Assembly: GCA_017503865.1 (NCBI GenBank)
Contig: JAFVSI010000035.1
Coordinates: forward strand, 1-43,229
Origin: Clostridia bacterium
Lineage (GTDB): Bacteria > Bacillota > Clostridia > Oscillospirales > CAG-272
DNA: 43,229 nt
Reading direction: 5' to 3'
Below the pieces are notes generated by a model, which was not told where the DNA came from, searched no databases, and saw nothing but the letters and a program-made list of their open reading frames with translations. Position 1 is the first letter of the stretch. The number at the start of each line of letters is the position of its first letter. Both the position numbers and the translations under genes were made by a program. Shown one piece after another: positions 1 to 43,229 of the stretch.

Positions 1-105
1 AAATATCTATAGCCGTTTTGATAGCATAAATTTTATTACTTGCAAAGGGGGCGGGTTTCTCGCTTCGCTCGGATAAATAAACTGGGCAAAGCTAAAGCTT
101 TTTGG

Positions 106-128
106 AACCACCAGCACTGCTGGTGGTT
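106..128. repeat. Near-perfect palindromic hairpin
   Basis: An 11-base arm (AACCACCAGCA) is followed by one base and its exact inverse (TGCTGGTGGTT). A short inverted AAAGCT/AGCTTT pair lies just before it at about 88-101. The element sits 16 bases beyond the terminator of the neighbouring minus-strand gene, in DNA where I see no gene. It may be a second terminator, the end of a transcript from outside the window, or a dispersed repeat. The sequence alone does not decide. The rest of positions 1-183 holds nothing else I can assign. Confidence 0.5.
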
Positions 129-135
129 TTCAGGA

Positions 136-174
136 TACAAAAAGAAACCGTAACAAGTACGCTTGTTACGGTTT
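136..174 (-). terminator. Rho-independent terminator of the CBM9-like gene
   Basis: A 13-bp perfect stem (145-157 with 162-174) carries a 4-base loop. On the minus strand it is followed by a T-rich tract (CTTTTTG). It starts 10 bases after the stop codon of the gene ending at 184. The plus-strand flank is also T-rich, so it may work in both directions. Confidence 0.85.
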
Positions 175-183
175 TTGTTTTTG

Positions 184-1272
184 TTAATCTTCTTTTTTCT
201 TAACGATAAGCACCGCTGCCGCACAGGCAAGTGCAGATGCTGCAATTCCGCAGACGGAAATCATACCTCCGCAGCCCCCTGCGGGTATTGGTGCGGAAGT
301 ATCCGACTCAAATGATTCAAGTGAAGTTGTTTCCTCGGTTTGTTCCTCAAATACTACAAGGTCGAGAATAGAGTCTCTTGTTGAATTAGCGGGTATGCCG
401 TAATCGACGTATGCCTTTTGATTATCGGTAATATCGGCCTGCCCCGCCCACTTGAAGTACTGCGGAGCATCAGCACCCCTGTATGCCGTTGTAACAAGAC
501 CGAAATACATAACGTTGGCTATATCGTCATAGCTTGTTCCATAGCAGGAATTGAACACCTTTATCGCATCTTTTCTGTTAATCTTAAGCTCAATGGTAAG
601 AGTCCAGCGTCCCTTCAAATAGGTTACGTTTCCGTTTGCACTCGTAAGATCACCCTCAGCTATAAGCGCCCCTGTGTTAAGATCGTTTTTTCTAACCTTA
701 AGCTCGCTAATAAGGTCAACGGTTTTAAGTGAATTTGCCCTATCGCTTATCGAAGAATTTGTATAATATCTCAATTCCGTCCAATTAGAATTTGAAGATG
801 CCCCCTCAAATATACACCATTTTCCCATATCCCACGGGTCAAAGCCAAAACAAAGTCGGTAATCATTTTTCGAAACTAAGCTATTTTTCTTTGAGCCACC
901 GTCAATTTCGGGTGCCCCCATCTCATAGAAAGCAATATAAATACTGTCTTCATCATAAGCAAAATAGAGATCGATATACTCAGAAGCAAGTGTGTCGTCA
1001 TATGATCCCTTCTGCCAAGAGTTGCCCCACGTTTCTTTTTCTGTTGCACGAGGCTCTTCCACTCTTACAGCGTCTCCGTATTCGCCCTCGTTAATAATAC
1101 CGTCTATTACGGGAGTCTTACCCGAAACGTTTTTTGCATAATAGGTCGTTATTCCTTCGGGAGCTACCCATTCCTTGCCGGTATCAATTGGTGTCGATGC
1201 CGCAGATGAATAAACCGAAAACGTTGTCATCATAAAAACTATCAACAGAATAAATGATATAATTTTCTTCAT
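184..1272 (-). CDS. Secreted CBM9-like/DOMON-like domain protein with C-terminal membrane anchor
   Basis: The 362-residue protein begins with a signal peptide (residues 1-25, MKKIISFILL start, cleavage near SSAAS). A single carbohydrate-binding family 9-like beta-sandwich fills about residues 40-310. It is recognisable from TPVIDGIINEGEYGDAV, the DSIYIAFYE strand and the CFGFDPWD segment. Such domains bind sugars or haem in other families; the ligand here is unknown. The tail has a Ser/Thr/Glu-rich linker, a GGCGG motif, a hydrophobic helix of about 20 residues and a KKKED end. This resembles a cell-surface anchor but has no LPXTG motif. The domain is the same type as the last CBM9-like module of both giant proteins at the other end of the window, especially the YYAKNVSGKTPVIDG stretch. 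It is monocistronic, with its own promoter, an AAAGGA ribosome binding site (RBS) and its own terminator. Confidence 0.85.
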   Translation of the reverse strand: MKKIISFILLIVFMMTTFSVYSSAASTPIDTGKEWVAPEGITTYYAKNVSGKTPVIDGIINEGEYGDAVRVEEPRATEKETWGNSWQKGSYDDTLASEYIDLYFAYDEDSIYIAFYEMGAPEIDGGSKKNSLVSKNDYRLCFGFDPWDMGKWCIFEGASSNSNWTELRYYTNSSISDRANSLKTVDLISELKVRKNDLNTGALIAEGDLTSANGNVTYLKGRWTLTIELKINRKDAIKVFNSCYGTSYDDIANVMYFGLVTTAYRGADAPQYFKWAGQADITDNQKAYVDYGIPANSTRDSILDLVVFEEQTEETTSLESFESDTSAPIPAGGCGGMISVCGIAASALACAAAVLIVKKKED

Positions 1273-1305
1273 TTTTAAGTCCTTTCAATAATTTGTATCG
1301 ATTCA

Positions 1306-1335
1306 ATTATAACACATAACAAAGAAACATATCAA
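1306..1335 (-). promoter_or_regulatory. Sigma-A promoter of the CBM9-like gene
   Basis: On the minus strand TTGATA (1330-1335) and a consensus TATAAT (1306-1311) are separated by 18 bases. The -10 lies about 33 bases upstream of the start codon. A GAAAGGAC ribosome binding site lies at about 1280-1287. Confidence 0.7.
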
Positions 1336-1404
1336 CCCCGCATTTTTTACAAAAAAAGGGACATTTATTTGGCTATTATTATCGCTTAAAAAATTGATAA
1401 ATCA

Positions 1405-1433
1405 TTGAAAAATGCGAAAAAATATGTTAGAAT
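1405..1433 (+). promoter_or_regulatory. Sigma-A promoter of the nucleoside/EEP operon
   Basis: TTGAAA (1405-1410) is followed after 17 bases by TAGAAT (1428-1433). A TG one base upstream of the -10 (1425-1426) makes it an extended -10. The AGGGAG ribosome binding site (1451-1456) and ATG at 1464 follow. It is the only strong promoter I find for the eight genes up to 7840. Confidence 0.7.
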
Positions 1434-1463
1434 ATGACTATAAAAGATTAAGGGAGAATTATT

Positions 1464-2054
1464 ATGACAAACAGAGAAAAATTCATTGAAATTTATACTA
1501 CTAATATTCATCGTGAGGGGGCTGACAAGCTTCTCGAATTTCTCACCTCTCCCGAAAAATCCGATTTTTTTACAGCACCTGCAAGCACTCGCTATCACGG
1601 TGCATATGAGGGTGGTCTACTTGAGCACAGCCTCAACGTTTACGAGTGTCTTGTTGACTTTTGCAACACAGACCGTTTCAAAAACAAATTCGGGTTCACC
1701 TTTTCAAATGAGAGCATCGCTATTGCAGCACTTCTTCACGACCTCTGCAAAGTGAATTTTTATAAGACCGAAATGAGAAACGTTAAGAAGAACGGCGTTT
1801 GGGAAAGTGTACCCTATTATACGATTGAGGACAATCTTCCCTACGGTCACGGCGAAAAATCGGTCTATATCGCTTCGGGATATATGAAGCTCACGCGTGA
1901 CGAGGCATTTGCAATTCGTTACCACATGGGCTTCTCGACAAACGACGATCCTAATCAAGTAGGCAGAGCACTTGAAATGTTCCCTCTCGCCTTTGCTCTC
2001 TGCGTTGCAGACCAAGAGGCATCTTACTATATGGAAGGAGCTAAACAGGACTAA
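1464..2054 (+). CDS. HD-domain hydrolase (YhaM-HD-like)
   Basis: This 196-residue cytoplasmic protein consists almost wholly of an HD phosphohydrolase domain. Metal-ligand motifs are visible in order: YHGAYEGGLLEHSLNV (first His), ALLHDLCKVNFY (the HD pair), GHGEKSVYIA and RYHMGF (later His residues), and ADQEASY (last Asp). The LLEHSLNV and LLHDLCK arrangement resembles the C-terminal HD domain of the 3'-5' exoribonuclease YhaM, but the OB-fold RNA-binding part is absent. Its natural substrate is therefore unknown and is probably a nucleotide or phosphodiester. Its stop overlaps the deoD start by one base (TAATG), which implies translational coupling. It is the first gene of the operon. Confidence 0.85.
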   Translation: MTNREKFIEIYTTNIHREGADKLLEFLTSPEKSDFFTAPASTRYHGAYEGGLLEHSLNVYECLVDFCNTDRFKNKFGFTFSNESIAIAALLHDLCKVNFYKTEMRNVKKNGVWESVPYYTIEDNLPYGHGEKSVYIASGYMKLTRDEAFAIRYHMGFSTNDDPNQVGRALEMFPLAFALCVADQEASYYMEGAKQD

Positions 2055-2779
2055 TGGAAAAAAAGAATTATCCAACACCTCATATAAAGGCAACACCCGA
2101 TGACATTGCAAAAACCGTGCTTATGCCGGGAGATCCGCTCAGAGCAAAATTCGTTGCTGAGAATTTTCTCGAGAATGCCGTTCTCTTCAACAATGTAAGA
2201 GGCATTCAAGGTTATACGGGCACTTACAAGGGTAAGCCCGTCTCGGTTATGGCAAGCGGTATGGGTATGCCCTCTATCGGTATTTACAGCTACGAGCTTT
2301 TCTCCTTTTTCGGGGTTGAAAATATTATCCGCATAGGCTCAGCGGGCTCAATGCAAAAGGACGTAAAGGTACGTGACATAGTTTTCGGTATGGGAGCTTG
2401 TACAAATTCATCTTACGGAGAGCAGTACAATCTTGGCGGCACCTTTGCACCCATTGCGGATTTTGCGCTTCTTCGTAAGTCGGTAGAGGTTGCCGAGAAG
2501 CTTGGACTTTCCTATCACGTCGGTTCGCTCCTCTCAAGCGATTGCTTTTATAACGATGACGCGACGGTCACTGAGAAGTGGCAGAAGATGGGCGTTCTTG
2601 CCGTTGAGATGGAAGCTGCGGCACTTTATATGAACGCTTCCCGCCTTGGCAAAAAGGCACTTGCTATTTGCACTATATCCGACTCGCTTGTAACGGGAGA
2701 GGCACTTGACTCAGATGCACGTCAAAATTCTTTTTCCGATATGATGAAGGTAGCACTTGAGGTTGCTATCTCTTTCTAA
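2054..2779 (+). CDS. deoD: Purine-nucleoside phosphorylase, DeoD type
   Basis: The 241-residue enzyme would cleave purine (deoxy)ribonucleosides with phosphate to a free base and (deoxy)ribose-1-phosphate. Its length and motifs match the hexameric DeoD family. Seen are the N-terminal His of TPHIKA, the phosphate-binding LMPGDPLRAKF and RIGSAGSM segments, the VEMEAAALY ribose/base-binding motif and the catalytic Asp in CTISDSLVTG. The start codon overlaps the stop of the HD gene, and an AGGA sits just before it. DeoB follows after 21 bases and would convert the pentose-1-phosphate product. Confidence 0.97.
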   Translation: MEKKNYPTPHIKATPDDIAKTVLMPGDPLRAKFVAENFLENAVLFNNVRGIQGYTGTYKGKPVSVMASGMGMPSIGIYSYELFSFFGVENIIRIGSAGSMQKDVKVRDIVFGMGACTNSSYGEQYNLGGTFAPIADFALLRKSVEVAEKLGLSYHVGSLLSSDCFYNDDATVTEKWQKMGVLAVEMEAAALYMNASRLGKKALAICTISDSLVTGEALDSDARQNSFSDMMKVALEVAISF

Positions 2780-2800
2780 ATTTATATTTTGGGGGAATTT

Positions 2801-3973
2801 ATGTCAGTAAAGCGTATTTTTCTCATAGTTCTTGACAGTCTTGGTGCAGGTGAAGCACCCGATGCCGAAAAGTTCGGTGACGTGGGAGCGCACACCTTAA
2901 AAAGTCTGTCAAAATCAGAACACCTTGATATTAAAAATCTTATAGATCTCGGTTTTTCTCAAATAGAAGGACTTGAATTTTTGTCGTATGATAAAGTCCC
3001 GCTTCGTGCGGCAGTTGCAAGAATGCGTGAGAAGTCAATGGGTAAGGACACGACCATCGGTCATTTTGAGATTTCGGGCGTTATATCCCCCGATCCTCTC
3101 CCAACTTTTCCTTTTGGCTTTGACTGCGAGATAATCGAAAAAATAGAAAAAGAGGTAGGCAGAGATATCATTTGCAACAAAACCTACTCCGGTACGGCGG
3201 TTATTGCTGACTACGGCGACGAGCATATAAAAACGGGTGCGCTTATCGTTTACACCTCTGCCGACAGCGTTTTTCAAATTGCCGCTCATGAGGATATTGT
3301 TCCCCTTGATGAGCTTTACGAAATATGCCGAAAAGCGCGTGCGCTTCTCGTTGGCAAATACGGTGTTGGGCGAGTTATAGCCCGTCCTTTTAAGGGCGAG
3401 TCGGGTAGCTTTTACCGCACTCCTAACAGACGCGACTTCTCGATAGAAGCACCCCGAAAAACAATGTGCGATGCTATCAAAGAAGCTGGACTCGATTCTA
3501 TCGCCGTAGGCAAAATATCCGATATTTTTGCGGGACGAGGCTTTACCGAAAGCTATATTACACACTCTAACGCTGAAGGAATGCAGATAACAAAAGAGCT
3601 CCTTTCGCGTGATTTTCACGGTCTTTGCTTCACCAATCTCGTTGATTTTGATATGGTGTACGGACACCGCAGAGACAGAGACGGATACGCCAAGGCTCTT
3701 TCGGAGTTTGACTCATGGCTTGGCGGTTTTATCTTAGAGCTTGGTGAAAATGACGTGCTTATGATAACGGCAGATCACGGTTGTGATCCCGATTTTACAA
3801 AAACTACTGACCACACGAGAGAATATACGCCTCTCCTCGTTTACGGCAATAAAATAGAACCTAAAAACCTCGGCACAAGAGACGGATTTTGCGACATTGC
3901 CGCAGAAATCTGCTCCTTGCTCGGTGTAAAATTCGAGGGTGACGGAAATCATCTCGGTCTATGTAAGGAATAA
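2801..3973 (+). CDS. deoB: Phosphopentomutase
   Basis: DeoB interconverts ribose-1-phosphate or deoxyribose-1-phosphate and the 5-phosphates, linking nucleoside breakdown to central metabolism. The 390-residue length is typical. Alkaline-phosphatase-superfamily metal motifs are visible: LIVLDSLGAGEAPDA (first Asp), GKDTTIGHFEISG around the phosphorylated Thr, MITADHGCDPDF, and the His of TTDHTREYTPLLVYG. I chose the ATG at 2801 because it sits 5 bases after a GGGGGA ribosome binding site (2791-2796). A TTG twelve bases upstream in frame would place the start before that site. Confidence 0.97.
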   Translation: MSVKRIFLIVLDSLGAGEAPDAEKFGDVGAHTLKSLSKSEHLDIKNLIDLGFSQIEGLEFLSYDKVPLRAAVARMREKSMGKDTTIGHFEISGVISPDPLPTFPFGFDCEIIEKIEKEVGRDIICNKTYSGTAVIADYGDEHIKTGALIVYTSADSVFQIAAHEDIVPLDELYEICRKARALLVGKYGVGRVIARPFKGESGSFYRTPNRRDFSIEAPRKTMCDAIKEAGLDSIAVGKISDIFAGRGFTESYITHSNAEGMQITKELLSRDFHGLCFTNLVDFDMVYGHRRDRDGYAKALSEFDSWLGGFILELGENDVLMITADHGCDPDFTKTTDHTREYTPLLVYGNKIEPKNLGTRDGFCDIAAEICSLLGVKFEGDGNHLGLCKE

Positions 3974-3976
3974 AAT

Positions 3977-4369
3977 ATGACAAACAAAGAGCTTATGAAG
4001 CTTGCTATTAAGGCAAGAGAAAACGCATATTCTAAATATTCTTCATTCTCGGTAGGAGCGGCACTTCTAACGAAAAGCGGCAAGGTATTTATCGGCTGCA
4101 ACGTTGAAAATGCAGCATTTTCACCCACCTGCTGTGCTGAGCGTACGGCATTCTTTTCGGCAATTGCCGCAGGCGAGCGTGACTTCTCCGCTATTGCCGT
4201 ATGCGGCGGTAATGTCGGTGAAAGCCGCATAAAATGTATGCCCTGCGGAGTTTGCCGTCAGGTAATGAGTGAATTCTGCAACGAAGACTTCAAGATTATA
4301 ATTGAGGACGGTGAGGCTTTGTCTGAGCTTACACTCGGCGAGCTTCTTCCCTTCTCGTTTAATTTATAA
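3977..4369 (+). CDS. cdd: Cytidine deaminase
   Basis: This 130-residue enzyme deaminates cytidine and deoxycytidine to uridine and deoxyuridine. It is the size of the tetrameric short Cdd family. Zinc and catalytic motifs are intact: NVENAAFSPTCCAERTA contains the CAE triad with the catalytic Glu, and PCGVCRQ provides the other two cysteines. It begins 3 bases after the deoB stop, with an AAGGA ribosome binding site inside the end of deoB. The following EEP gene starts 40 bases downstream and no terminator lies between, so the operon continues. Confidence 0.96.
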   Translation: MTNKELMKLAIKARENAYSKYSSFSVGAALLTKSGKVFIGCNVENAAFSPTCCAERTAFFSAIAAGERDFSAIAVCGGNVGESRIKCMPCGVCRQVMSEFCNEDFKIIIEDGEALSELTLGELLPFSFNL

Positions 4370-4409
4370 GCTTAATTAAATTTTAACCATAAACAAAGGA
4401 GAAACAATT

Positions 4410-5258
4410 ATGGAAAAATTAAGGATTATGTCAAACAACGTTTGGTGTTGCGGCAAGAATCAGCCTTGGTGGATCGAGAGAGGTCTTGACTGCTCATCGG
4501 CTGCACGTTCGCCCAAGTTTGCAGAGGTCTACAAGGAAACTATGCCCGACCTCATCGGTTGGCAGGAGGGTGACTCCTTCTTCCGCAAACTTGTCATTCC
4601 TGCTATGACAGAGCTTGGACTGAACTATGACATCATTCCCGCAGGCTGTACGTCTATTCTTTACAACAAGAACACGCTTGAGCTTCGTGAGTCTCACTTC
4701 GTTATCTATCCCGATGACGTACCGAACTTAGAGGGTGTATTCAATAACGTAAATACAAAGTCCTACTGTATCGGTGTTTTCAAGATAAAGGCAAGCGGAA
4801 AGCACATAGTGTTCGCTACCACCCACCTTTGGTGGAAGAGTGGATCTCCCGAAAAACCGAGCTATTATCCTCACTCAGACGAGGCAAGAGAGTATCAGAT
4901 GAACTCTATGCTCGATGCACTCGAGTCTCTTCGTGAGAAGTATGGCTGCCCCGCTGTTGCTGTTGGTGACCTTAATGCCGTTTATGATTCTCTTGCTGTT
5001 AAGGCGGCGTTTGCTCGCGGCTACCGTCACGCACACGATATTGCTACCGACTTTGCTGACGAGCGTAACGGCTGGCATTACTGTTTCCCGAACGGATACG
5101 AACTGTATGACAATCCCCTACCTTTCAAGGAGGGCATCGACCACATTCTCATAAAGGGCGAGCCTGAGGGCTTTGTTAAGAGATTCGAGAGATATACCCC
5201 CGACTACTATATGCCCCTCTCCGACCACTTCCCTGCTTACATAGACGTAGAATATTGA
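4410..5258 (+). CDS. Endonuclease/exonuclease/phosphatase (EEP) family protein, tandem copy 1
   Basis: The 282-residue protein has the full EEP (DNase I/AP endonuclease/sphingomyelinase superfamily) motif set. Seen are SNNVW (metal-side Asn), GWQEGD (metal-binding Glu), TTHLWW (His), VGDLNAVYDS (Asp/Asn), GIDHILIKGEPEG and the terminal LSDHFP Asp-His pair. There is no signal peptide or membrane segment, so it is probably cytoplasmic. Close to the N-terminus all four tandem copies share a distinctive NQPWW-x-ERGLDCSS block that I do not recognise from characterised EEP enzymes. The substrate is not known. The linked nucleoside genes favour a nucleotide or nucleic-acid phosphoester, but a sugar or inositol phosphate is possible. 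RBS AAAGGAGA precedes the ATG. Confidence 0.9.
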   Translation: MEKLRIMSNNVWCCGKNQPWWIERGLDCSSAARSPKFAEVYKETMPDLIGWQEGDSFFRKLVIPAMTELGLNYDIIPAGCTSILYNKNTLELRESHFVIYPDDVPNLEGVFNNVNTKSYCIGVFKIKASGKHIVFATTHLWWKSGSPEKPSYYPHSDEAREYQMNSMLDALESLREKYGCPAVAVGDLNAVYDSLAVKAAFARGYRHAHDIATDFADERNGWHYCFPNGYELYDNPLPFKEGIDHILIKGEPEGFVKRFERYTPDYYMPLSDHFPAYIDVEY

Positions 5259-5276
5259 TTGTTAAGGAAAACTATT

Positions 5277-6128
5277 ATGGATAAATTAAGAATTCTTTCA
5301 AATAACGTATGGTCCTGCACTAAAAACCAACCTTGGTGGATAGAACAAGGACTTGACTGCTCCTCGGCGGCACGTGCCCCTATTTTTGCACAGGTTTACA
5401 AGGAGCTTTTGCCCGACCTTATCGGTTGGCAGGAGGGTGATTCCTATTTCCGCGAGCTCACTCCCGTAGCTATGAAGGAGCTTGGGCTTAACAATTACGA
5501 GATCATCCCCGCGGGCTACACCTCAATTCTTTATAACAAGGAAAAGCTCGAGCTTCGCGAGTCTCACTTCTTTGTTTATCCCGACACTATGGAAGGCTTT
5601 GACGGTGTCTATAACGCAGGCAACGGAAAGTCCTACTGCATCGGTGTTTTCAAAATCAAGGAAAGCGGAAAGCACATTATTTTCGGTACAACTCACCTTT
5701 GGTGGAAGCACGCAAACCCCGCAAGCAGATTCTACTGTCCTCAGGCTGACGAAGGCAGAGAGTATCAGACAAACTGTATGCTTGATGCCCTTGAGGCTCT
5801 CAGAGAAAAATACGATTGCCCCGCAATAGGTGTTGGCGACTTCAATGCTATTTACGATTCTCTTGCAGTCAAAGCTGCTTTTGCACGAGGATACCGTCAC
5901 GCACACAATATCGCTACCGAATATGCCGATGACAGAGACGGTGTTCACCACTGCGTTCCCGAAGGCTACAAGATGTATGATAATCCGAGACCTTTTGAGA
6001 AGAGTATCGACCATATTTTTGTTAAGGGTGAACCCGAGGGATTTGTTAAGAGATTCGAGAGATATACTCCCGACTACTATATGCCCCTCTCCGACCATTT
6101 CCCTGTTTATATTGACGTAGAGTTTTAA
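5277..6128 (+). CDS. EEP family protein, tandem copy 2
   Basis: This 283-residue paralogue of the preceding gene keeps all catalytic motifs: SNNVW, GWQEGD, TTHLWW, VGDFNAIYDS, SIDHIFVKGEPEG and LSDHFP. It is closest to copy 1. The last 28 codons differ from copy 1 at only two residues, and mostly by silent changes in the DNA. The ATG at 5277 follows an AAGGAAA ribosome binding site (5264-5270). An in-frame TTG at 5259 lies before that site and is unlikely to be used. The gap to copy 1 is 18 bases. It is presumably cytoplasmic with an unknown substrate. Confidence 0.9.
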   Translation: MDKLRILSNNVWSCTKNQPWWIEQGLDCSSAARAPIFAQVYKELLPDLIGWQEGDSYFRELTPVAMKELGLNNYEIIPAGYTSILYNKEKLELRESHFFVYPDTMEGFDGVYNAGNGKSYCIGVFKIKESGKHIIFGTTHLWWKHANPASRFYCPQADEGREYQTNCMLDALEALREKYDCPAIGVGDFNAIYDSLAVKAAFARGYRHAHNIATEYADDRDGVHHCVPEGYKMYDNPRPFEKSIDHIFVKGEPEGFVKRFERYTPDYYMPLSDHFPVYIDVEF

Positions 6129-6146
6129 TTTTAAAGGAGATCAACT

Positions 6147-6995
6147 ATGGAAAAATTCAGATTTTTAACTAACAACGTATGGTGCTGCTGGGATAACCAG
6201 CCCTGGTGGAAGGAAAGAGGCCTTGATTGCTCGTCAGATGCCCGTTCCGTTGGTATTGCAAGAGTTTACGAGGAGCTTCTCCCCGATGTTATCGGTTGGC
6301 AGGAGGGCGACGGAAAGTTCCAGAAACACGTTCCGAGAATACTTGAAGAAAAGGGCCTTAACTATGGATACGTTTCGGGAAATATCACTCCCCTTTTTTA
6401 CAACAAGAAAAGACTTGTGCTTCTTGAGAGCCACTTTATGATCTATCCCGTATCCGTTCCCGGTTATGAGGGAGAATTTAACAACGTAAACACCAAGGCG
6501 TTTACAGTTGGCGTATTCAAGAGCAAGGAAAGCGGCAAGACTATCATCTTCGCTACAACTCACCTTTGGTGGATGAGCGGAATTGAGGGCAAGGGTTGCT
6601 ACCGTCCTCACTCCTGCGAGGCAAGAGCTTACCAAATAAATCTTATGATAGACCGTGTTGAAGAACTCCGCGAGAAGTATAATTGCCCCGCAATTATATC
6701 GGGAGACCTCAACGACGTTTACCACTCTCCTGCTGTTCAGGCGGCTATAGCACGCGGTTACCGCCACGCACATGACATCGCTACCGATTTTGCCGATGAG
6801 CGTAACGGCTGGCATTACTGTTTTCCTGACGGATACGATAATTATGAAAACCCGAAGCCCTTTGAGGAAGGTATTGACCACATTCTCGTTAAGGGTGAGC
6901 CCGAGGGATTTGTTAAGAGATTTGAGAGATTTACCCCCGAATGGTATAACCCCGTTTCCGACCATTTCCCTGCATATATTGACGTGGAGTATTGA
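6147..6995 (+). CDS. EEP family protein, tandem copy 3
   Basis: This 282-residue copy keeps LTNNVW, GWQEGD, TTHLWW, SGDLNDVYHS, GIDHILVKGEPEG and VSDHFP. It has diverged most in the middle. The substrate-facing segment after GWQEGD reads GKFQKHVPRIL, and the Asp-Ser after GDLNDVY has become His-Ser. These are changes expected if substrate preference has shifted. An AAAGGAGA ribosome binding site lies 7 bases before the ATG. No signal peptide is present. The stop overlaps or abuts the start region of copy 4. Confidence 0.9.
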   Translation: MEKFRFLTNNVWCCWDNQPWWKERGLDCSSDARSVGIARVYEELLPDVIGWQEGDGKFQKHVPRILEEKGLNYGYVSGNITPLFYNKKRLVLLESHFMIYPVSVPGYEGEFNNVNTKAFTVGVFKSKESGKTIIFATTHLWWMSGIEGKGCYRPHSCEARAYQINLMIDRVEELREKYNCPAIISGDLNDVYHSPAVQAAIARGYRHAHDIATDFADERNGWHYCFPDGYDNYENPKPFEEGIDHILVKGEPEGFVKRFERFTPEWYNPVSDHFPAYIDVEY

Positions 6996-6997
6996 TT

Positions 6998-7840
6998 ATG
7001 GCAAAGCTTAGAATAATGTCAACAAACGTATGGCGTTGTGCCGAGAACAAGCCCTGGTGGAGCGAAAGAGGGCTCGATTGTTCCTCTGCCGCACGTGCCC
7101 CCGGAATTGCAAAGGCATATTCCGAGACTATGCCTGACATCATAGGCACTCAGGAATGTGACGTTATATTTCGTGAGCATCTCCCGAAAGAAGTAGCAAA
7201 GCTCGGTCTTAACTACTCCTTTATAACTGCGGGATTTACCTCTGTTTTCTATAACAATGACACACTCGAGCTTGTTGAAAGCGAGTACGTTGTATATCCT
7301 GAGAACATTCCCGAGTATGAGGGCGTATTTAATAATGATGACAGTAAATCCTTCTGCCTCGCTGTATTCCGCACCAAGGCTGACGGAAAATACATAGTCT
7401 TTGCAGGCACGCACCTTTGGTGGATGCACGGAGATCCCGGTCCCTCCTATAGACCTCACTCGCACGAGGCAAGAGAATATCAGATGAACTGTATGCTCGA
7501 CCACCTCGATGCTTTCCGCAAGAAATATAACTGCCCTGCTGTTGCAGTCGGTGATATCAATGCGAAGTATGACTCACTTGCAATCAATGCCGCACTCTCT
7601 CGTGGCTGGCATCACGCACACGACATAGCTACTGAATATGCAGACGAGCGTAATGGCTGGCACTACTGCTTTCCCGACGGTTACGTTGAGTACGAGCCCT
7701 CTCCCTTTAAGGAAGGTATCGACCACATTCTCGTTGGCGGTGAGCCTGAGGGATTCGTTAAGAGATTTGAGAGATATACACCCGATTATTACGTATCTCT
7801 CTCAGACCACTACCCCGTCTTTGCAGACGTTGAATTTTAA
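6998..7840 (+). CDS. EEP family protein, tandem copy 4
   Basis: This 280-residue last copy has STNVW, GTQECD, GTHLWW, VGDINAKYDS, GIDHILVGGEPEG and LSDHYP. The metal-binding Glu is kept, although the surrounding residues change from GWQEGD to GTQECD. It is the only copy with this variation, so it may have its own substrate or redox sensitivity. The ATG at 6998 is preferred because a GGAG (6986-6989) lies 8 bases upstream. A TTG at 6992 in frame overlaps the previous stop. The gene ends four bases before the operon terminator. Confidence 0.9.
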   Translation: MAKLRIMSTNVWRCAENKPWWSERGLDCSSAARAPGIAKAYSETMPDIIGTQECDVIFREHLPKEVAKLGLNYSFITAGFTSVFYNNDTLELVESEYVVYPENIPEYEGVFNNDDSKSFCLAVFRTKADGKYIVFAGTHLWWMHGDPGPSYRPHSHEAREYQMNCMLDHLDAFRKKYNCPAVAVGDINAKYDSLAINAALSRGWHHAHDIATEYADERNGWHYCFPDGYVEYEPSPFKEGIDHILVGGEPEGFVKRFERYTPDYYVSLSDHYPVFADVEF

Positions 7841-7843
7841 AAA

Positions 7844-7881
7844 CAAAAAAACAAGGTCAGCTTAGCTGACCTTGTTTTTTA
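7844..7881. terminator. Bidirectional terminator between converging operons
   Basis: An 11-bp perfect stem (7851-7861 with 7865-7875, loop TTA) is flanked by seven A on one side and six T on the other. It can end both the EEP operon (plus) and the rpsF-ssb-rpsR operon (minus). Confidence 0.92.
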
Positions 7882-7899
7882 TTTTGATTAAGAATTTAA

Positions 7900-8154
7900 T
7901 CAGTCTGTTACGTAAGGAAGCAAAGCAACCTGTCTTGCACGCTTGATTGCGATGTTAAGCTCACGCTGATGCTTTGCACAAGTGCCGGAAATTCTTCTGG
8001 GAAGAATTTTTCCACGCTCGCTGATGAACTTGCGAAGCTTTGCAGAATCCTTGTAATCAATAAAATCAACCTTGTCTGCACAGAAGATACAAACTTTCTT
8101 TCTTCTACGCATCATGGGACGCTGTGTGCGAACTGCATTTTCTGCTCTATCCAT
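7900..8154 (-). CDS. rpsR: 30S ribosomal protein S18
   Basis: This 84-residue basic protein pairs with S6 on the platform of the small subunit. The family core is clear: [13 protein letters not shown], then [23 protein letters not shown], and the C-terminal [13 protein letters not shown] helix. The CxxC of the N-terminal part suggests a zinc-type S18, although the other ligands are partial (a single later Cys in SGTCAKHQ, which matches the usual form). AGGAGG lies 10 bases before the ATG. It is the third gene of the rpsF-ssb-rpsR operon. Confidence 0.97.
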
Positions 8155-8195
8155 TTTAAATTATCCTCCTGTTATTATGTGTTGTTTAGACTTGC

Positions 8196-8657
8196 TTAGA
8201 AGGGCAAGTCATCGTCCGATGCTACTTCCTCGAAATTAGTCTCGGAAGCATTTGACGAAAGTGAAGGCGCGTTGTAAGCGTTGGGTGTGTATGTCTGCTG
8301 TGCGGCATTGTCAAAGCTCGGACCTTCGCCTCTGCTGTCAACAAAGTTTACCTCGTCAGCAACTATATCAGTCACCGTACGCTTTTGACCCTGCTGGTCG
8401 GTCCAAGAACGGTTCTGAAGTCTTCCTACAACGCAGATAGACGAACCCTTCTTGAAAAATCTTGCAACAAACTCTGCAGTAGTTCTCCAAGCGGTTACGT
8501 TGAAGAAATCTGCCTGCTGTGCTGCATCCTTTGAGGTTCTACGGTTTACGGCAATACTGAACGAAACGTAGGGATCTCCCGACTGTGTCTGCTTAAGCTC
8601 GGGATCCGACGTAAGACGTCCGCCAAGTATTACCTTGTTAAAATTGAAGTTTGCCAT
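8196..8657 (-). CDS. ssb: Single-stranded DNA-binding protein
   Basis: This 153-residue SSB protects single-stranded DNA and recruits repair and replication partners. The OB fold spans about residues 1-105 (NKVILGGRLTSDPELK, VSFSIAVNRR, FFNVTAWRTTAEF, VVGRLQNRSW). A short Asn/Ser/Gln-rich linker follows, and the canonical acidic tip DDDLPF ends the protein. The linker is short compared with many bacterial SSBs. The gene lies between rpsF and rpsR as is usual in Bacillota. A GAGGAGG ribosome binding site is about 10 bases upstream. Confidence 0.97.
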   Translation of the reverse strand: MANFNFNKVILGGRLTSDPELKQTQSGDPYVSFSIAVNRRTSKDAAQQADFFNVTAWRTTAEFVARFFKKGSSICVVGRLQNRSWTDQQGQKRTVTDIVADEVNFVDSRGEGPSFDNAAQQTYTPNAYNAPSLSSNASETNFEEVASDDDLPF

Positions 8658-8684
8658 ACCTTTAACGCCTCCTCTGCAACGCGA

Positions 8685-9098
8685 TTACTCTGCGTCTGCT
8701 TCGGTTGTCTCGGGTACTTCTACAGCCTCGGGAGCCTCAGTAACTACTTCTGCTGCCTTTGCTGCTGCTTCTGCTGCCTTCTTTGCCTTTCTCTCTGCAG
8801 CGTCGTAGTCGAGTCTTATAACCATTGAACGAAGAAGATTCTCGTCGATGTTTGCAAGACGCTCAAACTCTGCGGGGAATGCAGGCTCGGACTTAAAGGT
8901 TACCACAACATAATAACCCTCGGGCATATCGTTGATGGGGTATGCAAGACGACGCTTGCCCCACTTTGCCACGTCAATAACTTCGGCATTTGCCTCGATA
9001 AGAGACGTGAACTTGTTCACAGCTGCTTCTGTAACCTCTTCGGTCTTAGAAACGTCAACAATGAACATACACTCGTAAGAATTGATTACCTTTTCCAT
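8685..9098 (-). CDS. rpsF: 30S ribosomal protein S6
   Basis: This 137-residue protein heads the operon. The ferredoxin-like S6 fold covers about residues 1-97 (YECMFIVD, VAKWGKRRLAYPINDMPEGYY, LLRSMVIRLD). About 40 more residues follow, rich in Ala, Glu and Lys and then purely acidic (ending TTEADAE). They form a longer tail than the usual 95 to 100 residue protein and are probably disordered. The ATG has a strong AGGAGGTGT site 7 bases before it. Confidence 0.97.
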   Translation of the reverse strand: MEKVINSYECMFIVDVSKTEEVTEAAVNKFTSLIEANAEVIDVAKWGKRRLAYPINDMPEGYYVVVTFKSEPAFPAEFERLANIDENLLRSMVIRLDYDAAERKAKKAAEAAAKAAEVVTEAPEAVEVPETTEADAE

Positions 9099-9104
9099 TT
9101 TTTA

Positions 9105-9197
9105 CACCTCCTATGGACATTCGACCGTCCGCATTAAAATAAGTATGAATTTACGAACGGTAGGAGCCGAGGTAGTTACGAAATCTACCCCGTACTG
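9105..9197 (-). promoter_or_regulatory. Structured 5' leader of rpsF, candidate S6:S18 autoregulatory element
   Basis: The leader is about 100 bases from the expected transcript start to the rpsF start codon. On the minus strand it can form a 7-bp hairpin near its 5' end (9189 region with 9171 region). It can also form an 8-bp stem pairing CGAACGGT (9154-9161) with ACCGTCCG (9124-9131), which closes a 22-base loop just before the ribosome binding site. S6:S18-binding leaders are known at this position in many bacteria. I could not match the published consensus base by base, so the assignment rests on position and base pairing. Confidence 0.45.
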
Positions 9198-9204
9198 ATT
9201 GAGT

Positions 9205-9233
9205 ATTATACCATAAGCAACACCCGATGTCAA
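9205..9233 (-). promoter_or_regulatory. Consensus promoter of rpsF-ssb-rpsR
   Basis: On the minus strand a perfect TTGACA (9228-9233) and perfect TATAAT (9205-9210) are spaced by 17 bases, as expected for a highly expressed ribosomal operon. Confidence 0.93.
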
Positions 9234-9283
9234 GGTTATTTTGAATTTTTTAGAAATAATATTTATTTTTTTGAAAAAAAGTA

Positions 9284-9312
9284 TTGCATTTTGTTTTTAA
9301 ATGTGTTATAAT
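9284..9312 (+). promoter_or_regulatory. Promoter of rpmB
   Basis: TTGCAT (9284-9289), a 17-base spacer and TATAAT (9307-9312) are preceded by a TG at the extended -10 position. It is divergent from the rpsF promoter. The 284-base interval between rpsF and rpmB (9099-9382) contains these two promoters, the rpsF leader and an AT-rich spacer. Confidence 0.85.
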
Positions 9313-9382
9313 GCTATACGTTCTATGGAATTAGATTAAAAATTTTGAAAATATGTGCTTAAGTACATTAGGAGGTGTCAAT

Positions 9383-9568
9383 ATGGCAAAGTGCAGTATC
9401 TGCGGTAAAGGCGTTGTTTTCGGTCAGTCCGTTTCGCATTCACACCGCAAGACAAACAGAACTTGGAAACCCAATATCCGTAAGGTAAGAGCAGTTGTTG
9501 ACGGTACACCCAAAACCGTAGCGGTTTGTTCTCGTTGCCTTCGTTCCGGTAAGGTAACCAGAGTTTAA
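9383..9568 (+). CDS. rpmB: 50S ribosomal protein L28
   Basis: This 61-residue large-subunit protein has the L28 pattern: MAKCSICGKG at the start, SHSHRKTNRTWKPNI in the middle and a second CxxC (CSRCLRSGKV) near the end. The two CxxC pairs suggest a zinc-binding form. The ATG at 9383 follows a perfect AGGAGGTGTC site (9370-9379), so longer in-frame extensions upstream are not used. The gene is monocistronic or nearly so, with its own promoter and a terminator 20 bases after the stop. Confidence 0.97.
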   Translation: MAKCSICGKGVVFGQSVSHSHRKTNRTWKPNIRKVRAVVDGTPKTVAVCSRCLRSGKVTRV

Positions 9569-9588
9569 TTCTGAAAATTGTATGAAAG

Positions 9589-9619
9589 AAGACAGACACC
9601 GGTCTGTCTTTCTTTTTTT
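9589..9619 (+). terminator. Terminator of rpmB
   Basis: A 9-bp stem (9589-9597 with 9602-9610) is followed by TCTTTTTTT. It directly precedes the ribosome binding site of the next gene, so the next gene may depend on readthrough. Confidence 0.85.
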
Positions 9620-9628
9620 GGAGATTTT

Positions 9629-10348
9629 ATGAAAGGTTTAGTTTTAGCGTCCTCTGCCCTCTCATATTCGTGTGAAGAAAATCTTAAAAAGCTCGACTTC
9701 GAGCCAATAAGAATGCCGCCCTACAAAAGACTGCAGGACGGTGTTTCGTCTCATCCCGATATGCTTGTCTTTTTTATGGGAGACAAGTATTTTTGCACAA
9801 GGGAGTATTACAACGAAGCAAAACAAATTTTTGAGAGGATAAACGCACTCGGTTACTCACCCGTTTTGTGCAATGAGATACCGAGTGCTACCTACCCAAA
9901 CGATATAATTTTCAATGCCCTGCCTCTCGGCAAGCTCGTTTTCGGTCTTGAAAACAGCCTTTCTTCTACGTTAAAAAGCGAGGCACTTCTTGAGGGCAAG
10001 AAAATTGTGAACGTCAAGCAAGGCTACACAAAATGCTCGGTGGCAAAAATCAGCGAGTCGGCAATTATTACATCTGACAAAGGTATTGCAAAAGCTGCCA
10101 CTCAGCACGGAATCGACGCTTTGACTGTCTGCGAGGGGCACGTCCTTCTTGACGGCTACAGCACGGGCTTTATAGGCGGTGCTTGCGGTACGTTTGAGGA
10201 CAAGGTATATTTTTGCGGAAATCTTCGGGGGCATCCTGACTGCGATAAAATAGAGGATTTTTGCAAAAAGCATAAAAAGAGCTGTATTTCCCTCTCAAAC
10301 GAGCCTCTTTTTGACGTTGGAAGTCTCTTTTTTCTTTCAAAAGTATAG
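9629..10348 (+). CDS. DUF6873-like GME-fold protein
   Basis: This 239-residue cytoplasmic protein resembles the family I know as DUF6873, which is related to guanidino-group-modifying (GME, dimethylargininase-type) enzymes. The segments GYTKCSVAKISESAIITSDKGIAKA and GYSTGFIGGACGTF suggest the repeated beta-beta-alpha propeller units. The GGACGTF cysteine is a possible nucleophile. The family has no established function. The ATG at 9629 follows TTGGAG immediately after the rpmB terminator T-tract, and I see no separate promoter. The start is clear because 17 codons of upstream extension would run through the terminator. Confidence 0.6.
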   Translation: MKGLVLASSALSYSCEENLKKLDFEPIRMPPYKRLQDGVSSHPDMLVFFMGDKYFCTREYYNEAKQIFERINALGYSPVLCNEIPSATYPNDIIFNALPLGKLVFGLENSLSSTLKSEALLEGKKIVNVKQGYTKCSVAKISESAIITSDKGIAKAATQHGIDALTVCEGHVLLDGYSTGFIGGACGTFEDKVYFCGNLRGHPDCDKIEDFCKKHKKSCISLSNEPLFDVGSLFFLSKV

Positions 10349-10350
10349 AC

Positions 10351-10379
10351 TTGAAGGAATTTTTGTGATATAATATAAT
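10351..10379 (+). promoter_or_regulatory. Promoter of the MBL/gltX/glnS run
   Basis: TTGAAG (10351-10356) and TATAAT (10374-10379) are spaced by 17 bases and lie 28 bases before the start of the metallo-hydrolase. A second overlapping TATAAT-like hexamer (10369-10374) is present. Confidence 0.75.
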
Positions 10380-10406
10380 GAATAGTTTGTTCTTTGGGGG
10401 TGCGGT

Positions 10407-11021
10407 ATGAAGATACTGAATATTTGCGAGGGCTCGTGGGCGGCAAATTGCTATTTGCTCGTCTCGGACAAGGATGCTCTCGTTATAGATCCAACCGCTT
10501 CCGTAAAGGTTATTTGCGAGGCACTCGATAACGAGGGGGCTACCCTTCGGGGAATACTTCTCACTCACGGTCACTTCGACCACATTCTCTCGCTCGACAC
10601 TTTGCGAGACAAAACGGGTGTTCCCGCTTACATTCACAAGGAAGACGCCATAATGCTCACAGACGGCAAGAAAAACGCCTTTTTCGAGCTTTTCGGCAAG
10701 GAACGCGCTTACCGTGCAGCAGATAAGCTTCTTTCGGACGGAGATGTAATTTCTTTTGGTGACGAAAAGCTTACAGTTTTTCACACACCGGGACATACGC
10801 ACGGCTCGGTCTGTTTCTTGGCTGACGGGCACGTATTTACCGGTGACACTCTTTTTGCAGACTCCTACGGTCGATGCGACCTATGGAACGGCGACGAGGA
10901 AAAAATGCGTTCTTCCCTTAAAAAGTTGAGAGTGCTTGACCGAGAGCTTACTATCTACCCAGGACACGGCAGGTCGTACAAGCTCGGTATGGCACTTGAC
11001 AATACGGCATATCTACTCTAA
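10407..11021 (+). CDS. Metallo-beta-lactamase-fold hydrolase (glyoxalase II-like)
   Basis: This 204-residue enzyme has the complete dinuclear metal motif set: LTHGHFDHI (HxHxDH), HTPGHTHGSVCF (His), FTGDTLF (bridging Asp) and YPGHGRS (last His). The length and motif spacing match the YcbL/glyoxalase II-like group of small bacterial hydrolases, which hydrolyse thioesters such as S-lactoylglutathione or bacillithiol conjugates. The substrate here cannot be told from sequence. GGGGG lies 6 bases before the ATG. gltX follows after 19 bases, so they are probably co-transcribed. Confidence 0.88.
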   Translation: MKILNICEGSWAANCYLLVSDKDALVIDPTASVKVICEALDNEGATLRGILLTHGHFDHILSLDTLRDKTGVPAYIHKEDAIMLTDGKKNAFFELFGKERAYRAADKLLSDGDVISFGDEKLTVFHTPGHTHGSVCFLADGHVFTGDTLFADSYGRCDLWNGDEEKMRSSLKKLRVLDRELTIYPGHGRSYKLGMALDNTAYLL

Positions 11022-11040
11022 AAAAACGAGGATAATTATA

Positions 11041-12717
11041 ATGATTCAAGACACAAAACAACTTGCAGAACTTCTTTTCCCACACGTGACTATGACTCCC
11101 GAGGAGATGGAAGAAAAATTCCCTCTCCGTAATCTTCCCGAGGGAGCAAAGGTAACGAGATTCGGACCCTCTCCTACGGGCTTCGTTCACTTCGGCGGAC
11201 TTTTTCCCGTAACCGTTAGCGAGAGACTCGCACACCAGAGCGGTGGCGTTTTCTTCCTTCGTATTGAGGATACCGATGCAAAAAGAGAAATAGAGGGTGC
11301 AGCAGAGGGACTTATCAAAACTCTCTCTCGCTATGGAATAAATTTTGACGAAGGTGCTGTTCTCGGCGGTGACAAGGGTGACTACGGGCCTTACCGCCAG
11401 AGCCAGAGACGTGATATCTATCACGTTTTCGCTAAAAAGCTCGTCCTTGACGGACACGCATATCCCTGCTTTACTTCCGACGAGGAGCTTGAGGCTCTCA
11501 AGACCGTTGACAAAAAGGCTGAGATAAAGGCAAGAGACTGGCAGGCAGAGGCTGAGGCACAAAAGGCTCAGATGCTAAAGCAACGTGAGATCACACTTGA
11601 CGAAGTAAAGGAAAATCTTGAGGCGGGCAACCCCTTCGTGCTTCGTATTCTTGCTGACGGCAATCCCGAGATAAAAACCAAGTTTACCGACCTTGTCAAA
11701 GGCAATCTTGAAATCCCCGAAAATGATGAGGACTTCGTGCTTCTCAAGAGCGACGGAATTCCCACATATCACTTCGCTCACGCGGTTGACGACCACCTTA
11801 TGAGAACTACTCACGTAATTCGAGGTGAAGAGTGGCTCCCGAGCCTTGCAAAGCATATTCAGCTATTCAAGTATCTTGGCTTCCGTCTCCCCAAGTTCCT
11901 TCACATCTCTCAGCTTATGAAGCTTGATGAGAACGGTGCGAAGAAAAAGCTTTCAAAGCGTGATATGGGTGCAAATCTTGACGATTACAGCCGTATGGGC
12001 TATGCTCCCGACTGCGTAATGGAATACGTTATGACGCTCCTTAACTCGAACTACGAGGAATGGAGAATGCAGAACCCCGACAAGCACTACACAGAGTTCC
12101 CCTTCAATATAAAGAAAATGAGCGTTTCGGGCTGTCTCTTTGATTTTGATAAACTCAATGACGTTTCAAAGAACGTTATCTCAAAGATGAGTGCGGATGC
12201 TGTCTACGAGCAAGCTCTTGCTTGGGCGAAGGATAACGACGCCGAGCTTGCCGAGTGTCTTTCGAAGGACGCCGACTACGCAAAATCAATTTTTGCAATC
12301 GGAAGAGGCGGCAAGAAACCGAGGAAGGACCTTACAACCTGGGCTGACGTTAAGCCTTACGTCGACCTTTTCTATGACGAGCTTTTCTCTATAAAGGACT
12401 CTTATGCAGAGAACTTCTCAAAAGAGGATATTAAAACTGCTCTTTCCGCATTCCTTGACAGCTTCAATATCGCAGACGATATGAACGCTTGGTTTGACAA
12501 GATAAAGGCAATCGCTGAGTCTATGGGTTATGCGTCCGATATGAAGGCTTATAAGGCAAATCCCGAGGCATATAAGGGTAACGTTGCTGACGTAAGTATG
12601 TTCCTTCGTGTAGCAGTAACGGGCAAGCTCAATGCTCCCGATATGTATACGGTCATGCAGATTCTTGGATATGACCGTGTTGTAGCAAGAATCAAGGCTA
12701 TGATAAACAATCTTTAA
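11041..12717 (+). CDS. gltX: Glutamate--tRNA ligase
   Basis: This 558-residue class I synthetase charges tRNA-Glu. The ATP site is visible as TRFGPSPTGFVHFGG (HIGH variant HFGG) and KKKLSKRDMG (KMSKS variant KLSKR). The tRNA acceptor region includes DDHLMRTTHVIRGEEWLPS. The N-terminal about 30 residues before TRFGPSPTG (MTPEEMEEKFP) are an extension not found in the shortest forms. It is about 60 to 80 residues longer than the common bacterial enzyme of about 480. The start at 11041 has a GAGGAT ribosome binding site 8 bases upstream; in-frame codons further upstream lie within the previous gene. glnS follows 21 bases downstream. Confidence 0.95.
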   Translation: MIQDTKQLAELLFPHVTMTPEEMEEKFPLRNLPEGAKVTRFGPSPTGFVHFGGLFPVTVSERLAHQSGGVFFLRIEDTDAKREIEGAAEGLIKTLSRYGINFDEGAVLGGDKGDYGPYRQSQRRDIYHVFAKKLVLDGHAYPCFTSDEELEALKTVDKKAEIKARDWQAEAEAQKAQMLKQREITLDEVKENLEAGNPFVLRILADGNPEIKTKFTDLVKGNLEIPENDEDFVLLKSDGIPTYHFAHAVDDHLMRTTHVIRGEEWLPSLAKHIQLFKYLGFRLPKFLHISQLMKLDENGAKKKLSKRDMGANLDDYSRMGYAPDCVMEYVMTLLNSNYEEWRMQNPDKHYTEFPFNIKKMSVSGCLFDFDKLNDVSKNVISKMSADAVYEQALAWAKDNDAELAECLSKDADYAKSIFAIGRGGKKPRKDLTTWADVKPYVDLFYDELFSIKDSYAENFSKEDIKTALSAFLDSFNIADDMNAWFDKIKAIAESMGYASDMKAYKANPEAYKGNVADVSMFLRVAVTGKLNAPDMYTVMQILGYDRVVARIKAMINNL

Positions 12718-12738
12718 AGGATTTAAGGGTAAAACAAA

Positions 12739-14391
12739 ATGGAAGAAATTTTAGGCAATTTTATACACGACGAAATTGATGCGGAGCTTCGTGAAACTCC
12801 CGAAAAGAAAATCCACACACGTTTTCCTCCCGAACCTAACGGATACCTTCACATCGGTTCGGCTAAGGCTATAATGATAAACGTTGAGACCGCTAAAAAG
12901 TACGGCGGACTTTTCAATCTCCGTTATGACGATACCAACCCCGCAAAAGAGGACAACGAGTACGTTGAGTCTATCTATAATGACCTCTTGTGGCTCGGTG
13001 CTACACCTACGGGCGGTGTTTTCTACGGCTCCGACTACTTTGATAAGTGCTACGAGTACGCTATAAAGCTCATTAAGGACGGCAAGGCGTTCGTTTGCGA
13101 CCTTTCCGCTGACGAAATGAGAGAGTATAGAGGAACACTTACAGAGCCCGGCAAGGAGAGCCCTTACAGAAACCGTACTGTTGAAGAAAATCTTGACCTC
13201 TTTGAGAGAATGAAGAACGGCGAGTTCCCCGACGGTTCAAAGACTCTCCGTGCAAAGATAGATATGGCGTCACCCAATATGAATATGCGTGACCCCGCTA
13301 TATACAGAATAGTTCACACCTCGCATCACCGTCAGGGTGACAAGTGGTGTATCTATCCTCTTTACGACTATGCTCATCCTATTCAGGACGCACTTGAGGG
13401 TATAACCTTCTCGCTTTGCTCTCTTGAATTTGAGAACCATAGACCTCTTTACAACTGGGTAGTTGACAATATAGGATTTGATCCTAAGCCCCGTCAGATA
13501 GAGTTTGCGAGACTTAACGTAACGAATACCGTTATGTCTAAGAGATACCTTCGCTACCTTGTTGAAAACGGTATGGTTGACGGCTGGGACGATCCCAGAC
13601 TTCCCACAATCTGTGCTCTCCGCAGAAGAGGTTACACTCCCTCGTCTATCTTCAATTTCGTAAGAAATGCGGGAATTTCAAAGGCAAACAGCCTCGTTGA
13701 TATTGAGATGCTCGAGCACTGTATCCGTGAGGAGCTCAATGCCGATGCACCGAGACGTATTGCTATCGAGAAGCCCCTAAAGGTAGTTATCACAAACTAT
13801 GACGAGGATAAGGTTGAGTATTTCGACCTTCCGAACAATCCTCAGAAGCCCGAGATGGGAACACGCTCACTTCCCTTCACCCGTGAGATTTATATAGACG
13901 CGTCCGACTTTGCCGAGGTTCCGCCTCCCAAGTTCTTCCGTCTTAAGCCCGACGGCGAGGTTAGACTTATGGGTGCTTATATCATTAAGTACGAGAGTGT
14001 TGTAAAGGACGCTGACGGAAACATCGTTGAGATTCACTGCACCGCAGACCTTGAAACGAGAAACGGCAACCCCGCCGACGGCAGAAAGATAAAGGGTACA
14101 ATTCACTGGCTCTCTGCTCCCTATGCAAAGGACGCTCGCCTTATGCTCTACGATAAGCTCTTTACTATCGAGAACGTAAACGATATTCCCGAGGACAAGA
14201 CCTATAACGATTACCTCAATCCCAACTCCCTCGTTGTTTGCGAGACCGCAAAGGTCGAGCCCGCACTTGCAGAGGCTGCTGCCGGTGACAAATTCCAGTT
14301 TGTCCGCAACGGGTATTTCTGTAAGGATACAAAATACGAGAACACCTTTAACCGCATAGTCGGTCTTAAGGATAGCTTTAAAAAAGCATAA
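12739..14391 (+). CDS. glnS: Glutamine--tRNA ligase
   Basis: This 550-residue class I synthetase charges tRNA-Gln directly. It has the GlnRS-type HIGH motif in RFPPEPNGYLHIGSAKAI, the LRYDDTNPAKE site and the KMSKS variant VMSKRYLRYLV. The C-terminal two beta-barrel anticodon-binding domain covers about residues 330-550 (RSLPFTREIYIDASDF, GTIHWLSA). Many Bacillota make Gln-tRNA by transamidation instead and lack glnS, so this gene is a lineage marker. It forms one transcription unit with gltX. An AAGGG site lies 9 bases before the ATG. Confidence 0.96.
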   Translation: MEEILGNFIHDEIDAELRETPEKKIHTRFPPEPNGYLHIGSAKAIMINVETAKKYGGLFNLRYDDTNPAKEDNEYVESIYNDLLWLGATPTGGVFYGSDYFDKCYEYAIKLIKDGKAFVCDLSADEMREYRGTLTEPGKESPYRNRTVEENLDLFERMKNGEFPDGSKTLRAKIDMASPNMNMRDPAIYRIVHTSHHRQGDKWCIYPLYDYAHPIQDALEGITFSLCSLEFENHRPLYNWVVDNIGFDPKPRQIEFARLNVTNTVMSKRYLRYLVENGMVDGWDDPRLPTICALRRRGYTPSSIFNFVRNAGISKANSLVDIEMLEHCIREELNADAPRRIAIEKPLKVVITNYDEDKVEYFDLPNNPQKPEMGTRSLPFTREIYIDASDFAEVPPPKFFRLKPDGEVRLMGAYIIKYESVVKDADGNIVEIHCTADLETRNGNPADGRKIKGTIHWLSAPYAKDARLMLYDKLFTIENVNDIPEDKTYNDYLNPNSLVVCETAKVEPALAEAAAGDKFQFVRNGYFCKDTKYENTFNRIVGLKDSFKKA

Positions 14392-14398
14392 TAAAGAT

Positions 14399-14677
14399 AT
14401 GCTTCACAACTACTTTCTTATATATCTTGGAATAATCTCGCTTGTGTCAATAATAGTTTGCTGCTACGATAAAATTGCGGCAAAGCACGCATCGCGTCAT
14501 AGAATACCCGAAGCTACTCTTTTGTGGCTCTCAGTTCTCGGTGGCTCGGTTGCAATGCTTATTACTATGAATTTAATAAGGCACAAAACGAAACACAAAA
14601 AGTTTATGATAGGTATTCCCGTCATAATATTTTTCCAAGTTGCAATTCCAGTTTTGGTTTGGTATTTCCTATTTTAA
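14399..14677 (+). CDS. DUF1294 family membrane protein
   Basis: This 92-residue protein has three hydrophobic segments (about residues 4-24, 38-56 and 70-91). The DUF1294 signature is present: YDKIAAKHASRHRIPEATL followed by LGGSVAM and an RHKTKHKKF loop. The function is unknown, and no catalytic residue is suggested. It starts 7 bases after glnS with only a weak ribosome binding site (AAAG), so translation may be coupled to glnS. Confidence 0.85.
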   Translation: MLHNYFLIYLGIISLVSIIVCCYDKIAAKHASRHRIPEATLLWLSVLGGSVAMLITMNLIRHKTKHKKFMIGIPVIIFFQVAIPVLVWYFLF

Positions 14678-14698
14678 AAAATTGAAAGGCGTAAAAAT

Positions 14699-16309
14699 AT
14701 GAACAACGAGCTTTCAAAATTCAGTCTTATATATCCCGATGAGGCGACTCAAATTGCCCACTTTGAGGCAAAGGACAGGCCCGCAATCGATATGTACGTG
14801 CTTGAGGAGCTTGGTCTGCTTGAGGTACTCAACCTTAAAAACAGCGAGCTTGACGAGTATTTTACCACCGACACCGAGGTAATCAAATACCGTATGGAAG
14901 TATTCGGCGATATGCTCACCTGCCCCGAGATCTCGGCAACGCTTAATAAGCTTATACCTGTGCTTTCCGATATTATGGAGCTTCGCAGACTCGAGGTGGA
15001 TATGGCTGACACAAACTCCTATCTCGAAAGCATAACCGAGATAGAGCTTTATATCTCGAGTATTGAGACGCTTTATTCGGGGCTCTCGCCTATAAAGGAA
15101 AAGCTTCGCAGCAAGTCCTTCCGTGCCCTTGCCGAAAGGATAGAGGAGCTCGCAAAGAGCGACTATTATGCAGAGCTTAACCGTAAGCTCACCGAGCTTA
15201 CGAACAGAGTCCGAGAGATAAAGAGTATCACCATAGGCGTCAATCTTGACGCTCAGCTCCGTCCCTCGAGTGCGGGAGTGCTCTCGATAAATTCCGAGTC
15301 CTTCCGTTCGGGCGACGTTATTGAGAAAATTCTCCGTCTAAACTTCAAGGAAGACGAATACACCTGTATCGCAGAGCTTGTGCCCTTTGGCAAAAAGCAG
15401 TCCGAGACACAGAAGACCGCTCTCTCGCTCGCCTTTAATTCAGCGATAAACGAGGTCTATAAAAAGTCGCTCAACTCTTGGAAAAAGATAGTGCAGACCT
15501 ACGTTCTCGAGAACACCGACTTTCTTCTTAATCTTATGCCCGAGATAGAATTTCTCGTCAAGGGCACCGAGCTTATGAGAAGTCTTATGCTTCGCGGAAA
15601 CGACCTCTGCCGTCCTGAGATCGTCGATGCTTCTGCCCGTGAGTTTACGGCATACGGCCTTTATAACCCCGCCGTTGCGATGAAGGTTGACGACGAGATA
15701 GTTACAAACGATATTGAGTTTAACGCCGACAACGCACATATTTACGTGCTTACAGGCCCTAACAGAGGCGGTAAATCGGTAATCACCTGTGCCGTTGGAA
15801 TTGCTCAGGCTATGTTCCAGCTCGGCATGTTCGTACCCGCAAAGAAGGCAAAGATTAGCGTTGCAGACGCAATTTTCACTCACTTCCCTACGGGTGCTGA
15901 CGATACAATTGATAAGGGACGTCTTGGCGAGGAATGTGCAAGACTCGTTGAAATTTTTGAGGCAATCACCAAAAACAGCCTCGTGCTTCTTGACGAATCC
16001 CTTTCGTCAACGGGCTCCTATGAGGCGTCTTATATCGCGTCCGAGGTCTTGGCAGGTCTTTCGGTCGTCGGTTGCCGCACACTCTTCTCTACCCACCTTC
16101 ACGAGCTTGCTGCCGAGATAGATAATATCAACGAGAAAACCCGTGAAAAGGGCGGCACTCGCATCGACACTCTCGTTGCGGGAATTGAAGAGGGCAAACG
16201 CTCCTTCAAGATAGTCCGTGCAAAGCCCGACGGAAAGAGCTATGCGAGAGATATAGCCGACAAATACGGACTTTCCTATGAGAATATACTCAAAATGCAG
16301 AATAAATAA
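14699..16309 (+). CDS. MutS-like ATPase lacking the mismatch-recognition domain
   Basis: This 536-residue protein has the MutS lever/clamp region (about residues 30-330, largely helical) and domain V ATPase (about 340-530). Walker A is GPNRGGKSVITC, Walker B is LVLLDESLSSTGSYEA and the switch is FSTHLHEL. The N-terminal mismatch-binding domain (Phe-x-Glu) and connector of MutS are absent. The Smr endonuclease domain of MutS2 is also absent. It is therefore a MutS-related protein of unknown role; substrates such as recombination intermediates or rRNA are possible by analogy with MutS2. GAAAGG precedes the ATG. An AsnC regulator follows 38 bases downstream. Confidence 0.88.
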   Translation: MNNELSKFSLIYPDEATQIAHFEAKDRPAIDMYVLEELGLLEVLNLKNSELDEYFTTDTEVIKYRMEVFGDMLTCPEISATLNKLIPVLSDIMELRRLEVDMADTNSYLESITEIELYISSIETLYSGLSPIKEKLRSKSFRALAERIEELAKSDYYAELNRKLTELTNRVREIKSITIGVNLDAQLRPSSAGVLSINSESFRSGDVIEKILRLNFKEDEYTCIAELVPFGKKQSETQKTALSLAFNSAINEVYKKSLNSWKKIVQTYVLENTDFLLNLMPEIEFLVKGTELMRSLMLRGNDLCRPEIVDASAREFTAYGLYNPAVAMKVDDEIVTNDIEFNADNAHIYVLTGPNRGGKSVITCAVGIAQAMFQLGMFVPAKKAKISVADAIFTHFPTGADDTIDKGRLGEECARLVEIFEAITKNSLVLLDESLSSTGSYEASYIASEVLAGLSVVGCRTLFSTHLHELAAEIDNINEKTREKGGTRIDTLVAGIEEGKRSFKIVRAKPDGKSYARDIADKYGLSYENILKMQNK

Positions 16310-16341
16310 ACCGAAAGGGTTTAAATAAATCGAAAGGATTT
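16304..16341 (+). repeat. 19-bp imperfect tandem duplication with a duplicated ribosome binding site
   Basis: Two adjoining 19-base units (16304-16322 and 16323-16341) differ at two positions. Each contains a CGAAAGG core. The first unit carries the stop codon of the MutS-like gene and the second the ribosome binding site of the AsnC gene. Confidence 0.8.
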
Positions 16342-16347
16342 AACGTT

Positions 16348-16827
16348 ATGGAAAAGAATTTACTTAAGCTTCTTGAAGACGATGCAAGACTTTCTACCGA
16401 GCAGCTCTCGGTAATGCTTGACACTCCTAAAAATGAAATAGAAAAAAAGCTTTCCGAGCTTGAAGCCAACGGCACGATTCTCGGATACAAGGCGATGATC
16501 GACTGGGAAAAGACCGACCGTGAGTACGTTACCGCGATGATCGACGTGAAGCTTTCTCCCCAAAGAGACAGAGGCTTTGACAAGATTGCCGAAAAGATAT
16601 TCAATTACCCCGAGGTACAGGCGGTTTATCTTATGTCGGGAGCTTATGACCTTTCGGTTCTTATCGAGGGCAAGACGATGAAGGAGGTCGCTTACTTCGT
16701 TGCTCAGAAGCTCGCTCCCATTGAATCTATAATCTCGACAGCTACACACTTTGTTCTCCACAAGTACAAGGACAAGGGCGTTGTTTACGGCTACAGCGAG
16801 GTTGATGAGAGAGGAAATTGCAACTGA
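16348..16827 (+). CDS. Lrp/AsnC family transcriptional regulator
   Basis: This 159-residue regulator has an N-terminal winged-helix part (about 1-55: LKLLEDDARLSTEQLSVML, then the recognition helix NEIEKKLSELEANGTILGY). A RAM/AsnC ligand-binding domain follows (about 65-150: VTAMIDVKL, VQAVYLMSGAYDLSVLIEG, ATHFVLHKYKDKG). Its stop overlaps the aminotransferase start by one base (TGATG). Such AsnC-aminotransferase pairs are common in Clostridia and usually act in amino-acid sensing and transamination. The ligand is not predictable. An AAAGGATT site precedes the ATG. Confidence 0.92.
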   Translation: MEKNLLKLLEDDARLSTEQLSVMLDTPKNEIEKKLSELEANGTILGYKAMIDWEKTDREYVTAMIDVKLSPQRDRGFDKIAEKIFNYPEVQAVYLMSGAYDLSVLIEGKTMKEVAYFVAQKLAPIESIISTATHFVLHKYKDKGVVYGYSEVDERGNCN

Positions 16828-18014
16828 TGATAGACTATTCGAAGGTACTGTCGGAGGTCGTAGTCAACACCGAGAAATCGGGTATACGAAAGTTTTTCGA
16901 TTTGCTTGAGAATATGCACGACGTGGTGGCACTTACGGTCGGTCAGCCCGACTTTGTAACCCCTTGGCATATACGAGAGGCAGGAATCGAAAGCCTTGAA
17001 AAAGGCAAGACCTTCTATACCTCAAACTCGGGTACACTCGAGCTTCGCGAGGAAATAAACAATTATCTTACGAGAAGATTTAATATCTCGTACAATCCCA
17101 AAAATGAAATTATCGTAACGGTTGGCGGAAGTGAGGCTATCGATATCGCTCTTCGCTCGGTAATAGCTCCGGGTGACGAGGTTATTATCCCCACCCCCTG
17201 CTTCGTTTGCTATGCACCTCTTGTGCGTATTGCAGGCGGTGTTCCCGTTATTATTGAAACAAAGCTAAAGGATAAATTCAAGCTCACAGCAGAGGATCTC
17301 CGTGCGGCTATAACGCCTAAAACGAAGATGCTCGTGCTTCCCTATCCTAACAATCCTACGGGTGCTATAATGACGAAGGAGGAGCTTGAGGAGATTGCAA
17401 AGGTACTCCGCGACACGAACATCGTGATCCTCTCTGACGAGATCTACGCTGAGATGACCTACGGAATGAAGCACACGTCCATCGCTTCTCTTGAGGGAAT
17501 GCATGAGAGAACGATTATTGCGAGCGGTTTTTCAAAGAGCTACTCTATGACAGGTTGGCGTCTTGGATATATTTGTGCACCCGAACCTCTTTGCGAGCAA
17601 ATGCTGAAAATTCATCAGTACGCAATCATGTGTTCTCCCACAACGTCGCAGCTTGCAGCTATAGAGGCTCTTAAAAACGGAGACGATGACGTTAAGATGA
17701 TGGTTGAGGAATATAACCGTCGCCGCCGCCTTATCCACAAGGGTCTGACTGACATCGGTCTTGAGTGCTTTGAGCCTCAGGGTGCATTCTATATTTACCC
17801 CTACATCGGTGGATTCGGTCTTACAAGCGAGGAATTTTGCAACAGACTCCTTTACGAGTTTAAGTGTGCTATCGTTCCAGGTACCGCGTTTGGTGCTGAC
17901 GGCGAGGGATTCGCAAGAATTTCCTATGCTTATTCGACAAAGCATATCACGCAGGCACTTGAACGAATAGCTGCTTTCGTTGAGACTCTTAAAAAGGAAC
18001 AAGGCTTAAAATAA
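16827..18014 (+). CDS. PLP-dependent class I/II aminotransferase
   Basis: This 395-residue fold-type I aminotransferase shows VGQPDF near the N-terminus and the PNNPTG cofactor-phosphate region. Also seen are the DEIYAEMTYG Asp, the PLP Lys in SGFSKSYSMTGWRLGY and the substrate-carboxylate Arg in FARISYAYST. It belongs to the aspartate/aromatic aminotransferase (PatA-like) group. The amino donor is not determined by sequence. The ATG at 16827 overlaps the regulator stop. A TTG at 16818 sits too close to the AGGA site to be convincing. It ends 6 bases before a bidirectional terminator. Confidence 0.93.
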   Translation: MIDYSKVLSEVVVNTEKSGIRKFFDLLENMHDVVALTVGQPDFVTPWHIREAGIESLEKGKTFYTSNSGTLELREEINNYLTRRFNISYNPKNEIIVTVGGSEAIDIALRSVIAPGDEVIIPTPCFVCYAPLVRIAGGVPVIIETKLKDKFKLTAEDLRAAITPKTKMLVLPYPNNPTGAIMTKEELEEIAKVLRDTNIVILSDEIYAEMTYGMKHTSIASLEGMHERTIIASGFSKSYSMTGWRLGYICAPEPLCEQMLKIHQYAIMCSPTTSQLAAIEALKNGDDDVKMMVEEYNRRRRLIHKGLTDIGLECFEPQGAFYIYPYIGGFGLTSEEFCNRLLYEFKCAIVPGTAFGADGEGFARISYAYSTKHITQALERIAAFVETLKKEQGLK

Positions 18015-18020
18015 AAAATA

Positions 18021-18052
18021 AAAGAGAGAGCTTTAAGCTCTCTCTTTTTTAT
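18021..18052. terminator. Bidirectional terminator between aminotransferase and DUF1622 gene
   Basis: An 11-bp stem of AG/CT-rich sequence (18021-18031 with 18037-18047, loop TTTAA) is flanked by A-rich DNA on the left and TTTTTT on the right. It serves the plus-strand aminotransferase and probably the minus-strand DUF1622 gene, which ends at 18049. Confidence 0.9.
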
Positions 18053-18420
18053 TTATCTTGCTTCTTTTCCTCTTCGGCATCCTTTTTCTCGTTTTTGATT
18101 TCCCAATGAATAAGAATTGCGAGAATTGCACGAAGGGCGATGACTATGGCAAGTATGCCAAGCTCCTTGAGATCTCTTACGATAACGGTATTGACTATCT
18201 CAGCACCCATCTTAAACTCAAGAGCAAGGGCAAGTGCCCGTCCGAGGTCAACGATGACGTTTACGGGCTGCTTTTTTCTCAACCTTGAGAGCAATATGAC
18301 AAGTGCTCTTATAGAGCCGATTATGATTATCGATATTCCAATAAGCTCAAGTGTATCAACCGTTATCTCCGCTACAAAATGGAGAAGTCCTTTATAGGTT
18401 GCAGTAATGTTCTGAAGCAT
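18049..18420 (-). CDS. DUF1622 family membrane protein
   Basis: This 123-residue protein has three hydrophobic helices (about residues 22-42, 62-80 and 88-106) and a highly charged tail ending EEEKKQDK. The DUF1622 pattern is visible: DLGRALALALEFKMGAEIVN, then VRDLKELGILAIVIALRAIL. The function is unknown. It lies 25 bases downstream of a lipoprotein gene on the same strand and is likely the last gene of that run. Its ribosome binding site is AAGGA at about 18429-18433. Confidence 0.85.
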   Translation of the reverse strand: MLQNITATYKGLLHFVAEITVDTLELIGISIIIIGSIRALVILLSRLRKKQPVNVIVDLGRALALALEFKMGAEIVNTVIVRDLKELGILAIVIALRAILAILIHWEIKNEKKDAEEEKKQDK

Positions 18421-18445
18421 TTTAAAATCCTTCCTTTTTGTGTTA

Positions 18446-18925
18446 TTACGAAATTACCGTAGCGAGATTTACAGCACCCGCTGAATAGTAAGTCTCGGGC
18501 TGATAGCCCATTATCTTCATTGTTATCTTTTGTCCAACCTTTGGAACTTTCTCACTAAAGGTGACACTCTTTACGTACTCACCCGGGCGTATGAGTCCCG
18601 TTTCACCGAGGATATTTCCCTTCTCATCAAGAATGCGAATTTTGAGCCACACATCGTTTGTCTCGGGATTGGTAAAGTATATATCGGCACTCTCACCCGA
18701 AAGCTTGACAATACCGCAAACCGAGACCTTGTATGCCTTTGCATCAAGCTCGGTATAGCCTATTGCAGCAGGATCTTCAATATCGGGTGTGCCAACGACC
18801 GCACCCGAATCAAATGGGGGCGGCACGAATTCACCCTTTTCATCTCCGCAAGAGACGAGACAAGTAAAAAGTGAAAATATTGAAATTATTAAAGCAAGTG
18901 TGCGAAGGGTTGTTTTGCTTTTCAT
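18446..18925 (-). CDS. Lipoprotein, paralogous to the lipoprotein at 19716-20219
   Basis: This 159-residue protein has a lipoprotein signal (MKSKTTLRTL to LVSCGDEK, lipobox L-V-S-C, modified Cys about residue 27). After an acidic linker a beta-sandwich-like domain of about 100 residues follows. Its part IYFTNPETNDVWLKIRILDE then GLIRPGEYVKSVTF aligns by eye with LFFANPSRSVDNLSIVLYVD and GVIQPGNQITTLTL of the other lipoprotein. The family name is not known to me. I chose the ATG at 18925 because a GAGGAT site lies 6 bases upstream and the signal peptide starts there. An in-frame extension to 18991 would begin inside a hairpin. Confidence 0.75.
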   Translation of the reverse strand: MKSKTTLRTLALIISIFSLFTCLVSCGDEKGEFVPPPFDSGAVVGTPDIEDPAAIGYTELDAKAYKVSVCGIVKLSGESADIYFTNPETNDVWLKIRILDEKGNILGETGLIRPGEYVKSVTFSEKVPKVGQKITMKIMGYQPETYYSAGAVNLATVIS

Positions 18926-18961
18926 ATTATTATCCTCATTTCTGTCAAATAAACTCTTACG

Positions 18962-18992
18962 AATGCTCATCAAAGTCGCTTTGGTGGGCATT
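18962..18992. repeat. Long inverted repeat upstream of lipoprotein gene
   Basis: The 14-base arms (18962-18975 and 18979-18992) pair in the plus-strand sense, with two G-U wobbles and a 3-base loop. On the minus strand those positions become two C-A mismatches. It lies between the terminator of the secreted-protein gene and the lipoprotein start, so it could be a regulatory element or a remnant of an inserted repeat. I see no gene it belongs to. Confidence 0.4.
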
Positions 18993-18996
18993 TGTA

Positions 18997-19030
18997 AAAG
19001 ATCAAGGCAGGGCGCGAACGCCCCGCCTTG
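18997..19030 (-). terminator. Terminator of the small secreted protein gene
   Basis: A 12-bp GC-rich stem (19003-19014 with 19019-19030) has one G-U pair on the minus strand and a TTCG loop. It is followed on the minus strand by ATCTTTT. The wobble fits only minus-strand transcription. Confidence 0.85.
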
Positions 19031-19099
19031 ACTTTTTGATCGTATTTAGTTTTTTAGATTAAAAGTTAAGCTTTTAATTGTTTTAAGTTAGGTTATAAC

Positions 19100-19651
19100 T
19101 TAAGCAGCTGTGATTGTGAGAGTGATTGTACCAAGCTTTCCAGCTGCAGCGATAGAACCGGAAGTAGGCTTAGATACGGTTATTGTACCGGTTGTAGCTG
19201 CGTTAGCACCCGCTTCGCCTGCACCTACTGCTGAATCAAGAGTAACAGCTGCGGAAATAACGGGCTGAACGGTAACGCCCTCTTCAGCAACCCAAGTAGG
19301 AGTTACAGTAACGTCTGCGTTGGATCTATTCTCAAGAGAAATAGTAGCGGGGTCTCCTGCCCAAGCACCTTCGTTTTCATCAACGCTCTTGTCATAAGCA
19401 AGAGTTGTGGGGTTCCAACCGTAAACTGCAGAAGCTGCTGTGTACTCAAAGGAAATAGCATCCCAAGTGATGTTTACAGAGTAAACAGGGGTTGTGTCCT
19501 CAGTTGTGGGCTGTGTCTTGTAGGTTGCGTTAACTTCGATATTCTGCTTTGCATCAACAACGGTGTCGAAGTTCTGGGTTTCTGCGAATGCGGTGATGCT
19601 CATACCTACGATCATAGTAAGAGCGAGAACTGTTGCGAGAATCTTTTTCAT
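19100..19651 (-). CDS. Small secreted protein, stand-alone form of the giants' C-terminal module
   Basis: This 183-residue protein starts with a signal peptide (MKKILATVLALTM to SITAFAE). The mature part is beta-rich, Thr/Ala-rich and without cysteine. Its pattern VNITWDAISFEYT, GWNPTTLAY, EGAWAG and the closing GTITLTITAA follows the C-terminal module of both giant proteins (VDITWGTMSF, MWNPEDLEY, GEWQPAE, GTVTITITKAE). It has a very strong AAGGAGGAAT ribosome binding site and its own stable terminator, which suggests abundant synthesis. I know of similar short secreted proteins in Clostridia but of no established function. A structural or polymerising subunit is inference. The ATG at 19651 is fixed by the ribosome binding site and signal peptide. 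Confidence 0.75.
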   Translation of the reverse strand: MKKILATVLALTMIVGMSITAFAETQNFDTVVDAKQNIEVNATYKTQPTTEDTTPVYSVNITWDAISFEYTAASAVYGWNPTTLAYDKSVDENEGAWAGDPATISLENRSNADVTVTPTWVAEEGVTVQPVISAAVTLDSAVGAGEAGANAATTGTITVSKPTSGSIAAAGKLGTITLTITAA

Positions 19652-19715
19652 AATAGATTCCTCCTTAAAAAAATTTTTTATTTTTACGCCCATTTACGGG
19701 GCTGTAAATCAAGAT

Positions 19716-20219
19716 TTAGTTTACGACTATAACACGAACAGGAATTTCGGTATTTACTACCGCTTTTTCGTTTGTTTCAGCGTTATAGAATTCTACTAAA
19801 ATTTTTCCTTCACGAGCACCAAGATCTTTTATGGTTCTCGTGCCTACTTCATTAAGAGTAAGCGTTGTGATTTGGTTGCCGGGCTGAATAACACCCGATT
19901 CAGCAACCCTGAATCCATCAACATAAAGTACAATGGATAAGTTATCTACTGAGCGGCTTGGATTAGCAAAGAACAATCCCACAGAGCCGCTTCCAATAGA
20001 TACTGTAACATCGGTTTGATAAGTAAGACCTACCGCTCCGCCTCCCTCATTTTTGTCGAGCTTTCCTTCATCTGTCTCAACAAAGGTCTCGGCATTGGAG
20101 TCTTCGGGTGGCTCGGGGTAGTCGGGGGAAGGTTTCTTCCCCCACTTACAACCCGTTAGCATCAGTGCCGCAAGTAAGATTGATGTAATCGTTATTATTA
20201 GCTTTGATTTTCTCATCAT
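19716..20219 (-). CDS. Lipoprotein, first copy downstream of the giant protein
   Basis: This 167-residue protein has a lipobox signal (LLAALMLTGCKW; modified Cys about residue 24). A Pro/Asp/Glu-rich linker follows, and then a domain of about 100 residues with alternating strands (QTDVTVSIGSGSVGLFF, SIVLYVDGFRVAESGVIQPG, ILVEFYNAETNEKAV). It is a paralogue of the lipoprotein at 18446-18925. It begins only 9 bases after the stop of the 4460-residue giant, with AAGGAG before the ATG, so the two are co-transcribed. Its membrane-anchored, surface-facing position fits a partner for a secreted protein that has no anchor of its own. This role is inference. A second ATG three bases in is equally possible as start. 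Confidence 0.78.
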   Translation of the reverse strand: MMRKSKLIITITSILLAALMLTGCKWGKKPSPDYPEPPEDSNAETFVETDEGKLDKNEGGGAVGLTYQTDVTVSIGSGSVGLFFANPSRSVDNLSIVLYVDGFRVAESGVIQPGNQITTLTLNEVGTRTIKDLGAREGKILVEFYNAETNEKAVVNTEIPVRVIVVN

Positions 20220-20228
20220 TTTTTCTCC

Positions 20229-23200
20229 TTATTCGGCATCTTCTGCCTTTGTAATAGTAATTGTTACTGTTCCTACAGAGAGGTTTTCACCCTTCTGAGG
20301 AATAGCCTTTCTTATAAGCTCAAGAGTGATATTCTCAGTCTCTTCAGCTACGACCTCAACCGTGCCGTTTGCATCAACGCCTGTGAACGAGCCGCCTATA
20401 ATGTCTGCAAATGCGTCTTCAGAAACGTAAATAAACGTTACGTTTACGTTTACTGTTCCCGAGTTATAAATCGTGATAACGTTTGCATCTGCCTCTGCGG
20501 GCTGCCACTCACCTATGTTGTACTCAAGGTCCTCGGGGTTCCACATACAGTTGGTGTAAATGAAGCTCATCGTTCCCCAAGTAATATCAATGCTTACGTA
20601 CTCGAGAGTCATAAGAGCAGTTGTTCCGTCCGCAAACTTGAAGACGTAAATTCCGCTATCATTGATAGTGTAGAGACAAGCTGCTGTACCTATCTCGGTA
20701 ACGTCCGTAAAGATCGTTGTTCCATCACTCTTATAAGCAGGCTCGTCTGCGTCATCGTAAAGGTCTTCGAAGAGGTGATACTTATCAAGCTTAGGAAGTG
20801 TTACGGTTACAACCGAATCACAGTGGCTACAAGTCTTGGTTGCCGAGCCCTCAGCATCAGCTGTGGGAAGCGTGTTAATAGTCCACTTCGACCAAGTATG
20901 AGGTCCGCTGAGCTCTTCGAGCATTCCTACGTAGGTCTCAACGAGAAGCTCTGCCGTTCCTGCTCTGAAGTAGGAGTTGTTTGCATCGTATCCACCGTAG
21001 TAGACCTTACCCTGATACGAAGGCATGTAAGCATAGTCTCCGTCGGCGTTAGTGATAACGAGTGTCATCTTGTAAGGCGAAGCTTCCTTGATCTGCATTC
21101 CGTTAGTATCAAACATCTCGTAAGGAACTACTACCATACCAAGATCACCGATTCCAACAGCCATAACACGAAGTGTTCTTGCATCAGACACGTTTCTTGC
21201 AACAATGGACCTGTCGATCTTACTCGGTTCTTGTCCTGCAGCTACTGCCGCATCTATACGAGCCTGAGCTGCTGCAACTTCCTCATCTGTTTCGTTCTGC
21301 TGTCTTACCGTGATAGTCTTCTTTATCATCGATATCTTGCCGGACTCAATCTGTGTAAGTCCCTCATTCAAAACGCGGAGCGTCTCGGTAGCAAGAGCAT
21401 GTGCTACTCTCTCATAGAAAAGGTCACCGCTAGCCTGAGCGCCTGAACCGTACGTATCCACTGTACTGTTAGGAGCACAGAGATTGAGGTTACCCGAAGC
21501 ACCTGCAATGAAAATCACCTGTGTATCGGTATCGCCTTTCTCAATATCCTTTCTCATATAGTTAGCTATATCAGAAGAGATAAGTTCGGGATAATCGTTA
21601 ACAGCACTTGCAAGGTGTCCCTGCCAGTTAGTAGCTACGATGTCCTTCTTGTCTGCACGTACGAAGCGTACTATCTGCACTGTATCGTCTGCTTCACTAA
21701 CTGTTGTAGTGGTGGGATCGTTGTACTGGTCAATTGTAGGCCATACGTGATCCTCAGAAGCGAATACAAACTCGCCGTTTTCGTCGATATTGACGTATCT
21801 ACGTACCCAAGCCATTCCGGTCGTCTTACCCTCACCGATGTAAATATCGGTTTCAGAAAGATCTGAGATAGCCTCTGCTGCCGCATTTGCTATGTTTGCA
21901 AATGCCTCGCTACGCCATTGGGCACTCTTTGAGAAGCTTACGGAAGAGTGTGCGTGAGTTGCTGCGATAATGATATTATCCTTAGGAACTCCCGTTACTG
22001 CATTTATGTTACGTCTCATTCTGTCGCACATGGTTTCGGAGATACTTCCAATATCTATCGAGATAAGAAGAAGTGTTGTTTCTCCGTCATACATAGCTGC
22101 AACGGTTGCATAAATGTCATCAACGTATCCGTCGTCATCTATATGAACGCCGGTCTTACCGTCTATCGGGAAATAACCGTAAGGAGTAATAACTACTCTT
22201 GAGTAACCCATTTCGAAGGTATCGACAATCATCGGTATCTCCTCATAGGTCGTGTATCCACAAACGCTACAAGCTACGTACTTCTTCCAACCCGCAGCGG
22301 AGTTAGTAGGAGCTTTCGCTTCATAGGTTGTGAGTGTGTGTCCGTCGGGACAGTCATCGTGAGGCTGATAACGGTTTGCAACCTCAATTACAGTTCCCTC
22401 TTCTCCAAATACCACGAGGTCGAAGAGCCAATCACGATTAGAAGTTTCGGGAAGTCCGTATTCGGTAAACTGTCCCTTCTTATCGCTGATATTGTTTCTA
22501 CCGAGCCATCTGAAGTACTGAGTTATATCTTGATCTTCTCTGTAACCGTTTGCATTCATTCCGATCCACATAGCATTTGAAAGCTCTGTGTAATCAGTTG
22601 TGTAAACGTCGTTCATCATGTCGATTATATCCTGTTTCGACATCTTGAACTCGATGTAAAGCTCCCAGTCACCGTCAAAGCAATTCTGGTTGCCGTTTTC
22701 TGAGAAGAAGTCACCGGCATCGAAGAACTCACCTGTTGTGACGTTCTTTCTTCTTATCTTTGCTTCACTAATAAGGTCATACGTTGCAAGATCAGCAACC
22801 TTAGAACCATTGTCATAAGCACCGAGATTGACCCAAGCTGAGTCGGTTGCACCACCTGCAAAATAGAAGTATCTCGTTACGTTATTAAGGTCAAATCCGA
22901 AATAGAAGGCGTAATTGCTTCTATAGATCTGACTTACACCGTCAACAAGTGCAGGTGCAGGGTCCTTAATAGCAACATAAATGTTATCTGCATCGTACGA
23001 GAAGTAATACTGCATATTCTCGGAAGCGAGAGTATTATCAACCTCACCGGTTTCCCACTTGTCTCCGTAGCTTGTATTAGTTGTGGGAAGTGCGGGAGTA
23101 ACTACTATTGCCTCGCCGTACTCACCGTCACTAATTGCACCGTCAATAGTGGGTGTGTTTCCGGATATGTCTGTTGCGTAATAGCTGTTAGTTCCGTAAG

Positions 23201-26200
23201 GAGCTGTCCAAGATACTCTTGTCTTTCCGCAAAGATCACAAGTGTCATCGTCACCGTATTCGTGAACAAGATAGATTGTGGTCTTACATCTTACGCAATA
23301 TCTATCCTCTGCTGCGTCTACGCAGTAAGTTGTAAGTGTTTCGCCCTGTGCGTTTTGGTGTCCGAGTGCTGTTCCCTCTACAAGGTCACAGCCTGCGCAA
23401 TGTCTCGGCTCGGTGCAGGATGCCTCGATCATGATGTGCTCGTGTCCTGCATATGCGGGGCCGTAAACTACTGCAACCGCCTCGTGTGCCGCTGCCTGAA
23501 GAATTGCCATCTCAGCCTCGGTGAACATATAAACGGTTCCGGTACTATCGGTCTTCGACTGGTTGATGTACGAAGGCTTATAGGGGTTACCCGTACAATC
23601 TTCACCGAACAGAGTCTCAAACCATACGCAAGCATTGAGGTACTGACCGCCACCGATATCACCGTCGTGGTAATAGTCACCTCTGTTGCCGTTTGTGCCT
23701 ATTCTTGCACAAAGGTCATCGACCATTCCTGCCGCCTCAAGCTTTGCTCTTGCTATTACCCAAGCATCGCCTGAAGGAACCATATTTACATTGTTATCTT
23801 TTACGATAACGCTTGAAACACTCTTGATAGTGTTATACATTGTAGCCTGCTGCTCAAGAGTCGATACCTGCTCCGAAGGAACTGTAACGCCCTTTTCGTA
23901 ATATCCCTCTGTACCGAATCCTACCTGATAAGGCCACGTCTCGTGCCAGTAAAGCTCTGCCGTAGGATGATTATCCTTAGCATAATCGAAGAGCTGCTTT
24001 GCATACCAACGAGTCTTGTCAAGTGCAACGTCAGCATTCTCGGAAAGTGTGGGGTAGAAGTGCTGCTGGAAGGAGATAACATCCCAATCCTCGCCCCAAA
24101 CTTCCTTAGCATATGCGAGAGCACCCTTGATGGTCTTAACGCTTGTGATCTTCTTGCGTCCGGCTGCATTCGTTACGTACAACTCGTATGCCTCGGAGTC
24201 GTCGTTGAGCCACGTCCAGTGGTCACGGACGGGACAACCAGATTCATAAAGGTTTACTACGTTAATTTCGTATCCTGCCGCACTTGCAAGTCCGTAAAGC
24301 TCCTCAACAAAGTAGTTGGAGAAGGAGTTACCGATCATAAGAATGTTGACCGCCTCAGTAGGCTTATCGTAATAAGCTCCATTATCAGCATCACCGCATA
24401 CAGCACATACTCTCGGAGTCTGATAGTTATTATCATCATCTACCCAGGTATGCTCGAGCTTGGGTACTGTAAACGTTGTTGTGTGAAGCTCTCCGCAAGT
24501 ACAACTGAAGTAATACTCGCCTGCTTGCTTACAGGTAGCTGCGGTTTTCTCTGCTCCCTCTGCGTAAACGTCTTCACAATCGTAAAGGATGTTTCCGTTT
24601 GTGTCAACCTTAAATACGCTTGTACTGGGGGCACCGCATACAGAACAGCTGTGGAGATAATACTTAACACCGTCGATCGTGTTAATTAAATACTTCTCAT
24701 CCTGTACGTGTTCAGAATAGTCACACTCGGGATGGTCGTATCCGTTGTTACCAAATACTACAGTATCGGGAAGGAGCTGTGATACGCCGTACTTAGCTGC
24801 CTGCTCCTCGGAAATCATCGTTCCGTAGAAGGCCTTCCAAGTAACACTTGCCGAAACTCTGTAGAAATTGGAAGTTGAAATATAGAATGTGTTGAAATCA
24901 GCATCGGTAAGAGTTACACCGAAGTTTTCCTGCCAGAACTCCTTGATAACTTCCTTATCAAAGGCAAGTTTCTTGATTCTGTGTGTTGTATTTGATGAAG
25001 GACCGCCTACAACGAAATCGTAGTAGGGGCTTACACTATTGTATCCGGTCCACAACGAGGTATAACCCGTTGCTGTTGCAAATCCAACCTCGGATTCCTG
25101 ACCTGGTTCGTCAAGTCCGTGATGCTGAAGCTTAATAACCATCTGCTGCGTATGATCGGCAGGGTTAAATCCGAGTCTGTAATACTCGGGAGAGTCACTT
25201 GTCCATACGGACGTGCTTCCCTCTATAGCCTCTTCACTCGGCTGATATAGCATATCAAACGCCAAGTAGAGTCTGCTCTCACTTCTTGCAACGTAGTACT
25301 TGTAGTGAGGAGTTATAGGCTCATAGGCAGAATCAACTACTGTATAACCCGTAACGTTGGTTTGTCCTGCGTGATATTGATTAACTATCGTAGGCTCAAG
25401 CTCGGTGGGAGTCAAGCAAGACCAAACGCCTTCCTCAAGCTCCTGCCATCTGACACCGCCCAATTTGACCTGGTCATTATCCATATGGATATCAGCATCG
25501 TTGATGTATTCCTCACTTGCGAAGAATACTCTCTGACCAAAGTAAGCGGGATTCTCTGCAGTTGCGGGCCAACGCTTGGGAGGTAAGGTATTCGCCTCAA
25601 GTCCCGAATATCCGCATTCGCTACATACCGCATAAGCATTCCAACCTATTCCGATACAGGTAGGCTCCTTGGCGGGTACTGTCGTACGCTTACCCGAAGC
25701 CTCGACTACTGCTATGTGAGCCTCCTTCGAGCCTGCTTCCTCAAATACCTTTTCGCCCGTCTTGCCCTCGGAACTTACGTGACATACCGAACACTGTGCG
25801 AAATATTTTGCATTAGAGCCACAGGTTGCGGCACTCTTTTGATACTCCATTGAAGTAACATCGTCAAACTTATGACCCAAAGGCTCTGCTGTGTAGGTAG
25901 ACTCATTGGGATCAAGCTCTCCGCAAGAGCATCCGAAGTATGCTTCACCGCTTCCCTCACAAGTGGGAGCAGTCTTAATAGCACCCTCGAAGTTTACGTT
26001 CTTGACGTCGTAAATGATATTACCCTCTGCGTCAACGTAGAAGATGGAAGAATTAGCTCTGCCGCATCCTCTGTCCTCGCTTTCGGGAGTATCCTTGATA
26101 CTACAGCTATGGTAGTAAGCTGTAATACCGGTCTCTTCGTCGGTTGCTATCTTATATTTATCGTCTATAACGTGTGTGAAGTTACATCCTATCGCACTGT

Positions 26201-29200
26201 CATCACCGAATACTACGATACCGGGAAGAAGGTTGAGGTTAGACGCATAGTTGCAAACCTCATTTTCTCCAAAGTACGCAGTACCGTTCCAGAGCATATG
26301 GATATGTCTTGTGCTGTAAGAACCGGCAGCGGCACCGCTACTCTTCTGAATATCGGTAGTAGTGGAAACTGCGAATCCAAGCACGTCGGAAAGTCCGTCT
26401 ACGTTTGTTCCTATAATACTTGCAAGCTGTGCCTTGTTAATTACAAGCTCGACAGTCGTTGCTGCGGATTCAAGTGTCCAACCGTTCGGGTGCTTGATAA
26501 CTCCCGTTTCCTTCGTGTAGTTCTCAAAGCTCGTATCGCCGTCTACGTTCTGAACTCTCTTTGCCGCATAAGCTGCATCAAAGATAGCGTTATATCTACC
26601 GACTCTTCCGTTTGCATCAACGAAGGACGACCAGTTATCTCTCGTTCCCGCCTGCTGTGCCCAGTCGTTTCCGATAGATCCGTCGGTAATGTTCTTAACG
26701 TCCATTACCTTGCCGTTAGCCCACTTATCAGCCTCGCCCGTAGTAATATTCGTACCAAGCTGCATCTGTGAGATGACGCCGATAGTCTTCTGGTTAGCAA
26801 GACCGGGGTTAATCGTGAATACGTACTGGAAGAGTGGACGCTGGTTGTTATACTCAGCAGACTCACCCGAAATGTGCTCAACAGCGATATAGAAGTGTTC
26901 CTCATCCTGTGCGAAGGAGTATCTTACCTTCTCCATATCAGCTATTTCCTTTGCAACTGCATCAAAGGAGTTATAATCAACCTCGGTAGCAGAAGCAGAG
27001 TTGTAGAGGTGATTGCGGAGGAATGCTGCGGGAGCATCTATAACGTAGCTTACGCTATACTCTCCTGCCGACACCTTTGCATCTGCGGGATTAGGAGTAG
27101 CGTTTACGTTTGCAGCAGTAACGTGTATAGGCTGACCTGCTGCGAGATAAGAAGAAAGCTTAGGCGTTCCGCTTGTACTTACTTGTATTGCGGGAATCTT
27201 ATTGTCCTCAAGAGTTGAGAATCCGCACTCACAAACGGTGTAAGGATTCCAACCGAATGCCACACAGGTAGGAGCCTTGTAGCCGTACTCGGTCTTGTTT
27301 GCCGTCTGTCTGTGAATTTCGGACGAGCCAACATCTGTCCAGGTCAATTCCTCGTTGACGTAGCCGCAAATCGTACAGTACTGATTATACACCGCATCGG
27401 ACGTACAAGTTGCTTCCTTGCCATAAACAAGATTCTCGGGAATTGCCTCACCCTTGTAGTTGTGTTCAAGAGGTTGCTCAAACTTCTCGTCGGAAATAAA
27501 TCCACAAGGACAAGACTTGTAGTACTCAACCGTTTGTCCGCAGGTCTTGCCTTCCTGTCCGGGAACGAGAGTCTTCTCGTTTGCAACCGATTCATATATC
27601 ACGTTGCCCTCTGCGTCGGTCTTAAAGGTTCTTATACCCTTAGCCTCACACCAGATACAACTGTGATAGTAGGTATTCTCTTCTCCGTCAACGGGATAGT
27701 CAAGTGCGTGACTTGTAAAGCTACAGCCGTTTATGCACTTCTCTTCACCGAGAACAACAACGTCGGGAACATACTTATAAGGAAGTCCCTCGGGAGTAGA
27801 AGCGAAGAAACTACCGTAGAAAGGATAATAATAGGTAGCGGAGCTACCAACATACCTTGTGTTTATGTTAGAAACGCTTATAAACATTGTACTAAAATCA
27901 ATGTCGGTATTGGAATTTCCACCAAAGTAATTACTATCCTTATAAATCTGCTTTACAAGCTCCTTGTCAAAAGCAAGCTCTACGCAATTGACCCAAAGAG
28001 CCATCTTGGAGTCATTCTTATTGAATTCATTGCAGTTGTTCTCGCCTAAATAATTACCGTCCAAATCATAATGAACTCTCTTATAAGTAATAATATTCTT
28101 ATAAGTATCATTCTTCAAAGTGTTGTATTTTCCGTCTCCGTAAGGAGCAATATATAGATTAGGATATCCTGAAGCATCCACGGTACCAACAATTCTGATA
28201 TAGAGTGAACGATCATAATTATTAGGATCAAAACCAACGTTAATATTATAGTGGGTATTAACAATGGTCTCGCTATGCTCTGTCAACCCTTCTTCGCCAT
28301 CGAGCTCGTTGAAAGGAGCATAGTTCTCAAGAACGAGGTAAAATTTTTCATCATCCTCTGCTACATAATACTTATACTTTGAAGCATATTTCTCAGCTTC
28401 CTCAAGCTCATTAACGTCGGTTGTTGAAGGATCGTCTTCAAGAATAGAGCCTGCTTTACCGCTATAGAATCTAAACTCGGAGGCGAGCATTTTATCAACC
28501 TCAACAAAATCAGGAGTTATACAGTAGTAGGGCTCGTCATCACCCCTTCTACCGTCAATAGCCATAACGCCTTCAGTAGCATAATAATCAGCAGAGCCTG
28601 AAGTATAAGTATCCTGTCCATACGCACCGAGGTCGGTATGGTCAAGTCCCTTTGTACCCGAAGGCCAACGGAGAGGAGCTGTAGCAATAAAGGTTGCTTC
28701 GTTCTCTGCGTCACCCTTTGAGGAATTATCACATCTTGAGCAAACCTTGTAGTAGATATCGCCCACTACGCAGGTTGCCGCCTTTTTAAGATACTGCTCT
28801 TGTGCAAGCTCCTTGCTGTAATCGTGTCCAAGAGCAGGAGTATTGAAGGTTTCGTCGTTGGGATGAAGTGCTCCGCAAGTACAGTTCTTGATATATACAC
28901 CCTGGTCTGTACAAGTGGGATCGCTTATCTTTGCACCTTCAAGCTCGGTATTGTTAGCGGTGTAGTAAGAACCGTCAACTACCGTATATGTTATCGTTCC
29001 TGCATCTCCGCAAAGAGGACAGGAGTGATAATACGTATCGTCCGTACCGGGTACGAGATAGGTTTCGGTCGAAACGTGCTCCGTGTAATCACAGAACGTC
29101 TTCTCTGAACCAAATACGATAAGGTCGGGAAGTACGTTAGTAAGTCCGATTTCAGCACTCGAGCCGTTATTTATCACAGTTCCGTAGGTTGCATTCCACT

Positions 29201-32200
29201 GCGAACTACCACTGTCACCGTTATAAATATTAGAAACCGTTACGTATAGCGAATTGAAATCTTCTGCGGTAAGCGTTACACCAAACTTCTCGCTCCAGAG
29301 TGAACTTATTGCAGATACGTCAAACGAAAACTTTCTTATAGCGGCATTACTGGAGGTTCCATCGCCACCACGAACATATTCATAATACGGTGAATTACCG
29401 TTGAATCCGGAATAAATAGGTTCTGACGAAATCCAATCTTTTCCGGCTACCCAAACTTTTGCTGTTTGACCGGAAGCATCAAAGCCATTACTGTAAGACT
29501 GAACAACAAGCTGCTGCGTATAATCCTGACTATTGAAGCCGAATCTGTAAACCTGATAATTATATATAGCTGCGGTAGTCGCACCGTTTATTGCGGTATC
29601 TACCGTCTTGGGAAGATACTCAAATGCCACGTATATCGTTTGAGAATCTTCAGACTTTGCAACGTGATAGTTGAAATCGGGTGTAATTTTAACAAAATCA
29701 GAGTCAATCGCAGTAACTGCTTGACTTGAATTACCGTTAAATCGTGTGTTGGTAATTACCGGTGTAATTGCGGTAGGTGTTACTTTAACCCAACCGTCCT
29801 CAAGAGGCTGCCATCTTGAGCCCGAAGGAGGATTGGCACCATTCATATTGATTTGACCGTCACTAACAGTATAGCTGTCACCCGTATAGAATGTTCTCTG
29901 TCCGTGGTAAACGGGTTTAACCGCTCCCTCCGGCCAAAGCGTTGTGACAGTTGTAAAGAGTGCCTCGCCCTCTTGTCCCTTTGAGGATAGGTCACATCTC
30001 GAACAAATCTTGTAGTAAGCAGCGGGGGCTATACAAGTAGCCTCTCTGAACAAATACTGCTCTGCTGCAACCTTCTTTGTGAAATCGTGTCCGAGAATAC
30101 CGTGTTCAAAGGTATTTGTTCTATCGGGGTCGACATCACCGCAAGTACAGCTCTTTACGTAAACTCCGTCTGCTGTACAGGTAGGAGCTGTAATTTCAGC
30201 CCCCTCTGCCTCGGGGTTTTCTACAATATAGTAAGAACCGTCAACTACCTTAAAGGTTCTTGTTCCTGCGTCACCGCAAATGGGGCAGGAGTGATAATAT
30301 GTGTCGGTTGTACCTGCTACAAGGTATGTAGCGGTTGCAACGTGCTCTGTGTAATCACAGAAAGTCTTTTCCGAACCGAATACGATACGGTCGGGAATAA
30401 GCTGTGTAAGTCCTACTTCAGCACTATTACCATTAGGAAGAAGTGTTCCGTAGGTTGCATAGAACTGCTTTTCATCATCACTTACTGTACCGTTTTCACG
30501 GAAGTTATGCGAACCTGCAACGAAGAAGGAGTTGAAGTCTTCATCGGTAAGAGTTACACCGAACTGCTCAAGATAAAGCTCCTTCATATCCTCGATATTG
30601 AAAGCGTACTTTCTTATACGGTGGTTGGTAACCGCTTGATTATTACCTTGTCCGCAAATTGCGTAATCATAGTAGGGGCTGTCATAGTTGTATCCCGTCC
30701 ACAACTGTGTAGCACTGTCCACATCAGCAACGTAGAAAGTTCCTTTCTGGCTATCGTTACTAAGTCCGTGACCGCGTGTACGAAAAACTATCTGCTGGGT
30801 GTAGTCTTCAGGATTAAATCCAAGTCTGAAGTACTTGTAATAGTCACTCGTCCAAACGTTCTTTGTAGCATTGGTTCCAATACCATTTTCATCGGGATGA
30901 TAGATCATATCAAATACAATGTAAATTGTTGTATCAGACTTAGCTACGTAATAATCAAACGTAGGAGTTATGGGATACATTTCGAAATCTTCGGGTGAAG
31001 TAATGGTAACACCTGTCTGATTAAGTCCCTTATTGCTATAAAGCTTATTTGAAATAGTTGCCTTGATAGGCTCGGAATTAACCTTTACAAAGCCTTCCTC
31101 TATGGGTTCCCAAGCACCTGTAGCATTAAGCTTTATATCAGAGTCATTAACGGTATAATTATCACCTGTGTAGAAGGTTCTCTGTCCGTGGTATACGGGC
31201 TTTACTGCACCCTCAGGCCAAAGTGTCGAGGGAGTTGTAAAGGTATCCTCAGCGGTCGTTCCCTCAGTGGACTCACCGCAAACCTTACAGCTTACGTAGT
31301 AGATACCGCCTGCCATACAAGTCGGAGCCTTCTGCTCATACTTGTCAGCTACGACCTTTGCTGTAAAGTCGTGAGGCATTATATAATTAAAGGTATCCGC
31401 CTCGCTCTTAGAAACAATACCGCAAGAGCAGCTCTTATAGTATTTGCCCGCCGAAGTACATGTAGCTGCAACTATCTCGGTATCCTCTGAAACGATCTCC
31501 TTGTCGTAAACGAGAGCATCGTCTACTACCTTAAATGTAGCAGCACCTGCCATACCGCAGTGTGTACATGCATGGTAGTATGTATCGGTCGTGCCCTCAA
31601 CGAGGTATCTTGCCTCGGTGCTGTGTCCTGTAAAGCTACAAGAAGCAAATGCAAGGCCGCTCTTTTCATTACCGAATACGATTACGTCGGGGATAACATT
31701 GTTCTCGGAAGAAGCAACGCTTTCTGCGGTAAATACACCGTAAATCGGGTTACCGATTCTATCATTTGTTTCACTTGATGTTTCCGAATAGTCGTTGTCA
31801 CGACGTGCATAAAGTTGACAAGATACTGCAATGAACATTGTAGCTAAATCTTCGTCTGTAAGCGTTACTCCAAAATTTGTTGAGTAAACAGATTTAATAG
31901 CTTCCTTACTAAGCTTTATTTCAGAAACTCTTGACCAAGCCTGTGTTCTGGGCTCTGCGTAATTTGTATTTGCTCTTGCCCACGAAGTCATAACTCCGGC
32001 AGATGAAATATCGTACTTATTGTTGTTATCAGCTATCCAAGAAGCTGTGAACCACGATTGTGTATTGTTATCTATACATATCTGCTGTGTATAATCGTTG
32101 GGATTAAAGCCAAGTCTGTAGAACCAATAACCCCAATCGTTCATTGAATAGACCTTGCTTTCAGTTCCTGTTACGGTTATACCTTCAGCAATATAAGGAA

Positions 32201-33611
32201 CATCCTCTTTCACTACCAAATAAATGTGAGAATCGGACTGAGCTACATAGTAATTTATATCAGGAAGAAGTGCTGCATACGCATCCCAGTCGTTTCTTAT
32301 TTCAAGATTTGACTGTCCGTTCCAGCCCTTGTTACTGGTGTACTGCATGTAGGTGTGTGAAGGACCGTGGTCAACTGCATCGGGAGTTACCTTGACGTAC
32401 TCGTCATCAATAACACCGTCAGTAGCATCGATATCACCCTCATTTACTTTATAAGCCTTCAAGCCTGTTGAGTAAATATCCTGCTTGAGCTCTGTGAGCG
32501 AGGTGTCATGTGTGCTTGTAGCAAACTCGCCACCGAGGGGATTTTCCTCAACAACGGGAGCCTTGAATTCTACCGTATCAAAGTTGTACGCCTCAAGAGC
32601 GTGGGTCTTTGACGCAACGTCATCGTCAAAAGTACCGTTCCAGATTACCTGAGGACGATACTCCTCTCCTGTGGGAGAAAGTCCAAAGTAACTTCCAACT
32701 GCGAAAAGCATTGTATCAAGATTTTCAACTGTCTGATAACCCTCGGGAAGAGTATCGTTTTTGTGATTATAAAAATCAAGAAGCTTCTGCTTATCGAACT
32801 CTATTTCCCAATAGGTATATACCTGCTCGGCTGTTCGTCCGTGACCTGAGCCGAAATCAATAGACGATCCGTCTACCGTCTGTTTAGATACGATCATAGC
32901 ATCAACGGGATAAGTAGCCTCTGTAGATGAATTGTAAACAGTTCTGTCATAACCAGCCGAAAGCGTTGTCGTTCCAGTGTATGGGTCATTTGAGTACTCA
33001 GTAACGTCCCATGCAAACGAGCCGTTAGATCTAACCAATCCTCTACGAGATGCCGAAGACCACTGATAGGTATCGTACTTCGCCATTGCGTCATGTGCCG
33101 CCATCTTTGTAGAATCGTTTGCATCAACTGAAGGAGATGCTCCGGTTTCAAGCAAAGCAATACCGATATAGTTCTGAGGCTGAGCAGGATTGAATCCAAG
33201 CCTCAAAGTATAACCGTCGCGAAAAACGCCATTGCCGTCATCACCGGGAGTTCCCTTACCCAAAACACCTATGTATATTTTGGATTCGTCATGAGAAACG
33301 TTTATCGACACCTCATCGGCTACTCTGGTACTTTCAGAATAATCGTTAGAAAGTGCGTCAAAGGTAAAGCTTGACGAATATGCAACCGGATCTGTAAACT
33401 TAGTCGTAAACGTATACTCATCGGCTCCGATAGAACCGTCGGCTATTGCCGTCTTGTATCCGTTGACCGTGTAGGTCTTTGTACCGTCGGCATTAACGGT
33501 AGGAGTTGTTTGTGTCTGTTCTGACTCGACAGCAAAGATCTCTATGGGGGTCATAGGAAGCAACATTGCCATTACGAGCATTAAAGAAACTATTCGCAAA
33601 AATTTCTTCAT
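20229..33611 (-). CDS. Giant secreted multi-module protein (CBM9-like modules, CxxC ribbons, DUF4886, ceramidase-like domain)
   Basis: The 4460-residue protein starts with a signal peptide (residues 1-28, MKKFLRIVSLML). Eight CBM9-like beta-sandwich modules follow at about 44-350, 387-640, 807-1085, 1224-1500, 1646-1960, 2141-2470, 2681-2960 and 3474-3740. Most contain a Y-R-L-G-F-N-P-x-D-Y-T-Q-Q-like strand. They are separated by cysteine repeats of the types TYYHSCPICG, YYKSCSCG and YYKICSRCD, likely zinc or disulphide ribbons. Residues about 3088-3370 form a DUF4886 (SGNH-like) domain (NILMIGNSFSNYF, WDVISFQQHFY, ELYWHETWPY). Residues about 3794-4227 resemble the neutral ceramidase N-terminal domain (AATHAHSS, NWQGHLAS, GASGNLNL). 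The last 120 residues are a beta-rich module. There is no sortase motif or C-terminal helix. The RBS is AAAGGAGA. A role in glycan or lipid capture on the cell surface is inferred. Confidence 0.85.
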   Translation of the reverse strand: MKKFLRIVSLMLVMAMLLPMTPIEIFAVESEQTQTTPTVNADGTKTYTVNGYKTAIADGSIGADEYTFTTKFTDPVAYSSSFTFDALSNDYSESTRVADEVSINVSHDESKIYIGVLGKGTPGDDGNGVFRDGYTLRLGFNPAQPQNYIGIALLETGASPSVDANDSTKMAAHDAMAKYDTYQWSSASRRGLVRSNGSFAWDVTEYSNDPYTGTTTLSAGYDRTVYNSSTEATYPVDAMIVSKQTVDGSSIDFGSGHGRTAEQVYTYWEIEFDKQKLLDFYNHKNDTLPEGYQTVENLDTMLFAVGSYFGLSPTGEEYRPQVIWNGTFDDDVASKTHALEAYNFDTVEFKAPVVEENPLGGEFATSTHDTSLTELKQDIYSTGLKAYKVNEGDIDATDGVIDDEYVKVTPDAVDHGPSHTYMQYTSNKGWNGQSNLEIRNDWDAYAALLPDINYYVAQSDSHIYLVVKEDVPYIAEGITVTGTESKVYSMNDWGYWFYRLGFNPNDYTQQICIDNNTQSWFTASWIADNNNKYDISSAGVMTSWARANTNYAEPRTQAWSRVSEIKLSKEAIKSVYSTNFGVTLTDEDLATMFIAVSCQLYARRDNDYSETSSETNDRIGNPIYGVFTAESVASSENNVIPDVIVFGNEKSGLAFASCSFTGHSTEARYLVEGTTDTYYHACTHCGMAGAATFKVVDDALVYDKEIVSEDTEIVAATCTSAGKYYKSCSCGIVSKSEADTFNYIMPHDFTAKVVADKYEQKAPTCMAGGIYYVSCKVCGESTEGTTAEDTFTTPSTLWPEGAVKPVYHGQRTFYTGDNYTVNDSDIKLNATGAWEPIEEGFVKVNSEPIKATISNKLYSNKGLNQTGVTITSPEDFEMYPITPTFDYYVAKSDTTIYIVFDMIYHPDENGIGTNATKNVWTSDYYKYFRLGFNPEDYTQQIVFRTRGHGLSNDSQKGTFYVADVDSATQLWTGYNYDSPYYDYAICGQGNNQAVTNHRIRKYAFNIEDMKELYLEQFGVTLTDEDFNSFFVAGSHNFRENGTVSDDEKQFYATYGTLLPNGNSAEVGLTQLIPDRIVFGSEKTFCDYTEHVATATYLVAGTTDTYYHSCPICGDAGTRTFKVVDGSYYIVENPEAEGAEITAPTCTADGVYVKSCTCGDVDPDRTNTFEHGILGHDFTKKVAAEQYLFREATCIAPAAYYKICSRCDLSSKGQEGEALFTTVTTLWPEGAVKPVYHGQRTFYTGDSYTVSDGQINMNGANPPSGSRWQPLEDGWVKVTPTAITPVITNTRFNGNSSQAVTAIDSDFVKITPDFNYHVAKSEDSQTIYVAFEYLPKTVDTAINGATTAAIYNYQVYRFGFNSQDYTQQLVVQSYSNGFDASGQTAKVWVAGKDWISSEPIYSGFNGNSPYYEYVRGGDGTSSNAAIRKFSFDVSAISSLWSEKFGVTLTAEDFNSLYVTVSNIYNGDSGSSQWNATYGTVINNGSSAEIGLTNVLPDLIVFGSEKTFCDYTEHVSTETYLVPGTDDTYYHSCPLCGDAGTITYTVVDGSYYTANNTELEGAKISDPTCTDQGVYIKNCTCGALHPNDETFNTPALGHDYSKELAQEQYLKKAATCVVGDIYYKVCSRCDNSSKGDAENEATFIATAPLRWPSGTKGLDHTDLGAYGQDTYTSGSADYYATEGVMAIDGRRGDDEPYYCITPDFVEVDKMLASEFRFYSGKAGSILEDDPSTTDVNELEEAEKYASKYKYYVAEDDEKFYLVLENYAPFNELDGEEGLTEHSETIVNTHYNINVGFDPNNYDRSLYIRIVGTVDASGYPNLYIAPYGDGKYNTLKNDTYKNIITYKRVHYDLDGNYLGENNCNEFNKNDSKMALWVNCVELAFDKELVKQIYKDSNYFGGNSNTDIDFSTMFISVSNINTRYVGSSATYYYPFYGSFFASTPEGLPYKYVPDVVVLGEEKCINGCSFTSHALDYPVDGEENTYYHSCIWCEAKGIRTFKTDAEGNVIYESVANEKTLVPGQEGKTCGQTVEYYKSCPCGFISDEKFEQPLEHNYKGEAIPENLVYGKEATCTSDAVYNQYCTICGYVNEELTWTDVGSSEIHRQTANKTEYGYKAPTCVAFGWNPYTVCECGFSTLEDNKIPAIQVSTSGTPKLSSYLAAGQPIHVTAANVNATPNPADAKVSAGEYSVSYVIDAPAAFLRNHLYNSASATEVDYNSFDAVAKEIADMEKVRYSFAQDEEHFYIAVEHISGESAEYNNQRPLFQYVFTINPGLANQKTIGVISQMQLGTNITTGEADKWANGKVMDVKNITDGSIGNDWAQQAGTRDNWSSFVDANGRVGRYNAIFDAAYAAKRVQNVDGDTSFENYTKETGVIKHPNGWTLESAATTVELVINKAQLASIIGTNVDGLSDVLGFAVSTTTDIQKSSGAAAGSYSTRHIHMLWNGTAYFGENEVCNYASNLNLLPGIVVFGDDSAIGCNFTHVIDDKYKIATDEETGITAYYHSCSIKDTPESEDRGCGRANSSIFYVDAEGNIIYDVKNVNFEGAIKTAPTCEGSGEAYFGCSCGELDPNESTYTAEPLGHKFDDVTSMEYQKSAATCGSNAKYFAQCSVCHVSSEGKTGEKVFEEAGSKEAHIAVVEASGKRTTVPAKEPTCIGIGWNAYAVCSECGYSGLEANTLPPKRWPATAENPAYFGQRVFFASEEYINDADIHMDNDQVKLGGVRWQELEEGVWSCLTPTELEPTIVNQYHAGQTNVTGYTVVDSAYEPITPHYKYYVARSESRLYLAFDMLYQPSEEAIEGSTSVWTSDSPEYYRLGFNPADHTQQMVIKLQHHGLDEPGQESEVGFATATGYTSLWTGYNSVSPYYDFVVGGPSSNTTHRIKKLAFDKEVIKEFWQENFGVTLTDADFNTFYISTSNFYRVSASVTWKAFYGTMISEEQAAKYGVSQLLPDTVVFGNNGYDHPECDYSEHVQDEKYLINTIDGVKYYLHSCSVCGAPSTSVFKVDTNGNILYDCEDVYAEGAEKTAATCKQAGEYYFSCTCGELHTTTFTVPKLEHTWVDDDNNYQTPRVCAVCGDADNGAYYDKPTEAVNILMIGNSFSNYFVEELYGLASAAGYEINVVNLYESGCPVRDHWTWLNDDSEAYELYVTNAAGRKKITSVKTIKGALAYAKEVWGEDWDVISFQQHFYPTLSENADVALDKTRWYAKQLFDYAKDNHPTAELYWHETWPYQVGFGTEGYYEKGVTVPSEQVSTLEQQATMYNTIKSVSSVIVKDNNVNMVPSGDAWVIARAKLEAAGMVDDLCARIGTNGNRGDYYHDGDIGGGQYLNACVWFETLFGEDCTGNPYKPSYINQSKTDSTGTVYMFTEAEMAILQAAAHEAVAVVYGPAYAGHEHIMIEASCTEPRHCAGCDLVEGTALGHQNAQGETLTTYCVDAAEDRYCVRCKTTIYLVHEYGDDDTCDLCGKTRVSWTAPYGTNSYYATDISGNTPTIDGAISDGEYGEAIVVTPALPTTNTSYGDKWETGEVDNTLASENMQYYFSYDADNIYVAIKDPAPALVDGVSQIYRSNYAFYFGFDLNNVTRYFYFAGGATDSAWVNLGAYDNGSKVADLATYDLISEAKIRRKNVTTGEFFDAGDFFSENGNQNCFDGDWELYIEFKMSKQDIIDMMNDVYTTDYTELSNAMWIGMNANGYREDQDITQYFRWLGRNNISDKKGQFTEYGLPETSNRDWLFDLVVFGEEGTVIEVANRYQPHDDCPDGHTLTTYEAKAPTNSAAGWKKYVACSVCGYTTYEEIPMIVDTFEMGYSRVVITPYGYFPIDGKTGVHIDDDGYVDDIYATVAAMYDGETTLLLISIDIGSISETMCDRMRRNINAVTGVPKDNIIIAATHAHSSVSFSKSAQWRSEAFANIANAAAEAISDLSETDIYIGEGKTTGMAWVRRYVNIDENGEFVFASEDHVWPTIDQYNDPTTTTVSEADDTVQIVRFVRADKKDIVATNWQGHLASAVNDYPELISSDIANYMRKDIEKGDTDTQVIFIAGASGNLNLCAPNSTVDTYGSGAQASGDLFYERVAHALATETLRVLNEGLTQIESGKISMIKKTITVRQQNETDEEVAAAQARIDAAVAAGQEPSKIDRSIVARNVSDARTLRVMAVGIGDLGMVVVPYEMFDTNGMQIKEASPYKMTLVITNADGDYAYMPSYQGKVYYGGYDANNSYFRAGTAELLVETYVGMLEELSGPHTWSKWTINTLPTADAEGSATKTCSHCDSVVTVTLPKLDKYHLFEDLYDDADEPAYKSDGTTIFTDVTEIGTAACLYTINDSGIYVFKFADGTTALMTLEYVSIDITWGTMSFIYTNCMWNPEDLEYNIGEWQPAEADANVITIYNSGTVNVNVTFIYVSEDAFADIIGGSFTGVDANGTVEVVAEETENITLELIRKAIPQKGENLSVGTVTITITKAEDAE
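20232..20600 (-). repeat. C-terminal module DNA, near-identical to 33924-34293
   Basis: By eye this stretch differs from the end of the neighbouring giant gene at about 22 of 365 positions. The protein differs at about nine residues. Identity drops sharply just upstream of the VDITW strand. This marks the module as a recently copied or converted unit. Confidence 0.8.
20925..22230 (-). other. Ceramidase-like domain within the giant protein
   Basis: Residues about 3794-4227 begin at EMGYSRVVITP. They contain the first metal-type motif AATHAHSS (about 21945-21970), NWQGHLAS with a second conserved His (about 21605-21630) and GASGNLNL (about 21480-21505), in the order and spacing of the neutral/alkaline ceramidase N-terminal family (PF04734). 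That family uses zinc and a Ser nucleophile to cut amide bonds in ceramide. Activity on ceramide here is not shown, because many bacterial relatives have unknown substrates. Confidence 0.7.
23460..24350 (-). other. DUF4886 (SGNH-like) domain within the giant protein
   Basis: Residues about 3088-3370 start with VNILMIGNSFSNYF, which carries the Ser of an SGNH-type block I. WDVISFQQ follows as in DUF4886 proteins, then ELYWHETWPY and ASPV-type helices. DUF4886 is thought to be related to SGNH hydrolases/esterases. The domain lies between the seventh and eighth CBM9-like modules. The neighbouring giant has only about 60 residues at that position. Confidence 0.72.
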
Positions 33612-33874
33612 TTGATTTTCTCCTTTGATGAATTATTTTTTGCTTTGGCCGCTTTTTGGGTATATATACAATACCTAAGTATAAGAATGCGTATCCTAAT
33701 TTTAGCACTTTACTATGGCCAAAAACTGCCATTTTAGAATTATAGCTTGTAAACAAAAGCAACGCTCGACGAATTTTCACCCTTCAAATTGTGAAAAATG
33801 CACAAAAGCATAGACATATAAATGCTTTAAAGGCAGTATTTGTCTTGATTCTTAGTACACTTCAAGTCCTGATT
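33612..33874 (-). promoter_or_regulatory. Leader and promoter region of the 4460-residue giant
   Basis: This stretch separates the two giant genes and contains no gene. An AAAGGAGA ribosome binding site (about 33619-33626) precedes the ATG. On the minus strand a TATAAT lies at 33739-33744 but has no good -35 at 17 bases. A second candidate, TATACT, lies at about 33680-33690. A weak hairpin AAAGCAT/ATGCTTT (about 33804-33827) lies further upstream. A promoter is expected because a strong terminator ends the upstream gene, but I cannot assign it firmly. Confidence 0.35.
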
Positions 33875-33876
33875 TA

Positions 33877-33911
33877 AACAAGAAAAAAAGGCAGAGCCGA
33901 AGCTCTGCCTT
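33877..33911 (-). terminator. Terminator of the upstream giant gene
   Basis: On the minus strand a 10-bp GC-rich stem (33902-33911 with 33888-33897) with a C(TTCG)G loop is followed by TTTTTTTCTTG. It starts 10 bases after the stop codon. This is a textbook intrinsic terminator, so the two giant genes are not one transcription unit. Confidence 0.95.
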
Positions 33912-33920
33912 GATTTTTAT

Positions 33921-36900
33921 TTACTCGGCGTTTTCTGCCTTTGTAATAGTAATTGTTACTGTTCCTACAGAGAGGTTTTCACCCTTCTGAGGAATAGCCT
34001 TTCTTATAAGCTCAAGAGTGATATTCTCAGTCTCTTTTGCTACAACCTCAACCGTACCGTTTGCGTCAACGCCTGTGAACGAGCCTCCTATAACGTCTGC
34101 ATATGCGTCTTCAGCAACGTAAATAAACGTTACGTTTACGTTTACTGTTCCTGCGTTATCAATCGTGATAACGTTTGCATCTGCCTCTGCAGGCTGCCAC
34201 TCACCTATGTTATACTCAAGGTCCTCGGGGTTCCACATACAGTTGGTGTATACAAAACTCATCGTTCCCCAAGTAATATCAACGCTTACAAACTCGGTCG
34301 ATATCGAAACAGTTGTGCCGTCGATATACATATAAACGTAAACACCGCCAGATACTGTATACTTTCCTACCGTTGCAACGTCGGAAACGTTATCATTGGT
34401 AAGCGTAGGCAATTCCAATATCTCGATGCAACCCTTTGAGCAGCTTCTTGACGCCTTTCCTGTCGCCTCAGCGGTAGGTTCGGTTACAATCGTCCATGCC
34501 GACCAATCGTGTCCTCTGAAGTTTAAGAGCAAGCGGTTGTACTCTGCAACCATCTCTTCGGCAGAGCCGTCCTCGAAATAGGTAGCCATCGTCTCGTAAG
34601 GACGGTCTCTGTACCAATCGGGATTAGCCAACTCATCTGCCTCGCTCTCGGGGAATTTGAGGTCCTTAACAGGTACTATCTTGTCATCCGTCGAAAGAAG
34701 AGAAGGTAGATTAAACGCCTCAGTTGACGGCATATATGCAGCAGCACCACCCGAATTTGAGAACACCAAGGTCATCTCAAAATGAGATGCGTCCTTTATC
34801 TGCTTTCCGCTGTTATCAAATATCTCGTAAGGAACGTTGACGAGAGCAAGGTCTCCAAACGAAAGTGCAGAAATGTCGAGGGTTCGTTTTCCTTCGTTAT
34901 CTCGCTTGTTCTCATATCTCTTTTGGAGATAACCTGCCGCGTAGGTCGGAAATGCTTGACCTGCGTATTCAGGGTTAGCTTTTACGATGGCAGCATAGTT
35001 GTATGCCGCGTCACTTATTTCTTCTTTAACGTACAAGACGTATTCTTCTCTCTCGATATTTATTCTGCCCGAGTCTATAGTTCTGAAGTTATCAATGCCA
35101 AGCGTGAGCGTTGCAACAGCATGAGCTACGTTCTCGAAGAGTTTAAATTCGTCATTAAATCCGTATTTCTCAGCAGTTGCGGTCTTATCTGCACTGGTAG
35201 GAGCAGAGAGATTTACGTTACCTGAAGCACCTGCAAAATAAGCTACCTTTACGTCATCATCCTCAGCCTCAATGTCATCACGTATAATGCCTGCCATATC
35301 CGAGTGTATCATTTTGTCATACACGGTACCGGACGCCAAATGTGCCTGCCAGTTGATAAGAAGAATATCCTTGGCATCATCACGCACAAAGCGAACTGCC
35401 TGCAATACGTCATCAACGTCCCAAGCGGATGCTACCGAACCTCTATCGGTACCCGGACCATTAGATGCCACAAACTGACCTTTGTCGTTCACGAAATTAC
35501 GTACCCAAGCAAGACCTGTGGTCTTTGTAGTACCTACCTTTATCGTGGACTCCTTAAGATCGTCCATTGCTCTTAGTGCCGATTCCGCCATAGCGTGATA
35601 CGTTGTGAATCTCCACTTTGAATCTTCATTAAGATTGGGAACACTGTGGTTATGCGTAACGGCAATAATGATGTTATCAAGCGGAACGCCCGTAATCTTA
35701 CTTATGCGATTACGCAACGTAACGCAATACTCCTCGGCAAGTGAACCCAAATCAAGGGTGAACATAAGGATGGTCTTTTCACCATCGTTTACGGCAACGC
35801 AGGTTGAATAAATATCAGTGTGAACGCTGTCATAATCCAAGAATTTAGAGAGATCTGTAGGAGTTATTACTATTCTATCGTAACCTGTCTTGAAGGTTTC
35901 TGTAGCCTTCGGCAACTCAGAATATGTGGTATAACCGCAAGAGCACGATACGTACTCATTCCAACCCACAGCATCAAGTGTAGGAGCCTGAGCCTTATGA
36001 TAGCTCAGCTCCTTGCCGCATTCACAATAGCTTACAGCGGGGCAAGTTATTGTTGCGGTCTCTTCGTCAAATACCACAATGTCGTAGAAGCTTTCTCCCT
36101 GACCTATCCATCTAACGTACTGGGAATTGCCGGTAGTATCAATGTTGTTGTTGTATCCAAGTGTCGTAGCGGAGAACCACATTGCGTTGGAAAAATTGGA
36201 GTAATCCTTTCCGGTCTGTTCCTTGAGGATCTGCTTAAGAGTCTCCTTGCTTATTCTGAACTCAATGTCAGCAGCCCAAGCAACATCCGTTTGATCAATG
36301 TTTCCGTTTACAGAGCCAATATCACCATAGGCAAGGTAACTACTGCTATCGGTACTTCCCTTCTCGTACTTACGGAACACACCCTCATCTATGAGGTTAT
36401 AGGTCTTTAGATCTATAGTTTTTTTATTATATTTGAGAACGTTCCAACCTGCAGCATTACCATCGGTTCTGTATCCACCGAACGAGAAATAAACATCGGG
36501 ATTATCGGGATCAAATCCAAGCGTGAAATGATAATTATTTCTCATGGTAACTCCAACATCAGCATCCTTGTCCTTGCTCACGTCACGAACAGCTACGTAG
36601 ATGTAGTCATTATCGTACGCAAAGTAGTATTCCATGTATGCGGGAAGGAGCTTTTCTATAACGAATCTTGTCGAATCCGTTTCCGTATCTGCCCAAGCAT
36701 TCATGCTGCTATTCAGCATAAGACGGGGAGACGTTACCGTTATAGCTGTACCGTACTCATCAGTATCAATAACTCCGTCAAGAGTAGGAGTTGCACCGGA
36801 TACGTTTTCGGCATAATAGGTGTTTGAGTCTGCTTTGGTTGCACCATCCCAGTCAAACTTGTTGTCTTGGCAAACGGTACAAACGTCTGCTTCATAGGTG

Positions 36901-39900
36901 CAGGCAGCTTCCTCTACCTTATAAGTACAATTCTCTACCGTACAAACCTTATAGTGAGTGCCGTTTCTATTCGTCCAATTAGTATCGATAAAATGTGGAC
37001 CGTAATTTGCACTTACAAAGTATGCCTCTGCATCAATTGTTTCGTTTGCAATAGTGTTACAACGTGAACACTCAAGCCAGTACTCATTAAGTGTCTGACA
37101 GTTGACCGAACTCTTCACATGAGCCTCGTCCTCTACCCTTACGGTAAAGTCGTGGCCGAGAGCATCCACTGTAAACGTTGTTTCACCGGTATAATTGGTA
37201 TCATCCTTGGCGAGAACACCGCAAGTACAACTCTTATAGTACAATCCATCTTGTGTACAGCTAACTATTTGAGATTCAACTGCAAGCGAGTCAAGGATTA
37301 TATCTTGGTATTTTAAAGTTCCCTCTTCATCAGTTTTGAAGGTCTTCGTTCCCATCGCACCGCAATGCTCACAGCTGTGATAATATGTATCAGTTGTTCC
37401 CTTGACCTTGAATCTGTCGTCAACCTTATGGAAGGTATAAGAACAGGTATCACTTTCCTTATCGTCACCAAATACGATAACATCGGGAATCAAAGGACAC
37501 TTATTACCAAGATTGGTATTGTAATACGTACCATAGGTTACGTAGGTTGAGTAACCATTGGTATAAGAGAGACAAGAATGAGAAGCTGCAACGTAGAGAG
37601 TATTAGTAATATCGTTTACAGTAAAGTTACCGTAAATAGTATTCCAAGCATCGGCAAACTTCGCCTTGTCAATCTCAACTGTCATATAAGCCGAGAACTG
37701 TCCCCAAGAGTTGTGGTTTACAGGATTCATCAAATTGCCATCTGTAGTACCATCATAATGGTAGCTTGAGAAGTTAGAGTTAGTAATCCAATCTTGAGGA
37801 TAGGTATCGTCCACCTTCAACCAAGAGGTCGTACCACCCTTAACGAATCCTCCTATTTGAGCTTGTTCTGCACCTGCTTCCCACTTAACTATAGCGGTCT
37901 GTGAGAAATCTTCAGAATTCAATCCTATACGGAAGTAATAGTTAGCTCTCTGGAAGTAAACGTCTGTTCCTTCCTCTTGCCACTTGGAGCCAATCATTCT
38001 AAAGGTTATGTATATCTTGGAACTGTTTTGAGCTACATAATACTCAAGGTCAGGAGCCTTTGCAAGATCCGCATCGGTATAAGACGCAACGGGAGCATTG
38101 TTGTAATAGAGGTGATTTGATGTAGTAGTTTGTGCTGCACCGGCGTAATTTTGAGCCAAATACTTGTTTGTAGAAACTACTTTAGCACCAACACCTGCAA
38201 GTCCCTTTCCGTCTTTAGCACCGGTTTCTTCGTTTGAAACGATCCAACCGAGATCGTCCCAAGTGAAGTCATCAGGCAAGATACCGTCCTGACCTGTTAC
38301 AAGATACTCTTGTCCAAGGTAGGAAAGTGACGTGTAATCCATTGCGGGATATGTCGTACCCGAGGGCCAACGTGTTGCCGCATATTCCTCGTAGTCGGTA
38401 TGCTCACACTCCGCTACGTCACAGTTATCACTGTTATGCTTAACGTCACATCTGTCACAGTAGGTGTATGCGTTGTTACCGATTGCTATACAGGTTGCTG
38501 CTCTTGCCTGGGCATTCGTCCAATCGTGTCCAAGTTTAGACCCTTCATCAACCCAAGTTTCATCCGGCGAAGGCTCACCACAGTTTTGACAGTACTTTTT
38601 GTATACTGCATCCTCGGTACAGGTTGCTTCTGACACGGGAGTATCGTTTTTACCTTCAACGATAATGTTCTCCCAATTGTGAACAAGCTCCTCACTAAAG
38701 GTAACGTTAGAGATCGCTCCGCAATCTTCACAGCTCTTGTAGTACTCAACCGTAGAGCCGCAGGAAGCACCTTCCTGTCCGGGAAGAAGTGTATCAATAG
38801 ATTTTATATCACCGTAGCTCGAGTTAATGTCATAGACCTTTTCATCCGTGTCGGGATCCACGGTATAAGAAACCGTAAAGGTTCTTGCACCTACCGAGCC
38901 GCAAATGCTACAGCTATGATAGAAGTCCTCTGTTGTGCCTGTATCGGAATCCGGCACGGGATAAGTTGTATCATGAACTGTGAAATCACATCCGAGCTCC
39001 TTCTCGTCTCCGAGAACGATTACGTGAGGAATAAGACGTGTGGTTGCACCTTCGGGCATATCCTTGTCAGAAGGAACAATGTCGCCATATACAACTGAAT
39101 AAGTTCCTGTAGTACTATTGGTAATTTCGTCATCATTACTTGTATTGACAGTACCATCAGAAGCTACCGTTCCCCACATAAATGATGTGGACGCCGCAAA
39201 GAACATAGTGTTCGGGAAGGTTTCCTTGGTATAATTTGTACCGTTAAGTCCGTTGAATATATTGATTATAGCCTGCTTATCAAGCTCAAACTCAATGAAC
39301 TTACAGTACTGTGCTCCGTCTCTGTTCTGGTTACCACCCGATCCTGATCCTGTAGTTTTATCATTAGCAGCATCATAGCTGTAAGTGAGCATCTTTGTGC
39401 TACCAACAACATTAGCGGCATTTGCAGTATAGTAAACAGCCGTCTTATAACTTGTAGTTGCATCTTGCAAATCGGTCAATTCCACCGCAACATGCTCAAA
39501 ACCAGTTGCACCGTATCTGTAGTCGGTCGTGAGCAACAATGCCTGTGAATAGTCTTGAGGATTGAAGCCCAATCTCCAAGTGTAGTTGTGTCTACGTGAA
39601 CGATAAATCACATCATCCTTTGTATCATCGGGAGTATCGTTATCATCAACGTACTCTGCACCAATATCTCTTATAAGGAAATATATTTTATCGGCAGAAT
39701 ATGCAACATAATACTCCATATCGGAAACTATATCAACGTTTCCGCTTGTTGCACGAGCCGCATCGTCTGAAGTGTGTGTAGCATCATAGTAACGTCCGGC
39801 TGCAAGAACCTTTGGTACGCCGCCCTCTGCTGCCGTAGGTGTAACTCTAACATATCCGTCATCGATCTTGGCGTCAATGGATATGGTTTCACCCGTCTGA

Positions 39901-42900
39901 AGCTCTGCCGCACTGCCCGAAACGTACACCTTCTGTCCGTAAGTAGGCAGCGATGTATAATCAGTTCCAACCGTTCCGCTTACCCAACGAGTAGGAGCGT
40001 ATTCGACATACTCTGCCGAGCGTGCGGGACATTCCGAACATTTCTGATGGGCATTGTAGCCTCCTGCACTACAGGTAGGTGCCTTTGCAGCAACGTCCTG
40101 CCAATTGTGTGCGAGAAGCTCGCCGTATGTGAAGGTGTGTGTAGTCTCTTCTCCTTCAAGGACATAAGCACTTTCGCCACATCTTTCACATTTTTGGTAG
40201 TAAACCGCCAAGCTTGTGCAAGTAGCCGCACTCTTGAGGTTTGCATCGGAAATCTCACCGTCTACCCAAGTAGTATCATCGTGTCCTTGTGCGGGAATTG
40301 TAAAGGTCTTCTCTCCTGTAGGCTCAATAGCACCACAGATAATACAGCTATATATACCAGTTCCTGTTTCCAAACAGGTAGCTTCTGCAACGATCGCACC
40401 ATCAACGGTATCATCGTCTGCTGTATAGCTCGATTTAATATCATAGACCTTTTCAGACGTTTCGGGATCTACGGTATAAGAAACCGTAAAGGTTCTTACA
40501 CCTGCCGAGCCGCAAAGACTACAGCTGTGATAGAAGTCCTCTGTTGTGCCTGTATCGGAATCCGGCACGGGATAATCCAATGTATGTTCTGTGAAGCTAC
40601 AGCCTGTTTCCTTCTCTTCACCGAGAACGATGAGGTCGGGAATAGTATATACACCGTTATAGGCTGTTTCAAGCTTCGTCAAGCCGTACGCCATCTGGTA
40701 AGCTTTTCCGCTCTTCGACACATAGTTCGCATCGTCTGTCTTAGAAGAAACGAAACCGCCACCACGCTGGTTTGTAGGCGTACCGTACAACGAAACGAAC
40801 ATTGTGTTTGGCAACGTTTCCTTGGTGTACGTCTGTGTTCCAAATGCTGTATTATAAGCATTTGCAAGTTCTGTCTTGTTAAGAATTACCGTATGGTAGG
40901 TTACGTATTTGCCGGTCGAGCCATAACCCACGTTGTTACCGTTAGCTCCCGTAGCACCGGCATCGTTCTCGGTCGCAACAACGTATTTTCTTGAAATACC
41001 ACCTTCGAGGATCGTTCCAAAGCCTGATGTGACCTTCGTTCCATTGTTATAAAAACCGCCAAAAGCAATATCGGCAGCTACGTTATTAGAAAGATTTATA
41101 TACTGATTCGGATTGGCGGGATTAAAGCCAATTCTTATATAGACACTACCAAGTCGCTGGGTATTCATTACTTGGTCATTGATATTTGTGTAAGTACCAC
41201 CCACCTCACGAATTGTAAGGAATACATAGTCGCTGTTGTATGCTACGTAGTAATCTGCTTCGGGAAGGTCAACAAAATCGGAATCGGCCTGTGCTACAAC
41301 GTTTGGTGCCGTTGTCATCATTGAAGTTGCCGCACCGCCTGTTGTTAAGATAGACTTTACCTTATTTCCCTCTCCCGTTACATCAACGAGACCCTTATCG
41401 TAATCCTTAAAGGTAAGACCCTTCTTATAGTTTGCACCGTATTCAAGGTCATCGGGCTTTAAGGTATCAGCTACCTTTGCTTCACTGCCTACAATGTATG
41501 CATTTTGTCCGAGCGTGTAAAGTGCGGAATAATCAATTGCATCATCAGGCTTTTCTCCGCTTACCCAACGGAGAGGTGATGTAGTAAATATCTCATCGGA
41601 AACTGCTCCACATCTGGAACAGCTCTTATAGTACTCTGCTCCTACAACACAAGTTGCCTGCCTAATAAGATTATTAGCAACCATAAGCTCAGCAAAGTCG
41701 TGACCGAGCGCTGGTATAACAAAGGTATTTGTTTCTGTAGGATCAAGCTTGCCGCAAGTACAGCTCTTGATTCCCACACCGTCAGTCTCACAAGCAGGGG
41801 CAGTCTTTACTGCACCCTCAAGGGTTGCGTCCTCTTGGTCATAAACCAAGCCGTACATATCTGCCTTAAAGGTTCTTATACCCGAAGCACCGCACTCGGT
41901 ACAACTGTGATAATAGGTATCAAGTGTGCCTTCAACACGATACTTAGTATCAGTATTGTGTGCTGTGAAGCTACAGCCGGAAATTTCCTTCTCGTCACCA
42001 ACCACTATAACATCGGGAAGCAATACACAGTAGGTTGACCAAGGGCTAACATTTACAACACCCTTAGGTATTGAAACAGCACCATGTGTAAATCTAAGCT
42101 GTGTGTTAGTTGCATCATTGGTAGAATGAGAACCGCAAGCAAAGATTGTATTTGAAATTGAGAACGTATCGTCCTCAAGATTATCGACGGTATCGTTATC
42201 GTTATAAAAAGATGTACTGTAAACCGAATCCCAAGCCTTTGCAAGTTCAGCCTTGTCGAGCTCAATTGTCATATAAACAGCATATGGAGATTCTTGACCT
42301 GTCTTGTTTGCTGTAAGAGATACCGAGCCTTGTTCAACTCCGCCAACCAACTTATAAGCTGCAAATCCGGAGTTGGCAATCCACGGAGCTCCTCCGTCTT
42401 CTGTCCCTGGCCAATCTGCATGTGAGCTACTTACAATTGCTGCGGTAGGAGCAGATCTTGAAAATCCAACAGTTGTGAAAGCCGAAGCATTAGCTCCCAC
42501 CTTAACAACAAGCTGTTGGGAATAATCGTCCGGATTAATTCCTATACGGAAGAAATAGTTTATGCTTTTGTAAAATTTAGTTACTTCTTCTTCAGTCCAT
42601 GTTTTATGTATCACCTTAAAAGTAAGGAACAGACTATCATTATCCTGTGCAGCATAGTATACAAGGTCAGGAACTTTATTTATATTAGTCTGATCGTCAA
42701 GCGGTGCGTTATTATAGTAATCACCACCGGTTTTTGTTGACTGATAGCTACCGGCATAATGGTTGGCTACGTATTTGTTATCGGTAGGCATTGCAACCGC
42801 ATTTTCAATAAGCTGTGGAACGCCCTTAGGTGCACTTGATTTCGACCACGTGAGATTGCCGTCATAATCAGAAACAGCACCTGCAACGTGTACCCCTTGC

Positions 42901-43229
42901 TTATACTCCGCATTATAATTTGAAACATCAGTAAAATCAATGTCCACAATACCGCTTACCCAACGGAGAGGTGAACCACTTGTTGTTCCGCCCTCGGTTG
43001 CTCCGCACTCGGTACAGTACTGACATGCGGAAATTGCGGGAGCAATACAGGTAGCTGCCTTTGCAGGTCTGTCAATATAGGCGTGAGAGCCTGTTGCCTC
43101 ACACTTTGTAAAGGTCTTGTAACCTACAGTACCGCAAGTAGCACAGCTTGTATAATAATAGGAAGTACCGTTCTCATTTGTAAACCTAAGAGAATCGTTT
43201 ACGTTCATCGCAAAAGTACAACCGTCAGC
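33921..43229 (-). CDS. Giant secreted multi-module protein, paralogue of the neighbour; N-terminus outside the window
   Basis: The reading frame is open to the right edge (ADGCTF before the first Met), so 3102 residues are visible and the start is missing. Visible modules are five CBM9-like units at about 90-406, 553-870, 1080-1413, 1616-1926 and 2133-2390. They are interrupted by CxxC ribbons (TYYHSCTECG, YYKSCSRCG, GIKSCTCG) and RWxSGT-type lead-ins. At about 2443-2876 lies a ceramidase-like domain (IIAVTHNHSVPN, NWQAHLAS, GASGNVNLS). The last 120 residues are the C-terminal module. The ending order matches the 4460-residue neighbour, but the DUF4886 domain is absent between the last ribbon and the last CBM9-like module. 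No sortase signal or membrane segment follows the module. Function is unknown; surface binding plus amide or ester hydrolysis is inferred. Confidence 0.85.
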   Translation of the reverse strand, partial: ADGCTFAMNVNDSLRFTNENGTSYYYTSCATCGTVGYKTFTKCEATGSHAYIDRPAKAATCIAPAISACQYCTECGATEGGTTSGSPLRWVSGIVDIDFTDVSNYNAEYKQGVHVAGAVSDYDGNLTWSKSSAPKGVPQLIENAVAMPTDNKYVANHYAGSYQSTKTGGDYYNNAPLDDQTNINKVPDLVYYAAQDNDSLFLTFKVIHKTWTEEEVTKFYKSINYFFRIGINPDDYSQQLVVKVGANASAFTTVGFSRSAPTAAIVSSSHADWPGTEDGGAPWIANSGFAAYKLVGGVEQGSVSLTANKTGQESPYAVYMTIELDKAELAKAWDSVYSTSFYNDNDTVDNLEDDTFSISNTIFACGSHSTNDATNTQLRFTHGAVSIPKGVVNVSPWSTYCVLLPDVIVVGDEKEISGCSFTAHNTDTKYRVEGTLDTYYHSCTECGASGIRTFKADMYGLVYDQEDATLEGAVKTAPACETDGVGIKSCTCGKLDPTETNTFVIPALGHDFAELMVANNLIRQATCVVGAEYYKSCSRCGAVSDEIFTTSPLRWVSGEKPDDAIDYSALYTLGQNAYIVGSEAKVADTLKPDDLEYGANYKKGLTFKDYDKGLVDVTGEGNKVKSILTTGGAATSMMTTAPNVVAQADSDFVDLPEADYYVAYNSDYVFLTIREVGGTYTNINDQVMNTQRLGSVYIRIGFNPANPNQYINLSNNVAADIAFGGFYNNGTKVTSGFGTILEGGISRKYVVATENDAGATGANGNNVGYGSTGKYVTYHTVILNKTELANAYNTAFGTQTYTKETLPNTMFVSLYGTPTNQRGGGFVSSKTDDANYVSKSGKAYQMAYGLTKLETAYNGVYTIPDLIVLGEEKETGCSFTEHTLDYPVPDSDTGTTEDFYHSCSLCGSAGVRTFTVSYTVDPETSEKVYDIKSSYTADDDTVDGAIVAEATCLETGTGIYSCIICGAIEPTGEKTFTIPAQGHDDTTWVDGEISDANLKSAATCTSLAVYYQKCERCGESAYVLEGEETTHTFTYGELLAHNWQDVAAKAPTCSAGGYNAHQKCSECPARSAEYVEYAPTRWVSGTVGTDYTSLPTYGQKVYVSGSAAELQTGETISIDAKIDDGYVRVTPTAAEGGVPKVLAAGRYYDATHTSDDAARATSGNVDIVSDMEYYVAYSADKIYFLIRDIGAEYVDDNDTPDDTKDDVIYRSRRHNYTWRLGFNPQDYSQALLLTTDYRYGATGFEHVAVELTDLQDATTSYKTAVYYTANAANVVGSTKMLTYSYDAANDKTTGSGSGGNQNRDGAQYCKFIEFELDKQAIINIFNGLNGTNYTKETFPNTMFFAASTSFMWGTVASDGTVNTSNDDEITNSTTGTYSVVYGDIVPSDKDMPEGATTRLIPHVIVLGDEKELGCDFTVHDTTYPVPDSDTGTTEDFYHSCSICGSVGARTFTVSYTVDPDTDEKVYDINSSYGDIKSIDTLLPGQEGASCGSTVEYYKSCEDCGAISNVTFSEELVHNWENIIVEGKNDTPVSEATCTEDAVYKKYCQNCGEPSPDETWVDEGSKLGHDWTNAQARAATCIAIGNNAYTYCDRCDVKHNSDNCDVAECEHTDYEEYAATRWPSGTTYPAMDYTSLSYLGQEYLVTGQDGILPDDFTWDDLGWIVSNEETGAKDGKGLAGVGAKVVSTNKYLAQNYAGAAQTTTSNHLYYNNAPVASYTDADLAKAPDLEYYVAQNSSKIYITFRMIGSKWQEEGTDVYFQRANYYFRIGLNSEDFSQTAIVKWEAGAEQAQIGGFVKGGTTSWLKVDDTYPQDWITNSNFSSYHYDGTTDGNLMNPVNHNSWGQFSAYMTVEIDKAKFADAWNTIYGNFTVNDITNTLYVAASHSCLSYTNGYSTYVTYGTYYNTNLGNKCPLIPDVIVFGDDKESDTCSYTFHKVDDRFKVKGTTDTYYHSCEHCGAMGTKTFKTDEEGTLKYQDIILDSLAVESQIVSCTQDGLYYKSCTCGVLAKDDTNYTGETTFTVDALGHDFTVRVEDEAHVKSSVNCQTLNEYWLECSRCNTIANETIDAEAYFVSANYGPHFIDTNWTNRNGTHYKVCTVENCTYKVEEAACTYEADVCTVCQDNKFDWDGATKADSNTYYAENVSGATPTLDGVIDTDEYGTAITVTSPRLMLNSSMNAWADTETDSTRFVIEKLLPAYMEYYFAYDNDYIYVAVRDVSKDKDADVGVTMRNNYHFTLGFDPDNPDVYFSFGGYRTDGNAAGWNVLKYNKKTIDLKTYNLIDEGVFRKYEKGSTDSSSYLAYGDIGSVNGNIDQTDVAWAADIEFRISKETLKQILKEQTGKDYSNFSNAMWFSATTLGYNNNIDTTGNSQYVRWIGQGESFYDIVVFDEETATITCPAVSYCECGKELSYHKAQAPTLDAVGWNEYVSCSCGYTTYSELPKATETFKTGYDRIVITPTDLSKFLDYDSVHTDIYSTCVAVNDGEKTILMFTLDLGSLAEEYCVTLRNRISKITGVPLDNIIIAVTHNHSVPNLNEDSKWRFTTYHAMAESALRAMDDLKESTIKVGTTKTTGLAWVRNFVNDKGQFVASNGPGTDRGSVASAWDVDDVLQAVRFVRDDAKDILLINWQAHLASGTVYDKMIHSDMAGIIRDDIEAEDDDVKVAYFAGASGNVNLSAPTSADKTATAEKYGFNDEFKLFENVAHAVATLTLGIDNFRTIDSGRINIEREEYVLYVKEEISDAAYNYAAIVKANPEYAGQAFPTYAAGYLQKRYENKRDNEGKRTLDISALSFGDLALVNVPYEIFDNSGKQIKDASHFEMTLVFSNSGGAAAYMPSTEAFNLPSLLSTDDKIVPVKDLKFPESEADELANPDWYRDRPYETMATYFEDGSAEEMVAEYNRLLLNFRGHDWSAWTIVTEPTAEATGKASRSCSKGCIEILELPTLTNDNVSDVATVGKYTVSGGVYVYMYIDGTTVSISTEFVSVDITWGTMSFVYTNCMWNPEDLEYNIGEWQPAEADANVITIDNAGTVNVNVTFIYVAEDAYADVIGGSFTGVDANGTVEVVAKETENITLELIRKAIPQKGENLSVGTVTITITKAENAE
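33924..34293 (-). repeat. C-terminal module DNA, near-identical to 20232-20600
   Basis: This is the second copy of the module described at 20232-20600. It is about 94 percent identical by eye over 365 bases, while the ceramidase-like parts just upstream differ far more. Confidence 0.8.
38815..38990 (-). repeat. Intragenic repeat, copy with match at 40430-40610
   Basis: A stretch encoding a YPVPDSDTGTTEDFYHSC ribbon and the following ARTFTVSYTVDPDTDEK part is nearly identical in DNA to 40430-40610 of the same gene. The neighbouring modules are clearly diverged. It indicates local duplication or gene conversion within the giant gene. Confidence 0.7.

Follow-up and report, generated by a model that had tools for sequence, protein, structure and literature searches.

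The window analysed here is a stretch of 43,229 nucleotides from a gut bacterium that makes up the whole of contig C85, and the genes described below lie on its minus strand. Giant 1 (20229..33611) encodes a protein of 4460 amino acids with a signal-peptide-like N-terminus, a DUF4886 domain and a C-terminal tail module of 122 residues (20232..20597), recognised by pairwise comparison with the tail of giant 2. Giant 2 (open frame, 33921..43229) likewise ends in a 122-residue tail (33924..34289), which matches the family profile; the protein, made up of cargo and tail, is cut by the end of the contig and has at least 3102 residues. A terminator-like hairpin is found 3' of giant 2 (33888..33911, minus strand), in a consensus scan that gave 3 sites over the window where 0.5 would be expected.

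Three small genes follow giant 1. The A gene (19716..20219) begins 9 bp after it and specifies a protein of 167 residues with a lipobox-like N-terminus and, in its model, one beta-sandwich domain (alignment A6; Foldseek). Next is the gene for the monomer M (19100..19651), a protein of 183 residues, or 197 if the ATG at 19693 is taken as start, for which sequence profiles and a model indicate a signal peptide, an N-terminal strand and one tail-like domain. The third gene encodes C (18446..18991), of 181 residues, with a hydrophobic, lipobox-like N-terminal part (alignment A4). Profiles of A and C match with 98.6% probability (E 5.4e-16), by which they are homologous, and both are predicted to be membrane-anchored. 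A DUF1622 gene lies between C and a second terminator-like hairpin downstream of the set (18020..18048, both strands; the consensus scan gave 7 such sites over the window where 2.6 would be expected).

The C-terminal tail and its free-standing relative

The tails of giants 1 and 2 differ at 9 of 122 residues (93% identity) and at 22 of 366 bases, with synonymous differences in 10 codons and 9 amino-acid changes (dS 0.18, dN 0.03). This agrees closely with the first-pass annotation of this DNA, which had reported about nine residue and 22 base differences, and had further claimed a far more diverged region upstream and an abrupt boundary at a VDITW strand. Over the 581 aligned codons directly upstream amino-acid identity is indeed only 42%, with dN 0.57 and dS saturated at 2.2, and similarity sets in abruptly at the motif VS(I/V)DITW, preceded by some 60 bp of weaker similarity. 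Comparison of the two giant genes by blastn gave six matches, one of them the final 428 bp at 90% identity and the other five of 48–155 bp at 70–88%. The description of the upstream domains as ceramidase-like was not confirmed, because a Pfam scan at E 0.01 recognised DUF4886 alone in giant 1 and gave no match in giant 2.

A search of the window's own genome with the giant tail recovered M at E 1.6e-4, and independent profiles built from 50 tails and from 99 monomers match with 99.9% probability (E 1.2e-35 over 124 columns). Such a match goes beyond a mere similarity of strand order, and by this measure tail and free monomer are true homologues, which bears out the earlier suggestion that a distant free relative of the tail is encoded in the same locus. 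The two forms also tend to occur together, in line with the earlier reading, which had proposed this check: in the family search (rows at E<=1e-5), 18 genomes have a match in a long frame (>=450 residues), and 16 of these also have one in a short frame (<=235 residues), the exceptions being G156, which is 66% complete, and G263. Weak matches in G074, G098 and G325 stand outside this count, which would become 16 of 20 if G074 and G325 were included for their long frames.

Most monomers carry a further element in front of the domain. In the window's M the candidate donor strand is IEVNATY (residues 38–44; 19520..19540, minus strand); in the AlphaFold model this segment (model residues 16–22) lies outside the domain and has no strand assignment. 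The N-terminal strand scored above the 95% control in 60 of 94 monomers under cross-validation (5 of the 99 having been dropped) versus 12 of 51 tails, with 9 short tails set apart (Fisher 4e-6, uncorrected for kinship). The strand-score, domain-classification and locus-identity sets comprise domains with the first-strand pattern, which 35 domains lack; these sets and the within-genome comparison of tails were assembled without the third giant of the window's genome (C52b). In a structure search with the M model, CfaB pilins took ranks 1–3, and FimG, PapG-pilin and a chain from a Caf1 complex appeared within the first 50. A segment of A was also considered as the donor strand and was dropped, as it was the best window in only 8 of 63 cases.

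The near-identity of tails in the window is not a general pattern: within-genome tail pairs are 93% identical here and 73% at locus L110, and 26–54% in the other nine pairs examined. Concerted evolution of each tail with its own monomer was rejected, the monomer of the same locus being the best match for only 1 of 44 tails. Mean tail-monomer identity for these 44 tails is 0.298 within and 0.273 between loci (label-shuffle p 0.0005, uncorrected for kinship), and the first aromatic residue (W or F) agrees in 44 of 44, an agreement confounded by kinship. A tree built from 173 domains, which has few columns for its number of rows, shows the tails as clustered, with 19 changes against a shuffled mean of 42; a single supported group of 40 rows takes in 28 of the 48 tails, along with 10 monomers and 2 N-terminal forms. 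Many tails therefore look like members of an old tail lineage rather than copies taken recently from the monomer of their locus.

A recurrent cassette of tail protein, A, M and C

The order giant (with tail), A, M, C recurs twice more in the window's own genome and is met in other Clostridia, some of them cultured. A set of 80 loci, the best from 83 relatives, was located through C, and therefore C is present in them by construction. Core frames occur in 78 of these 80 loci and are on one strand in all 78. Where the first core frame lies more than 1.5 kb into the locus, A, M and C are together in 35 of 45 loci and a tail protein in 31 of 45; a tail protein in a 32nd locus, L174, was recognised by eye. 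The A and C profiles converged on each other in the locus search, and the labels A and C were therefore set by motif, with a few assigned wrongly (for example TAMA). M genes may follow one another, up to four in L131 and L171 and five in L088 and L101, and L082 encodes a natural tandem protein (10137-11627). In one genome (G013) the tail proteins are encoded away from the core genes.

A search for another conserved gene close to the core, made by clustering 586 frames from the neighbourhood, yielded five sets common to at least 5 loci, the largest (42 loci) consisting of long proteins, while the others (5–7 loci) resemble by eye regulators, ABC and transport genes; no signal-peptidase set is among the gene families shared by at least 5 loci. 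The cassette was seen in Clostridia and in one Erysipelotrichaceae genome, and its distribution is patchy and rare: with the window's genome counted, it occurs in 5 of 59 relatives, 28 of 295 genomes of the family, 14 of 297 of the order and 1 of 398 of the phylum sample. A phage collection yielded a 26% match on one unannotated contig, a scan of four proteins against defence families gave none, and no paper on the cassette was found in the open-access literature searched. Neither Pfam nor PDB sequences offered a usable match to the core families, isolated weak Pfam or NCBIfam matches to core proteins, which were below cut-off or confined to a single member, being set aside; C was scanned singly and not as a family.

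Proposed retention of tail proteins on the cell

A domain was called a tail if it ended within 30 residues of the stop and was preceded by at least 130 residues, a definition that leaves aside 3 proteins with an internal domain and 18 with an N-terminal one. What precedes the tail varies: the 10 tail proteins scanned contain CBM26, GLUG, InlB-type repeats, BspA-type LRR, ice-binding-like and DUF6273 regions. Nearly all of the tail proteins examined are without a C-terminal anchor, a C-terminal hydrophobic stretch being present in 1 of 51 and an LPxTG-like motif in 2 of 51. The window's genome gave no match to sortase (PF04203) at E 0.01, a threshold at which 3 of 14 controls did match. The A proteins included in the anchor scans were those of up to 330 residues. 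The model of A (pLDDT 89.4) has final strands of 13 and 15 residues, and its top Foldseek match, a weak one in fold, is PapD (3dpa, E 4.3e-4). Periplasmic pilus chaperones account for 27 among the 50 matches listed, a redundant set of few proteins in which some chains were recognised from title and length; they align to the model through domain 1, which the predicted fold of A thus weakly resembles.

These observations are best read as a cassette for assembly at the cell surface without a sortase: the tail would dock giants onto M and/or onto A and C, the probable means being strand complementation. We judge the chances to be about even that the tail is a docking domain by which large secreted proteins of adhesin-like kind are kept on the cell through non-covalent contact, as part of a dedicated set with A, M and C. 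The cassette looks like a means of keeping adhesins cell-bound where the usual anchors are missing, perhaps in the form of a fibre. The first-pass annotation had taken the tail for an interaction, assembly or secretion tag with a shared partner; free monomers could polymerise with it or cap it. Its shared module and homologous monomer stand, while the near-identity from which it argued is strong only in the window pair and less so in L110. What strengthens the idea of an assembly tag is that the gene set is conserved, that no sortase match was found and that N-terminal strands follow the pattern described above, and M might polymerise with the tail or cap it.

A mechanism can be proposed in which M subunits would be exported through Sec and retained by A and C, the beta-sandwich proteins anchored in the membrane. 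Each M could lend its free N-terminal strand to complete the domain of its neighbour, so that a short fibre or stack would form. The giant's tail would accept such a strand and, in most cassettes, have no N-terminal strand of its own to give, which would place it at the distal end, so that the giant might be carried at the tip by its tail in the manner of FimH; A or C would start or end the chain at the membrane, in a role like that of TapA or PapD. Were this so, monoderms would have a counterpart of chaperone-usher pili that does without both usher and sortase, with M as a donor-strand pilin, A and C as membrane-anchored, single-domain PapD-like chaperones or anchors, and giant, highly variable adhesins, as long as 4460 residues, at the tip via a pilin-like tail, a fuller picture that we advance only tentatively. 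A compact set of three small families, none with a usable Pfam match, would explain how the tail proteins that it accompanies in these Clostridia, of such length and with no usual C-terminal anchor, are retained, and the cassette would serve as a marker for finding more adhesins. If the fibre reading is true, donor-strand assembly with chaperone-like membrane proteins would exist in monoderms.

Comparison with known systems and alternative explanations

Chaperone-usher pili (PapD/FimC, FimH) are like the cassette in a subunit-like domain at the C-terminus of the adhesin, as in the tip adhesin FimH, and may be like it in the chaperone fold, to which A has a weak predicted match through domain 1, and in a donor strand, for which the N-terminal strand present on most monomers and missing from most tails is the candidate. 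They differ in that A is predicted to be membrane-anchored with one chaperone-like domain, and in the usher, for which the window's genome (95% complete) gave no PF00577 match at E 0.01, a search that does detect it in the E. coli control. Sortase-anchored surface proteins and pili differ in both the sortase and the LPxTG-like motif, rare among tail proteins. A scan of 65 M-family members against the whole of Pfam at E 0.01, which presumably includes models for the TasA/camelysin family and for the ENA subunit families DUF4183 and DUF3992, matched none of these. TasA/TapA fibres of Bacillus, as far as the parts of the reports consulted describe them, resemble the cassette in having an N-terminal candidate donor strand in a Gram-positive organism and an accessory protein encoded alongside (PMC9674648; PMC10151520); unlike them, the cassette shows no signal-peptidase set among the families common to at least 5 loci, and it includes adhesin giants that end in a copy of the subunit.

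The main alternative, possible though we think it doubtful, is a platform like that of WxL proteins and without a fibre, on which tail and monomer would bind the wall and/or A and C directly and one by one. The giants would thereby be displayed, and M would use its N-terminal strand to bind A or C. In the sections of the WxL/WxLIP account used here, a small single-domain protein, a large protein with a C-terminal copy after its binding domains and a membrane-anchored Ig-like partner are encoded in one gene cluster (PMC10599100), and the same combination, its anchoring being predicted, is present here. According to the same sections WxLIP comprises two Ig-like domains and a C-terminal helix (PMC10599100). 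In the cassette A and C are separate proteins that mostly have one domain, placed after the predicted anchor. Against such a platform, no match at E 0.01 was found in Pfam to WxL (PF13731) in the 65 M-family members, or to the WxLIP domains DUF916 and DUF3324 in 39 A proteins, and the window's genome has no WxL match over cut-off (best E 0.04). Profile-profile comparison with WxL was also negative, a weak result because only two WxL rows and one WxLIP row were usable, and the Pfam scans carry the test. Nor would a platform need rows of four or five M genes.

An anchor for a spore or cell appendage of the F-ENA kind, in which the C-terminal copy on the giant would be the base for M stacking and not the tip, seems improbable. 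F-ENA endospore appendages do combine a small subunit with a long protein, and in an F-Anchor the fibre subunit domain recurs at the C-terminus, set on a long stalk; proteins like A and C go unmentioned in the portions of that work consulted (PMC11952670). Tails here likewise sit at the C-termini of long proteins. The lack of DUF4183 or DUF3992 matches among the 65 members argues against this reading, as do the membrane-anchor-like stretches on A and C, with which the giants would not have to form the base. Simple recombination between adjacent C-terminal repeats as the source of the near-identity of the two tails, with no dedicated partner for the tail, is less probable still: it suits two adjacent giant genes and a near-identity confined to the window pair and, to a lesser degree, L110, but leaves unexplained both the A, M and C genes that recur beside tails and the missing anchors of the tail proteins.

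The docking reading is open to experiment, as cultured carriers of the cassette make it testable. These are Ruminococcus bicirculans 80/3, Acetobacterium tundrae, A. paludosum and Robinsoniella peoriensis, and in R. bicirculans some members of the family are encoded away from its core.

Near-identical tails and a free-standing homologue

The window spans an entire contig, C85, one of the 90 contigs of a 2.14 Mb genome. Its minus strand carries two adjacent giant genes, giant 1 (20229-33611) and giant 2 (33921-43229), the latter truncated at the contig end. The C-terminal module of the two proteins, here called the tail, differs at only 9 of its 122 residues (22 of 366 bases; dS 0.18). Upstream, over 581 aligned codons, amino-acid identity drops to 42% and dS is saturated; the near-identity breaks off abruptly at the module's first strand. 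The first-pass annotation had proposed that the tails are kept near-identical in otherwise diverged giants and that the boundary is abrupt, and both proposals hold. On a plain reading of the sequences, the near-identity would reflect gene conversion or recent exchange of the module. Repeats with paired cysteine motifs of CxxC type are also numerous in both giants (20229-43229), and Pfam matched none of them at E 0.01.

In 10 of the 11 within-genome tail pairs examined the tails resemble each other more than do the 250 residues preceding them, by a wide margin in the window pair and in locus L110. Tails are clustered on a tree, where 28 of 48 fall within one supported set alongside 12 other rows, so that many of them seem to belong to a long-standing, specialised lineage.

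Downstream of giant 1 lies the gene for a small free-standing protein, M (19100-19651). Window M matches tails in its own genome with E-values between 1e-4 and 2e-5, reaching 53% identity with the giant's tail in one of the cassettes on contig C52, and a profile built from 99 monomers aligns with one built separately from 50 tails (E 1.2e-35, 124 columns). By these comparisons M is a homologue of the tails, which bears out the earlier suggestion of a free-standing relative near the giants.

Gene order and occurrence of the cassette

M is accompanied downstream of giant 1 by the genes for two proteins with membrane-anchor-like stretches, A (19716-20219) and C (18446-18991); the next gene after C, in the same orientation, is a DUF1622 gene (18049-18420). 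The order giant, A, M, C is found two further times in this genome, one of those giants being truncated by a contig start. A and C are homologous to each other by their profiles (98.6%, E 5.4e-16), and the M profiles matched neither. Searches of Pfam with M, A and C, of NCBIfam with the window proteins and 39 A proteins, and of PDB sequences with M and C gave nothing usable.

A profile of C, run against a genome collection described as covering 84,980 species, found 83 relatives, of which the best 80 loci were kept. Carriers include Ruminococcus bicirculans 80/3, two Acetobacterium species and Robinsoniella peoriensis; those record titles that name a group belong to what we take to be Bacillota. 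A core frame was present in 78 of the 80 loci, with the core frames on a single strand in all 78. Among the 45 loci in which the first core frame begins >1.5 kb into the locus, A, M and C occur together in 35 and a tail protein in 31; L174 is an additional tail-protein locus, the tail of its giant scoring under the threshold. A second layout, as in L088 and L101, has a longer A (~500 aa) ahead of the giant and at least three M genes behind. This layout, in which the ~500-aa A bears an extra N-terminal region, was noted in L085, L088, L092, L093, L095 and L101, with several M genes after the giant. Distribution is patchy, at 28 of 295 genomes in the family, 14 of 297 in the order, and 1 of 398 in a phylum sample, that one being the window's own genome.

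Anchoring and cargo

An N-terminal hydrophobic stretch is present in all 98 monomers, none of which has a C-terminal one, and in 83 of 88 C proteins. The 61 A proteins no longer than 330 aa all contain such a stretch, within the first 60 residues in 47 and deeper in the sequence in 14. Tail proteins have one at the N-terminus in 37 of 51 cases and at the C-terminus in 1 of 51; since a sortase search of the window's own genome also gave no match, they mostly lack a usual anchor. Four secreted-looking proteins of that genome (L020 1582-2832, 2918-4135 and 4329-5546; L006 4332-6155) share a C-terminal hydrophobic segment preceded by a GCG-type motif and with a basic tail, putatively another kind of anchor for surface proteins in a genome lacking a sortase match.

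The cargo of tail proteins is diverse: the ten scanned have, between them, CBM26, GLUG, InlB-type repeats, BspA-type leucine-rich repeats, ice-binding-like and DUF6273 matches, and giant 1 of the window has DUF4886. Genome G013 has A, M and C genes without an adjoining giant and three tail proteins at other sites, and R. bicirculans, with its core at 1115 kb, has more family members (tail or other form) at ~720 and 1067 kb. Given this diversity of cargo and these members away from the core, the tail behaves as a portable module. The ice-binding-like domain (Pfam) belongs to an Acetobacterium tundrae tail protein (L166 6093-7451), and A. paludosum (L169) has a tail protein equal in length and place. 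The tail domain is not terminal in two giants, L126 3-7580 and L136 3-7526, being followed by 137 and 152 residues, respectively.

A candidate donor strand and a probable docking role

The explanation that fits best is that the cassette assembles surface proteins without a sortase and that the tail is its non-covalent docking domain; we consider a docking role as such quite probable. WxL clusters have a similar gene plan (PMC10599100), but their protein families differ from those of the cassette.

Most monomers have an alternating segment, of IDVTATY type, between the signal peptide and the first domain strand. With random segments of tail proteins as the control and monomers cross-validated by locus, 60 of 94 monomers and 12 of 51 tails score above the 95% level; the tails as a set score slightly higher than the control (p 0.02). 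Window M has IEVNATY (residues 38-44; 16-22 in model numbering), which is absent from both window tails but present in the tail of C52a, a cassette giant on contig C52. In an AlphaFold model of window M (65 sequences, mean pLDDT 80) the strands begin at residue 37, and segment 16-22, which lies in blocks of mean pLDDT 71 and 64, is not assigned as a strand. A donor strand would look like this, and so would a flexible linker.

The strand pattern and the predicted fold of A point towards donor-strand assembly with the giants at the tip, on the lines of chaperone-usher pili and of TasA/TapA (PMC9674648, PMC10151520). Strand-based assembly with M has about an even chance of being correct; that PapD-like chaperones in the membrane build a true fibre is less likely than not. 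In five proteins (L081 4566-5525, L080 3-965, L084 10301-11185, L087 681-1601 and L142 1927-2868) an N-terminal M domain is followed by an extra C-terminal region. A 496-residue protein, L082 10137-11627, carries a tandem pair of M domains, a naturally occurring arrangement in which strand exchange between neighbouring domains could be tested.
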